This document shows, one piece after another, positions 1 to 64,000 of a stretch of DNA of 64,000 nt; the first letter of the stretch is position 1; every line of letters starts with the position of its first letter. The notes under the pieces are model-generated. The model saw only the letters and a list, made by a program, of their open reading frames with translations. It did no database searches and had not been told where the DNA came from. Source of the stretch: Paramagnetospirillum caucaseum (lineage in GTDB: Bacteria > Pseudomonadota > Alphaproteobacteria > Rhodospirillales > Magnetospirillaceae); assembly GCF_000342045.1 (NCBI RefSeq), contig NZ_AONQ01000004.1, positions 62,001 to 126,000 of the forward strand. The letters are read 5' to 3'. A program made the position numbers and the translations under genes.

Positions 1-1311
1 TCCAAGGATCTGGACGGCGGCATCCTGTCGGTGCGCCTGCAGGCCTCGGACGGCGATTGGGGGGCGCCCAACTACTTCCCCATCGCCGCCTACCGCAACG
101 GCACGGTGTCGGAACGCGCCGCCGTCAGTCCCAGCGATGGCGGCCTGAGCGGCCTGCGCATGGCGGTGCTCAACTGGATGCCCGCCAACGCGGATCAGGG
201 ATGGACGGCCAATGCCTACGCCTACAACAATGAGTTCGTCCGCTACGCCACCACCTATGCCACCGGCCAGCAGGTGCGCACCGCCGACCGCCGCAACGTG
301 GGCGGCGCCACCGTCAAGCGGAGCTGGAGCGGCGAGGTGGCGGGCCTGCCCGGTCTGCTGCTGGTGGGCGGCGATCTGCGCCACGACGACGCTTCCACCG
401 CCCGGAGCAACACCACTGCCCGGAATTTCCAGTCCTGGGTCTATGACGTGGACTACGGCCGTACCCTGCTGGCCGGCTTCACCCAGGGACAGGTCAAGCC
501 GCTCCGCTGGGTCAAGCTGACCCTCGGCGGGCGCTACGATCAGGCGTGGTTCGACGTGGACGACAAGCGGGTCTCGGCCGCCTCGGGAGAGCAGGAGACC
601 GGCGCCTTCAGCCCCAAGGCGGGCATCACCGTCACGCCGCTGCCCGGACTCGACCTGTTCTTCAACCATGGCCGGGGCTTCCGCATGCCCAACGTGCCCG
701 ACGAATTGCGCACCAACCTGGCCATGAAGGCTCAGAAGCTGACCAGCCAGGAGGCCGGACTCCAGGTGGAACTGCCCCTGGACGCCACCTTGCGGGGGAC
801 GGTCTGGCACACCACCCAGGATTCGGAAATCCGCTCGGTGGGGGGGATCTACCAGAATCTGGGCGCCTCGCAGCGCGACGGCATCGACCTGGAGGCCCGC
901 ATCCATCTGGTCAAGGACAGGGACGACCTGCTCGGCCTCCATGCCTCGGCCACCCGCGTCGTGGCCAGGCTGCTCGACCGGGCGCCGTCCACCAAGGTCA
1001 CCGACGTGCCCGACTACATCGTCAATGTGGGCGCCGAGGGACGCCACGCCTTCGATGACGGCGATTATCTGGCCGGCTCGCTCAATATCCAGGTCAACGG
1101 CCGCAAATACGCCAGCGACACCGCCAGCTTGCGGACCAAGCCCTACGAGGTGGTGCAGTCGCGCCTGGAATACGGCTTCGCCTCGGGCCTGTCGGTATTT
1201 GCCGACGGAACCTGGGTCCTGGGCGACCGCTACGCCGAACTGGCCTCCGCCACCATCATCGTCCAGCCGGAATTCACCGCCATGACCGGCATCGTCTACC
1301 GTTTCCAGTGA
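1..1311 (+). CDS. TonB-dependent receptor, C-terminal part (5' end outside window)
   Basis: Open from the first base, so the start, the plug and the first barrel strands lie upstream of the window. The visible 436 residues are outer-membrane beta-barrel: alternating polar and aromatic strands, a GRYDQAWFDVDD strand and turn, an FNHGRGFRMPNVPDE segment that matches the conserved barrel region of siderophore or metal receptors, and a C-terminal strand ending YRFQ. Such receptors import metal chelates or cobalamin with energy from TonB. The substrate cannot be told from the barrel alone. The next gene, a secreted DUF4198 protein, begins 8 bases after the stop, which suggests a metal-related uptake pair. 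Family assignment is firm; substrate is unknown. Confidence 0.85.
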   Translation, partial: SKDLDGGILSVRLQASDGDWGAPNYFPIAAYRNGTVSERAAVSPSDGGLSGLRMAVLNWMPANADQGWTANAYAYNNEFVRYATTYATGQQVRTADRRNVGGATVKRSWSGEVAGLPGLLLVGGDLRHDDASTARSNTTARNFQSWVYDVDYGRTLLAGFTQGQVKPLRWVKLTLGGRYDQAWFDVDDKRVSAASGEQETGAFSPKAGITVTPLPGLDLFFNHGRGFRMPNVPDELRTNLAMKAQKLTSQEAGLQVELPLDATLRGTVWHTTQDSEIRSVGGIYQNLGASQRDGIDLEARIHLVKDRDDLLGLHASATRVVARLLDRAPSTKVTDVPDYIVNVGAEGRHAFDDGDYLAGSLNIQVNGRKYASDTASLRTKPYEVVQSRLEYGFASGLSVFADGTWVLGDRYAELASATIIVQPEFTAMTGIVYRFQ

Positions 1312-1319
1312 GGATCGCC

Positions 1320-2033
1320 ATGAAGAGATTGCTCGTTTCCGCCCTGACCCTGCTGGCCGCCGTTCCCGCCCTGGCCCACGACCTGTGGCTGGAGCCCGAT
1401 CCCGCCGGGGTGCGGGCGGTCTACGGCCATACCGGCGAAGGCGGCGGCGCCGACCGTTCCCGCCTGTTCGAGGTCAACGCCCGGGCGCCGGGCAACCGCA
1501 CGGTCTCGCTGCTCGACGCCGTCAGGCCCGGTTCCGACACCATGCCGCCGCTCGCCATTCCGTCCGCCGCCGAGGGGGCGAGGGTGGCGGCGGCCCGCTA
1601 TGACGGCGGCTTCTGGGTCAAGACCGCCCTGGGCAGCCGCAACACCAACCGGCTGAACGTACCCGACGCCCAGGACAGCCGCTGGTCGCAGAAATTCGCC
1701 AAGCTGGTGCTGCCCGGCGCCCAGCCCCTGGGCGGCGCGGTGGGGCATCGGCTGGAGATCGTTCCCCTGGCCGATCCCTACCGGCTCAAGACCGGCGAGC
1801 CTCTGACGGTCCGCGTCGATCTCGACGGCAGGCCGCTGGCCGGCGCGTCCATCGCCGTCGGCGATCCCAGGAACGAGGCGGTGGTCAAGATCGAGGCCGA
1901 CGGCGCGGGCCTCGCGGCGATTCCGTCCCGGCCGGGCCTCACCCTGCTTTCCGTCTCGCGGAAGCTTGCCGGGTCGGCGCCGCATCTGGCGGCGGAGGAC
2001 GCCCTGGCGGCGACGCTGGTGTTCGGCCGCTGA
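1320..2033 (+). CDS. Secreted DUF4198-type protein, probable metal-uptake accessory
   Basis: I chose the ATG at 1320 because MKRLLVSALTLLAAVPALA is a textbook signal peptide; an in-frame GTG at 1308 would only add four residues. Predicted cleavage after ALA leaves mature protein starting HDLWLEP, with histidine as residue 1, a pattern I associate with DUF4198 (NikM-like) periplasmic proteins. The rest is beta-rich with a C-terminal carboxypeptidase-regulatory-like segment (LTVRVDLDGRPLAGASIAV). No lipobox or membrane anchor is visible. It follows the TonB receptor directly, so the two are probably co-transcribed and may handle the same ligand, perhaps nickel, cobalt or copper. The ligand is inference. 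Confidence 0.75.
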   Translation: MKRLLVSALTLLAAVPALAHDLWLEPDPAGVRAVYGHTGEGGGADRSRLFEVNARAPGNRTVSLLDAVRPGSDTMPPLAIPSAAEGARVAAARYDGGFWVKTALGSRNTNRLNVPDAQDSRWSQKFAKLVLPGAQPLGGAVGHRLEIVPLADPYRLKTGEPLTVRVDLDGRPLAGASIAVGDPRNEAVVKIEADGAGLAAIPSRPGLTLLSVSRKLAGSAPHLAAEDALAATLVFGR

Positions 2034-2129
2034 AGCCTGCATTGGTGATAGAACATTGTCGCCCTTGACTCGCGGGGGGCGGGGACCCAAGCATGGTGTC
2101 TCCGCCTTTTCCGGTTTGGGGCTCCCATC

Positions 2130-2735
2130 ATGAAACTGCGTTATTCCACCACCTCGCCCTATGCCCGCAAGTGCTGGGTGGTCGCCGCCGAGACCGGGCT
2201 GGAGCCCCGGCTCGACTTCGTGCTGACCAATGCCTGGTCGCCCGACACCGATCTGCCCCGGGACAATCCCCTGGGCAAGGTGCCGGCCCTGGTCACCGAA
2301 GGCGGCGAGGTGCTGTTCGATTCCCCCGTCATCTGCGAGTACCTGGATTCCCTGCATGACGGACAGAAGCTGTTCCCTGTCTCGGGCGGGGCGCGCTGGG
2401 AACAGCTGCGGCTGGCCGCCCTGGCCGACGGCATCCTGGACGCGGCGGTGACCAAACGCATCGAGATGACCATGCGGCCCGAGGACAAGCGCTGGGGCGA
2501 CTGGATCGACCGGCAGAGCCGCGCCGTCACCCGGGGGCTGGACGCCATGGAGGAGGAATGTGCCGGCTGGGGCCGCGATTTCCTGATCGGCCAGATCGGC
2601 GCGGCGGTGGCGCTCGGCTATCTCGATCTGCGCTTCGCCGCCGAGGACTGGCGCGCCGCCCATCCCGCTTTGGCCGGATGGTACGCCGAGGCGGCCAAAC
2701 GCCCCTCCATGGTCAAGTCCGAGCCCCGGGACTGA
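2130..2735 (+). CDS. Glutathione S-transferase family protein
   Basis: This 201-residue protein has the two-domain GST layout. Residues 1-80 form a thioredoxin-like fold that starts MKLRYSTTSPYARK, with SPYARK at the usual glutathione thiol position. A cis-proline motif (GKVPALV) and the gamma-Glu binding element DSPVICEYL follow. The rest is the all-helical C-terminal domain. Length matches the family (about 200-220). It conjugates or reduces substrates with glutathione in the cytosol; the physiological substrate is unknown. A cupin gene starts 2 bases after its stop, so the two are likely co-transcribed. Confidence 0.9.
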   Translation: MKLRYSTTSPYARKCWVVAAETGLEPRLDFVLTNAWSPDTDLPRDNPLGKVPALVTEGGEVLFDSPVICEYLDSLHDGQKLFPVSGGARWEQLRLAALADGILDAAVTKRIEMTMRPEDKRWGDWIDRQSRAVTRGLDAMEEECAGWGRDFLIGQIGAAVALGYLDLRFAAEDWRAAHPALAGWYAEAAKRPSMVKSEPRD

Positions 2736-2737
2736 GG

Positions 2738-3163
2738 ATGCAGACCGCCGAAGCCATCATCGCCCGGCTGGGCCTCGCACCCCATCCTGAGGGCGGCCAC
2801 TACGCCGAGACCTGGCGCCATGCTCCCGAGGGTGGCGGCCGCGGGGCGGGTACCGCCATCTATTACCTGCTGCGGGCCGGCGAGCGCTCCCACTGGCACC
2901 GGGTCGACGCCACCGAGATCTGGCACTACCATGCCGGCGATCCGCTGCGTCTGCTGCTGTCGGCGGACGGGCGGAGCCAACGGACCGAGATGCTGGGCCC
3001 CGATCTGGCCGCCGGCCAGTCGCCCCAGGTGATCGTGCCGCCCTTCTGCTGGCAGGCGGCCGAGCCGGCCGGGGCCTGGACCCTGGTGGGCTGCACCGTG
3101 TCGCCGGCCTTCGAGTTCGCCGGTTTCGAAATGGCCCCCAAGGGATGGAGCCCGGGACGATGA
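2738..3163 (+). CDS. Cupin protein of the DUF985 type
   Basis: A 141-residue single-domain cupin. I placed the start at the ATG at 2738, two bases after the GST stop and preceded by ctgagg; longer in-frame readings overlap the GST gene and look like shadow sequence. It begins with the DUF985 signature AEAIIARLGLAPHPEGGHYAE and has the cupin core SHWHRVDATEIWHYHAGDP, which gives several candidate metal-binding histidines. The family is widespread; its enzymatic role is not settled. The stop overlaps the start of the lipoprotein gene at 3160 (ATGA), so translation is probably coupled. Confidence 0.85.
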   Translation: MQTAEAIIARLGLAPHPEGGHYAETWRHAPEGGGRGAGTAIYYLLRAGERSHWHRVDATEIWHYHAGDPLRLLLSADGRSQRTEMLGPDLAAGQSPQVIVPPFCWQAAEPAGAWTLVGCTVSPAFEFAGFEMAPKGWSPGR

Positions 3164-3636
3164 CCCTGCGCGCGCTTGCCGTCGCCCTATCGCTTTCCGT
3201 CCTGGCCGCCTGCGCCGGGTCGGATGCCGTGAGCAACCGCCCGCCGCCCGGCTTCGTGGCCAATGCCGCCGAGATCGTCGCCGCCACCGATTGGGCGGCG
3301 CCCGAGGAGGTGCTGGTGACCATCGACGGCCACGCCTTCCAGCCGGCGGAATGGACCTTCCGCCGCGACCGGGCCACCCGGCTGGTGCTGGTCAACGCCA
3401 CCGGGTCCGACCATGGCCTTTCCGCCCGGCAGTTCTTTGCCGACATCGCGGTGGAGAGCGTGCGCGGCGGCGGCCAGACCCTGAAAGGGCCGTGGATCGA
3501 AAGCCTGTCCATCCCGGCGGGCCAGACCAAGGAATTGTGGTTCGTGCCGGCCCGCTTCGGCGCCTACACCTATGAATGCTCCGCCATCGGCCACCCGTCC
3601 CTGGGCGAGCGCGGCGTCATCGACGTGGTGCGCTGA
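3160..3636 (+). CDS. Cupredoxin-like lipoprotein
   Basis: Translation from the ATG at 3160 gives MTLRALAVALSLSVLAAC, a lipoprotein signal with lipobox LAAC; the cysteine would be lipidated. An alternative ATG at 3145 only adds five residues before it. The mature domain of about 135 residues has a plastocyanin-like pattern: a histidine in GSDHGLS, then YECSAIGHPSLGERG near the C-terminus, which supplies Cys and His of a type 1 copper site. No methionine follows at the usual axial position, so copper binding may be atypical. It sits in a run of tightly packed genes (1320-4888), downstream of a putative metal-uptake pair. Electron transfer or copper handling at the cell envelope is plausible but inferred. 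Confidence 0.7.
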   Translation: MTLRALAVALSLSVLAACAGSDAVSNRPPPGFVANAAEIVAATDWAAPEEVLVTIDGHAFQPAEWTFRRDRATRLVLVNATGSDHGLSARQFFADIAVESVRGGGQTLKGPWIESLSIPAGQTKELWFVPARFGAYTYECSAIGHPSLGERGVIDVVR

Positions 3637-3638
3637 CG

Positions 3639-4304
3639 ATGATGACCCGGGTCGCCGCCCTGATCTTCGACGTGGACGGTACCCTGGCCGAGACCGAGGA
3701 GGCGCATCGCTACGCCTTCAACCGCGCCTTTTCGGAAACCGGGCTCAGCTGGACCTGGAACCAGGCCATCTACCGCCATCTGCTGAAGGTGTCGGGCGGC
3801 AAGGAGCGCATCCTGGCCTTCGCCCCCGACGCCTCGCCCGAACTGGTGGCCGCGCTGCACGGGCGCAAGAACCAGATCTACACCAAGCTGGTGGCCAGCG
3901 GGCAGGTGTCGTTCCGCCCCGGCGTGGAATCCCTGATCTCGTCGGCGCGGGCCCAGGGGCTGAAGCTGGCCATCGCCACCACGGCGGCGCGGGTCAACGT
4001 CGAGGCGCTGCTGGGCGCGCGCAAGGCCTTCTTCCACACCATCGCCTGCGCCGAGGACGTGCGGAAGAAGAAGCCCGACCCGGAGGTCTACGCCCTGGTG
4101 CTGAAGCGCCTGGATCTGCCGGCCGACAAATGCCTTGTGCTCGAGGATTCCTCCAACGGGCTGGCGGCCGCCACCTCCATCGGCCTCAAGGTGGTGATTA
4201 CCCCCAGCCTTTACACCAGGGGACAGAATTTCGACGGCGCCCTGGCGGTGCTGCCCGATCTGGGCGGCGTCAGCCTAGCCCGGCTGATCGATCTCAAGGG
4301 ATGA
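3639..4304 (+). CDS. HAD-superfamily phosphatase, CbbY/phosphoglycolate phosphatase-like
   Basis: The 221-residue protein carries all HAD motifs. Motif I is FDVDGTLAETEE, with the nucleophile Asp and the acid/base Asp. Motif II is the Thr in AIATTAARVN. The motif III lysine is in KKKPDPEVY, and motif IV is LEDSSNGLAAA. The helical cap (about residues 18-85, GLSWTWN...LLKVSGGKERI) is the CbbY type. Such enzymes dephosphorylate sugar phosphates or xylulose bisphosphate. No RuBisCO genes are in view, so the substrate is open. The start is ATG 3639, two bases after the lipoprotein stop; an ATG at 3642 is equally possible. Its stop overlaps the next start (ATGA at 4301). Confidence 0.88.
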   Translation: MMTRVAALIFDVDGTLAETEEAHRYAFNRAFSETGLSWTWNQAIYRHLLKVSGGKERILAFAPDASPELVAALHGRKNQIYTKLVASGQVSFRPGVESLISSARAQGLKLAIATTAARVNVEALLGARKAFFHTIACAEDVRKKKPDPEVYALVLKRLDLPADKCLVLEDSSNGLAAATSIGLKVVITPSLYTRGQNFDGALAVLPDLGGVSLARLIDLKG

Positions 4305-4888
4305 GCGGGGGGCTGGACGCACTGGCGGCCCGCATGCGGGCCTGCCGGGTGTGTGAGGCCCATCTGCCGCTCGGCCCCAATCCGGTGTTCCGTCTGTCGG
4401 CCACCGCCCGGCTGCTGATCATCGGTCAGGCGCCGGGCACCAGGGTGCACGCGACGGGTATTCCCTGGAACGACCGCTCCGGCGATCGGCTGCGTCAGTG
4501 GCTGGACCTGGGCCGCGACGGCTTCTACAACGCCGCGCGCATCGCCATCCTGCCCACCGGCCTGTGCTATCCCGGCCGCCTGCCCCGCGGCGGCGACCGG
4601 CCGCCCCGGCCGGAATGCGCGCCGCTGTGGCACCAGGCGGTGCTGGAGCATCTGCCCGATCTCGGCCTCGTCCTGCTGGTGGGCTCCCACGCCCAGGCCC
4701 ATCACCTGGGGGCGCGGCGAAAGGCCACCCTGACCGCGACCGTGGCGGCGTGGCGCGACTATCTGCCGCGCTTCCTGGTGCTGCCCCATCCCTCGTGGCG
4801 GACCATCGCCTGGGAGGCGAAGAACCCCTGGTTCGCCGCCGAATTGCTGCCCGAGGCGCGGCGGCTGGTGGCGGGGATCGCCGGCTGA
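4301..4888 (+). CDS. Fe-S uracil-DNA glycosylase-superfamily protein
   Basis: A 195-residue member of the uracil-DNA glycosylase superfamily. It has the N-terminal pair CRVC and, later, two cysteines separated by 16 residues (LCYP...PEC). This four-Cys arrangement coordinates a 4Fe-4S cluster in family 4/5-like enzymes. Motif A reads IIGQAPGTRVHATGIPW and the C-terminal motif is LPHPSWR. Asp follows Trp-Asn in GIPWND rather than the usual GxPFxGxAG, so activity on uracil cannot be taken for granted. It would act on DNA in the cytosol. The start at 4301 overlaps the stop of the HAD gene. Nothing is recognisable in the 179 bases that follow, apart from a presumed promoter for the gene at 5068. 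Confidence 0.82.
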   Translation: MSGGLDALAARMRACRVCEAHLPLGPNPVFRLSATARLLIIGQAPGTRVHATGIPWNDRSGDRLRQWLDLGRDGFYNAARIAILPTGLCYPGRLPRGGDRPPRPECAPLWHQAVLEHLPDLGLVLLVGSHAQAHHLGARRKATLTATVAAWRDYLPRFLVLPHPSWRTIAWEAKNPWFAAELLPEARRLVAGIAG

Positions 4889-5067
4889 TTTTCGCACTCG
4901 TTCACCCGGCATTAGGAACTTGGGGGGCATAAACGAGTCTGCCCCCGTCCGGTTCCCGCCGCCCTCGCGCCGGAGCCGTGGCGGGCCCATATGTTCGAAG
5001 GCGTTTCTCGAAAAAGGGCTCGACCCGCGCGGTGAAATCCGCGCCGACATGCTGAAAGAATTCCATC

Positions 5068-6552
5068 ATGGCCGAATCCATCGACATCCTGTTCATCAAT
5101 CCCGGCGACCGCAAGCAGATCTACCAGGACCTGGGCGACGAGTTCTGCGGCATCGAGCCGCCGGTCTTCGCCGGTCTGTTCGCCACCTATGCCCGCCAGA
5201 AGGGCGCGTCGGTGGCCATCTACGACACGCCGGCCATGATGGTTCCCGCCGCCGAGGCGGCGCGGGTGGCGGTGGAGGAGTACAGCCCCAAGCTGGTGGT
5301 GATTCCGGTCTACGGCTTCCAGCCGTCGGCCTCGACCCAGAACATGGGTTCGGCGGGCAAGATCGCCCGGCTGATCAAGGAGGCCAAGGGCGACGTCAAG
5401 ATCCTGATGACCGGCACCCACCCGGCGGCGCTGCCCCGGCGCACCATGCAGGACGAGGCGGTGGATTTCGTCTGCGACCTGGAAGGCCCGGTGACCATCT
5501 GGAAGACGCTGCAGGCGCTGAAGGCCGGGCAGGACGGCTTCGCCAACGTGCCCAGCCTGTGGTGGCGCGATGCCGAGGGCCGCATCCAGGCCCCCGCCGA
5601 GCGCGAGCCGCTGGTCACCGACCTGGACGGCGAGATGCCCGGCATCGCCTGGGATCTGCTGCCCATGGACCGCTACCGCGCCCATAACTGGCACTGCTTC
5701 ACCCACATCAACGAGCGCCAGCCCTACGCCTCCATGCATACATCGCTGGGCTGCCCGTATCATTGCAGCTTCTGCTGCATCAACGCCCCGTTCGGCAAGC
5801 CCAGCTACCGGCTGTGGAGCCCGCAGGTGGTGGTGTCCGAGATCGATTTCCTGGTGGAGCGCTACGGCGTCAAGAACATCAAGTTCGTTGACGAGATGTT
5901 CGTGCTCAACAAGCGCCATGTGGCGGGCATCTGCGACCTGCTGGCGGCGCGGGACTACGAGGTCAACATCTGGGCCTATGGCCGCGTCGACACCATGCAC
6001 GACGAGTTGCTCGACAAGCTGAAGGCGGGCGGCGTCAACTGGATCTGCCTCGGCATCGAGAGCGCCAGCGATTATGTGCGCGACGGCGCGGAAAAGGTGT
6101 TCAGCAACCAGGACGTCATCGACACGGTGCGCCGCATCCAGTCGGCGGGCATCCACATCATCGGCAATTACGTCTTCGGCCTGCCCGACGACACCATGGG
6201 CCGCATGCAGCAGACCCTGGACCTCGCCCAGGAGCTGAACTGCGAATTCGCCAATTTCTACTCGGCCATGGCCTATCCCGGCTCCAAGCTCTACGACATG
6301 GCGGTGGAGAAGGGGCTGGAACTGCCGCACGAATGGCATCATTTCTCCCAGCACGGCTACGAGACCCTGCCGCTGGCCAACGACGCGCTCAGCGCCGCCG
6401 ATATCCTGGGCTTCCGCGACAAGGCCTGGACGGACTATTTCACCAACCCGAAATACCTGGACATGGTGCGCGACGTGTTCGGCCAGGAGGTGGTCGATCA
6501 TGTGGGCCGCATGACCCAGGTGCCGATGAAGCGCAAGATCCTGGGGCAGTGA
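5068..6552 (+). CDS. B12-binding-type radical SAM enzyme
   Basis: A 494-residue protein. Residues 1-150 form a Rossmann-like cobalamin-binding-type domain (IDILFINPG...), without an obvious DxHxxG loop. Residues 220-440 form the radical SAM barrel with the cluster motif C229-x3-C233-x2-C236 (GCPYHCSFC). Residue runs such as KFVDEMFVLN and GIESASDYVRDG are typical of the barrel, and GNYVFGLPDD matches the class E-type group that includes methyltransferases and cyclisation enzymes. It opens a run of nucleotide-sugar genes with zero or tiny gaps, so a role in modifying an activated or lipid-linked sugar (C-methylation, deoxygenation or epimerisation) is likely but inferred. Its stop overlaps the Nudix start by one base. 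Confidence 0.85.
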   Translation: MAESIDILFINPGDRKQIYQDLGDEFCGIEPPVFAGLFATYARQKGASVAIYDTPAMMVPAAEAARVAVEEYSPKLVVIPVYGFQPSASTQNMGSAGKIARLIKEAKGDVKILMTGTHPAALPRRTMQDEAVDFVCDLEGPVTIWKTLQALKAGQDGFANVPSLWWRDAEGRIQAPAEREPLVTDLDGEMPGIAWDLLPMDRYRAHNWHCFTHINERQPYASMHTSLGCPYHCSFCCINAPFGKPSYRLWSPQVVVSEIDFLVERYGVKNIKFVDEMFVLNKRHVAGICDLLAARDYEVNIWAYGRVDTMHDELLDKLKAGGVNWICLGIESASDYVRDGAEKVFSNQDVIDTVRRIQSAGIHIIGNYVFGLPDDTMGRMQQTLDLAQELNCEFANFYSAMAYPGSKLYDMAVEKGLELPHEWHHFSQHGYETLPLANDALSAADILGFRDKAWTDYFTNPKYLDMVRDVFGQEVVDHVGRMTQVPMKRKILGQ

Positions 6553-7154
6553 TGACGCCTCCCAAGCCGCCGGCCTTCCGGGTGGCGTTCGCCACGCCGT
6601 TCTTCTCCATCGAGGAGACGGCGGCGGAACGGCCGGGCGAGCTTCCCCATTACCGTCTGGTGGCGTCCGACGGGGCCATCTGCCTGCCCTTCACGCCCCA
6701 GGGCGACGTGCTGCTGGTGCGCCAGTACCGCCATTGCCTGGGCCGCCAGACCCTGGAGGTGCCGTCGGGTGGGGTGGACGGGGGCGAGGGCTGCGCGGCG
6801 GCGGCGGTGCGCGAGATCGCCGAGGAGACCGCCCACGCGGTGTCCGGCGTGCGGCTGCTGGGCATCGCCCGGCCGCAGCTCAACCGCAACACCCAGCGGG
6901 AATTCTTCATGCTGGCCTTCGACGCGACCCCCATTCCCGGCGCGGCGCCCGAGGCGGGCATCGAACTGGTGCGCATGACGCGGGGGGAACTGGCCCGGGC
7001 CATCCGCACCGGCGAACTGGAGCAGCCGGCGGCCATCGGCTTCATCGGGCTGGCATCGGTCAAGCTGGGCCTCGACATCCTGTCGGCGCCCATGGACGAG
7101 ATCAAGGCGAGGGCGGAGACCCTGCCCAAGGGAGAGAACGAACATGAAGGTTGA
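6552..7154 (+). CDS. Nudix hydrolase, ADP-ribose pyrophosphatase-like
   Basis: A 200-residue Nudix protein; the start ATG 6552 shares one base with the preceding stop. The Nudix helix is clear: GGVDGGEGCAAAAVREIAEE, giving the GX5EX7REUXEE core. The consensus glycine after EE-x is replaced (EETAH), a small departure from the box. The upstream beta-strands (GDVLLVRQYRHCLGRQTLEVPSG) match the ADP-ribose/nucleotide-sugar pyrophosphatase subgroup. It likely hydrolyses an NDP-sugar or ADP-ribose with Mg2+ in the cytosol. In this cluster it could recycle misformed NDP-sugars. Its end overlaps the next gene by 11 bases. Confidence 0.87.
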   Translation: MTPPKPPAFRVAFATPFFSIEETAAERPGELPHYRLVASDGAICLPFTPQGDVLLVRQYRHCLGRQTLEVPSGGVDGGEGCAAAAVREIAEETAHAVSGVRLLGIARPQLNRNTQREFFMLAFDATPIPGAAPEAGIELVRMTRGELARAIRTGELEQPAAIGFIGLASVKLGLDILSAPMDEIKARAETLPKGENEHEG

Positions 7155-7659
7155 GGTACAGAAGACCGCCCTGGACGGCGTGCTGCTGGTCACGCCCCCC
7201 ACCATTTTCGAGGATTTCCGGGGCCATTACATCGAGACCTATAACCGCGAGCTCTATCACGCCGCAGGCATCGACGTGGACTTCGTCCAGGACGACATCT
7301 CGGTCTCGCAGCACAACGTGCTGCGCGGCATCCACGGCGACGGCGGCACCTGGAAGCTGGTGTCGTGCCTGCACGGCCGCTTCTATCTGGTGGTGGTCAA
7401 CAACGATCCCGCCTCGCCCCAGTACCGCCAGTGGACCAGCTTCACCCTGTCGGACACCAACCGGCAGCAGGTGCTGATCCCGCCGAAATTCGGCAACGGC
7501 CATCTGGTCCTCTCCGACTGGGCCATCTTTCACTACAAGCAGAACAGCCAGTACGACCGCGCCTCCCAGTTCACCATCCTGTGGAACGACCCGGCCTACG
7601 GCCTGTGGTGGCCGCGCACCGATCCCATCCTGTCGCGCCGCGACCAGGGGCTGGACTGA
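7144..7659 (+). CDS. dTDP-4-dehydrorhamnose 3,5-epimerase-like (RmlC-type cupin)
   Basis: A 171-residue cupin with the RmlC layout: GVLLVTPPTIFEDFRGHYIETYN at the N-terminus, then ISVSQHNVLRGIHGD, the conserved VLRGxH segment that contributes the catalytic histidine, then GRFYLVVVNND and the substrate-binding run IPPKFGNGHLVLSD. It has GNGHLVLSD where rhamnose-pathway enzymes usually have GFAHGFxVLS. The substrate is therefore probably a different 4-keto sugar. Preceded by a good Shine-Dalgarno (gggagagaac). Likely works on the product of the dehydratase encoded next (7692). Confidence 0.85.
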   Translation: MKVEVQKTALDGVLLVTPPTIFEDFRGHYIETYNRELYHAAGIDVDFVQDDISVSQHNVLRGIHGDGGTWKLVSCLHGRFYLVVVNNDPASPQYRQWTSFTLSDTNRQQVLIPPKFGNGHLVLSDWAIFHYKQNSQYDRASQFTILWNDPAYGLWWPRTDPILSRRDQGLD

Positions 7660-7691
7660 CCGCCCGGCCATCAAGGGAAGGGGATAAGGAC

Positions 7692-8705
7692 ATGGCGAAG
7701 AAGCGCGCGCTGATCACCGGGGTCACCGGCATGGTGGGCTCCCACATGGTGGACTTCCTGCTGGAACACACCGACTGGGATATCTGGGGGGCCTGCCGCT
7801 GGCGCAGCCCGCTGGACAATCTGCGGCACCTGATGGGGCGCGTCAACGCGCGTGACCGCCTGTTCCTCACCGATTTCGAGCTGCGCGACACCATTTCCAT
7901 GATCCACATGGTCGACGAGGTGAAGCCCGATTACGTCTTCCACCTGGCCGCCCAGTCCTATCCCAAGACCAGTTTCACCGCGCCGCTGGACACCCTCGAC
8001 ACCAACATCATGGGCACCGCCCGCCTGCTGGAGGCGCTGCGGCCCCTCGGCGCCGCGCCGGTGATCCATGTCTGCGCCTCGTCCGAGGTGTTCGGCCGGG
8101 TGCCCGCCGAGAAGCTGCCCATCGACGAGGAATGCACCTTCCACCCGGCCTCGCCCTACGCCATCTCCAAGGTGGGCACCGATCTGGTGGGGCGCTATTA
8201 CGCCGAGGCCTACGGCATGCGGGTGATGACCACCCGCATGTTCACCCATACCGGTCCCCGGCGCGGCGACGTCTTCGCCGAATCCACCTTCGCCAAGCAG
8301 ATCGCCATGATCGAGGCCGGCATCCTTCCGCCGGTGGTCAAGACCGGCAATCTCAAGTCCATGCGCACCTGGGCCGACGTGCGCGACGCGGTGCGGGCCT
8401 ATTACCTGCTGGTCACCGTCGATCCCCAGCCCGGCGCCTATTACAACATCGGCGGCACCTTCTCCTGCACGGTGGAGGACATGCTGAACCACCTGCTGTC
8501 GCTGTCCACCCGCAAGGACATCACGGTGGAGACCGATCCCGGAAGGGTGCGGCCCATCGACGCCGATCTCCAGGTGCCGAACACCGGCAAGTTCCGGGCC
8601 CATACCGGCTGGGAGCCGGTGATCCCCTTCGAGACGACCATGGCCGATCTGCTGGAATACTGGCGCGACGCCATCCGGTCCGGCCGCACCTATCCCAACC
8701 GATGA
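7692..8705 (+). CDS. NAD-dependent sugar epimerase/dehydratase, GDP-mannose 4,6-dehydratase-like
   Basis: A 337-residue extended short-chain dehydrogenase. The cofactor loop is TGVTGMVGSHMVD (GxxGxxG). The catalytic triad region has SSEVFG and the YxxxK motif in SPYAISKVGTDLVG; ARNIH-like HTGPRRGD and a C-terminal substrate loop follow. The overall spacing matches GDP-mannose 4,6-dehydratases, and it makes a 4-keto-6-deoxy sugar nucleotide in that family. Start is ATG 7692 after the Shine-Dalgarno aaggggataagg; longer readings run back through the epimerase gene. Its stop overlaps the nucleotidyltransferase start. With the RmlC-like protein it gives two consecutive steps of a deoxysugar pathway. 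Confidence 0.88.
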   Translation: MAKKRALITGVTGMVGSHMVDFLLEHTDWDIWGACRWRSPLDNLRHLMGRVNARDRLFLTDFELRDTISMIHMVDEVKPDYVFHLAAQSYPKTSFTAPLDTLDTNIMGTARLLEALRPLGAAPVIHVCASSEVFGRVPAEKLPIDEECTFHPASPYAISKVGTDLVGRYYAEAYGMRVMTTRMFTHTGPRRGDVFAESTFAKQIAMIEAGILPPVVKTGNLKSMRTWADVRDAVRAYYLLVTVDPQPGAYYNIGGTFSCTVEDMLNHLLSLSTRKDITVETDPGRVRPIDADLQVPNTGKFRAHTGWEPVIPFETTMADLLEYWRDAIRSGRTYPNR

Positions 8706-9421
8706 GCATGGAGGACCTTTCCGCCATCGTGCTGGCCGGGGGGCGGGGCACCCGCATCGCCGGGCTCTATCCCGACATCCCCAAGCCGATGATCCCCGCC
8801 GCCGGCCAGCCCTTCCTCCATTGGGTGACCGAGTGGCTGCTGCGGCGCGGCATCACCGACATGGTGCTGTCGGTGGGGCACATGGCCGGGATCGTCGAGG
8901 ACTGGGCGGCGGCCCGCCAGGCCGCTCTGGCCGGGCGGGCCCGCCTGTCCTGCGTGCGCGAGGTCCGGCCGCTGGGCACCGGCGGCGCGGTGATCGCCTG
9001 CCTGGATTTCTGCCGCGATTGGGTGCTGGTGATGAACGGCGATTCCCTGCTGGATGCCGGGATCGGCCCGCTGTTCCACCGGGTGCGCGACGGCGGGCTG
9101 GACGGGGCGGTGATCGGAGTCGAGGTGGCCGACGCCGCGCGTTTCGGCTCGCTGGAGGTGGGGGGCGACGGCCTGCTGCGCGGCTTCACCGAGAAGCGGC
9201 CGGGTGCCGGACTGATCAATGGTGGCGTCTATATCTTCCGCAAGTCTATTTTTGATAAATTTGCAAGAAACAAAATGATGAGCATGGAGACTGATATATT
9301 TCCGGCGCTGCTGGCGGATGGTGCTTCCATGGCTGTCGATGTGTGTTCTGGATCATTTCTTGATATAGGAACGCCGGACTCTGTTGTTCTTGCTGATGAT
9401 TTTGTTGCTGCTTTATTCTGA
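8702..9421 (+). CDS. Sugar-1-phosphate nucleotidyltransferase, HddC-like
   Basis: A 239-residue NTP-transferase. The nucleotide loop is VLAGGRGTRIAGLYPDIPKPMIP, containing the GGxGTR and the PKPM lysine. The metal-binding Asp is in VMNGDS. Length and the closing GTPDS element match the D-glycero-manno-heptose 1-phosphate guanylyltransferase group (HddC). With the GHMP kinase at 9533 it would activate a sugar by 1-phosphorylation and nucleotidyl transfer. The last 60 codons (from about 9241) are strikingly AT-rich compared with the first 180, with unusual codons such as TTT, AAA and ATA, yet the frame and family motifs continue intact. This suggests a mosaic gene with a recombined 3' end. Confidence 0.85.
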   Translation: MSMEDLSAIVLAGGRGTRIAGLYPDIPKPMIPAAGQPFLHWVTEWLLRRGITDMVLSVGHMAGIVEDWAAARQAALAGRARLSCVREVRPLGTGGAVIACLDFCRDWVLVMNGDSLLDAGIGPLFHRVRDGGLDGAVIGVEVADAARFGSLEVGGDGLLRGFTEKRPGAGLINGGVYIFRKSIFDKFARNKMMSMETDIFPALLADGASMAVDVCSGSFLDIGTPDSVVLADDFVAALF

Positions 9422-9480
9422 TCCGGTAATGGTTTATTAACGCTCTCATTTTATCATTTTACCCTGCATCTTGATGCTTG
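9241..9480. other. Low-GC patch across the end of the nucleotidyltransferase gene
   Basis: My count is 98 G/C in 240 bases (about 41 percent); the first 60 bases have only 17 G/C. The sequence on both sides is visibly GC-rich with GC-ending codons. The patch begins inside the coding sequence of the gene at 8702 and ends in the gap before the GHMP kinase. It includes no recognisable insertion sequence, direct repeat or RNA gene. The abrupt edge at about 9241 looks like a recombination junction. Confidence 0.75.
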
Positions 9481-9532
9481 GCGTCCCCGGCACGGAGCCG
9501 ATGCGGATTCGGGCGGGGTGGGGTTGCGATCG

Positions 9533-10528
9533 ATGTCTTTCGTGGTGACGAAAACGCCGTTCCGGGTATCGTTCTTCGGGGGAGGAACCGATTACCCGGC
9601 CTGGTATCTGGCCAATGGCGGCGCGGTATTGTCCTCGGCCATCCGCCAGTACTGCTACATCACCTGCCGCTATTTCCCCCCCTATTTCCCCCATATGCAC
9701 CGGATCGTCTGGTCCCATATCGAGGTGGTGCAGTCCATCGGCGAGATTCTGCATCCGGCGGTGCGCGCCGCCCTGCCGGTCTACGGCTTCGACGACCGCC
9801 GGGGGGTGGAGATCCACCACCAGGGCGACCTGCCGGCCCGCACCGGCATCGGCTCCAGCTCCTCTTTCGCGGTGGGACTGATCCAGGCCCTGAAGGCCAT
9901 GCGGGGCGAGGCCATCGGCAAGCACGAACTGGCCCTGGCCGCCATCGACCTGGAGCGCAACGTCCTGGGCGAGGCCGGCGGCTACCAGGACCAGGTGGCG
10001 GCGGCCTATGGCGGGCTCAACGTCATCCGCTTCAACACCGACGGGTCCATCCGGGTGGAGCCGCTGGGGCTCTCGGCGGAACGCCAGGCGGCGCTGGAAG
10101 GCCGCCTGATGCTGTTCTACACCGGCATGAACCGCTTTTCCGCCGAACTGGCCAGGAAGATCATCGGCAACATGGAGGCCAAGAACGACCGGCTGCGCCG
10201 CATGCATGCCATGGTCGACGAGGCGGCGGCCATCCTGCGCCACGGCGACCTGGACGATTTCGGCCGCATGCTGGACGAGACCTGGCGCCTGAAACGCGGG
10301 CTGGAAAGCGGCATCACCACCTCGGTGGTGGACGAGGTCTATGAAAAGGCCATGGCGGCCGGCGCCCTGGGCGGCAAGCTGCTGGGGGCCGGCGGGGCCG
10401 GCTTCATGGTGTTCTACGTGCCCGAGGGCGCCGCCGATGCGGTGCGCCGCGCCCTGGGGTCGCTGATCCACGTGCCGTTCGAGATCGACGAGGAAGGGGC
10501 CCGCGCCATCGAGGATGGGCGGGCCTAG
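9533..10528 (+). CDS. GHMP-family sugar kinase, HddA-like
   Basis: A 331-residue kinase. I start at ATG 9533 (MSFVVTKTPFRVSFFGGGTDYP), the conserved N-terminus of the family; an in-frame GTG at 9518 only adds five residues. Motif 2, the ATP phosphate loop, is PARTGIGSSSSFAVGL. Motif 3 is GGKLLGAGGAGFMVFY. The N-terminal FGGGTDYP is characteristic of D-glycero-D-manno-heptose 7-phosphate 1-kinase-like enzymes. It would phosphorylate C1 of a sugar (phosphate), feeding the nucleotidyltransferase encoded upstream. It follows a low-GC gap of 111 bases. Family is firm; heptose as substrate is inferred. Confidence 0.87.
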   Translation: MSFVVTKTPFRVSFFGGGTDYPAWYLANGGAVLSSAIRQYCYITCRYFPPYFPHMHRIVWSHIEVVQSIGEILHPAVRAALPVYGFDDRRGVEIHHQGDLPARTGIGSSSSFAVGLIQALKAMRGEAIGKHELALAAIDLERNVLGEAGGYQDQVAAAYGGLNVIRFNTDGSIRVEPLGLSAERQAALEGRLMLFYTGMNRFSAELARKIIGNMEAKNDRLRRMHAMVDEAAAILRHGDLDDFGRMLDETWRLKRGLESGITTSVVDEVYEKAMAAGALGGKLLGAGGAGFMVFYVPEGAADAVRRALGSLIHVPFEIDEEGARAIEDGRA

Positions 10529-10616
10529 TGCCCTGCCCCCGGATTCACGCCACGGATTTCGGGGATGAACAGGCCGCTGACGTATGAAGTGTGCGCCGAG
10601 GAGGACTGGAGCCCCG

Positions 10617-12824
10617 ATGAGTGCCGTCAAGAGGATTCCCTTTCCGCTCCGCCTGCCCAATGACCGCCTCGAGGCGGTTCATCCGTCGCTGGATGCCGCC
10701 TTCGCCGCCCACGACTACGTCTATGTCGCCCGCTTCGGGGCCGGGCGGCCCGAGCTGCGCGGCTGCGCGCTGATCCTGCTGGGCAACCGGCTGGGGGGCG
10801 AAAAGGTCCTGGACCGCCACGGGGTGGACAGCGCCTTCGTCTGCCTGTACCGCGCCTATGGCGCCTGGCGCGACGGCGACGAGGCCGCCGCCAAGGGCTG
10901 GATCGCCCAGGGGCTGGCGCTGGGCGGCGAGGACGGGCGGCTCGAGCGCCTGGAGGCCCTGATCGCCCGCAAGTCCTTCCGCGTGGTCTTCCATTCCGAT
11001 TTCGGCCGCCCCGAACGGCTGAGCGGCTTCTTCGAGGTGCCGGGCGTCGAGTTGATCCTCACCTCGCACATGCTGGGCGACGAGGCCACCTCGCTACCCA
11101 TGGGCGCCCCCCTGTCGAGCAAGGTGCCGCCCGGCCCGCCGGTGGATCTGGTGCTGATCGACGACTTCAAGATGATGCCGGTCGGGCTGCGCGAGTTGGG
11201 CGCGCCGGTGGTGGTCAATCCCCATGACCACGAGTGGTATTACGAGATGCTCGACGAGGTGATGCCCGAGGTGGACCTGGTGGTCAATCTCAGCACCTGG
11301 GAAGAGATCGAGCTGAACCGGGCCTTCGGCGTCCAGGGCACCACCTTCTTCTATCCCCTGTCCCTGAAGGTGCCCCAGGTGAGCGGCCTGAAGACGGCCT
11401 TCGACGACAAGCGCGAGCGCAAGTGCGATATCGTCTTCACCGGCGGCGTGACCCACGACTTCTATCGCGACAAGCGCCAGCGCATCGTCTCGCTGGCCCG
11501 GCTCGATCCCAAGTTCGACGTGCGGGTGGTCGAGGGCTACCTGGATTACGGCCATTTCTACGGCCTGCTGTCCAATTCCCGCTTCACCATCAACAGCGTG
11601 CGCGCCACCAATTCGCTGAGCATCAGGCCGTTCGAATCCCTGGCCCACGGCGCCTTGCAGCTGGTCGAGGAGGAAAGCGGCGTCCCCTACATCTTCAGCG
11701 AGGATTTCGCCTGCTTCCCCCGCTACCGGCTGGAGCACTCGGTCGCTGACATCGAGGCCCATCTCGGCAATTACGACGCCATCCTGGCGGAGTTCCGGCC
11801 CCAGACCGAACGGATGGAAGCCGAACTGAACGACCTGATGCCCGATGCCGAGAACCTGCGGGCCATGCGCTTCCTGCGCCATCTGTTCTTCATGACCGAG
11901 GTGGAGATGGGCGGCATCCGCAAGGCCGACCAGCCGCTGGCCGCGCCGGTCCGGCGCGAATGGGTGGGCATCACCGAACCCTGGCTGCTGTCCCAGCGCC
12001 CCGATCAGGCCCGGCGGGTGTTCGACCAGACCCGGTCGCCGTTCTGGGTGCGCCGGGCCATCGTGTCCACCGTGGCCTTCGCCAATGACTGGATCGGCCA
12101 CCTCTACGACGCCATCGTCCAGGGACAGGCGGAATTTCCCGAGTCCCTGGGACTGGAATACACCCGCGCCCTGTGCCTGCGCCTGGGGGGCTTCACCGAG
12201 GTCGCCGAGCACGCCTTCAAGCGGGTGGCGGACGGCGGCCTGACGCTGCGCCCGAACGAGAGCTTTCCCCGCCAGATGGACCGCCTCAACGGCTTCTACT
12301 GGCTGGCCGACGCCAAGGTCCGCGACCGTTGCCCCGATTTGGCGCAACTGGTGCCGGAGGAGGCGGTCTGGCGCAGCTATGCGCTGAACCATCGGGCCGA
12401 AATGGCCATCGAGCGCGCCCGCACGCTGTCGGGCAACGACGCCCTGGTGGAATACGCCCGCGCCGCCGCCCTGGCCGACCGCTCGCTGACCCTGTTCGCC
12501 GTCAACGAAAGCGCCCAGCGGCTGTATGTCCGCGCCGCCTTCGGCCTGGCCGACAACGGCCTGGAAGAATGGTTCGAGGTCTTCCGCGACAATCTGGCCG
12601 CCGCCATCGACAACGACTACACCGCGCTCCACGACCTGTCGCCCCTGGCCGTCCATCTGCTGATGGAGCGCGGCCGGGTGGCCGAGGCCCAGGTGGTGAT
12701 CGACCGGCTGGGCATGTACCTCAAGCGCACCGCCGTGAACGCCGAACTGTGTCCCGAGGCGACGGAACTGGCCCGGCGCTATGGATTGCCCTTGCGCGGC
12801 GTGGACCTCGCCGCCGCCGCCTGA
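10617..12824 (+). CDS. Large CgeB-like glycosyltransferase with helical C-terminal region
   Basis: A 735-residue protein; start ATG 10617 after the Shine-Dalgarno-like ctggag. Residues about 125-430 resemble the CgeB/GT-B group: an N-terminal nucleotide-fold half (FRVVFHSDFGRPERL), then CDIVFTGGVTHDFYRDKRQ, SNSRFTINSVRATNSLSIRPFESLAHGAL (the late donor-binding E of IRPFE) and a C-terminal closing helix. Residues about 440-735 are helical and rich in Ala and Leu, suggesting a repeat or scaffold domain I cannot name. It likely transfers a sugar made by the preceding genes to a surface or flagellar acceptor. The acceptor is unknown. Confidence 0.72.
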   Translation: MSAVKRIPFPLRLPNDRLEAVHPSLDAAFAAHDYVYVARFGAGRPELRGCALILLGNRLGGEKVLDRHGVDSAFVCLYRAYGAWRDGDEAAAKGWIAQGLALGGEDGRLERLEALIARKSFRVVFHSDFGRPERLSGFFEVPGVELILTSHMLGDEATSLPMGAPLSSKVPPGPPVDLVLIDDFKMMPVGLRELGAPVVVNPHDHEWYYEMLDEVMPEVDLVVNLSTWEEIELNRAFGVQGTTFFYPLSLKVPQVSGLKTAFDDKRERKCDIVFTGGVTHDFYRDKRQRIVSLARLDPKFDVRVVEGYLDYGHFYGLLSNSRFTINSVRATNSLSIRPFESLAHGALQLVEEESGVPYIFSEDFACFPRYRLEHSVADIEAHLGNYDAILAEFRPQTERMEAELNDLMPDAENLRAMRFLRHLFFMTEVEMGGIRKADQPLAAPVRREWVGITEPWLLSQRPDQARRVFDQTRSPFWVRRAIVSTVAFANDWIGHLYDAIVQGQAEFPESLGLEYTRALCLRLGGFTEVAEHAFKRVADGGLTLRPNESFPRQMDRLNGFYWLADAKVRDRCPDLAQLVPEEAVWRSYALNHRAEMAIERARTLSGNDALVEYARAAALADRSLTLFAVNESAQRLYVRAAFGLADNGLEEWFEVFRDNLAAAIDNDYTALHDLSPLAVHLLMERGRVAEAQVVIDRLGMYLKRTAVNAELCPEATELARRYGLPLRGVDLAAAA

Positions 12825-12879
12825 GTTGTACCGCCACCACCCGGCCGCCAGAAACGCGGCGGACGCCAAAGGAGAAGCC

Positions 12880-13812
12880 ATGAGTCCCCAGACCCTTCGC
12901 TACGGAACCGCCGAGATCGCCTCCCATTTCGGCGTGGCGCCGTCCGAACTGCCGCCGCCGGTGGTGAAGCTGGTCGAGGCCGCCGACTTCTCCCACCACC
13001 GTTTCGAGGGCGAGGACCGCGACCGCCTGATCCTGCGCATCCTGCGCGAGCTGGAGCGGCCGCTGGAGGCGGCGGGCAAGCACCGCCACGCCCGTTGGGA
13101 AGCCGGCTGGAGCGAGAATCTCGAGGATTTCCGCAAGTCGAATTTCGACCTTTCCGCCCTGGTGCCGCGCTTCGTGCGCCGGGGCGAGCCGGTGCGCATG
13201 CTGGGCGACTACATCCAGCCCCATTCCCGCGAGTTCGACGTGGACTACATCCGCGTCCTGGTGACCTTCATCCTCAGCTATTACTTCGCCGACGCCAGCG
13301 AGATCCACGAATTCGGCTGCGGCACCGCCCAGAACCTGGTGCCCGCCGCCCGGCTGTTTCCCGGCCGGCCGCTGTTCGGCTACGACTGGGCCTCGGCCAG
13401 CCGCGAGATCATCGCCGAGATGGCCCGGCACCACGGCTTCAACATCCAGGGCCGGGTGCTGGACATGTTCCGGCCCGGCGACGAGGTGAGGCTGGGCGAG
13501 GGTGCCGGCGTGCTCACCGTCGGCTCCCTGGAGCAACTGGGTACCGAGTTCAACGCCTTCCTCGACTTCGTGCTGGCTCAGAAGCCGCGCATCGTCGCCA
13601 ACCTGGATTGCTTCAACGAGCTGCACGATCCCGAGCGCCTGCCCGACGTGCTGGCCGAGCGCTACGACCGCAAGCGCAATTACCTGTACGGCTGGGTGAC
13701 GCGGCTGCGCGCGCTCGAGGCCGAGGGACGGGTTGAAATCCTCGGTTTCCGGCGCACCTATGGAAGTCTGTTCCATGACGGCCACAGCTTCGTGGTGTGG
13801 AGGCCGAAATGA
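12880..13812 (+). CDS. SAM-dependent methyltransferase, probable sugar O-methyltransferase
   Basis: A 310-residue protein starting at ATG 12880 after a strong Shine-Dalgarno (aaaggagaagcc). The SAM loop is EIHEFGCGTAQNLVPAARLFPG, with a following acidic strand end (FGYDWASAS). The N-terminal 130 residues are helical and could bind the acceptor (MLGDYIQPHSREFDVDYIR). This architecture matches proteins annotated as putative sugar O-methyltransferases in polysaccharide clusters. The stop overlaps the start of the second radical SAM gene (ATGA at 13809), so both are probably made together and modify the same sugar. Substrate is inferred from context only. Confidence 0.78.
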   Translation: MSPQTLRYGTAEIASHFGVAPSELPPPVVKLVEAADFSHHRFEGEDRDRLILRILRELERPLEAAGKHRHARWEAGWSENLEDFRKSNFDLSALVPRFVRRGEPVRMLGDYIQPHSREFDVDYIRVLVTFILSYYFADASEIHEFGCGTAQNLVPAARLFPGRPLFGYDWASASREIIAEMARHHGFNIQGRVLDMFRPGDEVRLGEGAGVLTVGSLEQLGTEFNAFLDFVLAQKPRIVANLDCFNELHDPERLPDVLAERYDRKRNYLYGWVTRLRALEAEGRVEILGFRRTYGSLFHDGHSFVVWRPK

Positions 13813-15767
13813 GCGCCAAGCGGCGGGTTTATTTCAACGAATTCAACCTATTGATGGGCAATACCACCTATCTGCCCCTGGTGTCGGGCCTGCTCAAGGC
13901 CTATGCCCTGACCCGGCCGGCCCTGGCCGATGCCTATGAATTCATGCCCTTCAACTTCCATATCGAGGCTCCCGGCCCCATCGTCGACCGGCATGACGCC
14001 CCCTTCGTCGCCGCCTTCTCCCTGTCGCTGTGGAACGAGCAGCTCAGCCTGGAGGTGGCGCGGCGGGTCAAGGAGCGCTTCCCCGCCTGCACCATCGTCA
14101 TGGGCGGCGCCCAGGTGCCCCACCGGCCCGAGGCCTTCTTCGCCGCCAACCCCTTCCTCGACATCGCGGTGCGCGGCGAGGGCGAGGAGGCGTTTTCCGA
14201 CATCCTGGAACGTCTGGCCGAGGGGCGGCGCGACATGGACGGGCTGGGCGGCACCGCCTGGCGGGCGCCCGACGGCGAGATTCGCATCGACCATTCCGAG
14301 CGGCCCTTCCAGCGCGACCTGGATTCCTACCCCTCGCCCTATCTCACCGGCCTGTTCGACGATCTGTTCGTCACTCATCCCGACAAGAATTTCCAGGCGA
14401 TCATCGAGACCAACCGCGGCTGCCCCTTCCACTGCACCTTCTGCTACTGGGGCAAGGGCGGCCTGAGCCGCAAGTACCGCTACACCAGTCTGGAACGGAC
14501 CTTCGGCGAGATCGAGTGGATGGCCAGGCACCGTATCCGCTACCTGTTCAACGCCGATTCCAATTTCGGCATGCACCGCCGCGACATCGAGATCGCCCAG
14601 AAGATCGTCGAGACCAAGCAGGCCATGGGCTTCCCCGAGGCCTTCCGCTCCTGCTACGGCAAGAACACCGACGAGAAGATCCTCGAGATCGGCCGCCTGC
14701 TTCACCGGCACGGGCTGGAGAAGGGCATCACCATCAGCTACCAGAGCATCTCGCCCGAGGTGCAGAAGAACATCAAGCGCGACAACATCAAGCTGTCGGT
14801 GGCCGAGGGCCTGCAGCGCGCCTTCAACGAGGCGGGGGTGCCGGTCTATACCGAACTGATCCTGGCCCTGCCGGGCGAGACGGCGGACAGCTGGGTCAAG
14901 GGTATCGACACGGTGCTGGAAGCCGGGCTGAAGAACCAGCTGTACCTCTATATCTGCCAGGTGCTGCCCAACACCGAACTGGCCGATCCCGACTACATGG
15001 CCCAATTCGGCATCCGCACCCACCGGGTCAAGGCGTTGCCGGTGCACGGCAGCGTGACCGATCCCGACTGGGTCACCGAGTACGAGGACATCCTGATCGC
15101 CACCGACACCCTGTCGGTGGAGGAATGGCGGCGCATGCTGGCCTTCTCGTGGGCGGTGATGCTGCTGTTCAGCCTGAAGGCCGGGTTCTTCGTCATGACC
15201 TGGCTGTCGGCCCGGCTGGGCGTTCCCTATTCCGCCTTCCCCCTGTGGCTGGCCGACCGGCGCTACGACGCCGGGCGCACCCCGCTGTTCGCCGACATCG
15301 TCGCCGGCTTCTGGGCCAAGACCGATGACCTGCTGGCCGGCGGCGGACGCGGCACCGAGGTGGAGGGCACCGGCGGCATCTACTGGGAGGAGGAAGAGGC
15401 CGCATGGCTGAAGCTGGCCAAGGACCCGGCCCGCGCCTTCGCCGAGATGGGGGATCTGCTGGCCGAGTTCCTGGCCGGGCGGGGCGTGGATTTCGACGCC
15501 GAGGAACTGGCCGAGGTGGTGCGCTACCAGAGTCTGGCGGTGCCGACCCTCAACATCGCGGCGGCGGCGGGCGCCCATGACTTCGTCTTCAACCTGCCGC
15601 AATGGTTCGAACGCTTCTTCGACGCCGACCGCCCCGACCTGACCCGCGGCGGCGGCCGCCTCCGGGTCGATCCGGTGGACTATGCCGGCGACCTGCCCCG
15701 CCTCGCCCGCGAGGTGCTGCTGTGGGGCCGCAAGAGCGGCCGCCTGCTCAACCAGACGGGGACGTGA
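13809..15767 (+). CDS. B12-binding-type radical SAM enzyme, second of the cluster
   Basis: A 652-residue protein. Residues 1-180 form the cobalamin-binding-type Rossmann domain (TIVMGGAQVPHRPEAFF, then VRGEGEEAFSDIL, the VxGEGE signature of this superfamily). Residues 195-430 hold the radical SAM barrel, with C205-x3-C209-x2-C212 (GCPFHCTFC) and ALPGETADSW. The long C-terminal region (about 430-652) is helical, unlike the shorter protein at 5068, and may carry substrate specificity. Its start overlaps the methyltransferase stop. It is the last gene of the plus-strand sugar run, followed by a strong terminator. Reaction unknown: C-methylation or rearrangement of a sugar are both possible. Confidence 0.85.
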   Translation: MSAKRRVYFNEFNLLMGNTTYLPLVSGLLKAYALTRPALADAYEFMPFNFHIEAPGPIVDRHDAPFVAAFSLSLWNEQLSLEVARRVKERFPACTIVMGGAQVPHRPEAFFAANPFLDIAVRGEGEEAFSDILERLAEGRRDMDGLGGTAWRAPDGEIRIDHSERPFQRDLDSYPSPYLTGLFDDLFVTHPDKNFQAIIETNRGCPFHCTFCYWGKGGLSRKYRYTSLERTFGEIEWMARHRIRYLFNADSNFGMHRRDIEIAQKIVETKQAMGFPEAFRSCYGKNTDEKILEIGRLLHRHGLEKGITISYQSISPEVQKNIKRDNIKLSVAEGLQRAFNEAGVPVYTELILALPGETADSWVKGIDTVLEAGLKNQLYLYICQVLPNTELADPDYMAQFGIRTHRVKALPVHGSVTDPDWVTEYEDILIATDTLSVEEWRRMLAFSWAVMLLFSLKAGFFVMTWLSARLGVPYSAFPLWLADRRYDAGRTPLFADIVAGFWAKTDDLLAGGGRGTEVEGTGGIYWEEEEAAWLKLAKDPARAFAEMGDLLAEFLAGRGVDFDAEELAEVVRYQSLAVPTLNIAAAAGAHDFVFNLPQWFERFFDADRPDLTRGGGRLRVDPVDYAGDLPRLAREVLLWGRKSGRLLNQTGT

Positions 15768-15780
15768 TCCCATAAACGAA

Positions 15781-15815
15781 GGGCCCGCCGGATCGCTCCG
15801 GCGGGCCCTTTTTCT
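15781..15815. terminator. Strong intrinsic terminator between convergent genes
   Basis: A perfect 12-bp GC-rich stem (15781-15792 with 15797-15808), a 4-base loop tcgc and a run of five T on the plus strand right after the stem. It ends the sugar cluster on the plus strand. On the minus strand a weaker T-rich tail follows, so it may also serve the transketolase operon. Confidence 0.93.
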
Positions 15816-15826
15816 TTCCCGTGGGC

Positions 15827-16774
15827 TCAGCCCTTGGCGAAGCCGATCAGGGAGTCGATGATCTGCTCGGCGCCGATGCCGTACCAGTTGTGCAGGGCGT
15901 CGCGGCCGCCATAGGTGTAGCAGTAGCCCTTCTCCACCGGCAGGCCCAGACGCTTCAGCGGCAGGGTCGAGCCGGCGTCGGCCAGAACCTCGGCCACGGC
16001 GCTGCCCATGCCGCCCGGCAGGAAGTGCTCCTCCAGGGTGGCGACCTTCTTGGCGCCCTTGACGGCGTTCAGCAGGGCGGGGGCGTTGACCGGCAGGCGG
16101 TAGAGATCGACCACGCCGGCGTCGATACCCTTCTTGGACAGGATTTCGGCGGTCTCCAGCGCGGCATGGGTCATGATGCCGGTGCCCACCAGCATGATGT
16201 CCTTGCCGGGCCGCAGCACGTCGAGGCCGGGGCGGAAGTCGTGGCCGGTCTTGTACAGGTCGGGCAGGGTCTGGCGGTCGAGGCGGACGTAGTTGATCCG
16301 CCGCTCCTTGATGGAGCGCTCGGCCACGTCGGCGGCCATCACGCTGTCCGAGACGCTGTCGATCTCGATGGTCGGGAAGGCCCGCATCACGGCGATGTCT
16401 TCCAGCATGTGATGGGTGGGGCCGGAATCCTGGTAGCCGAAGCCGGCGCCGACGCCGACCAGGGTCAGCGGGATCTTCATCATGCAGTTGTTGACGCGGA
16501 CCTGTTCCAGGCAGCGCAGCGTGATGAAGGGGGCGATGGCGTAGGCGAACACCTTCTTGCCCGCCATGGCGAGGCCGGAGCCCACCACGATGGCGTTCTG
16601 CTCGGCGATGCCGGCATTGATGAACTGGTTGGGCAGGTCCAGGCGGATCTTGTCGAGCGCCGGAGCGCCCATATCCGCCGAGATGATGATCACGTCACGG
16701 TCCTGGCGGGCGATCTCGTAGACCCGGGTCCAGAAGGCGTCGCGCTGGGGAAGGTTCGAAGTCACGGCGCTCAT
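15827..16774 (-). CDS. Transketolase, C-terminal (pyrimidine-binding plus C-terminal) subunit
   Basis: A 315-residue protein equal to the second half of a transketolase: the Pyr domain with FINAGIAEQNAIVVGSGLA, where the Glu contacts the ThDP aminopyrimidine ring, then the substrate motif GPTHHMLEDIAVMRAFP, then the C-terminal domain (VGTGIMTHAALETAEIL). Together with the protein at 16771 it makes a split transketolase, transferring a two-carbon ketol unit. The two genes overlap by 4 bases (ATGA), a translationally coupled pair. Split forms often occur in secondary or polysaccharide pathways rather than the central pentose phosphate pathway. Location beside the sugar cluster supports a specialised role. 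Confidence 0.9.
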   Translation of the reverse strand: MSAVTSNLPQRDAFWTRVYEIARQDRDVIIISADMGAPALDKIRLDLPNQFINAGIAEQNAIVVGSGLAMAGKKVFAYAIAPFITLRCLEQVRVNNCMMKIPLTLVGVGAGFGYQDSGPTHHMLEDIAVMRAFPTIEIDSVSDSVMAADVAERSIKERRINYVRLDRQTLPDLYKTGHDFRPGLDVLRPGKDIMLVGTGIMTHAALETAEILSKKGIDAGVVDLYRLPVNAPALLNAVKGAKKVATLEEHFLPGGMGSAVAEVLADAGSTLPLKRLGLPVEKGYCYTYGGRDALHNWYGIGAEQIIDSLIGFAKG

Positions 16775-17625
16775 CGCAGGAAGCTCCTTTCCAGGTCGGC
16801 CCTTGCCTTTTCAACCATGGCCCCGGTGGGGGCGGCGCCGTGCCAGATGGGTTCGTTGGCCATGCATTCGATGCCCTGGCCCTTGACGGTGTCGGCGATG
16901 ATCACCAGCGGCTTGGTCGAGCGGCGCGAACGGGCATAGCCCAGCACGTCCATCAGCGCGTCGGTGTCGTGGCCGTTGATGCGCTCCACCGCGAAGCCGA
17001 AGGCGGCCCACTTGTCGGCCAGGGGCTCGAGGCGGATCAGGTTCTCGGTGAAGTCGGTGGTGCACAGGTAGTTGCGGTCGACGATGGTCACCAGGTTGTT
17101 CAACTGGTGATGGCCGACGAACATGGCGGTTTCCCAGATGGAGCCCTCGTAGAGCTCGCCGTCGCCCAGCAGGGTGACCACCAGGTTGTTCTTGCGGTCC
17201 ATGCGGTTGGCCAGCGCCAGGCCGGCGGCGGAGCCGAAGCCCAGGCCCAGCGAGCCGGCGGTGGTCTCGACACCCGGCACGGTGTGCTGCAGGTGGACGC
17301 CGAAGATGCCCTCGGCCTGGGCGAATTTCTCCAGTTCCTTGGGGTCGAAGAAGCCCATGTCGGCCAGGATGGCGTAGAGCGCCGGGCTGGCCTGGCCCTT
17401 GGACAGGATGAAGCGGTCGCGGCCTTCCCATTGCGGGTTCTGCGGATCGACCCGCAGGATGCCACCGTGATAGAGGGCGACCAGGATCTCGATGCAGGAC
17501 ATGCACGAGGTCACATGACCGGTCCGGGCCTTGATGCAGGTCTCCAGGGTCATTCGCCTCAGTTTCTCGGATTTCTCCACAAGGTCGGGAGCGCGGCTAT
17601 TGGAGCCGGCGGTGGTCTTGGACAT
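16771..17625 (-). CDS. Transketolase, N-terminal (thiamine diphosphate-binding) subunit
   Basis: A 284-residue protein with the transketolase PP domain: RDRFILSKGQASPALYAIL, the GSLGLGFGSAAGLA stretch, and the ThDP/Mg motif GDGELYEGSIWETAMF with the Asn in IVDRN. It lacks the Pyr and C-terminal domains, which are encoded by the next gene. The N-terminus (MSKTTAGSNSRAPDLVEK) is a short extension. Translation starts from ATG 17625 after a strong aaggag. The 5' leader has three tandem stem-loops (17673-17728). Forms an alpha2beta2-type enzyme with the product of 15827. Confidence 0.9.
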   Translation of the reverse strand: MSKTTAGSNSRAPDLVEKSEKLRRMTLETCIKARTGHVTSCMSCIEILVALYHGGILRVDPQNPQWEGRDRFILSKGQASPALYAILADMGFFDPKELEKFAQAEGIFGVHLQHTVPGVETTAGSLGLGFGSAAGLALANRMDRKNNLVVTLLGDGELYEGSIWETAMFVGHHQLNNLVTIVDRNYLCTTDFTENLIRLEPLADKWAAFGFAVERINGHDTDALMDVLGYARSRRSTKPLVIIADTVKGQGIECMANEPIWHGAAPTGAMVEKARADLERSFLR

Positions 17626-17672
17626 GGTCCGAAATTCTCCTTCTGAGAATGAATGGCGGGTCCCGCGGGGCT

Positions 17673-17728
17673 GCTCCCGGTGGGAGCTCGGCGCGACTGC
17701 GACCGACGTCGCACCAGTTAGTCACTGG
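17673..17728 (-). promoter_or_regulatory. Three tandem stem-loops in the transketolase leader
   Basis: Three perfect short inverted repeats stand in a row: gctccc/gggagc (17673-17687, loop 3), gcgac/gtcgc (17699-17712, loop 4) and ccagt/actgg (17714-17728, loop 5). On the minus strand they lie between an AT-rich promoter-like element (atataaag, near 17733-17740) and the Shine-Dalgarno of the gene at 16771. I see no TPP-riboswitch consensus. They could be a structured 5' UTR or a protein-binding region. Confidence 0.45.
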
Positions 17729-17787
17729 CCTGCTTTATATTTCCTTACCCGCCGCAAAAAATCGTCAGGCCGGGGAAAGGGGGGCGG

Positions 17788-18999
17788 TCACACCACGCCG
17801 GCCGCCTTGAGCCGCGCCATCTCGGCGGCGTCCAGGCCCAGCAGATCGGCCAGCACCTCGGCGGTGTCGGCGCCCAGCAGGGGGGGGGCGCGGCCGGAGA
17901 CAGCCTGGGCGCCGTCGAGGCGGATGGGATTGGCCACCAGATCGATGCCGCCGGCCAGGGGATGGTCCAGCCGGGTCCTGAGGCCGCGGTGGATCACCTG
18001 GGGATCGGCGAACACGCCGGCGAGGTCGTTGATGGGGCCGCAGGGCACGCCGGCGGTTTCCAGCGCGGCGATCCACTCGGCCGAGGACCGCGCCGCCAGC
18101 AGGGCTTCGAGCGTCGGCACCAGCTCGGCGCGGTTCCGGACCCGCTCCACATTGGTGGCGTAGCGGGGATTGCTCCCCAGGTCGGGCCGCCCGGCGGTCT
18201 CGCAGAAACGGCGGAACTGGCCGTCATTGCCCACCGCCAGGATGATGTGGCCGTCGGCGGTGGCGAAGGCCTGATAGGGGACGATGTTGGGGTGGGCGTT
18301 GCCCAGGCGCCGCGGCACCGTGCCGCCCACCAGGTAATTGGCCGCCTGATTGGCCAGCACCGCCACCTGGACGTCGAGCAGCGCCAGATCGATGTGGCCG
18401 CCTTCGCCGGTGCGGTCGCGCCGGGCCAGGGCGGCCAGCACCGCGAAGCCGGCATACATGCCGGTGAAGATGTCGGTCAGCGCCACGCCCACCTTCATGG
18501 GCTGGCCCTCCGCCTCGCCGGTCAGGCTCATCAGCCCGCCCATGCCCTGGATCAGGAAGTCGTAGCCGGCACGGCCCGCATAGGGGCCGTCCTGGCCGAA
18601 GCCGGTGATGGAGCAATAGACCAGATCGGGCTTCACCGCCTTCAAGGCCGGGTAGTCGAGGCCGTACTTGGCCAGCCCGCCCACCTTGAAGTTTTCCAGC
18701 ACCACGTCCGACCGGGCGGCCAGCCGGCGCACCAGCGCCTGGCCCTCGGGACAGGTGAAGTCGATGCTCACCGAGCGCTTGCCCCGGTTGGCCGACAGGA
18801 AATAGGCGGCCTCGCCGGTGTCGTTGCCCTCGCCGTCCTTGAGGAAGGGCGGCCCCCAGCCCCGCGTGTCGTCACCCTCGCCCGGGCGCTCCACCTTGAT
18901 CACCTCGGCCCCCATGTCGGCCAGCAACTGGCTGGCCCAGGGCCCGGCCAGCACCCGGCTGAGGTCGAGAACGCGAAGATGCGAAAGCGGTCCGGTCAT
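17788..18999 (-). CDS. Family III CoA transferase (CaiB/BaiF type)
   Basis: A 403-residue CoA transferase. It opens LSHLRVLDLSRVLAGPWASQLLADMGAEVIKVE, the family N-terminus. SANRGKRSVSIDF and the region YDFLIQGMGGLMSLTG follow, where Asp is the catalytic residue that forms the acyl-CoA anhydride. Length matches the family. It moves CoA between carboxylic acids in the cytosol; the acid is unknown. The start is only 9 bases beyond the stop of the alpha-E gene on the same strand, so it is probably part of the ATP-grasp/alpha-E transcript. About 160 bases separate it from the transketolase genes, which have their own promoter-like region. Confidence 0.9.
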   Translation of the reverse strand: MTGPLSHLRVLDLSRVLAGPWASQLLADMGAEVIKVERPGEGDDTRGWGPPFLKDGEGNDTGEAAYFLSANRGKRSVSIDFTCPEGQALVRRLAARSDVVLENFKVGGLAKYGLDYPALKAVKPDLVYCSITGFGQDGPYAGRAGYDFLIQGMGGLMSLTGEAEGQPMKVGVALTDIFTGMYAGFAVLAALARRDRTGEGGHIDLALLDVQVAVLANQAANYLVGGTVPRRLGNAHPNIVPYQAFATADGHIILAVGNDGQFRRFCETAGRPDLGSNPRYATNVERVRNRAELVPTLEALLAARSSAEWIAALETAGVPCGPINDLAGVFADPQVIHRGLRTRLDHPLAGGIDLVANPIRLDGAQAVSGRAPPLLGADTAEVLADLLGLDAAEMARLKAAGVV

Positions 19000-19008
19000 G
19001 GAGCGACA

Positions 19009-19965
19009 TCACTGCGGTTGGCGCGACACGCAGAAGCTGTCCTGAATCTCGGCGAAGATCAACATCAGTTGGCGCTGCACCCAGTCGATGAATTCGTGCA
19101 GGCCGAGATCGATGACCTGATCGATGGTCTGATCGGTCAGCGCGGCCCGCAATTCGTCGAGCAGTTCCAGGGCCTTGACCCCGCCGCGCAGGTGGTAGCG
19201 GGTGCGCAGTTGCGACAGCAGCCAGTCCATCTGCCGCACGCACAGGATCACCGAGCGCGGGAAGGAATCCGAGAACAGCAGGAAGGCCGCCACCGAGCGC
19301 GGCGTGATCTTGCCCGCCATCACCCGGCGGGACGCCTGATAGCCGGCTACCGCCTTCAGCAGGGCGTTCCAGTGGCTGATATCCAGCGCCGAGCCCACGT
19401 CCTCGGGGCGGGGCAGCAGGGTGTGGTACTTGATGTCCAGCAGGCGGGTGGTCTGGTCGGCGCGCTCCACCGACTTGCCCAGGTGATAGAAGTAATGGGC
19501 CTGGTCGCGGTAGAAGGTGCCCTCGGTGATGCCGACGTGCAACTGGCAGGCCTCCTTGATCTCCTCGCACAGGGCGGCGAGATTGGCCGGCCCCACCGCG
19601 TTGGCCGACAGCCCCGCCATCCAGCTGTTCATGCGGTTGATCTGGCGCCACATCTCGATGGAGATCATGGGACGCAGCGTGCGGGCGTTCTCGCGCGCCG
19701 ACTTGACCGAGGACAGGATCGAGTTGGGATTGTCCGGGTCCAGGATATAGAAGTGCGGCACCGTGCGGGCGTCGGCCTCCCGGTGGCGGGCGAAAAAGCG
19801 CTTCTCGTCGGCGTTGATCTGCACCACCGCCAGCCAGTTGCGCCCGGCCCGGTCGCGGGCGAAGGTCTCGGCCACCCCCAGGATGCGGGCCAGGTTCTCG
19901 GCCCGCTCCATGTAGCGGGCCAGCCAGACGATGCAATCGGCGTTGCGGGCAAGCAATTCGGTCAT
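19009..19965 (-). CDS. Alpha-E domain protein
   Basis: A 318-residue helical protein. I start at ATG 19965 (MTELLARNADCIVWLARYMERAENLARIL), the conserved alpha-E N-terminus. A longer reading to 20010 would overlap the ATP-grasp gene. The RYMERAENLARIL helix and the C-terminal DLGLHEFIDWVQRQLMLIFAEI are typical. Alpha-E proteins have no established chemistry; comparative genomics ties them to circularly permuted ATP-grasp proteins and transglutaminases in a predicted amidoligase or peptide-tagging system. Here it sits 1 base after the ATP-grasp stop. The same pair is fused in the gene at 24972. Confidence 0.85.
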   Translation of the reverse strand: MTELLARNADCIVWLARYMERAENLARILGVAETFARDRAGRNWLAVVQINADEKRFFARHREADARTVPHFYILDPDNPNSILSSVKSARENARTLRPMISIEMWRQINRMNSWMAGLSANAVGPANLAALCEEIKEACQLHVGITEGTFYRDQAHYFYHLGKSVERADQTTRLLDIKYHTLLPRPEDVGSALDISHWNALLKAVAGYQASRRVMAGKITPRSVAAFLLFSDSFPRSVILCVRQMDWLLSQLRTRYHLRGGVKALELLDELRAALTDQTIDQVIDLGLHEFIDWVQRQLMLIFAEIQDSFCVSRQPQ

Positions 19966-19966
19966 G

Positions 19967-21439
19967 TCACGCGCCCTCCGCCAGAACCCAGGTGTCCTTC
20001 GACCCGCCACCCTGGGACGAGTTGACCACCAGCGATCCCTCCTTCATGGCCACCCGGGTCAGGCCGCCGGCCAGTACCCGGGTCGAGGCACCGGTCACCG
20101 CGAAGGGGCGGAAGTCCACGTGGCGCGGCTGGGTGCCCTTGCCGGTCAGGGTGGGCGACACCGATAGGCCGATCATCGGCTGGCTGATGTAATTGGCCGG
20201 GTCGGCCTTCAGCTTGGCGCGGAACTCGTCGATCTCGGATTTGGTGGCCTTGGGGCCGAGGATCATGCCGTAGCCCCCCGATTCGCCCACCGGCTTGACC
20301 ACCAGGTGCTCCAGGTTGTCGAGGGTGTATTGCAGCCCCGCCGCCTCGCGGCAGATGAAGGTTTCGACGTTGGGCAGGATGGCGTCCTCGCCCAGGTAGT
20401 ACTTGATGATGCGCGGCATGTAGGCATAGACCGCCTTGTCGTCGGCCACCCCGGTGCCCGGCGCGTTGGCCAGCGACACGTTGCCCTTGCGGTAGGCCTC
20501 CATCAGCCCCGGCACGCCCAGCATGGAATCGGGGCGGAACACCTTGGGGTCCAGGAAGAAATCATCGATGCGGCGGTAGATGCTGTGCACCGGCGCCCGC
20601 CCGGCGGTGGTCAGCATGTAGACCCGGTCGTTCTCCACCACCAGGTCGCGGCCCTCCACCAGGGGGACGCCCATCTCGCGGGCCAGGAAGACGTGCTCGA
20701 AGAAGGCCGAGTTGTAGATGCCCGGCGACAGCAGCACCACGGTGGGCTCGTCCACGCCGGCGGGCGCGATCTCCTCCAGGGCGCGGCGCAGCATCAGGCC
20801 GTAATCGTCCACCGCCCGCACCCTTGTGCCTTCCATCAGATCGGGGAAGCATTGCAGCATCAGGTTGCGGTTCTCGACCACGTAGGACACGCCGGACGGG
20901 GTGCGGGCGTTGTCCTCCAGAACCCGGAACAGGCCGTCCTGGTCGCGGATCAGATCGATGCCGCATACATGGGAATAGGTGCCGCACGGCACCTTCATGC
21001 CGCGCATGAACGAATGGAAATTGACGTTGCCCAGCACCAGGTCGGCGGGCACCACCTTGTCGGCCAGGATCTTCTGGCCGCCGTAGAGGTCGGCGAGGAA
21101 CAGGTTGATGGCGGTGACCCGCTGGACGATGCCGGCCTCGAGGCGCGTCCACTCGCCCGCCGTGATGACGCGCGGCAGCACGTCGAAGGGCAGGATGCGG
21201 TCGATGGCGTCCTTGTCGGAATAGACGGTGAAGGTGATGCCCAGATCGAACAGCTCCTTCTCGGCCCGGGCGGTGCGGTGGCGCAGATCGTCGGGGTCCA
21301 GCGCGTTGAGGCGCTGGGCGATGGCCGCCAGTTCGGCGGCGCCGTCGTCCCTGGCCGACAGCGCCTCGCAGAAGAATTCGGCGGGATCGTAGCCCGACAA
21401 CAGGCCGGGGGCGGGCAGGGCGAGTCTAGGCCGGGTCAT
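19967..21439 (-). CDS. Circularly permuted ATP-grasp protein
   Basis: A 490-residue protein with the family signatures: LFDLGITFTVYSDKDAIDRILPFD near residue 70, VLGNVNFHSFMRGM, HVCGIDLIRDQDGLFRVLEDNARTPSG (substrate/ATP site), LLSPGIYNSAFFEH, and VKPVGESGGYGMILGP, the glycine-rich ATP-binding loop with a preceding lysine. Closing residues VVNSSQGGGSKDTWVL are conserved. ATP-grasp enzymes form amide bonds through acyl phosphates; this group is predicted to be an amidoligase with an unknown substrate. It heads a minus-strand operon with alpha-E and CoA transferase and is divergent from the DUF2126 gene. Confidence 0.88.
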   Translation of the reverse strand: MTRPRLALPAPGLLSGYDPAEFFCEALSARDDGAAELAAIAQRLNALDPDDLRHRTARAEKELFDLGITFTVYSDKDAIDRILPFDVLPRVITAGEWTRLEAGIVQRVTAINLFLADLYGGQKILADKVVPADLVLGNVNFHSFMRGMKVPCGTYSHVCGIDLIRDQDGLFRVLEDNARTPSGVSYVVENRNLMLQCFPDLMEGTRVRAVDDYGLMLRRALEEIAPAGVDEPTVVLLSPGIYNSAFFEHVFLAREMGVPLVEGRDLVVENDRVYMLTTAGRAPVHSIYRRIDDFFLDPKVFRPDSMLGVPGLMEAYRKGNVSLANAPGTGVADDKAVYAYMPRIIKYYLGEDAILPNVETFICREAAGLQYTLDNLEHLVVKPVGESGGYGMILGPKATKSEIDEFRAKLKADPANYISQPMIGLSVSPTLTGKGTQPRHVDFRPFAVTGASTRVLAGGLTRVAMKEGSLVVNSSQGGGSKDTWVLAEGA

Positions 21440-21622
21440 GGATGGTCCCCCTTTCGGCGCCTGTTCCGGGTGGCGCGGCGTGCAGTTTATCGCGGCATCT
21501 TGAATTGATCAAATTTAAGGCAGGCATGGCAGCATGCTGAATTTGGGGGCTTTTATCCATAACAACCCGATGGGGGTGTGCTACCCTGGCTACCTCGTCT
21601 CGCCACTTTCGTCCGGATGATC
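21440..21622. promoter_or_regulatory. Divergent promoter region of the amidoligase locus
   Basis: This 183-base gap separates the minus-strand ATP-grasp operon from the plus-strand transglutaminase operon. It is AT-richer than its surroundings (for example around 21487-21520, gcatcttgaattgatcaaat), as expected of two back-to-back promoters. I cannot define exact -35/-10 elements or an operator. Confidence 0.45.
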
Positions 21623-24600
21623 ATGGGCATTCACGTCAAGCTGCGCCACACCACCAGCTACAAGTATGACCGACCGGTCGTTCTATCGCCGCAGGTGGTG
21701 CGGCTGCGCCCGGCGCCCCATGCCCGCACCCCGGTGCTGTCCTATTCCCTGAATGTGGAGCCCAAGGGACATTTCATCAACTGGCAGCAGGACCCCCAGG
21801 GCAACTGGCTGGCCCGGCTGGTCTTCCCCGACAAGGTGGATTCGTTCACGGTGGATGTGGATCTGGTGGCCGACCTGTCGGTGGTCAATCCCTTCGACTT
21901 CTTCCTGGAGCCCCAGGCCGAGCACTTTCCCTTCGCCTACGATCCGACCCTGGATCACGAGCTGAAGCCGTTCCTGCTGTGCGACGCGGCCGGGCCGCTG
22001 CTCACTGATTACGTCGCCTCCATCGATATCGGCCGTCCGACCCAGACCGCCGATTTCCTCGTGGCCCTGAATCAGCGGTTGCAGGACGACATCAGCTACA
22101 CCATCCGCATGGAGCCGGGGGTGCAGACTCCGGAACAGACCCTGGGGCTGAAGAAGGGCTCGTGCCGGGATTCCGCCTGGCTGCTGGTGCAGATCCTGCG
22201 CCGCCTGGGCCTTGCCGCGCGCTTCGTGTCGGGCTACCTGATCCAGCTGGTTCCCGACGTCAAGCCGCTGGACGGCCCGGCCGGGGCGGCGGAGGATTTC
22301 ACCGACCTGCACGCCTGGACCGAGGTCTATCTGCCCGGCGCCGGCTGGATCGGTCTCGACCCCACCTCGGGCCTGTTGACCGGCGAGGGGCATATCCCGC
22401 TCGCCGCCTCGCCCGATCCCACCAGCGCGGCGCCCATCACCGGCGCGGTCGAGCTGTGCAAGGTGGATTTCGAGCATTGCATGGCCATCACCCGCGTGAT
22501 GGAGACGCCGCGCGTCACCAAGCCCTATACCGACGGGCAATGGCAGGCCGTGCTGGCGCTGGGCGATCTGGTGGACGAGAAGCTGAAGCAGGGCGACGTG
22601 CGCCTGACCCAGGGCGGCGAGCCCACCTTCCTCGCCACCGCCGATCCCGATGGGGAGGAATGGAACACCAGCGCCGTCGGCCCCACCAAACGGGCCTTCG
22701 CCGATACCCTGATCCGCCGGCTGCGCGACCGCTTCGCGCCGGGCGCGCTGATCGCCTATGGCCAGGGCAAGTGGTATCCGGGCGAAAGCCTGCCGCGCTG
22801 GGCCTTCTCGCTGATCTGGCGCGACGATGGCGAGGCGGTGTGGCGCGACCCCCGGCTGATCGCTCTGGAGGCCGAGGACAACTCCCCCACCCATGAACAG
22901 GCCCGCGACTTCTCGCAGGCGCTGTGCCGCCATCTGAACGTCGATCCCGATTACGCCATGCCCGCCTGGGAGGACCCGGCCTATTACCTGCTGCGGGAAC
23001 AGGCCCTGCCCATCAATGTGGACCCCATCGATTCCAAACTGGAAAATCCCGAGGAGCGCGCCCGGCTGGCCACGGTGTTCAAGCGCGGCTTAGGGATGCC
23101 CACCGGCTACGTCCTGCCGCTGCAGCCCTGGCAGGCCAGGGACACCTTCCGCTGGATCACCGGGCCATGGCCGACCCGGGACGGCAAGCTGCTGACCATT
23201 CCCGGCGATTCGCCGCTGGGCCTGCGCCTGCCGCTGGAATCCCTGCCGTGGATTTCCGCCGACGCCTATCCCTATCACCATGAACGCGATCCCTTCGAGC
23301 CGCGGGGCCCCATGGCCCCGGTCCGGCGCCAGCGCGCCCAGACCGAGCGGGTCCCGGGATCGGGCGCGCCCAAGGCCACGGTGCTGCCGCAGATTCCGGT
23401 GGACCTGCGGCCCGTGGAGACCGCCAAGGGGCTGGTTTCGGAAAACGTGCGCACCGCGCTGTGCGTCCAGCCCCGGGACGGCCGTCTCAACGTCTTCCTG
23501 CCGCCGGTGGAAACCGCCGAGCAGTATCTCGACCTGATCGCGGCCGTCGAGCTTGCCGCCGCCGAGTTCGGTACGCCCGTCCATGTGGAAGGCTATCCGC
23601 CGCCCAACGACCCCCGCCTGAAGATCATCAAGGTCACCCCCGATCCCGGCGTCATCGAGGTCAATGTCCATCCGGTGGAGCACTGGCGCGAACTGGTGGC
23701 CAGCACCGAGATTCTCTACGACGAAGCCCATCAGGCCCGCCTGGGGACCGAGAAGTTCATGGTCGACGGCCGTCATGTGGGGACGGGGGGCGGCAACCAC
23801 ATGGTGCTGGGCGGCTGGACCCCCGCCGACAGCCCGTTCCTGCGCCGCCCCGATCTGCTGGGCAGCCTGATCCGCTTCTGGCAGAATCATCCCAGCCTGT
23901 CCTATCTGTTCTCGGGCATGTTCATCGGCCCGACCAGCCAGCATCCCCGCGTCGACGAGGCCCGCGACGACACCTTGTATGAACTGGAGATCGCTCTCGG
24001 CCAGTTGCCGCACCGGGGCACCGGCAGCGTGGCGCCCTGGGTGGTGGACCGGGTGCTGCGCAACGTGCTGATCGACGCCAGCGGCAATACCCACCGCACC
24101 GAGATCTGCATCGACAAGCTGTATTCCCCCGACGGTCCCACCGGGCGGCTGGGGCTGGTTGAGTTCCGCGCCTTCGAGATGCCGCCCCATGCCCGCATGA
24201 GCCTGGTGCAGCAATTGCTGCTGCGCGCCCTGGTGGCCCGCTTCTGGGACGAGCCCTATGTCGAGAAGCTGGTGCGCTTCGGCTCCTCCTTGCGCGACCG
24301 CTTCATGCTGCCCCACTGGATCGAGAAGGATCTGGACGAGGTGCTGGAATGGCTGGAAGCCGGCGGTCTTCATTTCGACCGGGCGTGGTTCGCCCCCCAT
24401 CTGGAATTCCGCTTCCAGGCGGTGGGCGCCGTCACCCATCGCGGCGTGCGCCTGGAACTGCGCACCGCGCTGGAGCCCTGGCACGTCATGGGCGAGGAGC
24501 CCGGCGCCGGCGGCACGGTGCGCTATGTGGATTCCTCGGTGGAGCGGCTGCAGGTCAAGGTCGGCGGGCTGGTGGGCGACCGCTACGTGGTGACCTGCCA

Positions 24601-24952
24601 TGGCCGCCGTCTGCCGCTGGCGCCCACCGGCGTCTCGGGGGAATGGGTGGCGGGCGTGCGGTACCGCGCCTGGAAGCCGGCGTCGTGCCTGCATCCCACC
24701 ATCGGCGTGCATACGCCCCTGGTCTTCGACCTGGTGGATACCTGGACCGGCGAGGCGGTGGCGGGCTGCACCTATCACGTCGCCCATCCCGGCGGGCGCA
24801 GCTACGACACCTTCCCGGTCAATGCCTACGAGGCCGAGGCGCGGCGCCGCGCCCGCTTCTTCGCCTTCGGCCATTCCCACGGGCCGATGCGGGTGGAGGC
24901 TGGCGCGGTGCATCCCGACTACCCAAATACACTGGACCTGAGGCTACAATAG
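21623..24952 (+). CDS. Transglutaminase-like protein with C-terminal DUF2126 domain
   Basis: About 1109 residues. Residues 1-80 are the transglutaminase N-terminal beta domain (MGIHVKLRHTTSYKYDRPV). Residues about 160-260 are the protease-like core with the triad Cys181 (KGSCRDSAW), His230 (DLHAWTEVY) and Asp246 (GLDPTSG). Residues about 300-1109 form DUF2126, with TQGGEPTFLA, HVEGYPPPNDPRL, GRHVGTGGGNHMVLGG and LGLVEFRAFEMPPHARM. The start could equally be ATG 21617. No signal peptide. Likely a cytosolic peptidase or amidase partner of the ATP-grasp proteins. It is the first gene of a plus-strand operon with the fusion at 24972 and the transglutaminase at 27530. Confidence 0.88.
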   Translation: MGIHVKLRHTTSYKYDRPVVLSPQVVRLRPAPHARTPVLSYSLNVEPKGHFINWQQDPQGNWLARLVFPDKVDSFTVDVDLVADLSVVNPFDFFLEPQAEHFPFAYDPTLDHELKPFLLCDAAGPLLTDYVASIDIGRPTQTADFLVALNQRLQDDISYTIRMEPGVQTPEQTLGLKKGSCRDSAWLLVQILRRLGLAARFVSGYLIQLVPDVKPLDGPAGAAEDFTDLHAWTEVYLPGAGWIGLDPTSGLLTGEGHIPLAASPDPTSAAPITGAVELCKVDFEHCMAITRVMETPRVTKPYTDGQWQAVLALGDLVDEKLKQGDVRLTQGGEPTFLATADPDGEEWNTSAVGPTKRAFADTLIRRLRDRFAPGALIAYGQGKWYPGESLPRWAFSLIWRDDGEAVWRDPRLIALEAEDNSPTHEQARDFSQALCRHLNVDPDYAMPAWEDPAYYLLREQALPINVDPIDSKLENPEERARLATVFKRGLGMPTGYVLPLQPWQARDTFRWITGPWPTRDGKLLTIPGDSPLGLRLPLESLPWISADAYPYHHERDPFEPRGPMAPVRRQRAQTERVPGSGAPKATVLPQIPVDLRPVETAKGLVSENVRTALCVQPRDGRLNVFLPPVETAEQYLDLIAAVELAAAEFGTPVHVEGYPPPNDPRLKIIKVTPDPGVIEVNVHPVEHWRELVASTEILYDEAHQARLGTEKFMVDGRHVGTGGGNHMVLGGWTPADSPFLRRPDLLGSLIRFWQNHPSLSYLFSGMFIGPTSQHPRVDEARDDTLYELEIALGQLPHRGTGSVAPWVVDRVLRNVLIDASGNTHRTEICIDKLYSPDGPTGRLGLVEFRAFEMPPHARMSLVQQLLLRALVARFWDEPYVEKLVRFGSSLRDRFMLPHWIEKDLDEVLEWLEAGGLHFDRAWFAPHLEFRFQAVGAVTHRGVRLELRTALEPWHVMGEEPGAGGTVRYVDSSVERLQVKVGGLVGDRYVVTCHGRRLPLAPTGVSGEWVAGVRYRAWKPASCLHPTIGVHTPLVFDLVDTWTGEAVAGCTYHVAHPGGRSYDTFPVNAYEAEARRRARFFAFGHSHGPMRVEAGAVHPDYPNTLDLRLQ

Positions 24953-24971
24953 GCGCTAACACCGTCGCGAC

Positions 24972-27533
24972 TTGGGGGAGGGGAAAATTCCGCGTCGCCT
25001 GCGCTCCCGCGTGGAAGGGCCCGCCTGGACCTTCGATGCCGTCTACCGTCCGCCGCCCGGAGCCCATGACGAGGTGATGGCGCCGGGGGTGGGCGTTCGC
25101 CCCCATTGGCAGGGCTTCATCGAGGGCATGAACCGCCTGGGCCTCGACGAGCTGACCCGGCGCTGGGATCTGGGCCAGCGGCTGATCCGCGACAACGGCG
25201 TCACCTACAACGTCTATGGCGACCCGGCTGGCCTGGACCGCCCGTGGCGGCTCGACCCCCTGCCGCTGATCCTGTCGGCGGAGGAATGGGCCGGACTGGC
25301 CCGGGGCATCGAGCAGCGGGCCGCCCTGCTGGATGCGGTGCTGGCCGATCTCTATGGCGAGCGCTCGCTGATGGGGCGCGGCGTCATCCCGCCCTCGGCC
25401 CTGCACGCCAATCCCGCCTTCCTGCGGCCCTGCCACGGCTGGATTCCGGCGGGCGGCCACTGGCTGCAGCATTACGCCGCCGATCTGGTGCGCGGCCCCG
25501 ACGGCCAGTGGCGGGTGTTGAGCGACCGCACCGAAAGCCCGTCGGGCGCCGGCTACGCCCTGGAGAACCGCTCCATCGTCAGTCGCGTGCTGTCGGAATT
25601 CCATCGCGCCCTGCAGGTGGAGCGGCTGTGGCCGTTCTTCGAGGCGCTGCGCCGCACCCTGCAGGGTCTGTCGGTGCGCCACCGCGACGATCCGCGCATG
25701 GTGCTGCTGACCCCCGGCCCCTACAACGCCACCTATTTCGAGCATGCCTTCCTGGCCCGTCAGCTGGGCATCACCCTGGTGCAGGGCGAGGATCTGACGG
25801 TGCGCGACAACACCGTCTATCTGAAGGCGCTGACCGGGCTGCAGCAGGTGGACGTCATCTTGCGCCGCACCGGCGGCACCTGGTGCGATCCGCTGGAATT
25901 GCGCGGCGATTCCCAACTGGGCGTGGCTGGGCTGCTGCAATCGGCGCGGCGCGGCAACGTCGCCCTGTTCAACGCCATCGGCAGCGGCCTGCTGGACGGC
26001 GCCTCATTGCTGGGCTTCATGCCGGCCCTGGCCCGGTCGCTGCGGGACGAATCCCTGCTGCTGCCCTCGGTGCCCAGCTGGTGGTGCGGCGAGCCCGCCG
26101 CCCTGGAGCATGTTCTGCGCAACCTGGAGCGGCTGGTGATCCGCCCGGCCTTCGGGCGCCGCGACCAGCCGGTGATCGGCGCCGCCCTGTCCGGGGTCCA
26201 GGCCGCCGAGCTGCGCGCCGCCATCGCCGCCCGCCCCTGGGACTGGGTCGGCCAGGAGGTCAAGGCCACCTCGACCCTGCCGGTATGGGCCGAGGGCCAA
26301 CTGGAACCCCGTCATTGCGTGCTCAGGGTCTTCGCGGTGCGGACGGAAAAGGGCTGGCAGGCCATGCCGGGCGGGCTGGCCCGGCTGTCGTCCGAGCGCG
26401 ACCTGCTGGCATCGCGGCTGCAGACCGGCGGCGGCGGCAGCAAGGACGTGTGGATCGCCTCGCCGCCGCAGAAGCTGACGGTCACCGCGCCCCGCCCGCA
26501 GGCGCCGCCGGTGCGCCTGACCCGCGAGAACCGCGACCTGCCGTCGCGGGTGGCCGACAACATGTTCTGGCTGGGCCGTTATCTCGAGCGTTGCGAGGCG
26601 ACCACGCGGCTGCTGCGCGCCGCCCTGGTCCGCATCGAGGATTCCCTGGCCGAGGGCGATTCCGTCCAGGCCCTGGCCATGATCCGCACCATGGCCGCCC
26701 TCGGCCTGCCGGTCCCGGAAGAGACCGGCGACGAGCCGGTGGAGGGGCTGGCCGACCGGCTGGTGGCCCATCACCTGGCCGCCGAGGGCGCCGGGCTGGC
26801 CGGCTGTGTCGAGCGTTTGCTGCGCATCGTCGTCCATCTGCGCGATCGCCTGTCCAACGACACCTGGCGCGCCCTGCACCTGCTGCGGGACGAGATCGGC
26901 CTGCTGGCCGCCGAGACCGGGGGGGGCGACGTGCTGGGCCGCCTCAACGCCATGGTGCTGACCATGCAGGCGGTCAGCGGCCTGGCCATGGAGAACATGA
27001 CCCGCGGGCCGCAATGGCTGTTCCTCGATTCGGGCCGCCGCGCCGAGCGGGCCATCGCCATGGTCGAGATGATCAGCGGCGCCCTGTCCGACGTGGAGGG
27101 CGAGGCAATGGTGCCGCTGGAGCTGCTGCTGGAGACCTGGGACAGCGTGATGACCTATCGCTCGCGCTATCTTTCCACCCCCCGTCTGGCCGGGGTTCTC
27201 GACCTGCTGCTGTGCGACGAGGCCAATCCCCGCTCGCTGGGCTTCCAACTGGCCCGCCTGGAGGGCCACATGAACCGGCTGGCCACCATGGGCGAGCATT
27301 CGGGCTTCTACAAGCCGGAGCAGAAGCTGATGACCGTGCTGTGCGGCACCATCCGCACCACCGACGTCATGGTGATCTCGCGCTACGACCGCGACGGCGG
27401 CTATCACGACGCCCTGCGCCTGCTGGACATCCTGCGCTCGCGCCTGTGGGAACTGTCCGAGCAGATCAGCCGCGCCTATTTCATCCATGCCCAGTGGCGG
27501 CTGCCCACCGCGCCCATGGAGGAACCGGCGTGA
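24972..27533 (+). CDS. Circularly permuted ATP-grasp and alpha-E fusion protein
   Basis: 853 residues if the TTG at 24972 is used. The start is uncertain: an in-frame GTG at 25011 and an ATG at 25077 are alternatives, and no clear Shine-Dalgarno decides. The N-terminal part (to about 495) repeats the signatures of the ATP-grasp protein at 19967: LIRDNGVTYNVYGDPAG, ALHANPAFLRPCHGW, LTPGPYNATYFEHAFLARQ, VIRPAFGRR and TGGGGSKDVWIA. From about 515 the alpha-E domain begins (LPSRVADNMFWLGRYLERCEATT) and runs to the end (LSEQISRAYFIHAQWRL). Function is presumably the same as the separate pair on the other strand, on a different substrate. Its stop overlaps the next start. Confidence 0.87.
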   Translation: MGEGKIPRRLRSRVEGPAWTFDAVYRPPPGAHDEVMAPGVGVRPHWQGFIEGMNRLGLDELTRRWDLGQRLIRDNGVTYNVYGDPAGLDRPWRLDPLPLILSAEEWAGLARGIEQRAALLDAVLADLYGERSLMGRGVIPPSALHANPAFLRPCHGWIPAGGHWLQHYAADLVRGPDGQWRVLSDRTESPSGAGYALENRSIVSRVLSEFHRALQVERLWPFFEALRRTLQGLSVRHRDDPRMVLLTPGPYNATYFEHAFLARQLGITLVQGEDLTVRDNTVYLKALTGLQQVDVILRRTGGTWCDPLELRGDSQLGVAGLLQSARRGNVALFNAIGSGLLDGASLLGFMPALARSLRDESLLLPSVPSWWCGEPAALEHVLRNLERLVIRPAFGRRDQPVIGAALSGVQAAELRAAIAARPWDWVGQEVKATSTLPVWAEGQLEPRHCVLRVFAVRTEKGWQAMPGGLARLSSERDLLASRLQTGGGGSKDVWIASPPQKLTVTAPRPQAPPVRLTRENRDLPSRVADNMFWLGRYLERCEATTRLLRAALVRIEDSLAEGDSVQALAMIRTMAALGLPVPEETGDEPVEGLADRLVAHHLAAEGAGLAGCVERLLRIVVHLRDRLSNDTWRALHLLRDEIGLLAAETGGGDVLGRLNAMVLTMQAVSGLAMENMTRGPQWLFLDSGRRAERAIAMVEMISGALSDVEGEAMVPLELLLETWDSVMTYRSRYLSTPRLAGVLDLLLCDEANPRSLGFQLARLEGHMNRLATMGEHSGFYKPEQKLMTVLCGTIRTTDVMVISRYDRDGGYHDALRLLDILRSRLWELSEQISRAYFIHAQWRLPTAPMEEPA

Positions 27534-28405
27534 AGTTCAGGGTCCGCCACACCACCACCTACAAGTACACCGAGCCGGTGCAGCTCTCCCACCATGCCGC
27601 CCATCTGCGGCCGCGCACCGTGGACGGCCAGATTGTCGAGCAGGTCAAGGTGGCCATCCGCCCGACGCCGGAGGTGCTGCACGAGGGCGGCAGCGACTAT
27701 TTCGGCAATCCCATCACCTTCTTCACCATCCAGAGCCCCCATTCCACCCTGGTGATCGACGCCTCGTTCATGGTGGAGACCGCCGGCCAGCCGCTGCTGC
27801 CCCAGGTGGCGGTGCCGGCTTGGGATTCGGTGCGGCTCAACACCTGGTCGGGGGCGCGCGGTATCGACGAGGCGGTGATGGATTTCGTCTTCGCCTCGTC
27901 CCAGGTGCCGTCTTTGCCCGAGGCCGAGCGCTACGCCCTGCCCAGCTTTCCCGCCGGCCGCCCGCTGAACGAGGCGGTGATGGACTTGAACCGTCGCATC
28001 CATGCCGACTTTACCTTCGACCCCGAGGCCACCACCGTCGGCACGCCCCTGGCCAGCGTGTTCCAGCAGCGCCGCGGCGTCTGCCAGGACTTCGCCCATG
28101 TGGGCATCGCCTGCCTGCGCGCCATGGGGCTGGCGGCCCGCTATGTCAGCGGCTATATCCGCACCAAGCCGCCGCCGGGCAAGGAAAAGCTGGTGGGCGC
28201 CGACGCGTCGCACGCCTGGCTGTCGGTCTACCAGCCAGGCTGGGGCTGGCTCGACCTCGACCCCACCAACGACATGGCCGCCGGCCAGGACCACATCGTG
28301 GTGGCCTGGGGCCGCGACTACGACGACGTCACCCCGGTGCGTGGCGTGGTGCTGGGCGGCGGCGAGCATCAGGTGCTGGTCGCCGTCGACGTGCTGGAGA
28401 TGTGA
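27530..28405 (+). CDS. Transglutaminase-family protein (short form)
   Basis: A 291-residue protein starting at GTG 27530, which overlaps the stop of the fusion gene (GTGA). N-terminal beta domain MKFRVRHTTTYKYTEPVQLS. The catalytic core has Cys185 (RGVCQDFAHV), His228 (DASHAWLSVY) and Asp244 (LDLDPTND). No DUF2126. These bacterial transglutaminase-like proteins are usually thought to be peptidases or amidases acting on isopeptide-like bonds. In this operon it may reverse or process products of the ATP-grasp enzyme; that is inference. Last gene of the operon; the 215 bases that follow hold no gene. Confidence 0.9.
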   Translation: MKFRVRHTTTYKYTEPVQLSHHAAHLRPRTVDGQIVEQVKVAIRPTPEVLHEGGSDYFGNPITFFTIQSPHSTLVIDASFMVETAGQPLLPQVAVPAWDSVRLNTWSGARGIDEAVMDFVFASSQVPSLPEAERYALPSFPAGRPLNEAVMDLNRRIHADFTFDPEATTVGTPLASVFQQRRGVCQDFAHVGIACLRAMGLAARYVSGYIRTKPPPGKEKLVGADASHAWLSVYQPGWGWLDLDPTNDMAAGQDHIVVAWGRDYDDVTPVRGVVLGGGEHQVLVAVDVLEM

Positions 28406-28620
28406 TCCGGCGGGTTCCGGACTCGGCGGCTTCGGCCATTCAAGGTGAATCAGGCGGCGATTGAGAACACCCAAATCATGGTTCCGTCACGAGAAGCGCA
28501 AAACCGGTTAAAACGCACCGCTTCGTCGGTTCGGCAATCTGTCGGGCGTTCTAACGAAGCCCTAATTGAATCGAATGCCCTCCTCGCCTCCCTCGCCCTG
28601 CGGACCTTCCGGGGCGAGCT

Positions 28621-29688
28621 ATGACCGGACCCGTCCCCTCCCGGCGCCGTAAACTGGGATGGAGGGCCGCGCTGGTCTGCGCCGTGCTTGGGGGCGTTGC
28701 GCTGCTTCTCGCCTGGCCGCGCCCGGAGGAAGACATTCACCGCGAAATCATCGCTGCCCTCCGGGCCGAACTGACTCCCGCCATGATCGCCCAGGCGCTG
28801 GATGCCGGGGATGCGGACGGAGCCGAGTTGCTGGCTGAGGCGGCGGAACTGGCCGGTATCGGCGTTCCCAAACCCATCGCCGATCGTCTGGCGGCAGAGA
28901 TGGCCCCATGGAAGCAGGCCGCCCGCAAGGCCGCCGATTGCGGCAAGGGGGCGGTGCTTGGCCGGGCCGCCGGTGTCGCGGGGATCGCCTGCTCGGTGGT
29001 CGCCGACATGACCCTGCTGGGCGACGTCAGGGACGCCACCGTCGAACTGAGCAAGCCGTTGCGGGGGGAGGAGCCTGACTCCCTGATCCTCGGCCTTGCT
29101 GCCGCGGGGCTGGTGCTGGAGGTGGCGGCCCCCGCCACCGGCGGCGCTTCCCTGGGCGCCAAAGGCGGAACCGCCGTGCTGAAGGTGGGGGCGAAAAGCC
29201 GGTTGATCGCCCGCCGCCTGCTGGACGAGGTGGGTGGGGTTCTGTCCTCGGCGATCCGTCCTGGACCGCTCAAGGCATTGGCGCCCGCCGATCTGGCCGA
29301 TGTTCCCCGCCTGCGCCGCGCCATGGGCGAATCCGTCGATCTGCGGCGTCTCGCCCCGCTGACCGAGGCGGGAACCTCCTTGGCCCGCATCGCCGAGAAG
29401 GGAGCCCTGGGCGATGCGGTGATGGTCGCCAGGACCGCCCGCACCCTGGACGATGTGAAGACGGCGGAAAAGCTTGCCTCGGTCTTCGGCAAGCGCACCG
29501 GCGCGGTGCTGAAGGTGTTGGGAGCCAAAGCCTTCGATCTGGTCGCCCTGGCCGTGCGTCTGGTCTGGGCGCTTCTGGGGCTGTGCTTCGGGGCTCTGTG
29601 CTGGCTGGTGGCCGGGCTGATCGCCCTGCGCGGCATGGTCCGCCTGATCAAGCGGCTGTTCCGGCCCTCCTCCCTCGTGGGCTCATAG
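28621..29688 (+). CDS. Unknown membrane protein with N- and C-terminal helices
   Basis: A 355-residue protein I do not recognise. A positively charged N-terminus (RRRKLGWR) leads into one hydrophobic helix (about residues 14-31). A second hydrophobic stretch (about 308-340, LVALAVRLVWALLGLCFGALCWLVAGLIAL) is followed by a basic tail (RLIKRLFR). The middle is Ala/Gly/Leu-rich with amphipathic helices, including a small hydrophobic GRAAGVAGIACSVVADM run and a LILGLAAAGLVLEVAAPATGGASLGAKGG stretch around residues 150-185, which could insert in the membrane. Codon use is host-like. It stands alone between the amidoligase locus and the LysR gene, ending convergently to it. No function is proposed. 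Confidence 0.6.
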   Translation: MTGPVPSRRRKLGWRAALVCAVLGGVALLLAWPRPEEDIHREIIAALRAELTPAMIAQALDAGDADGAELLAEAAELAGIGVPKPIADRLAAEMAPWKQAARKAADCGKGAVLGRAAGVAGIACSVVADMTLLGDVRDATVELSKPLRGEEPDSLILGLAAAGLVLEVAAPATGGASLGAKGGTAVLKVGAKSRLIARRLLDEVGGVLSSAIRPGPLKALAPADLADVPRLRRAMGESVDLRRLAPLTEAGTSLARIAEKGALGDAVMVARTARTLDDVKTAEKLASVFGKRTGAVLKVLGAKAFDLVALAVRLVWALLGLCFGALCWLVAGLIALRGMVRLIKRLFRPSSLVGS

Positions 29689-29756
29689 CATATCCCGGTG
29701 ATCGCAACCGATCCCCGGGACCGCCCTCAGATGGCGGGCGGCGCCTTGCGCCTGAC

Positions 29757-29789
29757 CAGGTTCCGATGAGTCCAGCCCATCGGAACCTG
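29757..29789. terminator. Inverted repeat between convergent genes
   Basis: A perfect 12-bp inverted repeat (caggttccgatg, 29757-29768, with its complement at 29778-29789) and a 9-base loop lies between the membrane-protein gene and the convergent LysR gene. No T-run follows on either strand, so it is at best a weak or Rho-assisted terminator, or an mRNA-stabilising hairpin. Confidence 0.4.
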
Positions 29790-29802
29790 ATATCACCCCG
29801 TC

Positions 29803-30708
29803 TCAGGTTCCCGCCGCTCGGCGCAAAGGCTCGGCGATCTCTTCCACCAGGAAGTCGAGGAACGCCCGGACCTTGGGGCTCAAGCCCCGGCTGCTGGGAA
29901 ACAGCGCGTGGTACTCGGTGACCGGCGGCGCCCATTCGGGAAGCAACCGGACCAAGCGTCCCTGCCGCACATCCTCGGCCACCAGCAGCGGCGGCAGCCA
30001 GGACAGCCCCATTCCGGCCAGCACGGAATCCCGCAGCACGCCGGGATCGTTGACCGCAAGGCGGGGATGGAGGGTGACCGACATGTCGCCCTCGGGACCG
30101 CTCAGCCGGCGGGTCACCGCCCCCACGGCGGCGGTCAGTTCCAGCATGTCGTAGCCCGGTAACTCGCGGGGGTGGGCCGGCGGCATACCCCCCTTCAGAT
30201 AAGCCGGGCTGGCGCACAGCCAGGGGCGGTTGCTGCCGAGCTGGCGAACCATCAGGCTCGACGGAACCAGCGGCCCCACCCGCAGGGCCAGGTCGAACCC
30301 CTCTTCCACCAGGTCCACCATGCGGCCGGTGAGGTCCAGCACCACCTGCACCTCGGGGTGACGGCTCAGGAAGCGGGGCAGGGCCGGTCCCAGGAACAGC
30401 ATGCCCAGGGTGTAGGGCGCGGTCATCCGCAGCACCCCGCGCGGCTGGCCGTGGAAGGCGGCCAGCTCCTGTTCCGCTTCCTCCACGTCGGTGACGATGC
30501 GCTGGGCGTGGCGCAGGAAGGTCTGACCCTCGCCGGTCAGCGACAGCCCGCGCGTGGTGCGATGGACCAGACGCAGTCCCAGCCGTTCCTCCAGTTGCGA
30601 CAGGGTCCGGCTGACCGTGGATTTGGGCAGCGACAAGGCGCGTGCCGCCGCCGAGACGCCCTTGAACTCGGCGACCTTGACGAAGATGCGGATGGCGGCC
30701 AGTTCCAC
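29803..30708 (-). CDS. LysR-family transcriptional regulator
   Basis: A 301-residue LysR regulator starting at a GTG (30708). Residues 1-60 are the winged helix-turn-helix (ELAAIRIFVKVAEFKGVSAAARALSLPKSTVSRTLSQLEERLGLRLVHRTTRGLSLT). The effector domain follows (about 90-295), with the periplasmic-binding-like pattern FDLALRVGPL. It is divergent from the Old Yellow Enzyme gene at 30834, the classic layout for a LysR protein controlling a neighbouring reductase. The effector is unknown, likely an electrophile or quinone. Confidence 0.92.
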   Translation of the reverse strand: MELAAIRIFVKVAEFKGVSAAARALSLPKSTVSRTLSQLEERLGLRLVHRTTRGLSLTGEGQTFLRHAQRIVTDVEEAEQELAAFHGQPRGVLRMTAPYTLGMLFLGPALPRFLSRHPEVQVVLDLTGRMVDLVEEGFDLALRVGPLVPSSLMVRQLGSNRPWLCASPAYLKGGMPPAHPRELPGYDMLELTAAVGAVTRRLSGPEGDMSVTLHPRLAVNDPGVLRDSVLAGMGLSWLPPLLVAEDVRQGRLVRLLPEWAPPVTEYHALFPSSRGLSPKVRAFLDFLVEEIAEPLRRAAGT

Positions 30709-30833
30709 GCTATCGTTCCATATTTGCTAACAGATTTGCCAATATTAGCTGAATAGTACGAATTTTGGAACGACGCTACTGTGCCTGCAAGCCCTGAGGT
30801 CCCCTGGGGCATCGCGAACACGGAGCAACCACC
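30709..30833. promoter_or_regulatory. LysR/Old Yellow Enzyme divergent control region
   Basis: The 125-base gap is AT-rich near the LysR start, from about 30719 to 30768. It contains a gctaa-N14-ttagc dyad (about 30726-30749) and an outer ttcca/tggaa pair. Both are of the loose palindromic kind LysR proteins bind. The reductase gene has a ggag Shine-Dalgarno just before ATG 30834. Confidence 0.45.
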
Positions 30834-31892
30834 ATGACCAAGGATCTCTTCCAGCCCCTGCGCCTGGGCGACCTTACCCTGCCGAACCGCATCGCCATGG
30901 CCCCCATGACCCGTTCGCGCGCCGACGACGACGGCGTGCAGCCCGACATCGCCGCCACCTATTACGGCCAGCGCGCCGGGGCCGGCCTGATCATTTCCGA
31001 GGGCATCTACCCCTCGGCCATGGGCAAGGGCTATGTCCGCACCCCGGGCCTTCACACCGACGCCCAGGTGGCGGCCTGGAGCAAGGTCACCCAGGCGGTG
31101 CATGCCAATGGCGGGCGCATCTTCGCCCAGCTGATGCATACCGGCCGGGTCGCTGTTCCCGCCTTCCTGCCGGGCGGCATGCTGCCCGTGGCGCCCTCGG
31201 CCATCCGCGCCGAGGGGCAGGCCTATACCGACCAGGGCATGACGCCCATGGTCACGCCGCGTGCCCTGGAGACTTCGGAAGTGGCCGGTGTGATCGACGA
31301 ATACCGCCAGGCGACCCGCCGCGCCCTGGAGGCCGGATTCGACGGCGTCGAACTGCACGCGGCCTCGGGATACCTGCCGGAACAGTTCCTGTCGTCCAAG
31401 AGCAACCGGCGCACCGACGGCTATGGCGGGTCCATCGCCAACCGCGCCCGCTTCGTGGTCGAGGCGTTGCAGGCCATGGCTGCGGTGGCCGGTCCCGGCC
31501 GCGTCGGTATCAAGGTCTCGCCGGAGATGAACTTCAACGACGTGGCGGACGAGACCCCGCAGGAGACCTACAGTCACCTGGTCGAGCGTATCGCGCCCCT
31601 GAACCTCGCCTATCTGCACGTGGCGCTGTTCGGCACCCCCACCGACTATCACGGCCTGCTGCGCCCCCTGTTCCGGGGGGCCTATCTGGCCGGCGGCGGC
31701 TTTACCGGAGAAACCGCCGAAGCCGCCCTGGCCCAGGGCGGCGCCGACGCCATCGTCTTCGGCGCCGCCTTCATCGCCAACCCCGACCTGCCCAGGCGGT
31801 TGGCGGAAGGGTTGCCCCTGGCCGAGCCGGACAAGGCGACCTTCTACGCGCCGGGACCGACGGGCTACATCGATTACCCGGCTGCGATCTGA
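30834..31892 (+). CDS. Old Yellow Enzyme-family alkene reductase
   Basis: A 352-residue FMN-dependent TIM barrel. N-terminus FQPLRLGDLTLPNRIAMAPMTRSRA is the family signature with the FMN-contacting MAPMTR. Further signatures are GAGLIISEGIYPS, AQLMHTGRVA, NRRTDGYGGSIANRARF, and the C-terminal phosphate-binding GGGFTGETAEAAL. The substrate-binding pair, normally HxxN or HxxH, reads HAAS here (ELHAASGYLPEQFL), so the second ligand is Ser. It reduces activated C=C bonds of enones, maleimides or nitro compounds with NAD(P)H. Probably controlled by the divergent LysR protein. Confidence 0.9.
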   Translation: MTKDLFQPLRLGDLTLPNRIAMAPMTRSRADDDGVQPDIAATYYGQRAGAGLIISEGIYPSAMGKGYVRTPGLHTDAQVAAWSKVTQAVHANGGRIFAQLMHTGRVAVPAFLPGGMLPVAPSAIRAEGQAYTDQGMTPMVTPRALETSEVAGVIDEYRQATRRALEAGFDGVELHAASGYLPEQFLSSKSNRRTDGYGGSIANRARFVVEALQAMAAVAGPGRVGIKVSPEMNFNDVADETPQETYSHLVERIAPLNLAYLHVALFGTPTDYHGLLRPLFRGAYLAGGGFTGETAEAALAQGGADAIVFGAAFIANPDLPRRLAEGLPLAEPDKATFYAPGPTGYIDYPAAI

Positions 31893-31904
31893 GGAACGTG
31901 GGAT

Positions 31905-31945
31905 GACCGCCTGCGACGTTTACGCAGGCGGTCGGCTCATTTTCC
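31905..31945 (+). terminator. Likely terminator of the reductase gene
   Basis: A perfect 11-bp stem (gaccgcctgcg 31905-31915, cgcaggcggtc 31923-31933) with a 7-base loop begins 13 bases after the reductase stop. It is followed by a short T-stretch (cattttcc). Confidence 0.65.
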
Positions 31946-31959
31946 ATCGTAACCTCAAA

Positions 31960-32087
31960 GCCTTCTCCTGCCGCATCAGCGATATGCGGGCGCGAGTCCA
32001 GGCGTGCATCGGCATCGGCCTTGCGGTCAAAGGTCTTGGATTGGGGGGGAAGCCGTTGCGGTTGAAGCGTTTGGCGATGGTCGCCAT
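31960..32087 (-). pseudogene. Relic of a tyrosine-recombinase (phage-type integrase) N-terminus
   Basis: Minus-strand ATG at 32087 starts MATIAKRFNRNGFPP. Reading then breaks in a run of seven C (32043-32049). Adding one base restores QSKTFDRKADADA, which with what precedes gives the pattern MATIxKR...GFPPQSKTFDRKADAxAW of the N-terminal domain of many phage-type integrases. A second shift returns the reading to AWTRARISLMRQ. Beyond that nothing integrase-like remains, and the region runs into the terminator of the reductase gene. The relic points away from tRNA-Pro, starting 114 bases beyond its 3' end. This is where an integrase sits after insertion at a tRNA gene. Confidence 0.6.
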
Positions 32088-32165
32088 TGAGGAACGTGCC
32101 GGGACAGCGCCTAACGGCTCAGTATCCCGCAAATTCAATGTCTGGTCTGGGTTTGCTTCGCGGAC

Positions 32166-32203
32166 CCATCGACAAGCCGCAGAGTTCTGCGGCTTGTCGA
32201 TGG
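32166..32203. repeat. Perfect 18-bp inverted repeat touching the 3' end of tRNA-Pro
   Basis: Left arm 32166-32183 and right arm 32186-32203 are exact reverse complements with a 2-base centre. The outer end of the right arm includes bases that encode the tRNA CCA end. It may act as a transcription terminator for tRNA-Pro, though no T-run follows on the minus strand, or be a leftover of an integration site. Confidence 0.75.
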
Positions 32204-32277
32204 TCGGAGTGAGAGGATTCGAACCTCCGGCCCCTGCCTCCCGAAGACAGTGCTCTACCAGGCTGAGCTACACTCCG
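32201..32277 (-). tRNA. tRNA-Pro, anticodon CGG
   Basis: Reverse strand folds as a 77-base cloverleaf. The acceptor stem is CGGAGTG/CACTCCG. The D arm is GCTC...GAGC with AGCCTGGTA. The anticodon stem CTGTC/GGCAG encloses loop TTCGGGA, so the anticodon is CGG (reads CCG, proline). The T arm is GGAGG-TTCGAAT-CCTCT, and the discriminator A and CCA are encoded. It lies 84 bases downstream of the doxX-like gene on the same strand. A prolyl-tRNA synthetase gene starts about 760 bases away on the other strand. Confidence 0.97.
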
Positions 32278-32312
32278 GTCGCCTGCGAGGCGCCTCTTAT
32301 AGCGCCAACGTT

Positions 32313-32343
32313 GCGGCGGCGCAAAGGGATTTTGCGCCGCCGC
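32313..32343 (-). terminator. Strong hairpin between the DoxX gene and tRNA-Pro
   Basis: A perfect 13-bp stem (gcggcggcgcaaa, 32313-32325, and complement 32331-32343) with a 5-base loop. It lies just after the DoxX stop in the direction of transcription. No T-run follows on the minus strand, so it may be a Rho-independent-like stem without the tail, or a 3' stabiliser. Confidence 0.5.
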
Positions 32344-32360
32344 GAGGTGCTGGAAAACAA

Positions 32361-32840
32361 TCAGATTTCCCGGCCGATCAGGGCGTCCGCCGAGAAGCGG
32401 CCGCCGCCCCGGATGACGAAGGCCACGGCGACGATGCCCCACATCAGCGGGTATTCGTAGCCGCCGCTGGTCCAGAAGAAGCCCTTGCCCAGATGGACGC
32501 CGAACACCGCCGCCGCCATCAGGCCGGCCACCAGGGCGGCGACGGGGCGGGTGAGCAGGCCGGCGGCCAGCATCAGGCCGCCGGCGAACTCGATCAGGCC
32601 GGCCAGCAGGGCCAACCCGGCCGGCAGGCCCAGCTTGGCGGCGAAGAACTGGCCGGTGGCCTCCAGGCCGTAGCCGCCGAACCAGCCGAACAGCTTCTGG
32701 GCGCCATGGGGCACCAGCAGCAGGCCGGCGGTGACCCGCACCATGGGCTCGGCCAGGGGCGACAGCGCCGCGGTGATGGGGGCGACGGCGGGAAGCAGGG
32801 GCTTGGCGGAAGAAGCGGAAGAAAGGGAGAGGGTGGACAT
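32361..32840 (-). CDS. DoxX-family membrane protein
   Basis: A 159-residue protein with four hydrophobic helices: MVRVTAGLLLVPHGAQKLFGWFGG (about 33-56, the DoxX signature PHGAQKLFGWFGG), LPAGLALLAGLIEFAGGLMLAAGLL, PVAALVAGLMAAAVFGVHL and LMWGIVAVAFVIRGGG. The aromatic GKGFFWTSGGYEYP before the last helix is also conserved. DoxX/SURF4-like proteins are inner-membrane proteins with redox or quinone-related roles that are poorly defined. The N-terminal Ser/Ala-rich 25 residues are variable. It is divergent from proS. Confidence 0.9.
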   Translation of the reverse strand: MSTLSLSSASSAKPLLPAVAPITAALSPLAEPMVRVTAGLLLVPHGAQKLFGWFGGYGLEATGQFFAAKLGLPAGLALLAGLIEFAGGLMLAAGLLTRPVAALVAGLMAAAVFGVHLGKGFFWTSGGYEYPLMWGIVAVAFVIRGGGRFSADALIGREI

Positions 32841-33034
32841 GGCGGACCTCGTCGGTGAAGGGCTTGATCTGGGGCCGACTCTACGCCCGCCGCTTTGATG
32901 GCAACAATCGCCTGATTATTCACATGGCTGTTTCGCCATGCGAAACGACAGATAGGGATACCGCTTCCGGCTGGAAAAAGCCGCCCGGATGGGATATCGG
33001 GAAGCGTGCTCACATTTTCCGGTGGATCAAACCC

Positions 33035-34537
33035 ATGTCCAAGGCCAAGAAGACCGCTGTCACTCCCACCCGCGAGGAGAACTTCCCCGAATGGTACCAG
33101 CAGGTGATCAAGGCCTCCGACATGGCGGAGAATTCGCCGGTCCGCGGCTGCATGGTCATCAAGCCCTGGGGCTACGGCATCTGGGAATCCATCCAGCGCG
33201 ACCTTGACCGCCGCATCAAGGAGACCGGGCACGAGAACTGCTATTTCCCGCTGTTCATCCCGCTGTCGTTCCTGGAGAAGGAGGCCGCCCACGTGGAGGG
33301 CTTCGCCAAGGAGATGGCGGTGGTCACCCATCACCGCCTAGTGGCAGAGAACGGCAAGCTGGTGCCATCGGGCAAGCTGGAGGAGCCCCTGGTGGTGCGC
33401 CCCACCTCCGAGACCATCATCGGCGACGCCTTCGCCCGCTGGATCCAGTCCTACCGCGACCTGCCCATGCTGGTGAACCAGTGGGCCAACGTGGTCCGCT
33501 GGGAGATGCGGCCGCGCATCTTCCTGCGCACCGCCGAATTCCTCTGGCAGGAGGGCCACACCGCCCATGCCACGGCGGAAGAGGCCATGGAAGAGACGCT
33601 GCGCATGCTCGACGTCTACCGCGCCATGTCCGAGGAGGTGCTGGCCATGCCGGTGATCGTCGGCGAGAAGCCGGCGCACGAGCGTTTCCCCGGCGCCGAC
33701 CGCACCTATTCCATCGAGGCCATGATGCAGGACGGCAAGGCGCTGCAGGCCGGCACCTCGCACTTCCTCGGCCAGCATTTCTCCAAGGCGCAGAACATCC
33801 GCTACCAGACCGCCCAGGGCGGCGAGGAATTCTGCTACACCACCTCGTGGGGCGTCTCCACCCGCCTGATCGGCGGCGTGATCATGAGCCACGCCGACGA
33901 CAACGGCCTGCGTGTCCCGCCGCGCATCGCGCCCAAGCAGATCGTCTTCGTGCCCATCACCCGGGCTGACGGCGACGAGGCGCTGATCGAGGACTTCCTG
34001 GCCCCCATCGTCAAGGAACTGTCGGCCCAGAGCTTCGGCGGCGAGCGCCTGCGGGTGCATGTGGACCGCCGCCCCATCGCGCCGCCGGAAAAGCGCTGGG
34101 AATGGGTGAAGAAGGGCGCCCCCATCATCTGCGAGGTCGGGCCGCGCGACGTGGCCGGCGGTTCGCTCGCCGTGATCCGCCGCGACGGCGAACTGAAGGG
34201 CCAGATCACTCCCCGGGACGAGTTCGTCGCCCGCGCGGCTTCCGTCCTGGAGGACATCCAGAACAGCCTGTTCACCCAGGCGGCCACCGCCCTGAGGGAC
34301 CGCACCGTTACGGTGGACAGCCTGGACGACTTCATCTCGGTGTTCGCCGACGACACCACCTTCGGCCGCAAGTTCGTGCGCGCCAAGTGGTGCGGCGACG
34401 CCGACACCCTGGCCAAGCTGGACGAGTGGAGCGTCACCGTGCGCAACGTGCCGTTCGACCAGGACGGCGCGCCGGGCAAATGCGTGCTGAGCGGCCGCCC
34501 GGCGACGCAAGAGGTGATCTTCGCGAAGTCCTACTGA
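33035..34537 (+). CDS. proS: Prolyl-tRNA synthetase, archaeal/eukaryote-type
   Basis: A 500-residue class II synthetase. I start at ATG 33035 (MSKAKKTAVTPTREENFPEWYQQVI), the conserved N-terminus; upstream in-frame sequence to 32855 overlaps the promoter region. Motif 1 is SPVRGCMVIKPWGYGIWESIQ, motif 2 is NVVRWEMRPRIFLRTAEFLWQEGHTAHA, and motif 3 is in the GVSTRLIGGVIMSHAD run. There is no ~180-residue editing insertion. The C-terminus carries the extra domain of the archaeal/eukaryotic form and ends in Tyr (FAKSY). Charges tRNA-Pro with proline in the cytosol. Alphaproteobacteria usually use the short bacterial form, so this may be the only or an acquired copy. Confidence 0.93.
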   Translation: MSKAKKTAVTPTREENFPEWYQQVIKASDMAENSPVRGCMVIKPWGYGIWESIQRDLDRRIKETGHENCYFPLFIPLSFLEKEAAHVEGFAKEMAVVTHHRLVAENGKLVPSGKLEEPLVVRPTSETIIGDAFARWIQSYRDLPMLVNQWANVVRWEMRPRIFLRTAEFLWQEGHTAHATAEEAMEETLRMLDVYRAMSEEVLAMPVIVGEKPAHERFPGADRTYSIEAMMQDGKALQAGTSHFLGQHFSKAQNIRYQTAQGGEEFCYTTSWGVSTRLIGGVIMSHADDNGLRVPPRIAPKQIVFVPITRADGDEALIEDFLAPIVKELSAQSFGGERLRVHVDRRPIAPPEKRWEWVKKGAPIICEVGPRDVAGGSLAVIRRDGELKGQITPRDEFVARAASVLEDIQNSLFTQAATALRDRTVTVDSLDDFISVFADDTTFGRKFVRAKWCGDADTLAKLDEWSVTVRNVPFDQDGAPGKCVLSGRPATQEVIFAKSY

Positions 34538-35484
34538 CCCGGATGAAGGCCCAGGCAGCCGTAATAGGCGGCCAGGGCCTGGCGGGTGGCCGGCAGGTTG
34601 TAGCGGTCGGCCACCTTCTGCCCTTCCTCCCGCATGGCATCGATCCATGCCTCGCCGGCCCCGATGCCCTTGACCAGGGCGTGCAGGGCGTCGGCCACGC
34701 TCTCGTGCTCGTCGGCGCCGAACCAGAACCCGTTCTCCGGCCGGGCGTATTCCAGCCCGCCATGGCCGTGGTAGCCGGCGACCAGGCAGCCCGAGGCCAT
34801 GGCCTCGATGGGGATGAGACCCAGCCCCTCGAAATGGCTGAGCGACAGCAAGATGTCCGAGGCCCCCAGGGTCTCGGCCAACTGGTCCTCGGTGAAGTTC
34901 TCGATCACCACGAACGGCACGTGGCGGGTATCGGGGTACTTGGCCTTGAACATGAAGGCGATCATCGAGGCGTGGCGGGGCATCTTGCGCGGGATGGCGG
35001 CGATCTGCAGCCGTTTGGCGCGCGGCCGGAATCTCTCGCGGTCGATGTCGTAGGGGATCAGCGCCACGTCCTTGAGGCCCAGCACGCTTTCCAGCATGCG
35101 CTTGATCGGCCCGCACGAGCAGAACACGTCGCGGAAGCCCAACTGGGCATAGGTGGTCTTGGGGATCAGGTCGTTGAAGACGTAGTACTGGTTCTGGCAG
35201 AACAGCAGCTTGGTGCAGGGGCGGCGGGTGTGGAGCAGCGGCGCGAATTCCGGGAAGCCGATGACCTCGGGAAACACCAGCACGTCGTCGGGGCGCAGCG
35301 TCTCCTCGGAAAAGCCGTCGATCAGCCGACCCTCTGACCTGAACCAGAACGGATGCCCCGCGGGCTGCCAGACCCAGGCGTCGTACCCCATCTCCACCAG
35401 CAGTTCCACGTGGCGGTAGGCCGTCTTCACCCCGCCGGTGATCACATCGGCGGGAAACGGGCACAGATAGATGATGCGGCTCAT
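34531..35484 (-). CDS. GT-B glycosyltransferase, family 4-like
   Basis: A 317-residue protein with a GT-B arrangement. It opens IIYLCPFPADVITGGVKTAYRHVELL, a glycine-rich acceptor loop. The C-terminal half has the GT4 donor-site signature SLSHFEGLGLIPIEAMASGCLVAGYHGHGGLEY, including the E-x7-E-like pair and the GHGG loop. It lacks a full N-terminal half, so it is rather short for the family. It overlaps the last 7 bases of convergent proS and lies 5 bases after the STAS gene stop direction, likely sharing its transcript. Donor and acceptor are unknown. Confidence 0.82.
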   Translation of the reverse strand: MSRIIYLCPFPADVITGGVKTAYRHVELLVEMGYDAWVWQPAGHPFWFRSEGRLIDGFSEETLRPDDVLVFPEVIGFPEFAPLLHTRRPCTKLLFCQNQYYVFNDLIPKTTYAQLGFRDVFCSCGPIKRMLESVLGLKDVALIPYDIDRERFRPRAKRLQIAAIPRKMPRHASMIAFMFKAKYPDTRHVPFVVIENFTEDQLAETLGASDILLSLSHFEGLGLIPIEAMASGCLVAGYHGHGGLEYARPENGFWFGADEHESVADALHALVKGIGAGEAWIDAMREEGQKVADRYNLPATRQALAAYYGCLGLHPGQ

Positions 35485-35489
35485 GGGGC

Positions 35490-35792
35490 TTATTCGACCG
35501 TGAAGTACTTGTGCAGCTTGGCCACCTTCATCAGGTTCTCCACCTGGCCGGTGGCGCCCTTCAGGATCACGTCGCGGCTCTGCTGGACGGCGGCGTCGCG
35601 CACGATCAGCAGCATGCCCAGCGCCGAGGAATCCATGAACTCCACCCGCGACAGGTCGAAGCGCACCCTGGCGGTCCCGGCATTGCCGATATGGGACAGG
35701 ATGTCGCGGAACGCCTTGTGATCCTTGTGGGTCATGCGGCCGCTGACCTTGATGGTCAGGCCGCCGTCGCGGGATTCGAATTCATGCTCCAT
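35490..35792 (-). CDS. STAS-domain anti-sigma-factor-antagonist-like protein
   Basis: A 100-residue single STAS domain. It has the phosphorylatable serine region VEFMDSSALGMLLIVRDAA and ends soon after. In SpoIIAA-like switches a kinase phosphorylates this serine and a PP2C phosphatase removes it. The divergently transcribed gene at 35874 encodes a protein with both such activities, separated by 81 bases. This makes a likely partner-switching pair. The output target (a sigma factor, cyclase or other) is not in view. Confidence 0.9.
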   Translation of the reverse strand: MEHEFESRDGGLTIKVSGRMTHKDHKAFRDILSHIGNAGTARVRFDLSRVEFMDSSALGMLLIVRDAAVQQSRDVILKGATGQVENLMKVAKLHKYFTVE

Positions 35793-35873
35793 AATGCCCC
35801 CGTTACTCCGTCAGCCCTTGCGGGCATTCCCATACGTTAGATTTGCCTTAAATTCTCGCCGGAGCAAGGAACA

Positions 35874-37733
35874 ATGACCATCGTCGCCGTCATGGATGGT
35901 ATCTCGCCCCAGGCCGAGGAGCATCTCCGCCTGCTGGGCTGGCCGGTGGCGGCGGAGCCCGGGGATGGCCACGGCGCGGTGATGGTGCGCGAGCGCTTTC
36001 CGGCCGGCGACCTGGCCGGCTGCCTGTCGCCGCCCTGGGCCGGCGGCATCGAGGTGGGCGGCACCGGGCTGCATCCGGTGGGCTCGTGCTTCCGCCGCCA
36101 TCTGGCCGAAGGCGGGCTGGGCCTGTCGCTGCGCTCCGACACCGCCTATGGCGGCGATGTCGCCCTTCCCTTCGCCCAGGCCGTCGGCCGGCGTCTGGCC
36201 GAGCCCGAAGGCGGCGCGCTGGAGTTCATCATCCAGGAAATGGTCACCAACGCGCTGCTGCACGGCAATCTGATGGTCGGCGGCATCGACAGCGACGGCG
36301 GCGGCGGGCTGGACGGCTTCGGCGAGCGCATCGAGGCGGCGCTGGCCGATTCCGAGCGCGCCGGGCGGCGGGTTCAGCTGTCCGCTTCGCTGGTCGGTGA
36401 CCGCCTGGAACTGGCGGTGGAGGATGACGGGCCGGGCTTCGACCATCCCGATTCCCATGCCAATTCCCGCCGCCCCCATGGCCTGGCCCTGCTGGAATCC
36501 ATGGTCTCTGACCTGCGGATCGAGGAGGGGGGGCGGCGGACCGTCGCCACCCTGGTCATCCCCACCCGCCAACTGCGGCCCGAGCCGCCGGGCCTGGAGA
36601 GCGTGCGGGTGCTGGTGGTGGACGACAACCTGATGAACCGGGTGCTGATGGAGACCCTGCTGCTCCGCATGGGGGTCGGCCGGGTGGAAACGGTGGAATC
36701 GGGTGAGAAGGGGTTGGCCGCCATCGCGCGCGAGAAGCCCGACCTGATCCTGCTCGACGTGATGATGCCCGGCATGGACGGCTTCGAGATGTGCCGCCAA
36801 CTGCGGCGGCGGCATCCGCTGACCGAGTTGCCGGTGATCTTCGTCACCGCCCTGGACGGCCCTGCCGACCGCACCGCCTGCTTCCAGGCCGGGGGCAGCG
36901 ACATGGTCACCAAGCCCATCGACGCCCACGAGGTGGCGGCGCGGGTGGGGGTGCACCTGCGCCTCGGCCAGGCCATGGACGGCCTGAAGGCCTATCGCGA
37001 GCGGGTCCACGAGGAGTTGCGGGCCGCCCGCGCGGCGCAGGCCGCCCTGATGCCGACCTCGGCGGAGCTGTCGGCCATCCGCGGCCGGCTGGGGCTGGTG
37101 GTGGACGGCCGCATCGAAAGCTCGTCCGAGCTGGGCGGCGATTTCTGGACGGTGCTGCCCGCCGGGCCGAACCAGATGACCCTGCTGGTGGCCGACTTCA
37201 CCGGCCACGGCCCGGTGGCGGCCTTCAACGTCTTCCGCCTGCATCTGCTGCTGTCGCGCCTGCCGCGCCAGATGCCGTCGCCCTCGGCGCTGCTCGGTCA
37301 TCTCAATCTGGAACTGAAGGCGGTGCTGCGCCCCGGCCAGTTCGCGGCGGCCTTCGCCGCCCTGATCGACGTGGAGGCCGGCACCCTGACCTATGCCGGA
37401 GCCGCCTCGCCGCCGCCGGTCCTGGTAAGCGGCGGCGCGGCCCGCTTTCTCGAGGCCGACGGGCCGCCGCTGGGCGCCTTCGCCGACGCCGAGTACGAGG
37501 AGACCCGTATCGGCCTGCCGTGCGGCGCGGCGCTGCTGGCCTATTCCGACGCCCTGGTGGAAAGCCTGGGCGACGACGGGGCGCTGGCCTGCGACCAGGA
37601 AAGCCTGCGCGAGTGGGTCCAGGGTGTCCGGGCCGGCCATTCGCTGGCCGACGAGGTGTTGGCCCGCTTCCGGGAAAAGGTGCCGGGCGAACCGCCGGAT
37701 GACCTGACCCTGGTCTGCATCCGGCGGCCGTGA
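35874..37733 (+). CDS. HATPase-receiver-PP2C fusion, partner-switch regulator
   Basis: 619 residues. Residues about 90-230 form a GHKL ATPase of the anti-sigma kinase type: N box EFIIQEMVTNALLHGN (Asn126) and G box VEDDGPGFD. Residues about 244-360 are a CheY-type receiver (LVVDD, phospho-acceptor Asp295 in LLDVMMPG, Thr in VTALD, Lys in TKP). Residues about 400-619 are a SpoIIE-like PP2C phosphatase (GGDFWT, VADFTGHGPVAA, PPDDLTLV) with all metal-binding Asp present. Thus kinase-like and phosphatase modules for STAS proteins are combined under one receiver. No cognate histidine kinase gene is adjacent. Transcription is divergent from the STAS gene; Shine-Dalgarno aagga precedes the ATG. Confidence 0.9.
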   Translation: MTIVAVMDGISPQAEEHLRLLGWPVAAEPGDGHGAVMVRERFPAGDLAGCLSPPWAGGIEVGGTGLHPVGSCFRRHLAEGGLGLSLRSDTAYGGDVALPFAQAVGRRLAEPEGGALEFIIQEMVTNALLHGNLMVGGIDSDGGGGLDGFGERIEAALADSERAGRRVQLSASLVGDRLELAVEDDGPGFDHPDSHANSRRPHGLALLESMVSDLRIEEGGRRTVATLVIPTRQLRPEPPGLESVRVLVVDDNLMNRVLMETLLLRMGVGRVETVESGEKGLAAIAREKPDLILLDVMMPGMDGFEMCRQLRRRHPLTELPVIFVTALDGPADRTACFQAGGSDMVTKPIDAHEVAARVGVHLRLGQAMDGLKAYRERVHEELRAARAAQAALMPTSAELSAIRGRLGLVVDGRIESSSELGGDFWTVLPAGPNQMTLLVADFTGHGPVAAFNVFRLHLLLSRLPRQMPSPSALLGHLNLELKAVLRPGQFAAAFAALIDVEAGTLTYAGAASPPPVLVSGGAARFLEADGPPLGAFADAEYEETRIGLPCGAALLAYSDALVESLGDDGALACDQESLREWVQGVRAGHSLADEVLARFREKVPGEPPDDLTLVCIRRP

Positions 37734-37781
37734 AGGGGGGCGGCCGGGACGGCCGCGCTCCAGGGCATCCTGCCCGCTTTC

Positions 37782-39110
37782 TCAGCTGAAGGCGTTGGCC
37801 AGTTCGTCCAGCAGGCCCTGTACTTCCTGCGACGGGTCCTCGATGGCCTCGACGGCGTCGACGGCGCCGTCGAAATCGTTGTCGCGGAAGCGCCGGGCCG
37901 CCTCGATGCCCAGCTGGTGGACCTTCTCGTGCGGGGCTTCCAGGGCGCGGAAGGCCGGGTGGCTCCTGATCTTCTCGTCGGTGACCGAGTAGTACCACTT
38001 GCCCAGGCGGCAGCTCTTGTGGTTGGCCAACTCGTCGGGGTTGATGGTGGTCTTCTCGGCCAGCATCTCGGCCAGGCGGCGGCGCCAGATCATGTGGTCG
38101 GACTTGGCCAGGTGGATCACCGCGTTGCGCATCTCCACCAGGTTCATCTCGTTCAGCATCTCGGCCAGATTGCCGCTGGCCTTGGACGAGATGTCGATCA
38201 CCGTGTTGATGGCCTTGGTGTCGTCCACCGAGCGGGCGGCGGCGGCCTCCAGGTTGTCGGCGATCTCCTGGGCGGCCTCGCGCTGCTGGGCCAGATGCTC
38301 GGAGATTTCCTGCATCAGGGTGGTGACGTCGCGGATCTCGTGGCTGACGGTGCGCATCTTGTCCACCGAGCCCAGCACCACCTGTTCGCCTTCGCGCACC
38401 GTTTCGGCGCCCTTGCCCATGCCGGTCAGGATGGCGGCGGTTTCCTCGGTCAGCATGTCGATGCGCGCGCGGATTTCCTGGGTGGCCTGGCCGACCTGGT
38501 TGGCCAGGTTCTTGACCTCGGTGGCCACCACGGCGAAGCCCTTGCCGAACTCGCCGGCCCGGGCCGCCTCGATGGTGGCGTTCAGCGCCAGGATGTTGGT
38601 CTGCCGGGCGATCTGCTCGATCTGCTTGACGCTGGTTCCGATGGAGGACGACGCCTCGGTCAGGCGCGAGACGCGGGCGGTGGCGTCGTTCACCGTGGTG
38701 ACGATGCTCTGCATGGTGCTGACCACCGCCTCGGTGCTGCGCGCGCCTTCGTCCGAGACGTCCTGGACCGAGCGGGCGTTGGCGGCGGCCAGTTCCGAGG
38801 TCCGCGCGATGGCCTGGACGGTGGAGACCAGTTCCTCGGTGGAGGCCGAGATGGTGGCCATGCGGCGGCTCATCTCGCGGATGGAGCGCAGCGTGTGCAC
38901 CGCCTGGGTCACCGTGCCGTTCAGGTGGATGGACATGCCCACCGACTGCACCAGCAGCGAGCGGGAGCGGTCCTCCAGCTTGCCGGCCAGGGTCTTGAGC
39001 TTGTCGGCCAGCGGACCGCCGGTATCGGGCAGGGAGCGGTAGCCGCCCTCGATCAGGCGATCAACCATGGCCTCGAACTCGGGCATGGAAATATCCTGGG
39101 AATCCGCCAC
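37782..39110 (-). CDS. Soluble chemoreceptor with C-terminal CZB domain
   Basis: 442 residues from GTG 39110, chosen for the aggggga Shine-Dalgarno; ATG 39086 is an alternative. No transmembrane segment is visible, so it is cytosolic. The central coiled coil contains the methyl-accepting signalling tip ([33 protein letters not shown]). The C-terminal 120 residues match the chemoreceptor zinc-binding CZB fold: His in SDHMIWRR, Cys in CRLGKWYY, His residues in HPAF and APHEKVH. CZB proteins sense zinc or oxidants such as hypochlorite and steer CheA activity. The signal-accepting N-terminal 70 residues have no named domain. Confidence 0.92.
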
Positions 39111-39252
39111 GCTAGTCCCCCTTTTTGAAATTCCCATCGAGAATATAAGGTCTTGTACCGTGTCGCAAGATGATGGGATGGCGCCGGGGTTGAAACGCCG
39201 CGCCCCCTTCCGTATCCTCCGGGCCAATCCGGAAAAAAGCCGAGGTTCCGCC

Positions 39253-39738
39253 ATGCCCTCCTTCGACGTCGTTTCCAAGACCGACCTTGCCGAGGTCGAC
39301 AACGCCCTGGCGGGCATCACCCGCGAGGTCGCCCAGCGGTTCGACTTCAAGGGCTCGAAGTGCTCGGTGGAGCGCAAGGACCAGATGATCACCGTCCTGG
39401 CCGACGACGATTCCAAGCTGAAGACCATGCACGAGCTGCTCAGCGTCCACTTCACCCGGCGCAAGGTCGATCCCAAGGCGCTGGAGTACAAGAGCGTGGA
39501 AAAGGCCTCGGGCAACACCGTCCGCCAGGAAGTCCGCATCAAGGACGGAATCGAGACGGTGTTGGCCAAGCGGCTGGTCAAGGAGATCAAGGATGCCAAG
39601 CTGAAGGTCCAGGTCGCCATCCAGGGCGACGAACTGCGCGTCACCGGCAAGAAGCGCGACGACCTGCAGGAGGCCATCGCCCTGTTGCGCAAGCTGGAGG
39701 TGGATCAGCCGCTGCAATACATCAACTTCCGCGACTGA
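39253..39738 (+). CDS. YajQ-family nucleotide-binding protein
   Basis: A 161-residue protein matching the YajQ/DUF520 family end to end: [52 protein letters not shown] and QYINFRD at the C-terminus. Members bind cyclic di-GMP or nucleic acids; in Xanthomonas a homologue is a c-di-GMP-responsive transcription cofactor. Start is ATG 39253, after an AT-poor gap that also holds the start of the divergent chemoreceptor gene. c-di-GMP enzymes elsewhere in the window make this function plausible. Confidence 0.93.
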
Positions 39739-39875
39739 TTTTCTTCCAGCCATGCATCCCGGGCGGGGCGCCATGTCGCGCCCGGGTGCGGTTTCCCCCG
39801 CTGCGTAAATGACTCCGTAAGACAATCCGGTCTATGCTGCACTGCATCATCCGGGATGGCGAGTGTGTGGAGTCC

Positions 39876-40091
39876 ATGATGAAACCGTCCTTCGGCCTTC
39901 GTTTCGTCCATGCCAGCCTGATCTGCGAGGATGCCCTCGCGGTGGGCGAGAACAAGCAGGCCCTGTGCGAGATCACCCGCGTCGCCGACGATATCGTCTG
40001 GTACGCCGTGCTGGGCCGCAACGGCGGCACCGTCAGCCGCGAGTGGATCGAGGCGGCCCGCTTCCCCGACATCTTCGTCCAGGCGGCCTGA
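39876..40091 (+). CDS. Small hypothetical protein
   Basis: A 71-residue protein if the ATG at 39876 is used, supported by ggag just before it. An upstream ATG at 39834 (85 residues) has no Shine-Dalgarno. The sequence MMKPSFGLRFVHASLICEDAL has a short hydrophobic start but no clear signal peptide. It ends 13 bases before the start of the gene at 40105, likely the same transcript. I do not recognise a family. Confidence 0.55.
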   Translation: MMKPSFGLRFVHASLICEDALAVGENKQALCEITRVADDIVWYAVLGRNGGTVSREWIEAARFPDIFVQAA

Positions 40092-40104
40092 GCCGGCCAG
40101 GCCC

Positions 40105-40578
40105 GTGAACGTCTTCTTCCTCGACCGCGACCCGGTGGCGGCGGCCCGTCTGCATTCCGACCAGCATGTGGTGAAGATGGTGCTGGAAACGGCGCAGATC
40201 CTCTGCGCCGTACTGCACCGCCACGGCATCACCGCTCCCTACCGCCCGACCCATGCCCGGCATCCCTGCGTGCTGTGGACCGGCGACAGCCTGTCCCATT
40301 GGGAGTGGGTGCGGCGGCTGGGGCTGGCGCTCGGCGCCGAATACACCTTCCGGCGTGGCCGGGTGCACGCCTCGGCCGAGGTGATCGCCGCCCTGCCGCC
40401 GGTGCCGCCCATTGCCGACCTGGGCTGGAGCGATCCGCCCCAGGCCATGCCCGAATCCTATCGCGGCCCCGATCCGGTGGCGGCCTACCGGCGTTATTAC
40501 CGGGCGGAGAAGTCGGTGTTTCCCGGCAAGGGGCCCGCCACCTGGAGCCTTCGGGAAACGCCGGATTTCATGATGTAG
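40105..40578 (+). CDS. Conserved hypothetical protein, possibly phage-related
   Basis: 157 residues from GTG 40105 (MNVFFLDRDPVAAARLHSDQHVVKM). Conserved-looking blocks are DQHVVKMVLETAQIL, RPTHARHPCVLWTG, SHWEWVRRLGLAL, EYTFRRGRVHASAEV and PESYRGPDPVAAYRRYYRAEK. Rich in His, Trp and Arg, which suggests a nucleic-acid or metal-binding enzyme. I remember similar short proteins in phage genomes, but cannot name a function. The end overlaps the convergent glutathione peroxidase gene by 11 bases. Confidence 0.6.
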   Translation: MNVFFLDRDPVAAARLHSDQHVVKMVLETAQILCAVLHRHGITAPYRPTHARHPCVLWTGDSLSHWEWVRRLGLALGAEYTFRRGRVHASAEVIAALPPVPPIADLGWSDPPQAMPESYRGPDPVAAYRRYYRAEKSVFPGKGPATWSLRETPDFMM

Positions 40579-41161
40579 GCTCGGCCAGGGCCTTGTCGAT
40601 GGCGGCGCGCAGGCGGCCGGAATCGGGGGCGGTGGTGCTGGCGAACCAGTCCACCATCCTTCCGTCGCGGCCCACCAGGATCTTGTGGAAGTTCCAGCGC
40701 GGCACGCCCAGCGGCCCGGTGCGCTCCGCCGCCCAGCGGTAGAAGGGATGGGCGTCCGTCCCGGTCACCGCCTGCTTTTCCAGCAACGGAAAGTCCACGC
40801 CGAAATTGATCTCGCAGAAGCTGGCCACCTCGCTGTTGGCTCCCGGTTCCTGGGAGCCGAAATCGTTGGACGGCACGCCCAGGATCAACAGGCCGCGCCC
40901 CCGGTACTCGCGCCACAGGGATTGCAGCCCCTGGTATTGCGGGGTGAAGCCGCATTTTGAGGCGGTGTTGACCACCAGCACCACCTTGCCCTTCAGGGTG
41001 TCGGCCTCGATGCGCCCGCCGCTGATGGCCGGGAGCGGCAGCGACGACCACTCGAGCCGCTCGCCGGCCGGTCCGGCGGCGACGCTGCCGGCCAGGCCGA
41101 TGGCCGCCAGCATCGAGGCCAGGACGGCGCCGAGGGGATTGGCGGGAAGGAAACGATGCAT
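40568..41161 (-). CDS. Exported glutathione peroxidase
   Basis: A 197-residue protein. I start at ATG 41161, preceded by an excellent aaggaggt. It begins with a signal peptide (MHRFLPANPLGAVLASMLAAIGLAGSVAAG). The peroxidase motif NTASKCGFTPQYQGLQ has Cys in place of selenocysteine. LGVPSNDFGSQEPG and WNFHKILVGRDG are also conserved. It reduces peroxides in the periplasm using thiols. Longer in-frame readings to 41353 overlap the histidine kinase promoter and are not likely used. Confidence 0.92.
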   Translation of the reverse strand: MHRFLPANPLGAVLASMLAAIGLAGSVAAGPAGERLEWSSLPLPAISGGRIEADTLKGKVVLVVNTASKCGFTPQYQGLQSLWREYRGRGLLILGVPSNDFGSQEPGANSEVASFCEINFGVDFPLLEKQAVTGTDAHPFYRWAAERTGPLGVPRWNFHKILVGRDGRMVDWFASTTAPDSGRLRAAIDKALAEPTS

Positions 41162-41300
41162 CTGGACCTCCTTGCCCCCTTGAGAGGTGGGGATGCCGCC
41201 GCATGGGTCAAGGACCCCATGGGGATGCCACCTATGGACGAGAATGGCCGGACCACGTAATCTGAAGACCGCCCAACCGAAAGGTATAGGGGGCCGCTTG

Positions 41301-43484
<2,184 letters not shown>

Positions 43485-43488
43485 GTCC

Positions 43489-46400
43489 TCACCCCAGATA
43501 GGCGTCGATCTCCACCGCGTCGATCTGTTCCGGCTTCAGGAAGCGCTCGGCGTAGCGCAGATAGACGCCCGAGGTCAGGAACAGGTCGAACAGGTCGGGG
43601 TCCACATGCTTGTCCTTCTTGAAGAAGCTGAGGATCTTGACGCATTCCGACAGGGTCTTGGCCTTCTTGTAGGGGCGGTCCGAGGCGGTCAGCGCCTCGA
43701 AGATGTCGGCGATGGCGGTGATGCGGGCCGGGATGGACAGGTCCTCGGCCGCCAGTTTCTTGGGATAGCCGGTGCCGATCAGGGTCTCGTGATGGGTGCC
43801 GGCGTATTCCACCACCCGCGACAGGTGCTTGGGGAAGGGCAGGCGTTTCAGCATGATGATGGTCTGGATGATGTGCTCGTTGATCTTGAAGCGCTCTTCC
43901 TCGGACAGCGTGCCGCGTCCCACCGACAGGTTGTAGACCTCGCCGAAATTGTAGAGATTGTCGGGGACCTTGGTCTTGAAGCCGTAGGCCGGGTCGAACA
44001 GCGCCGAGTCCTTCGGGCGGGGGATGACGTGCTGCGGCTTGTCCGACAGCAGGCTTTCCACGGCCGGCAGCGGCGCCGGTTCGCCCTCGTAGCGGCGAAG
44101 TTCCTCGTGGGCGAGGCCCAGGCGGTCGTCGAAATGGCGCATCCAGGTGCGGGTGGCGATGGCCTTCAGGCGCTCCACCTTCTCGGGCGCCATGAACTCG
44201 CCGCCCAGGTTGCATTCGGCGATGAAGGCGAAATCGTCCAGCAGGGCGGCCTTGGCGGCCTCGAACATCGTTTCCGCCTCGTCGGCCGGCGTGCCGGCGA
44301 CCATGGACTCCAGCATGCGGATGCGCTCGTCCCTGAGCAGCACCTCGAAGCGGGTGCGCACCTCGTGGATGCGGTTGTGGATGGTCTCCAGCTTGGTGGC
44401 CTTGTCCACCACGTATTCCGGCGTGGTGACCTTGCCGCAATCGTGCAGCCAGGCGCCGATCTTGAATTCGCGCCATTCGTCGGGGGTGGTGAAGGCGAAT
44501 TCGGCCAGCGGGCCCTCGGTCACCTTGCAGGCTTCCTCGGCCAGCATCAGCGACAGTTCGGGCACGCGCTCGCAATGGCCGCCGGTATAGGGGCTCTTGG
44601 CGTCGATGGCGCCGGCGATGATCTGGATCATGGCGTCCATCAGCCGCTCCTGCTGGTCCAGCAGGTCGCGGTTGTAGAGCGCGGTGGCGGCCTGGGCCGC
44701 CAGGGCCTCGACGAAACGCTGGATCTCGGGCGAGAACGGCACGATCGCGCTGCCGCCATGGGGGCGCGAGTTGATCAGCTGCACCGCGCCGATGATGTCG
44801 CCGCCCCTGGGCTTCAGCGGCACGGTCATGAACGAGACGGACTTGTAGCCGTTGCGCTCGTCGAAGGCCTTGGTCCCCGAGAAGTCGAAGCGGGTCTCGT
44901 CGTAGGCGTCGGGGATGTTGACGGTGGCCTGTTCGTGCACCGCGTGGCTGACCACGTTGTTGTGGTTGGGCTTGCCGTCCCTGAACATGGGCACCGGCGG
45001 CAGCGAGGGCGGGTCCTCGTGGGCGCCGCCCATGCGGATGCTCAGGGTGTCGTTGCGGATGATCTGGAAGCGCAGGTTGTTGTCCGCGTCGCGGATGTAC
45101 AGCGTGCCGCCGTCGGCGTTGGTCAACTCCTTGGCGCCCATCAGGATCATTTCCATCAGCACGCCGTGGTCGCGCTCGGCCGACATGGCGATGCCGAGGT
45201 CCACCACCCGCTCCAGCCGTTTCTGGGCGGCGGCCAGGTCCTCGGTGCGGCCCTGGATGGTCTGCTTCATCAGGCCGAAGGCCTCGGACAGGTCGTGGAA
45301 CTCGGTGATCAGCGAGGCATGGGGCGCGGTGCCCGAAAAGTCGAACTCGCGCACCCTGGACGCCTCGGCCACCAGATGGCGGACCGAGCGGGCGATACGC
45401 CGGGCGAACAGCATGGCCAGCGGCACCACCACCAGCAGAACCAGCCCGGCGGCATTGAGGATGCGCGCCTGCATGTCCTGGATGGGGCCGGTGAAGTCGT
45501 CGAACGGGGCGGCCAGCCCGATGCCGATGGCCTGGCCGCTGCCGTGGCGCCATTCGGTCATCTGCACCAGCACCTCGCCGGCCGGCGAGGCGACCAGATG
45601 GGCCTCGCCCGGCGTCACCTCGCCCAGGACGCGCAGCATGGGGGCGTCCACCGAGGCCAGCTCGGCCAGGGCGCCCGGTTCCTTGCCCGCTCCGGCCAGC
45701 AATTGCGGCGCGGCGGCCAGCATCCGGCGCTTGAGGTCGAGCAGGACCACGCCGCCATGGGGGGAGACATTCTGCTGGGCAGCGAAGTCGGACAGGCCCT
45801 TCAGGGCGATGTCCACGCCGAACACCGTTCCCTCGCTGCCGGCGCGGCGGGACGCGGTCAGCCCCGGGGCCTGCAGCGAACTGAACACATAGGGCTCGGA
45901 CAGCACGCTGGACGCGCTGACCGCCGCCGTCTTGTACCAGGGGCGCAGGCGGGGGTCGTAGGCCGGGTCGTCCTTGGCCGCCGATCCCAGGCTCCTGGCT
46001 GCGGAATCGAGGAAAATCCAGGATTCCCGGCGCTTGCCGTTTTCGCCCGTGGCGATGGCCCGGATGATGAAATGGGTGCCGTCCGGCGCCTGTCCGGCGG
46101 CGGCGCGGATGCGCTGGTCGTCGCGCGCCGCGATGACCTGCAGGAAGCTGCCGTCCATCTGCCCGACATAGGCGGCGTAGAGGCTGGAATTCTGCTCCAG
46201 CAGGCGCAGCATGAAGGGAACCAGCGGATGGCCGGCGCCGTCGCCGCTGACCGGCACGCCGGCGGCGGGCAGGGCGGCCCCCAGCCCGGCCAGGTCCAGC
46301 AGGTCGCCGATCTGGCCGTCCACCCGGTCGGCCACCTTGGCGGTGATCTCGCCGAACAGCCGCCGCGCCCCTTCGCGGGCGGCGCTGGTACTGGCGAAAT

Positions 46401-46497
46401 AGATACTGCCCGCCGTGGTCACCGTCAGGCAGACCACGACGAAGGCGATGATCAGCACGATGCTGAACTGCAGCCCGAGGCGCACTTGGCCCGCCAT
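43489..46497 (-). CDS. Cache-HAMP-GAF-HD-GYP cyclic di-GMP phosphodiesterase-like protein
   Basis: 1002 residues. TM helix 11-33, a periplasmic dCache domain (about 35-335, with YDPRLRPWYKTA), TM helix about 348-366, HAMP (about 367-420), GAF (about 430-610) and a C-terminal HD-GYP domain. HD lies at about 685 (AWLHDCGKV) and the GYP box at about 905-911 (HHETLIGTGYP). About 150 residues (697-850) separate them that I do not see in ordinary HD-GYP proteins, where the boxes are closer. It likely degrades c-di-GMP in response to a small periplasmic ligand. All key HD and HH residues seem present. Confidence 0.88.
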   Translation of the reverse strand: MAGQVRLGLQFSIVLIIAFVVVCLTVTTAGSIYFASTSAAREGARRLFGEITAKVADRVDGQIGDLLDLAGLGAALPAAGVPVSGDGAGHPLVPFMLRLLEQNSSLYAAYVGQMDGSFLQVIAARDDQRIRAAAGQAPDGTHFIIRAIATGENGKRRESWIFLDSAARSLGSAAKDDPAYDPRLRPWYKTAAVSASSVLSEPYVFSSLQAPGLTASRRAGSEGTVFGVDIALKGLSDFAAQQNVSPHGGVVLLDLKRRMLAAAPQLLAGAGKEPGALAELASVDAPMLRVLGEVTPGEAHLVASPAGEVLVQMTEWRHGSGQAIGIGLAAPFDDFTGPIQDMQARILNAAGLVLLVVVPLAMLFARRIARSVRHLVAEASRVREFDFSGTAPHASLITEFHDLSEAFGLMKQTIQGRTEDLAAAQKRLERVVDLGIAMSAERDHGVLMEMILMGAKELTNADGGTLYIRDADNNLRFQIIRNDTLSIRMGGAHEDPPSLPPVPMFRDGKPNHNNVVSHAVHEQATVNIPDAYDETRFDFSGTKAFDERNGYKSVSFMTVPLKPRGGDIIGAVQLINSRPHGGSAIVPFSPEIQRFVEALAAQAATALYNRDLLDQQERLMDAMIQIIAGAIDAKSPYTGGHCERVPELSLMLAEEACKVTEGPLAEFAFTTPDEWREFKIGAWLHDCGKVTTPEYVVDKATKLETIHNRIHEVRTRFEVLLRDERIRMLESMVAGTPADEAETMFEAAKAALLDDFAFIAECNLGGEFMAPEKVERLKAIATRTWMRHFDDRLGLAHEELRRYEGEPAPLPAVESLLSDKPQHVIPRPKDSALFDPAYGFKTKVPDNLYNFGEVYNLSVGRGTLSEEERFKINEHIIQTIIMLKRLPFPKHLSRVVEYAGTHHETLIGTGYPKKLAAEDLSIPARITAIADIFEALTASDRPYKKAKTLSECVKILSFFKKDKHVDPDLFDLFLTSGVYLRYAERFLKPEQIDAVEIDAYLG

Positions 46498-46650
46498 TTA
46501 TCCCCCTATCGGCCTCGCCCTTTCGACGGGGCGCAGTCTGCACGAGAATCGGAAGAATGAAAGAGGGTAATCACCTTATCACCCGGCGGTTTGCGCGCCG
46601 CAGGAATGCCCTTCATATCGGGACGCGGCGGGGCGGTGAAAAGGGGAGGG

Positions 46651-47433
46651 TCAGACTCCCCGCTCGCGCCGGTTGACGCGGGCCATGGACAGGCCCAGGC
46701 ATAGCCCGGCCCAGGCCAGGGTCACCGCCAGGGACAGCAGATAGGAGCCGTCGGCGAACAGGGTGGCGGGGCCGCCGTAGAACGGGGCGCGGATGATCAC
46801 CAAAGCGTGGCTGACCGGATTGGCCAGCATCACCGCCTTCATCCAGCCGGGCACGTTGCCGATGGGGAACAGGGCGCCCGACAGCATCCACAGCGGCATC
46901 AGGAACACCATCATCACCGCGTGGAAGGCCGAGGTGGACTTCATCCCCCAGGCCAGCAGGAAGCCCAGCGCCGAAAAGCCGATGCCGGTGAGCAGGAACC
47001 CCATCAGCAGCAGCACCAGCGCCCCGGCCCCCAGATGCAGGCCGAGGAACGGCGCGGCGACGGTGAAGATCAGGGTCTGGATCATGGCGATGGAGGTGGC
47101 GCCCAGCACCTTGCCCAGCACGATGGCCAGGCGCGAGACCGGGGCGACCAGCACGCCCTGGAGGAAGCCGGCGTCGCGGTCCTCGATGATGGTGATGGAC
47201 GAGAAGATGGATGCGAACAGCATCATCATCAGCATCACGCCGGGATAGAAATATTCGAGATAGGTGACGTTCTCCATGCCCTCGGGCCGGAACGAACCGC
47301 CGAAACCGGCCCCCAGGAACAGCCAGAACAGCAGCGGCTGGGCCACGGTGCCGGCCACCCGCTGGGGCTGGCGGATGAAGCGGGTGAACTCGCGCTTGGC
47401 CAGCGAGAAGGCGACGGGGGCCATGGCGGTCAT
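46651..47433 (-). CDS. ABC-2-type transporter permease
   Basis: A 260-residue membrane protein with six hydrophobic helices: QPLLFWLFLGAGFGGSF, YPGVMLMMMLFASIFSSITI, TSIAMIQTLIFTVAAPFLGL, GALVLLLMGFLLTGIGFSALGFLL, VMMVFLMPLWMLSGALFPIG and YLLSLAVTLAWAGLCLGL. The conserved EDRDAGFLQGVLVAPVSR coupling region follows the second helix and contacts the ATPase. The start overlaps the end of the ATP-binding gene by 4 bases (ATGA). It exports or extrudes an unidentified substrate (drug, polysaccharide, lipid or metal complex). Confidence 0.93.
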   Translation of the reverse strand: MTAMAPVAFSLAKREFTRFIRQPQRVAGTVAQPLLFWLFLGAGFGGSFRPEGMENVTYLEYFYPGVMLMMMLFASIFSSITIIEDRDAGFLQGVLVAPVSRLAIVLGKVLGATSIAMIQTLIFTVAAPFLGLHLGAGALVLLLMGFLLTGIGFSALGFLLAWGMKSTSAFHAVMMVFLMPLWMLSGALFPIGNVPGWMKAVMLANPVSHALVIIRAPFYGGPATLFADGSYLLSLAVTLAWAGLCLGLSMARVNRRERGV

Positions 47434-48404
47434 GATGCCGCCTTCCGCAATTCCAGGGCCAGGGCATGGTCGGGGACCGCCTTGCTGGTGACGTGGACGA
47501 AGACGTCGTCGAGGCCCGGCTGCTTGATGGCGATGGCGGCGATATCGGGACGGTAGCGGTCGAGGATGCGTTCGAGCAGCGGCAGGCTCTCGCCGTTCTC
47601 GGTCTCCTCCAGGCGGACCTCGTCGCCGATGCAGCGCACGGCGAGACCCATCTCGGCGCGCAGGCGGGCGGCCAGTCCCTCGGCGTCACGGGCCTGGACC
47701 ACCACCATCTCGGTGCCGATCATCGCCTTCAAGGCGGCGGGAGTGTCGTAGGCCAGCAGCTTGCCCTCGCGCATGATGGCCACCCGGTCCACGTCGTCGG
47801 CCTCGGAGAACACGTGGCTGGTCATCAGCACGGTCATGCCGCGTTCCTTCTGCAGCTTGTGGAGCGCCGCCAGGAAATTGCGCCGCGACATGGGGTCCAG
47901 CCCGGTGGTGGGTTCGTCCAGCAGCAGCACCTTGGGATCGGTCATCAGCACCTTGGCCAGCTCCACCTGCCGCGCCAGACCACCGGACAGGGTGTCGACC
48001 TTCTGGTCCAAGCGGCCGTCCAGATCGGTCCAGCCCAAGGCCTCGTCGCGGCGGCGGGTGAAGTCAGCGCCCCTGATTCCATAGAGATCGGCGTGAATCT
48101 TCAGGTTCTCGCCCACCGACAGATGCTTGTCCACGGCGGGGCTCTGGAACACCACTCCCATGATCCCGCGTACCTTGGCGGGATGGGCGAACAGGTCGTA
48201 GCCGCCGATCCGCACCATGCCGCCGCCCGGCAGGGTCATGCCGCACAGGATGCGGAACAGGGTGGACTTGCCGCTGCCGTTGGGGCCGGACAGGATGACG
48301 AACTCCGCGTCCCCCACCGCCAGGGTCAGGTCCGAGATGGCGGTGCGGGGCGGCATCTTGCGCGTGCCCGGATAGGTGTGGCTGAGATTTTCGATGGTGA
48401 TCAT
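47430..48404 (-). CDS. ABC transporter ATP-binding protein
   Basis: 324 residues from ATG 48404 (MITIENLSHTYPG); an upstream ATG at 48422 adds six residues. Walker A GPNGSGKST, Q-loop VVFQSPAVD, signature LSGGLARQ, Walker B VLLLDEPTTGLD and the switch His in TSHVF are all present. A C-terminal ~80-residue extension (DAEGLAARLRAEMGLAVRC...) is typical of the DRA/ABC-2 type of drug- or polysaccharide-export ATPases. Forms a transporter with the permease at 46651. Confidence 0.94.
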   Translation of the reverse strand: MITIENLSHTYPGTRKMPPRTAISDLTLAVGDAEFVILSGPNGSGKSTLFRILCGMTLPGGGMVRIGGYDLFAHPAKVRGIMGVVFQSPAVDKHLSVGENLKIHADLYGIRGADFTRRRDEALGWTDLDGRLDQKVDTLSGGLARQVELAKVLMTDPKVLLLDEPTTGLDPMSRRNFLAALHKLQKERGMTVLMTSHVFSEADDVDRVAIMREGKLLAYDTPAALKAMIGTEMVVVQARDAEGLAARLRAEMGLAVRCIGDEVRLEETENGESLPLLERILDRYRPDIAAIAIKQPGLDDVFVHVTSKAVPDHALALELRKAAS

Positions 48405-48452
48405 GGCCGGGCAATGTTCCATAGCCCGGCGGGTGGGTAAAGGCCCGCCTTA

Positions 48453-49895
48453 TTAAAAAACATCAATGCTGCCCCGCTTTGACCGCGCGTCCGTTTTTAT
48501 CGGGCGCCCGTTCTTTATCGCACGTACGAACGCCACGAACCGCGGCGCCCAGGGATTGGCGCCGACGGACCGCATATGGGCATAGGTGGCGAGGGTGTTG
48601 GCGATTATCAAGCCGTCCTGTTTCTCGGCGATGCCGGTACCGCGAATCACCTGATAGGCGAAGCGCGGCGAGCCTTCCATATTTTCCAGGCGGGAATGGT
48701 GGAATTCGTGGGCGGGCAGCACGCCGGGGCCGTCCTCCAGGCGGGGCCAGGGAAAGGCGGCGGTCTCGCGCAGCCGCACATAGCCGCGCCCCTGGGGAGC
48801 CTTGTGCATCACCGCGTCGGCGGGGATCAGCCCGACCATGGCGCGCCTCTCGCCCTTCCAGACGATGGCGCGCGACAGATACATCAGCCCGCCGCATTCG
48901 GCGTAGATGGGCAGCCCGGCCAGCCCCTTGTCCCGGATTTCGGCCCGCAGCGAGGCATTGGCCTCCAACGCCTCTCCTTGCGTCTCGGGAAAGCCGCCGC
49001 CGATGAACAGCCCGTCCAGGCCGGGCGGCAGATGCGGATCGCGCAGGGCGTCGAACGGCGCCAGTTCGGCCCCGGCGGCTTCCAGCGCCTCGAGATCGTC
49101 GCGGTAATAGAAGCCGAAGGCGGCGTCCTTGGCGATGCCGATGCGCAGGGAGGCAGTGGGCCGGGCCGGAACGGCGCGCTCGATCACCTCCACCGGCGGA
49201 GCCGCGTCGGCCAGGGCGACCAGGGCGTCCAGGTCCACCTGGGCCGACACCGCCCCGGCCAGCCGGGCGATGGCCGCCGCCGCCGCTTCGGCCTCGTTGG
49301 CGGGAACCAGCCCCAGGTGGCGCTCCATGATCTCCATGTCGGGGCCGCGATGGACGGCGCCGAGGACGGGAATGCGGGTGTAGTGGGCCACTACGTCCCG
49401 CAGCTTCTTCTCGTGGCGGGGGCCGCTGACCTTGTTGAGGATGACGCCGGCGATCTTCAGCGTCGGGTCGAAGGCCTGATAGCCGATCAGCAGCGGTGCG
49501 ATGCCCCGCGTCATGCCCTGGCAATCCACCACCAGCACCACCGGGGCCTCCAGCCACTGGGCCAGCATGGCCGAGGAATTGGCGCCCTCGAGATCGACGC
49601 CGTCATAGAGTCCCTTGTTGCCCTCGATCAGGCTGATGTCGGCGCCCCGGGAATCCCGTTCGAAGGTCTCGCGGATCAAAGCGGGCGGCTGGGTGTGGAA
49701 ATCCAGGTTGCGGCAGGCCCGCCCGCTGGCGGCGCCCAGCCACAGGGGGTCGATGTAGTCGGGCCCCTTCTTGAACGGCTGCACCGTCAGGCCGCGCGCC
49801 GCCAGGGCGGCGGCCAGGCCCACCGTCACCGTGGTCTTGCCCGACGATTTGTGGGCCGCCGAGATCAGCAGGCGGGGGGCGGGGCGGGTGGTCAC
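48453..49895 (-). CDS. cobB: Cobyrinic acid a,c-diamide synthase
   Basis: 480 residues from GTG 49895, which overlaps the stop of the TrpD2-like gene. The N-terminal ATPase domain has LLISAAHKSSGKTTVTVGLAAALA, KKGPDYIDPLWLG and IEGNKGLYDGVD. The C-terminal type 3 glutamine amidotransferase has FIGGGFPETQ, the nucleophile Cys in AECGGLMYLSRA and the His pair in AHEFHHSRLEN. The enzyme amidates carboxylates a and c of cobyrinate (or hydrogenobyrinate) in the corrin pathway. It supplies cobalamin that the B12-type radical SAM proteins elsewhere would need. C-terminal basic tail. Confidence 0.93.
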   Translation of the reverse strand: MTTRPAPRLLISAAHKSSGKTTVTVGLAAALAARGLTVQPFKKGPDYIDPLWLGAASGRACRNLDFHTQPPALIRETFERDSRGADISLIEGNKGLYDGVDLEGANSSAMLAQWLEAPVVLVVDCQGMTRGIAPLLIGYQAFDPTLKIAGVILNKVSGPRHEKKLRDVVAHYTRIPVLGAVHRGPDMEIMERHLGLVPANEAEAAAAAIARLAGAVSAQVDLDALVALADAAPPVEVIERAVPARPTASLRIGIAKDAAFGFYYRDDLEALEAAGAELAPFDALRDPHLPPGLDGLFIGGGFPETQGEALEANASLRAEIRDKGLAGLPIYAECGGLMYLSRAIVWKGERRAMVGLIPADAVMHKAPQGRGYVRLRETAAFPWPRLEDGPGVLPAHEFHHSRLENMEGSPRFAYQVIRGTGIAEKQDGLIIANTLATYAHMRSVGANPWAPRFVAFVRAIKNGRPIKTDARSKRGSIDVF

Positions 49896-50893
49896 GCCTG
49901 CCCCGGGACCGTGCTCTTGTCGCGCTCGCGCCACAGCACCTGGGCCATGCCCTCGGCCTCGTCCACCGAACCGGCGCGGCCCATGGCGCGCAGGGCGATG
50001 GCCATGGTGCCGGCGATGGCGGCAGTGGCCGTCCCATCCGTCTCGGCCCCGCTCCACAGCGCCTTGAGGCGTCCGAGGTCCAGGTGCTCCTCGTGGGGGC
50101 GGACGCCGCCGGTCAAGGCCGGCCAGTCCTCGGCCAGCGGCTGGCCGTCGGCCAGGGACAGCACCTCGCAGGACTTCTCGGGGCGGCGTTCCACCTCGCC
50201 GCCCTCGCCCTTGAACACCGCCATGCGCTTTTCCCCCAGCAGGCGCGAGGCCTCCTGATGCACCGGGGCGTAGGCGGGATGCGAGACGCTGGACAGGGCG
50301 CAAGCGGCGCCGAACGGATTGGCGAGGCGCGCCACGGTGTGGACCGGCGAGCGCAGGCCCAGCTTGTGGCGCAGTTCCATGATGGCGTGCAGGGGCGGCG
50401 ACAGGTGCTCGAGCGTCATGTAGGCGAAGTTGCTCCGCTCCAGCCGCGCCGCCGCGTCGGCCATGGAGGTGCTTTGCGCCAGCCCCAGGGCGGCCAGCGC
50501 CTCGGACGTCCACACCCGCCCGGCGGTGTGGCCCTCCGAGCCGTGCATGAACACCCTGATGCCGTGCCCGGCCAGGGTCAGGGCGGCCAGCAGGTAATAG
50601 GGCAACTGGCGGGTCTTGCCGGCATAGGAGGACCAGTCCAGGTCCACCGGCGGCGCGCCGGCCGGCGGTGTGATGGTGGCGCGAATGGCGGCGGCCAGCC
50701 CGGCGGCTTCTTCCGGCGTTTCGGTCTTGACCCTGAGCAGGCAGAGGAAGGCGCCCAGCTGCACCGGCTCGACCTCGCCGCGCAGCACCATGGCGAAGCC
50801 GTCCCGGGCCTCCTCGAAGGTCAGCGGGCGGGCGAGACGCGGCCCCTTGCCGAGAATGCGGACGTAATGGGCAAAGGGATGTTCCTGAGACAA
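49892..50893 (-). CDS. TrpD2/YbiB-type glycosyltransferase-family protein
   Basis: 333 residues from TTG 50893, chosen because gaggaagg lies 9 bases upstream; an upstream in-frame ATG at 51013 overlaps the divergent methyltransferase gene. It belongs to the anthranilate-phosphoribosyltransferase-like group: RPLTFEEARDGFAMVLRGEVEPVQLGAFLCLLRVKTETPEE, then GHTAGRVWTSEALAALGL. It lacks an obvious catalytic KHGN motif of TrpD. Members of the TrpD2 branch do not all make tryptophan precursors and some bind nucleic acid. Overlap with cobB (GTGA) suggests a linked role in corrin or lower-ligand metabolism, which is inference. Confidence 0.75.
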   Translation of the reverse strand: MSQEHPFAHYVRILGKGPRLARPLTFEEARDGFAMVLRGEVEPVQLGAFLCLLRVKTETPEEAAGLAAAIRATITPPAGAPPVDLDWSSYAGKTRQLPYYLLAALTLAGHGIRVFMHGSEGHTAGRVWTSEALAALGLAQSTSMADAAARLERSNFAYMTLEHLSPPLHAIMELRHKLGLRSPVHTVARLANPFGAACALSSVSHPAYAPVHQEASRLLGEKRMAVFKGEGGEVERRPEKSCEVLSLADGQPLAEDWPALTGGVRPHEEHLDLGRLKALWSGAETDGTATAAIAGTMAIALRAMGRAGSVDEAEGMAQVLWRERDKSTVPGQA

Positions 50894-50984
50894 GGGCGCG
50901 GTCCTTCCTCGACTGGCGTTGACCGGGAATGATAGTCCAATATGCCCCGATGTTGGAAAGCCCCTTAATTGAGGGAAGTGTAAT

Positions 50985-51668
50985 ATGCCTTTAACCGTCG
51001 AAGCCGCCTTCAACCGCGCCGCCCGTTCCTATGACCGATTGCGGCGGCAGTTGATTCCCTGTTTCGACGATTTCTACGGCGCCGCCATCGACCTGGCGGT
51101 GGAGTTCGCCCCGCCCGGGGCGCGCATCCTCGACCTGGGGGCGGGAACCGGGCTGCTGTCGGCCCTGGCGGCGGAGCGCTTGCCCGATGCCCGGCTGGTG
51201 CTGACTGACCTGGCCGAAGGTATGTTGTCGCGGGCGCGCGAACGTTTCGCCGGCCGTCCGGTCCCGGTGGAGTTCCGGGTGATGAACCATCTCGATCTTG
51301 CCGAGGAGGGCGCCTACGACGTGGTGATGTCGGCGCTGTCGATCCATCACCTGGAGGACGAGGGCAAGCGGGCGGTCTATGCCGCCATGGCCCGCGCCGT
51401 CCGGCCGGGCGGCGTGGTGGTCAACGCCGATCAGGTGGCCGGCGACAGCCCGGAGATGGAGGCCCGCTACTGGCGGCACTGGCACGAGGCTATCCAGCGG
51501 GCCGGCGTGCCGGCCGACGAGATCGCCGCCGCCATCGAGCGCCAGACCCTGGACCGCCGCGCTCCGCTGGCGCCGCAACTGGACTGGCTGCGCCATGCCG
51601 GGCTGGCGGAGGTGGAATGCCGCTACAAGAATGTCAGTTTCGCGGTGATGGCGGGGATCAGGAATTAG
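50985..51668 (+). CDS. Class I SAM-dependent methyltransferase
   Basis: A 227-residue methyltransferase with motif I ILDLGAGTGLLSALAAERLP, a following acidic DLAEGMLSRARE, motif IV YDVVMSALSIHHLEDE and a Gly-Gly turn (RPGGVVVNADQ). N-terminal AFNRAARSYDRLRRQLIPCFDDFYGAA matches the UbiE/tellurite-resistance-like group. Substrate unknown. It is divergent from the TrpD2-like gene (92-base gap) and its end overlaps the convergent gene at 51658 by 11 bases. Confidence 0.88.
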   Translation: MPLTVEAAFNRAARSYDRLRRQLIPCFDDFYGAAIDLAVEFAPPGARILDLGAGTGLLSALAAERLPDARLVLTDLAEGMLSRARERFAGRPVPVEFRVMNHLDLAEEGAYDVVMSALSIHHLEDEGKRAVYAAMARAVRPGGVVVNADQVAGDSPEMEARYWRHWHEAIQRAGVPADEIAAAIERQTLDRRAPLAPQLDWLRHAGLAEVECRYKNVSFAVMAGIRN

Positions 51669-52050
51669 CCCCGATGGCCCGGCGGATATTGCCGATGCAG
51701 GCCTGAATCCGGGTGATCCCGCCCTGGGCGGACAGGCGGCGGGTTCTGTCGGCGTTCCGCCAAGCCCGGGTGGCGCCGTCGAGAACTTGACGGACGTCGT
51801 CCGGAGTGCCGTCGGCGGCACGGTGCAGCAGCCCCAGGCAATCGGAGACGCAGATGATCAGGTCCGGCCGGACATGGGTTTCATCGGAGCCGATGGAAGT
51901 CTGCTTCAAGTATTCCGACACGGCCAGATCGATGCGCGTCCCGCTCTCCAGCACATGGGTCAGAATAGCCAGGGCGGCGCTTTCGAACAGGATCTGCCTG
52001 TCCGGACTATCGCTTTCGTTTTCCTGTATGGCGTCCAATGCGTCCTGCAA
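51658..52050 (-). CDS. Hypothetical protein downstream of a LuxR-type gene
   Basis: A 130-residue protein I do not recognise. It is all-helical by composition, with the segment FESAALAILTHVLESGTRIDLAVSEYLKQ followed by DLIICVSDCLGLLHRAADGTPDDVRQVLDG. No signal or TM segment. It lies 47 bases downstream of the LuxR-type gene on the same strand and is probably in its transcript. Confidence 0.5.
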   Translation of the reverse strand: MQDALDAIQENESDSPDRQILFESAALAILTHVLESGTRIDLAVSEYLKQTSIGSDETHVRPDLIICVSDCLGLLHRAADGTPDDVRQVLDGATRAWRNADRTRRLSAQGGITRIQACIGNIRRAIGANS

Positions 52051-52097
52051 GCCCCCGGCCCCCGCGTCCTGAAGTCGCCGTCATTGGCGGTGATGTC

Positions 52098-52409
52098 TCA
52101 GTTGCGCCCGACTTCGGGCAGAAGAAGGCCAAGGAAGATGGCGCGTGCCACCGCATGCGCGCGGGTTGCCGCGCCGAGTTTCTTCATGGCGTTCAGGATG
52201 TGAAAGTTCACCCCGCCGATGGATATTCCCAGATGGCGGGCGATCTCCTTGCTGCTTTTGCCGGAGGCAATAAGCCGTAAGACGTCACGTTCCCGCTCTG
52301 TCAAATTACTTTCAACGCTGGAACCATCCACTTCTGCACCATATGGTATCAAAACTTCTGAAGGTGCAGAATAGTTGCGCTCTAATGGGGCAAGCAAGTC
52401 ACATATCAA
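52098..52409 (-). CDS. Small LuxR-type DNA-binding regulator
   Basis: 103 residues with a C-terminal GerE/LuxR helix-turn-helix: NLTERERDVLRLIASGKSSKEIARHLGISIGGVNFHILNAMKKLGAATRAHAVARAI. The N-terminal 35 residues (with SAPSEVLIPYGAEVDG) are too short for an autoinducer or receiver domain. The start is doubtful: only TTG codons (52409, 52397) or a GTG near the DNA-binding domain are available, and a stop lies just upstream. It could be a truncated LuxR regulator, of which only the DNA-binding part is left. A dyad of lux-box form lies immediately upstream (52411-52430). Confidence 0.7.
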   Translation of the reverse strand: MICDLLAPLERNYSAPSEVLIPYGAEVDGSSVESNLTERERDVLRLIASGKSSKEIARHLGISIGGVNFHILNAMKKLGAATRAHAVARAIFLGLLLPEVGRN

Positions 52410-52694
52410 GACCTAGCAATTCAACTAGGGCTAGACCGTGATGGTGAGGGGCCGGCATTTCCATCGTGAAGGCTGGGATGTGTATGACTTATGTCAAGGT
52501 TATCATAAATAATCACCCGACATTCTCATCCTTGCGATCTCCGGAAGAGGCGATGGTTTCCCTGGTTTTCATTTATTCGGCCGGGGGGTATTTCTACCTA
52601 GTTTTAACAATAGTTAAGCCGTGACTAAGTCATGCCTTTGGACAGCCAAAGGCTGCGGGTGGTGGCTGCGTGGCAAAGTCAGGGTTGCCGGCTC
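52410..52694. other. AT-richer gap between the LuxR-type gene and the cyclase gene
   Basis: 285 bases with no supported gene. They contain a lux-box-like dyad next to the LuxR-type start, AT-rich stretches near 52493-52520 and 52565-52620, and a perfect 8-bp hairpin with loop acag (52634-52653) near the end of the cyclase gene. The composition is lower in GC than the flanking genes. Confidence 0.4.
52411..52430. promoter_or_regulatory. lux-box-like dyad
   Basis: A 20-base imperfect palindrome, ACCTAG-N8-CTAGGG, with the size and symmetry of a LuxR-binding lux box. One outer position mismatches. It lies 1 base upstream of the first possible start codon of the LuxR-type gene. Confidence 0.4.
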
Positions 52695-54947
52695 TTACTT
52701 TGTTTTCATCTCAAACAGGCCGGTCCAGTCGGCGGGCGGCGGTTCGGCCAGGTAGTGGCGGCAGCGTTCGATGAAGATGGCCGGCACCTTGTCGGCGGGG
52801 GCCAGGGCCGCCAACTGCTCGTAGAGGGCGATGGCGTCGGACCAGCGGCGGTCCTGATAGGCGCTGAAGCCTTCGGTGGTCAGGCGGCAGATTTCCAGGT
52901 CCTCGGGGGTTGGCGCCAGATTGGGGTCGCCTTCCCTGAGCGCCATCAGCTCATAGACCTGGGCGCCGGCCTTGCGGCCCTTGACCGCCACCAGGTCGAG
53001 CGGACGGGCCAGCAGCGATGGTCCGGCGGCGTCGAGCACCGCCTGGCTGACGCAGATCTGGGTGCCGTAGACCTTGTTGACCCCTTCCAGGCGCGAGGCG
53101 ACGTTGACGCCGTCGCCCATGGCCGTATAGCTCATGCGCCAGGCCGAGCCGATATTGCCGACGATGACCGGCGCGGTGTGCAGGCCGATGCGCACGAACA
53201 TGGTGGGCAGCCCCTGGGAGGCCCATTCAGCATTCATCAGGGCCTGGACCCTTTGGGCCTTCAGCGCCGCGATGCAGCCGCGCAGGGCATGATCGTCGCG
53301 CCAGATGGGGGCTCCCCAGAAGGCCATCACCGCGTCGCCCACGTATTTGTCGACGGTCCCGTCCTCTTCGGCCACGCATTCCGAAATGGCCGCCAGATGG
53401 CGCGAGACGTGGACCAGCAGGTCGCCGGCGGCCATGCGCTCGGACAGGCTGGTGAAGTCGGCGACGTCGGTGAACATCACGGTCAGGGTCTTGTCCTGGC
53501 CGCCCAATTCGATGGGCCGCCCGCTGGCCACCAGTTCGCGGACCAGATCGCGCGGCACGAACATGCCGAAGGTGCGCAGCGCCCGCTTCATCATGTTCAT
53601 CGAGTGGATCAGCTCGTTGACCTCGGCGACGATGGCGTGCAGCGCGATGGGGCCGGCCAGCTCGAATCGCTGGATCTTCTGGATTTCGTGGGTCAGCAGG
53701 GTCAGCGGCCGGGTGATCCAGCTGGCCAGCAGGGCCACCAGCAGCAGTCCCACCACCATGACGGTGAAGCCGGCCACCACCAGATCACGGCTGTTTTCCT
53801 TCAACGTGCCGACGAAATCGTCCTCCAGCACGATGATGACCATCAGCCAGTTCTTGCCCAGTTCGGCGGGGAAGGGGTTGAACGAGCCCAGATGGCGTTG
53901 CCCGCCGGAATCGAAACTGACGGTCTGTGCCTTGTTCCGGTGATAGGCGGCGAAGGCGTCGGTGATGACCTGCTCGCCCAACTGATCGGCCTTGACCAGC
54001 GAGTACTTCAGCCCGTCCTGGCGCACCGTGCGGCTGGCGTCGGGGTGGGCGATCAGCTGTTCCTTCTCGTCGACGATGAAGGCGGTGCCCGACCATCCCA
54101 GGTCCAGGCCGGCCAGGAAGTCGGACATCTGGTTGGTGGAAACGTTGGCGGCGGCGGCGCCGATCGCCCTGCCGTCGGCGGCGAAGATGGGATAGGCGGC
54201 GGTGATGCCGGGCTGGCGGTTGCTGGTATAGACCAGCAGGTCGCTCCAGATCAGGCCCCTGGTGGCGATGGCGTCCTTGTACCAGGGACGGGGGCGGGGG
54301 TCGTAGTTGAGGTGGTCGGAGGTCTCGCGGCCGATCTCCTCGCCCCGGTCGCTGACGTAGACCCAGACGTCGGAATACTTGCCGCCCTTGCGGTCGACGG
54401 TCCTGAGCGCGAAGGCGGAACCTTCCGGCGGCCTGGCGTCGTTGGCGCCGAACTTGGACGCCCCCGGCGGAATGGGAAAGGCCTGGAGGAAGCGGCCGTC
54501 GGCCTCGAACGCCAGATAGAGGCTCTGCAGCTGCCGTTGGGTCCGCAGGATGCTGACCATGTAGGGGAACAGGCTGCCGTCGCGGGCCTTGGCCTCGTCG
54601 AGGGCGGCCAGTTGGGCGGTGGCCTGGACGCTGGTCTCGACGGGATCGAGCAGCGCCATGGAGCTGGAGATGCCCGAGGCCGACACCCGCTCCACGAAGC
54701 GGCCCATCAGTTCCAGCACCGAGGTGGAGTTCTTGTGGTAGGCGAAGGCCACCAGGGTGATGACGGTGATGCTCAGCAGGGCGGCGAAAGCGGTCAGGAT
54801 GTTGACCCGCAGCGTCATGCCCTTGCCGCGCTTCTTGCGCCGCCGTTCCTGTTCGCTGACGGAAGGCGCGCCGGTACCGCCACCCCCCGGTGCGGTACCG
54901 GGGGGCGTGCCGGAAGGGGTGCCGGGCACGGTGGGCATGGTGTTCAT
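52695..54947 (-). CDS. Membrane adenylate/guanylate cyclase with Cache domain
   Basis: 750 residues. A Pro/Gly/Thr-rich cytosolic tail (1-30) and basic patch, TM helix about 48-70, a periplasmic dCache domain (about 75-380, with NYDPRPRPWYKDA), TM helix about 390-410 and HAMP. A class III cyclase catalytic domain follows (about 485-670): metal Asp in MFTDVADFT and DKYVGDAVMAFWG, transition-state Asn and Arg in GDGVNVASRLE. The adenine-specifying Lys (DKYVG) and Thr (SYTAMGD) fit an adenylate cyclase. A C-terminal stretch with tetratricopeptide-like character ends the protein. It turns a periplasmic ligand signal into cAMP. Confidence 0.9.
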   Translation of the reverse strand: MNTMPTVPGTPSGTPPGTAPGGGGTGAPSVSEQERRRKKRGKGMTLRVNILTAFAALLSITVITLVAFAYHKNSTSVLELMGRFVERVSASGISSSMALLDPVETSVQATAQLAALDEAKARDGSLFPYMVSILRTQRQLQSLYLAFEADGRFLQAFPIPPGASKFGANDARPPEGSAFALRTVDRKGGKYSDVWVYVSDRGEEIGRETSDHLNYDPRPRPWYKDAIATRGLIWSDLLVYTSNRQPGITAAYPIFAADGRAIGAAAANVSTNQMSDFLAGLDLGWSGTAFIVDEKEQLIAHPDASRTVRQDGLKYSLVKADQLGEQVITDAFAAYHRNKAQTVSFDSGGQRHLGSFNPFPAELGKNWLMVIIVLEDDFVGTLKENSRDLVVAGFTVMVVGLLLVALLASWITRPLTLLTHEIQKIQRFELAGPIALHAIVAEVNELIHSMNMMKRALRTFGMFVPRDLVRELVASGRPIELGGQDKTLTVMFTDVADFTSLSERMAAGDLLVHVSRHLAAISECVAEEDGTVDKYVGDAVMAFWGAPIWRDDHALRGCIAALKAQRVQALMNAEWASQGLPTMFVRIGLHTAPVIVGNIGSAWRMSYTAMGDGVNVASRLEGVNKVYGTQICVSQAVLDAAGPSLLARPLDLVAVKGRKAGAQVYELMALREGDPNLAPTPEDLEICRLTTEGFSAYQDRRWSDAIALYEQLAALAPADKVPAIFIERCRHYLAEPPPADWTGLFEMKTK

Positions 54948-55039
54948 TGGCTGAAGGTCACCGGCAAAATTAAACGAGTTGTGACAATGCTACCCCACTA
55001 GGTGGGAGCCGTCATCCGGTAAGACCATAGTGGAGGAGG

Positions 55040-57448
55040 CTAGATTCCGCTTTTCTCGCGCCGCATCCACTGGGCCAGCTGATCGGCCGGCATGGGCTTG
55101 GCGTAGCGGAAACCCTGGACCTTGATGCAGCCGGCATCCTTGAGGTGGCGTTCCTCGCCCTCGGTTTCGACCCCCTCGGCGACGATGGACATGTCGAGCG
55201 CGTCGGCCAAACCCAGGATAGCCGACACGATGGCGGCATTGTCGCTCTGGTTATTGACGTCGCGGACGAAGGAGCGGTCCACCTTGATGGTGCTGAGCGG
55301 CAGCCGCTTCAGGTAGGACAGGCTGGAATAGCCGGTGCCGAAATCGTCCACCGAGACCTGGATGCCGATCTCGCGCAGGCGGTTCAGCTGTTCGATGGCC
55401 CGCTCGGGCTCGGCCATCACCGTGCTCTCGGTCAGCTCGATCTCCAGCTGGCTGGGCAGGACCCGGTACTGGGCCATCAGGTCGGAGATGCATTCCACCA
55501 GGGCGTGGTTGAGGAACTGGCGGCCCGAGACGTTGACCGCCACCTTGATGCCGGCCAGGCCCGCCTCGCGCCAGGCGGCGATCTGCCGGCACGATTCCTC
55601 CAGCACCCACCAGCCGATCATGGAGATCAGGTTGCTCTCCTCGGCCACCGGGATGAACAGGGCGGGCGAGACCTGGCCACGTTCGGGACTGTTCCAGCGG
55701 ATCAGCGCCTCGACGCCGGTGGTCAGGCCGGTGTGCAGATCGACCTGCGGCTGGTAGAATAGCTGGAACTCGCCCCGGACCAGGGCGCGGCGCAGCGCCT
55801 CCTCCAGCTTCAGGCGGTCCAGGGCCTCGTCGTTCATGTGGGAATCATAGAAGCAGAAGGTGTTGCGCCCCTTCTGCTTGGCCCGGTACATGGCGGCGTC
55901 GGCATCCTTCATCAGGGAATTGAAGTTATCGCCGTCATCGGGATAGAGCGCGATGCCGATGCTGGTGCCCACATGCACCTTGTGGCCCGACAGTTCCACC
56001 GGCTCGTCCAGGGCGGCGGAGATCTTTTCCGCCACCTCGGCCAGTTCGCTGCTGTTCTGGAAATGGGTCAGCACCACCACGAACTCGTCGCCGCCCAGGC
56101 GCGCCACCGTGTCCGAACGCCGCAGCGTGTGGCGCAGGCGGTCGGACACCACCTTGAGCAACTGGTCGCCGGCCACGTGGCCCAGGCTGTCGTTGACGAT
56201 CTTGAAGCGGTCGAGGTCGAGGAACATCAGGCCGACGCGGCGGCCCTCGCGCTTGGCCACCTCGATGGCGTGGTGGACGCGGTCTTCCAGCAGCAGGCGG
56301 TTGGGCAGGCCGGTCAGGGTGTCGTGGGTGGCCTGGTGGACCAGCTGCTGTTCCGTTTCCTTGCGCTGGGTGATGTTCTCCTTGACCGCCATGAAGTGGG
56401 TCACGGTGCCGTCGTCGTCGCGGATCGGCGAGATGGTGGCGTATTCCCAGAACAGGCCGCCATCCTTGGCGCGGTTGCACAGCTCGCCCTGCCAGGTGGC
56501 TCCCGCCGCCAGGCGGCGCCACATGTCGCGGTAGACGGTGGCCGCCGTCTCGCCCGATTTCAGCAGGCGGGGGTTGCGGCCCACCACCTCGTCCTCGGAA
56601 TAGCCGGAAACCAGGACGAAGGCGCGGTTGACGTATTCGATGGCGCCCTGGGAATCGGTGATCATCACCGCCACCGGGGCCTGTTCCAGCGCCGTCTCCA
56701 GCTTGCGCAGCTGTTGGCGGCGCTGGTGGCTCTGGGTCACGTCGCGCGAGAACACCGCCACCCGGTCGTGGCGTCCGGCGGCATTGGCCACCGGATGCAT
56801 GTGGACGTCGAACAGCCGGGCGCCGATGGCGTGGTGGCTTTCCACCGTCTCGCCCAGGGTCAGGACGCGTTCGACCCCGCGGCGCATGGGCTCGGCCACC
56901 GCCGCGGGCAGGTGGTTCCAGACCGGCCGGCCGGGCAGGGCTTCGCCGTCCTCTTCGAAGATGGCTGAGGCGGCGGCGTTGACCGCCAGGATGGTTCCCT
57001 CGGGGCTCAGCAGCACGATGCCGTCGGTGGAGGAATCCAGCATGGCGCGGATCAGCGACTTGCCGTCCAGGATGGCCTGCTCCGCCTGCTTGCGCTTGCT
57101 GACGTCGTAGATCCAGGCCAGGTTGACCGCCTCGCCCTCCAGGGTGGCGGGGCGGATGGTCAGCACCGACCAGAAGGACGAGCCGTCGGCGCGGAAGAAG
57201 CGCACGTCGGCATCGACGATCTCGCCGGATTCCCGCAATTGCCGTACCACCTCGTGGCGCTGGGCGTCGTCGGCGAAGTGGCGCCGCGCCGGGTGGCCGA
57301 TGCAGTGCTCGCGCCCCAGGCCGGTGATTTCGCAAAACCGGCGGTTGGCGAACACCACCATGCCGTCGCGTCGCCGCGACACGGAAACCCCGACCGGGCT
57401 TTCATCCAGAATGCCCAGGAAATCAGTGATTTCGGTCGGAAGGGACAT
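55040..57448 (-). CDS. Triple-PAS GGDEF-EAL cyclic di-GMP enzyme
   Basis: 802 residues without TM segments. Three PAS domains (about 8-120, 130-245, 245-365), a GGDEF domain (about 370-535) with intact RLGGDEFVVVL and an RxxD inhibitory site (RRSD) five residues before it, then an EAL domain (about 550-795). The EAL part has TGVEALIRW, NVSGRQFLNHAL, ELTESTVM and VDDFGTGYSSLSYLKRLPL, all hallmarks of active phosphodiesterases. Both making and breaking c-di-GMP are thus possible; PAS input sets the balance. Nearest neighbours are the cyclase gene (same strand) and the secreted amidohydrolase (divergent). Confidence 0.95.
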   Translation of the reverse strand: MSLPTEITDFLGILDESPVGVSVSRRRDGMVVFANRRFCEITGLGREHCIGHPARRHFADDAQRHEVVRQLRESGEIVDADVRFFRADGSSFWSVLTIRPATLEGEAVNLAWIYDVSKRKQAEQAILDGKSLIRAMLDSSTDGIVLLSPEGTILAVNAAASAIFEEDGEALPGRPVWNHLPAAVAEPMRRGVERVLTLGETVESHHAIGARLFDVHMHPVANAAGRHDRVAVFSRDVTQSHQRRQQLRKLETALEQAPVAVMITDSQGAIEYVNRAFVLVSGYSEDEVVGRNPRLLKSGETAATVYRDMWRRLAAGATWQGELCNRAKDGGLFWEYATISPIRDDDGTVTHFMAVKENITQRKETEQQLVHQATHDTLTGLPNRLLLEDRVHHAIEVAKREGRRVGLMFLDLDRFKIVNDSLGHVAGDQLLKVVSDRLRHTLRRSDTVARLGGDEFVVVLTHFQNSSELAEVAEKISAALDEPVELSGHKVHVGTSIGIALYPDDGDNFNSLMKDADAAMYRAKQKGRNTFCFYDSHMNDEALDRLKLEEALRRALVRGEFQLFYQPQVDLHTGLTTGVEALIRWNSPERGQVSPALFIPVAEESNLISMIGWWVLEESCRQIAAWREAGLAGIKVAVNVSGRQFLNHALVECISDLMAQYRVLPSQLEIELTESTVMAEPERAIEQLNRLREIGIQVSVDDFGTGYSSLSYLKRLPLSTIKVDRSFVRDVNNQSDNAAIVSAILGLADALDMSIVAEGVETEGEERHLKDAGCIKVQGFRYAKPMPADQLAQWMRREKSGI

Positions 57449-57602
57449 GGGGCGCGGAATCTCGGGGCGGGTGCGGTTATGGCAAATCTAACCGTAAAAT
57501 GACGAAGTGTCACGACAGGGATCGGGTCTCCACCCCAGATGCCTTGAAAGGCGCCGGCCGCTCCGCCACCTTCAGGCCAGGACACCCGAGAGGGAGGAAA
57601 GC

Positions 57603-58439
57603 ATGCGGCGGATCATTCTGGCCCTGGCGATCGTGCTGACGGTGGGCGCGCTGGCGGCGGGCCGGCCGGCGCGGGCGGCGGATTTGCCGCTGTTCGACGC
57701 CCATATCCATTTCAGCCACGACGCCCATGCGGCCCTGCCCGCCGGGGAGGCGGCGTCCCGCCTGCGCCGGGCCGGGCTGGCCGGCGCCCTGGTGTCCAGT
57801 TCCGACGATGCCGGTACCCAGGCCCTGCTGGCGGCGGCGCCCGATCTGGTGCATCCGTCGCTGCGGCCCTACCGCAAGCGGGGCGAACTGACCTCGTGGC
57901 TGCGCGATCCGGGCAATATCGCCTATGTGGAGGGGCTGCTCGGCCGTCACCGCTATGTGGCCATCGGCGAGTTCCACGTGCACGGCGCCGACGCCGACCT
58001 GCCCAACGTGCGCCGGCTGGTGGAACTGGCCCGGGACCACAAGCTGTTCCTGATCGCCCATTCCGATGCGGACGCGGTGGAGCGGCTGTTCCGCCACGAC
58101 CCGCAAGCCCGGGTGCTGTGGGCCCATGCCGGTTTCGAGCGGCCGGACACGGTGCGCGCCGCCATGCGCCGCCACAAGGCCCTGTGGGCCGACCTGTCGT
58201 TCCGCTACGAGGTGGCCCGGGGCGACACGGTGTCGCCCGATTGGCTGGCGGTGTTTTCCGAGTTCCCCGACCGCTTCATGGTGGGCACCGACACCTATAC
58301 GCCCGAACGCTGGAGCGAGGTGGAAAGCCACGCCGCCTGGGCGCGGCGCTGGCTGTCCACCCTGCCGCCCGACCTGGGGGCGGCCATCGCCCACCGGAAC
58401 GCCGAGGGGCTGGTCAGGGGGATTGCCGGTGGGCGATGA
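57603..58439 (+). CDS. Exported amidohydrolase-family protein
   Basis: 278 residues from ATG 57603, preceded by gagggaggaaagc. Signal peptide MRRIILALAIVLTVGALAAG. The TIM-barrel metal site reads DAHIHF (HxH), VAIGEFHVHG, LIAHSD, WAHAGF and GTDTYT, giving the His, Glu/His and Asp set of amidohydrolases. It is probably a periplasmic hydrolase; the substrate is unknown (lactone, amide or phosphate ester). It is convergent to the histidine kinase gene at 58474, 34 bases away. Confidence 0.82.
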   Translation: MRRIILALAIVLTVGALAAGRPARAADLPLFDAHIHFSHDAHAALPAGEAASRLRRAGLAGALVSSSDDAGTQALLAAAPDLVHPSLRPYRKRGELTSWLRDPGNIAYVEGLLGRHRYVAIGEFHVHGADADLPNVRRLVELARDHKLFLIAHSDADAVERLFRHDPQARVLWAHAGFERPDTVRAAMRRHKALWADLSFRYEVARGDTVSPDWLAVFSEFPDRFMVGTDTYTPERWSEVESHAAWARRWLSTLPPDLGAAIAHRNAEGLVRGIAGGR

Positions 58440-58473
58440 CATCGCCCCCCCGCAGGCCCAGGGGCCGCGCGCC

Positions 58474-61092
58474 TTATGGCGCGGGAGCCAAGGCGGACGG
58501 AGGTCCGCCGCCCGGCGCCTGAGGGGCCCGGACACAGGTATCCTCCGGCAGCAGCAAGGTGACGGTGGTGCCCAGGCCGGGCTGGGATTCGATGGAGATG
58601 GCGCCGCCCAGCAGACCGGCGATGCGCCGGCAGATGGCCAGGCCCAGGCCGACGCCGCGGGCCGGGTTGGCGCGTAGCGGGTCGACCCGCTGGAACGGTT
58701 CGAAGACGTGGGCCAGCTTGTCGGCGGGAATACCGATTCCGGTATCGGCGACGGCGACCCGCAGGCCTTGCTCGCCGTGGCCGAGGGTGACGGCGATGCG
58801 CCCCCCGGACTCGGTGTACTTGACCGCGTTGCCCAGCAGGTTGATCAGAATCTGGCGGATGGCACGGGCGTCGGTGACCAGCGGCATGGCCTTGTCGGCG
58901 TCAAGGGTGAGTTCGATATCCTTGGCGATGCATTGGGGCTGCAGCATGGCGACGCATTCCCGCGCGATGGCGGCCAGATCGGCGGGGTTGTTGGCGATGC
59001 GGTAGCTGCCCATCTCGATGCGGCTGATGTCGAGCACCTCGTCGATGATCGACAGCAGGTGGCGGCCGCTGTCGGCGATGGCGGCGACGAAGTCGGCGTT
59101 GTGGCGCGGCAGCGGCCCGGCCATCTCGCTTTCCATCATCTCGGCATAGCCCAGCACGGCGGTCAGCGGGGTGCGCAGCTCGTGGCTCATGTGCGACAGG
59201 AACACCGTCTTGGCGCGGTTGGCGTCCTCGGCCGCCTGCATGGCGGCGAGCAGGGCGTCCTCCGAGGCCTTGCGGGCCGTGATGTCCTCCTTGACCGCCA
59301 GGTAGTGCAGGATGACGCCGTCGGGCGAGCGGATGGGCGAGACGGAGGCCCGCTCCCAGTACAGGTCGCCGTTCTTCTTGCGGTTCTGCAGGTCGCCTTC
59401 CCAGGTCCGGCCGGCGGCGATGGTCCGCCACAGGTCGGCGTAGACCTCGTCCGGCGTCAGGCCCGATTTGAGGAAACGGGGATTGAGGCCCTTGACCTCT
59501 TCCGGGGTGTAGCCGCAGACCTCGACGAATTTGGGGTTCACGTAGTCGATATTGCCGCGCGGATCGGTGATCACCACCGAGACCGGGCTCTGCTCCACGG
59601 CGCGCGACAGGGTGCGCAGCGCCTCCTCGGCCCGCTTGGCCTCGGTGACGTCGGTGTGGGTGGCGACGAAACCGCCGCCGGGCAGCGGGTTGCCGATGAT
59701 TTCCAGGGCGGTGCCGTCGGCACGCTGGCGCTGGAAGCGGTGGGGCTTGAAATGGCGGGCCAGATCGATCCGCTCCGCCACCTGGCGTTCGGGATCGCCG
59801 GGACCGTAATCGCCGCGCAACGCGTTGAAGCGCAGGTAATCCTCCAGCCGGGTGCCGGGCCGCGCCATGTCGGCGGGCAGACGCAGCAGTTCAGCGAAGC
59901 GGCGGTTGCAGGCCACCATGCGCAAATCGTCGTCATAGACGCTGATGCCCTGGCTGATGTTGTCCAGGATGGTCTCCAGCGTCCGCGACTTGGCGGCCAG
60001 TTCGCGGCGGCTGGAATCCAGGGCGGCGGTGCGTTCGCGCACCCGTGCCTCCAACTCGCCGTGGGCGGCGGACAGGGCCCGCCGGGCGCCGTCCCAGCGC
60101 CCGGCGATGTGGTGGGCGATGGCGAAGCCCATGGCCGACACCAGCAGCAGCAGGGCGCCGACCATGGTGGAGATGCGTGTCACCTCGGGGGCGATTTCCT
60201 CGACGAAGCTGGAGCGGGGGCGGGCCAGCGCCACCGTCCAGCCGTTGTGCAGGCGGATGAACGAGGCGATCACCTCCTCGTTGCCGGCCTGACTGAAATA
60301 GGTCCTGACCACCGCCTTGCCCGGAATGGGCGAGGTGCCCTGGAAGGTCTTGGCGGCGGCGGCCAGGGCGGTGTCGGGCGCCTCCACCGTCTGGCCGCGC
60401 CCGGCAGCGGCGATCACCGTGCCCTGCCGGTCGATCAGCATGCCCATGTCGAAGGGCGGCAGGATGGCGGTGGAAAAGATCTCGGTCAGCTTGGGCAGGT
60501 GGATGACGCCGCCCAGATGCAGCGTCACGGTCCCGTTGTGGTCCAGGCGCGGCACGTCGATGGCTACCGCCGGAATGCCGTCGGCCCCCATGAAGGCGTC
60601 GGACACCACCGGCCGCCCGGTGCTGGCCGCTTGCTGGAAATAGGGGCGGTCGGCCAGGTTGAAGCGCTTCAGCAGGCGCTGCACCGTGAAGGGATGGCTG
60701 AGATAGTGGTCGCCGTTGGGCTGCAGCACGAACAGCACGGAAAAACGCTCGTCCTCCAGCAACTCGTCCAGGATGCGCCGCTTGTCGGTATCGGCATCGA
60801 CGGGAATGCCGTTGATGGTCCGGTCGAGCCGGGCCAGATCGGGCAGCCCGGCCATGGCGGGCAGGCCGGCGACGAAGCGCAGGTCACCGATCATCGCGTC
60901 GATGGAACGGTCGAAGCCGGCGGCCAGGGCGGCGGCCACCTGGCCGCGTTCACGGCTCCACTGGGCCGTCGCCTGACGCTCCAGGGCGTGGCGCAGATAG
61001 CCGACCACCACGATGATCGAGACAAGGCAAATGGCCGCGATCGCCACGGCGATACGGACCCGCAGTCCCAGGCGTCCCTCTCCTGTCGTCAT
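58474..61092 (-). CDS. Cache-PAS histidine kinase
   Basis: 872 residues. TM helix about 12-32, dCache domain (about 40-295) with DRPYFQQAAST, TM helix about 310-327, a coiled coil, a PAS_7-type domain (about 375-490), a PAS domain (about 495-610), HisKA with His637 (FLSHMSHELRTPLTAVLGYAEM) and a GHKL ATPase (LINLLGNAVKYTE, VADTGIGIPADK, GVGLGLAICRR). No receiver. It probably senses a small periplasmic molecule. It shares a minus-strand run with the kinase at 61138, 45 bases upstream, so both may act in one pathway. Confidence 0.93.
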   Translation of the reverse strand: MTTGEGRLGLRVRIAVAIAAICLVSIIVVVGYLRHALERQATAQWSRERGQVAAALAAGFDRSIDAMIGDLRFVAGLPAMAGLPDLARLDRTINGIPVDADTDKRRILDELLEDERFSVLFVLQPNGDHYLSHPFTVQRLLKRFNLADRPYFQQAASTGRPVVSDAFMGADGIPAVAIDVPRLDHNGTVTLHLGGVIHLPKLTEIFSTAILPPFDMGMLIDRQGTVIAAAGRGQTVEAPDTALAAAAKTFQGTSPIPGKAVVRTYFSQAGNEEVIASFIRLHNGWTVALARPRSSFVEEIAPEVTRISTMVGALLLLVSAMGFAIAHHIAGRWDGARRALSAAHGELEARVRERTAALDSSRRELAAKSRTLETILDNISQGISVYDDDLRMVACNRRFAELLRLPADMARPGTRLEDYLRFNALRGDYGPGDPERQVAERIDLARHFKPHRFQRQRADGTALEIIGNPLPGGGFVATHTDVTEAKRAEEALRTLSRAVEQSPVSVVITDPRGNIDYVNPKFVEVCGYTPEEVKGLNPRFLKSGLTPDEVYADLWRTIAAGRTWEGDLQNRKKNGDLYWERASVSPIRSPDGVILHYLAVKEDITARKASEDALLAAMQAAEDANRAKTVFLSHMSHELRTPLTAVLGYAEMMESEMAGPLPRHNADFVAAIADSGRHLLSIIDEVLDISRIEMGSYRIANNPADLAAIARECVAMLQPQCIAKDIELTLDADKAMPLVTDARAIRQILINLLGNAVKYTESGGRIAVTLGHGEQGLRVAVADTGIGIPADKLAHVFEPFQRVDPLRANPARGVGLGLAICRRIAGLLGGAISIESQPGLGTTVTLLLPEDTCVRAPQAPGGGPPSALAPAP

Positions 61093-61137
61093 CGACCCAG
61101 TTTCATCGGGTTTCGTTGATGTATTGTGGAGGCACTT

Positions 61138-62547
61138 TCAATCCTGGTGCAAGACAAGTGTGTGACCGTGAGGGCCGGCGGCGGCGCAGCGGGCCGGCGG
61201 CATGGTCACCGTGACGGTGGTGCCGGCGCCGGGCGTGCTGGCGATATCCAGCCCGCCGCCGTGGGCCTCGGCCAGGGCGACGGACAGCGGCAGGCCCAGG
61301 CCGTTGCCTTCGGTGCCGCGGGTGAAGGCGGTTTCCACCCGGCAATACTTGGTCAGCGCCCGCTCGATTCCGTCGGCATCCATGCCGACGCCGCTGTCGG
61401 CGACGATGAAATGCCCGCCCCTGGAATCCAGTCGGGTCCGCAGTTGGACCCGGCCGCCCCGGGGGGTGAACTTGATGGCGTTGATCAGCAGGTTGACCAG
61501 GATCTGGCGCAGCCGCAACTCGTCGCCGGTCACCTGGGCGAAGGCCGGATCGAGGGCGACGGAAAGAGCGATCCCGGCGGTGTCGGCCCGCGACTGGGTC
61601 ATGCGGCGGACGGTTTCCACCAGCACGTTGATGGCCACCCGTTCCTCGTGGAGCTCCATGCGGCCGGCCTCGATCCTCGAGATATCGAGGACGTCGTTGA
61701 TCAGGGCCAGCAGGTGATGGCCCGAGAACAGGATGTCCTTGACGTATTCGGCATACTTGCCCGGGGCGTCGCCCATGGCCCGGCTGTCGATGGCGTCGGC
61801 AAAGCCGATGATGGCGTTGAGCGGGGTGCGCAGTTCGTGGCTCATGTTGGCCAGGGTCTCGGACTTCATCCGGCTCTGGCTTTCGGCGGTGGTCTTCTCG
61901 TGGCCCAGGCGTTCGCTGAACATCAGGGTGAAGGCCAGGGTCCAGCCGACCACGAAGAAGATCTGCTCGATCACCACCAGGGCATTGATGGTCGTGGCGG
62001 ACAGGATGTCTTTGGTCGGCCCCTGGGTGAGCGACAGCAGGGCGCAGGCGAAGAACGACAGGGATAGCACCGCCGCCACGAAACAGGCCACCAGATGGGA
62101 GCGGAAGCCGGTGCGGCGGAAGGCGTCGCAGCTCAGCTTCAGAATCCAGGCGGTAATCAGGGCGTAGAACGCCAGATAGCAGAACAGGCGGACCAGATAG
62201 GACGGCTCGACATAGAAGAAATAGGCGAACTGGGCGCAATAGGCCGCCCCGATCGCCACCAGCAGCCAGGGGCGGACCCGGGGGCCGAAGAACTGGCTCA
62301 TGCCGTACAGGGCCAGCAGGTAGCCGGCGCAGACCATGCCGTTGGCCAGGGGGAACGACACGACGGCGGGCAGCAGCGGACGGGCCCAGATGGCGGCGTA
62401 GCCGGCGCACAGCATGGTATTGGCCAGGGCAATGGACCGGATGCCGGCCACCGGGCGGTGGCTGCCGTACAGGAACCAGACGAAACCGCTGGCCATGGCC
62501 GAAACCAGGACGAGAACCAGGAACAGCGTGCCGATGTCGAGGGTCAT
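61138..62547 (-). CDS. Multi-pass membrane histidine kinase
   Basis: 469 residues. Residues 1-208 contain seven hydrophobic helices and begin TLDIGTLFLVLVLVSAMASGFVWFLYG, the same pattern that opens the kinase at 41301. There is no PAS domain. HisKA has His237 (TLANMSHELRTPLNAIIGFA), followed by a GHKL ATPase with LINLLINAIKFTPRGG, VADSGVGMDADG and GNGLGLPLSVALAEAHGG. It would sense something in or at the membrane and phosphorylate an unknown partner. Its start lies 133 bases from pyrB, transcribed the other way. Confidence 0.93.
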   Translation of the reverse strand: MTLDIGTLFLVLVLVSAMASGFVWFLYGSHRPVAGIRSIALANTMLCAGYAAIWARPLLPAVVSFPLANGMVCAGYLLALYGMSQFFGPRVRPWLLVAIGAAYCAQFAYFFYVEPSYLVRLFCYLAFYALITAWILKLSCDAFRRTGFRSHLVACFVAAVLSLSFFACALLSLTQGPTKDILSATTINALVVIEQIFFVVGWTLAFTLMFSERLGHEKTTAESQSRMKSETLANMSHELRTPLNAIIGFADAIDSRAMGDAPGKYAEYVKDILFSGHHLLALINDVLDISRIEAGRMELHEERVAINVLVETVRRMTQSRADTAGIALSVALDPAFAQVTGDELRLRQILVNLLINAIKFTPRGGRVQLRTRLDSRGGHFIVADSGVGMDADGIERALTKYCRVETAFTRGTEGNGLGLPLSVALAEAHGGGLDIASTPGAGTTVTVTMPPARCAAAGPHGHTLVLHQD

Positions 62548-62680
62548 TGGTCCTTGCTGCGGACGGATGCGGCGATCATTGACCTCAATATAGGAGGTGG
62601 GCTCCGGCGCGCCAAGCGACGCATTCGCATTCGTCCGGCGGCTTGCCCGCCGGGGCGGCTCGGCCTATAGTTCGCGGACC

Positions 62681-63633
<953 letters not shown>

Positions 63634-63634
<1 letters not shown>

Positions 63635-64000
63635 TGGGCGCCCGCAATTCCTCGGGCCTGGTGGCCTATGTCAACGCCCGCCTGCTCGATCCCGCCACCG
63701 GCCTGGACACCAGGGGGGCGCTGCTGACCAACGGCGAGACCATCGCCGATGTCGGCCCCGGCCTGTTCCAGGGCGGCGTACCCGCCGGCATGGAGGTGGT
63801 GGACTGCCGGGGGCTCTGTCTCGCCCCCGGTCTGGTGGACATGCGCGTCCAGCTGCGCGAGCCGGGCGAGGAGCACAAGGAGACCCTGAAATCGGCGGGC
63901 GAGGCGGCGGTGGCCGGCGGCGTCACCTCCATGGTCTGCCTGCCCAACACCAATCCGGTGATCGACGAGGTCGCCACCGTGGAATTCGTGGCGCGCCGCG
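63634..64000 (+). CDS. Dihydroorotase-like protein, 5' part (runs off window)
   Basis: The first 122 residues of a dihydroorotase-family protein, starting at ATG 63634 within the pyrB stop. The fold is recognisable from [60 protein letters not shown] and [12 protein letters not shown]. The metal-binding HxH that follows VDM in active enzymes is replaced by Arg71-x-Gln73 (MRVQL). It is therefore probably the non-catalytic pyrC' type that stabilises aspartate carbamoyltransferase. A second, active dihydroorotase gene should exist elsewhere in the genome. Confidence 0.85.

Follow-up and report, generated by a model that had tools for sequence, protein, structure and literature searches.

A compact gene island of a magnetic bacterium that probably builds one unusual seven-carbon-derived surface sugar

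The compact island analyzed here, from the magnetic bacterium Paramagnetospirillum caucaseum, probably builds one unusual seven-carbon-derived surface sugar. In our preferred reading, to which we give an even chance and which is drawn from sequence comparisons, a GDP-heptose-derived sugar would be C-branched by transfer of a two-carbon unit, radically modified, C-methylated, and put on a surface acceptor. The same gene partnerships recur across other genomes, and the island therefore represents more than a chance assembly. It occupies positions 5068-17625 of the window, the stretch of 64,000 nucleotides of contig NZ_AONQ01000004.1 that was analyzed, and comprises 11 genes, nine on the forward strand and two, encoding a two-gene split transketolase, on the reverse strand (Table 1). 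Three stop/start overlaps are present in the sequence, namely between rSAM1 and the Nudix hydrolase at 6552, the dehydratase and the nucleotidyltransferase (NTase) at 8702, and the methyltransferase-like protein (MT) and rSAM2 at 13809. A sequence-only reading had described a sugar-nucleotide cluster containing a dehydratase, an RmlC-like epimerase, a sugar kinase, an NTase, a glycosyltransferase, a methyltransferase, and two cobalamin-type radical SAM proteins, all of which are present. Both radical SAM proteins exceed the Pfam Radical_SAM cut-off; the B12-binding domain scores 40.5 bits in rSAM1, above the cut-off of 32.1, and 31.9 bits in rSAM2, just under it. Among the 10 proteins scanned against NCBIfam (all except the glycosyltransferase), none reached the cut-off in the families listed. 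The Nudix hydrolase and the split transketolase lie within the same span and were absent from the sequence-only reading.

Table 1. Genes of the island, with positions in the window and the evidence on which each name is based.
Gene or product	Position	Strand	Evidence
rSAM1, B12-binding and radical SAM protein, 494 aa, CxxxCxxC intact	5068..6552	+	Pfam, alignments, PDB profile, fold
Nudix hydrolase	6552..7154	+	Pfam NUDIX 5e-12; sequence
RmlC-like 3,5-epimerase	7144..7659	+	Pfam; PDB profile
GDP-heptose 4,6-dehydratase-like SDR (GDP-mannose-dehydratase-like)	7692..8705	+	PDB search
HddC-like sugar-1-phosphate nucleotidyltransferase (NTase)	8702..9421	+	PDB search; sequence
HddA-like GHMP heptose kinase	9533..10528	+	PDB search
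CgeB-like glycosyltransferase (Glyco_trans_1_2), 735 aa from chosen start	about 10617..12824; ORF opens 10584	+	Pfam
SAM-dependent methyltransferase-like protein (MT)	12880..13812	+	alignment, AlphaFold model, Foldseek
rSAM2, TokK/CysS-like cobalamin radical SAM protein	13809..15767	+	PDB profile; Trp/Cys conservation; sequence
tktC, split-transketolase pyrimidine and C-terminal half	15827..16774	-	Pfam; alignments
tktN, split-transketolase ThDP-binding half, overlaps tktC	16771..17625	-	NCBIfam transketolase model 249.4 bits

The precursor is likely GDP-4-keto-6-deoxy-heptose, since the nearest solved relatives of the kinase, NTase, and dehydratase are GDP-D-glycero-D-manno-heptose enzymes. 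The best PDB match of the kinase is D-glycero-D-manno-heptose 1-phosphate kinase (3k85, 3e-40; fucokinase 2.5e-19), and the NTase matches two proteins annotated as 'putative 6-deoxy-D-mannoheptose pathway protein' (6jq8, 1.5e-30; 5xhw, 6.5e-30), which bears out the earlier HddA/HddC-like assignment. The dehydratase is closer to GDP-D-glycero-D-manno-heptose 4,6-dehydratase (7us5, 347.8 bits; then 2pk3, 189.2 bits) than to GDP-mannose dehydratases (<=135.4 bits) in the PDB search. For the RmlC-like epimerase, dTDP- and GDP-heptose-type relatives tie, with 7ang at 1.1e-33 and 8db5, a GDP-D-glycero-4-keto-D-lyxo-heptose-3,5-epimerase, at 1.4e-33. The NCBIfam scores lie below the curated cut-offs for the HddA heptose-7-phosphate kinase (133.1 vs 600 bits), the HddC guanylyltransferase (116.5 vs 300 bits), and the RmlC dTDP-4-dehydrorhamnose 3,5-epimerase (144 vs 155.75 bits). 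The genome also contains two GmhA matches (210.9 bits, over the cut-off, and 198.1 bits) and one over-cut-off match to a phosphatase family that includes GmhB; by eye, HldE was located on the same contig. The island thus shares its nearest solved kinase, NTase, and dehydratase relatives with GDP-6-deoxy-heptose pathways (HddA, HddC, 7us5-type dehydratase), those of Yersinia, Burkholderia, and Campylobacter, but differs from them in the scores falling below the curated HddA and HddC cut-offs, in that it adds the radical SAM proteins rSAM1 and rSAM2 as well as a split transketolase, and in that no separate 4-keto reductase was seen among its 11 genes.

rSAM2 resembles the cobalamin-dependent radical SAM iterative C-methylases TokK and CysS and is a putative C-methylase of this type. 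A PDB profile search matched it to TokK with 2.9e-117 and 396.1 bits (CysS, 256.6 bits), with 31% identity over 593 positions, and the B12, radical, and C-terminal domains all align in the same order (profile positions 7-611 of 654 with TokK 12-622). The CxxxCxxC cysteines C205, C209, and C212 are invariant in a first alignment, and in a later one 156 of 158 sequences have all three. The rSAM2 encoded in the window also carries tryptophan at the position of TokK Trp76/CysS Trp75, as do 153 of the 158 aligned sequences; this residue sits under the cobalt (PMC13331322, PMC12846815). In a CysS-rooted FastTree tree, built without locus L042, TokK falls outside a 155-sequence clade containing rSAM2 (support 1.0), and rSAM2 is therefore a relative of TokK but not among its nearest kin; it scores 252.6 bits against the NCBIfam KedN5 family, below the curated cut-off of 700. 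TokK and CysS act on carbapenam or pantetheinylated compounds in antibiotic pathways (PMC12846815), whereas the rSAM2 family keeps company with GDP-heptose-type genes and forms tandem arrays in Clostridia. The TokK-like character of rSAM2 makes a C-methylated or otherwise carbon-modified sugar, as proposed in the sequence-only reading, the best interpretation of the island.

rSAM1 belongs to a different protein family. Its cysteines C229, C233, and C236 are invariant in the alignments, and its nearest solved chain is AprD4, a radical SAM 1,2-diol dehydratase, both by PDB profile (7.4e-21, 77.8 bits; next 54.4 bits) and by fold comparison (Z 30.0, rmsd 2.9 over 413 aligned residues). The substrate of AprD4 is the aminoglycoside paromamine, according to the title of 6fd2, and AprD4 works with a partner reductase, AprD3. 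In contrast, the genomic partner of rSAM1 is a transketolase, and its score against the NCBIfam AprD4 family is 79.8 bits, below the curated cut-off of 500. Alternatively, rSAM1 could be a methylase of the cobalamin type, or an enzyme that rearranges sugars as HpnJ does, rather than a diol dehydratase, a change to one step that is compatible with our preferred reading and that we hold to be a serious possibility, albeit with somewhat less than an even chance. HpnJ is the best NCBIfam match of rSAM1 (152.5 bits, below the curated cut-off of 577.6), the B12-binding domain exceeds its Pfam cut-off, and MgmA (27.3), CysS (26.6), TsrM, and OxsB all match its fold at Z 26-27, so that AprD4 leads the methylase MgmA by only 2.7 Z; the first rank of AprD4 in both profile and fold comparisons argues against this alternative.

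The split transketolase would provide the branching step. The genome has a canonical transketolase at another locus (831.1 bits), and a house-keeping role for tktN/tktC was thought unlikely with this enzyme present. In all 26 TktC sequences, glycine occupies the position of His455 of the genome's own canonical transketolase, a residue which we take to bind phosphate. Two positions of the presumed phosphate site are changed in 26/26 sequences, and two arginine positions of the canonical enzyme are kept (26/26 and 19/26); the roles of the altered residues are likewise our assumption. ThDP enzymes are known to form branched sugars, YerE giving yersiniose and E1-like pairs giving octoses, and in these systems, as in the island, a ThDP enzyme is encoded in a sugar-nucleotide locus. 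RfbH-like proteins, found in many relatives, are a further likeness to these systems (two tested proteins scored 251.6 and 278.5 vs 423 bits). Unlike YerE-type systems, however, the island employs a split transketolase and a heptose rather than a hexose, and none of the window's 11 genes encodes RfbH.

The CgeB-like glycosyltransferase exceeds the Pfam Glyco_trans_1_2 cut-off (29.3 vs 25 bits) and has no PDB match at E 0.01. TPR repeats occur in the glycosyltransferases of two related loci (L042 and L146) and were not found in that of the window at E 0.001. MT lies below every Pfam cut-off (Methyltransf_25, E 0.0082), as does its homologue in L046 (Methyltransf_25, 1.8e-5, 25.8 vs 27 bits). 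An EFGCG motif is invariant in four of four aligned sequences, and the AlphaFold model based on four sequences (pLDDT 89.9) matches SAM-dependent methyltransferases in Foldseek (best E 2.3e-8, TM-scores about 0.4-0.5), suggesting a fold like that of SAM-dependent methyltransferases, presumably of class I. Of the acceptors suggested in the sequence-only reading (LPS, capsule, or flagellin), flagellin is not supported, the one Flagellin_N match found being on another contig (C19).

Gene company was examined using stop-to-stop frames and homology, because the gene caller, trained on the GC-rich window, fails on low-GC loci. Of 163 stretches confirmed in the named scan, the best 80 were retained, corresponding to 78 loci; 20 further loci were chosen from hits, and the tktN neighbor counts cover the best 90 tktN places. 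The 158 rSAM2 and 26 TktC sequences counted above include L042, six repeats of named contigs having been dropped. Within the kept 78 loci, rSAM1, rSAM2, kinase, and NTase occur together in nine, from several phyla or classes; this is the outcome of the neighborhood search that the sequence-only reading had proposed for the radical SAM pair with the HddA/HddC pair. This quartet forms one compact run in four loci (L080, L081, L083, and L084), and eight of the nine carry a ThDP enzyme, either transketolase or E1-like (L070 being judged on L041, a wider copy of it). In 18 of the 78 loci, rSAM2 has a kinase or NTase gene as its direct neighbor, and in 199 genomes the kinase lies within 15 kb of rSAM2 at 14/27 places; rSAM1 lies that close at only 7/27. 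tktN, on the other hand, is found within 3 kb of rSAM1 at 14 of 20 places of ~65% identity or more, and rSAM1 directly precedes tktN in 10 of the 20 hit-chosen loci. The main partner of rSAM1 is the split transketolase, and that of rSAM2 is the kinase/NTase pair. Both radical SAM proteins are present as first proposed, but the idea that they form a matched pair around a single pathway was rejected, as their families and partners differ. Against the preferred reading, the kinase and NTase pair is missing from 51/78 loci and no ThDP gene is shown in 65/78, although many of the contigs are short.

Each reaction, and the order of the reactions, is our inference from the observed genes, their closest relatives, the motifs they conserve, and the neighbors they repeatedly have. 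Sedoheptulose-7-phosphate would be isomerized by GmhA encoded outside the island, and the kinase, GmhB-like phosphatase, and NTase would yield GDP-D-glycero-manno-heptose. The dehydratase would then form the 4-keto-6-deoxy derivative, to be epimerized by the RmlC-like enzyme, and the split transketolase would move a two-carbon ketol unit onto the nucleotide-sugar carbonyl, giving a branched higher-carbon sugar. rSAM1 would perform a radical step on the sugar, most likely the loss of a diol hydroxyl as catalyzed by AprD4, and rSAM2 a TokK-like C-methylation of an unactivated carbon, perhaps more than once. MT may O-methylate the residue, and the CgeB-like enzyme may transfer it to the surface acceptor.

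The product might instead be a C-methylated 6-deoxy-heptose lacking the branch, with the split transketolase only boosting sedoheptulose-7-phosphate and one or both radical SAM proteins acting as C-methylases. Transketolase does make this heptose-pathway precursor, and both the TokK-like nature of rSAM2 and the two arginine positions retained in TktC fit such a scheme; we nevertheless consider it rather unlikely, given the canonical transketolase already in the genome, the altered phosphate site, and the E1-like ThDP enzyme that replaces transketolase in other quartet loci and should not make sedoheptulose-7-phosphate. The island could also be a mosaic at a glycan-gene hot-spot, its radical SAM enzymes serving other glycan pathways, with different residues, a lipid carrier, or a protein as their substrates. 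Its flanks are both conserved in three genomes (G058, G152, and G102), two of which, G152 and G102, have other genes between them, and rSAM1, MT, rSAM2, and tktN/C share 67-97% identity with four relatives (MT of G003 being a fragment only), compared with 38-57% for the kinase, dehydratase, and NTase in G003/G050. In G063 the gene sets are scattered over three contigs, yet rSAM1, MT, rSAM2, tktN/C, kinase, and dehydratase are all kept; this retention and the presence of the quartet in distant phyla, including the four compact runs, make a mosaic rather unlikely as well.

No description of such a pathway was listed in searches of open papers, whose full texts may yet contain one. A large family of TokK/CysS relatives sits next to genes of GDP-heptose type in Alphaproteobacteria, Planctomycetota, Omnitrophota, Verrucomicrobiia, and gut Clostridia, and gut and rumen Clostridia carry tandem sets of three to seven rSAM2-type enzymes beside heptose-kinase and NTase genes. 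We tentatively hypothesize, while regarding it as unlikely, that a widespread undescribed route exists in which a ThDP enzyme, either a split transketolase or a minimal pair of E1-like type, extends a GDP-4-keto-heptose and a radical build-up follows, a TokK-like enzyme adding successive methyl groups to a cell-surface sugar; the Clostridial arrays would then be alkyl-building series on one glycan. If the chemistry holds, the TokK/CysS-type reaction would extend from antibiotic pathways to bacterial surfaces, and sugars possibly missed by routine glycan analysis would be predicted. The island offers concrete candidate substrates for two unassigned radical enzymes and suggests a role beyond central metabolism for split transketolases.

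The window, positions 62001-126000 of contig C4 in a 4.86 Mb genome, carries an island of eleven genes, nine on the plus and two on the minus strand, in which enzymes resembling those of GDP-heptose synthesis lie with two radical SAM proteins bearing cobalamin-type domains (rSAM1 and rSAM2) and a transketolase split into a ThDP-binding half (tktN) and a pyrimidine plus C-terminal half (tktC). Three stop/start overlaps among the plus-strand genes were read directly in the sequence.

Features of the island and its surroundings (window coordinates unless a contig is named; G000 is the window's own genome, other G-numbers are relatives)
Feature	Coordinates	Strand	Content or conservation
Left flank	3639-4304		Kept in G058, G152 and G102
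Left flank, continued	4334-4888		Kept also in G152 and G102
Island	5068-17625	+ and -	Eleven genes
Nine island genes, in order		+	rSAM1, Nudix, RmlC-like, dehydratase, nucleotidyltransferase, kinase, glycosyltransferase, methyltransferase-like, rSAM2
tktC and tktN		-	Mutual overlap by coordinates; convergent to the other nine
CoA-transferase-like gene	17788-18999		No match reaching 45% identity across the searched stretches
Right flank	19009-27533		From 19009 onward, kept in G058, G152 and G102
Second split transketolase (L172)	G000:C16:50000-69999		tktN 48%, tktC 35%; region also bears radical SAM

By sequence search of solved structures, the dehydratase scores 347.8 bits with GDP-D-glycero-D-manno-heptose 4,6-dehydratase (7us5) and at most 135.4 bits with GDP-mannose dehydratases, which places it far nearer to the former. 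The closest solved relatives of the HddA-like GHMP kinase are D-glycero-D-manno-heptose kinases, those of the HddC-like nucleotidyltransferase (NTase) are proteins of the 6-deoxy-D-mannoheptose pathway, and for the RmlC-like enzyme dTDP- and GDP-heptose-type relatives are indistinguishable. Because, for the families listed, all four proteins fall short of the NCBIfam cut-offs, we describe them as working like, rather than being, the enzymes named. Elsewhere, the genome encodes GmhA matches of 210.9 bits (over the cut-off) and 198.1 bits (just under it) and a match to a phosphatase family that includes GmhB; a protein on the window's contig was assigned by eye as HldE. A glycan cluster on contig C37 of this genome (L055-L057) includes a GmhA-like match, three places with radical SAM and genes that by eye are of nonulosonate type.

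The two radical SAM proteins are different. A profile of rSAM2 built from ten relatives retrieved TokK (2.9e-117) and CysS (4.6e-75) from solved structures, and the window protein shares 31% identity with TokK across 593 positions. Published work describes both as iterative methylases, with Trp76 of TokK and Trp75 of CysS beneath the cobalt (PMC13331322, PMC12846815). In an alignment of the window protein with 157 relatives from 93 loci, this Trp is present in 153 of 158 sequences (the remainder being two Gly and three gaps), and all three Cys are kept in 156. This relatedness and the retained residues make cobalamin radical methylation the likely chemistry of rSAM2; its putative substrate is read from gene company only. 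For rSAM1, a profile search placed AprD4 first (7.4e-21; next 9.3e-14), and a model predicted from 11 sequences (mean pLDDT 83.7) fitted AprD4 best (Z 30.0, 413 aligned, rmsd 2.9), followed by MgmA (Z 27.3), CysS (26.6) and TsrM (26.3). The top NCBIfam family was HpnJ, at 152.5 bits against a cut-off of 577.6. An AprD4-like step is tentatively suggested for rSAM1.

Scanning the rSAM2 alignment against one genome per species (84,980 species) confirmed 163 stretches, the best 80 of which, forming 78 loci, were retained. Among these 78, both kinase and NTase occur in 27, one or the other directly adjoins rSAM2 in 18, a ThDP gene occurs in 13, and 21 have at least three rSAM2-like genes. The quartet of rSAM2, kinase, NTase and an rSAM1 of at least 35% identity was found in nine (L062, L070, L079, L080, L081, L083, L084, L086 and L090), titled Rhodospirillales/Rhodospirillaceae, Betaproteobacteria, Candidatus Albibeggiatoa, Planctomycetota, Verrucomicrobiia and Omnitrophota; independent cases number fewer, since L080 and L081 resemble each other in both gene order and identities. 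A ThDP enzyme accompanies the quartet in eight of nine loci, the exception (L083) being a 5.3 kb contig: a split transketolase in L062, L080 and L081, E1-like pairs in L079, L086, L090 and L070 (via its wider copy L041), and both in L084. Pfam confirmed the E1-like proteins tested, with both subunits in L079, L084, L086 and L090 and the beta subunit in L041.

Loci titled Clostridia or related Bacillota (n=35) have at least three rSAM2-like genes in 20 cases and the kinase in 15. In gut and rumen Clostridia (L098-L118, L120-L128, L130-L132, L134, L137), TokK-like radical SAM genes are arranged in tandem, partly beside an HddA-like kinase, cupin and nucleotidyltransferase; five array proteins tested scored 228-254 bits against KedN5. 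Pelagibacter-labelled contigs (L094, L095, L096) encode rSAM2 homologues of 37-39% identity, possibly through mis-binning; a B12-type radical SAM protein in SAR11 would be unexpected.

A canonical transketolase is encoded in the same genome (831.1 bits). When TktC from the window and 25 others was aligned to this canonical enzyme, Gly replaced His455 in 26/26 and Ser378 was kept in none of the 26, while one canonical Arg was kept in all 26 and another in 19; we take these positions to be phosphate-site residues. These changes, with the E1-like pairs in other quartet loci, make it more likely, as judged from sequence, that the split enzyme transfers a C2 unit to a sugar nucleotide than that it supplies sedoheptulose-7-phosphate.

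The island may instead be a mosaic at a glycan-gene hot-spot, its radical SAM proteins belonging to other glycan pathways. The main basis for this is cassette exchange at a fixed site: between the same flanks, G152 and G102 hold a different gene set, including other glycan genes, and G058 has homologues of all eleven island genes. 

Across 199 genomes of the order, matches were found to rSAM2 in 25 (E 1e-60), kinase in 66 (1e-50), rSAM1 in 36 (1e-60) and tktN in 80 (1e-40). The kinase lies within 15 kb of rSAM2 at 14 of 27 places, and rSAM1 at only seven, which counts against the two radical SAM proteins as a matched pair. Places with rSAM1 have the kinase in 25/40 and tktN (its 90 best places) in 24/40; when rSAM1 is counted only at roughly 65% identity and above, tktN lies within 3 kb at 14 of 20 places, and rSAM1 is immediately upstream of tktN in 10 of 20 stretches fetched from such hits. 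The window genome shares rSAM1, the methyltransferase-like gene, rSAM2, tktC and tktN with G058, G003 (methyltransferase-like gene as a fragment only), G050 and G063 at 67-97% identity. In G063 (L157, L158, L063) these genes occupy two contigs, and kinase and dehydratase a third.

No description of this combination of genes was found in the open papers searched. The island's components are of known kinds.
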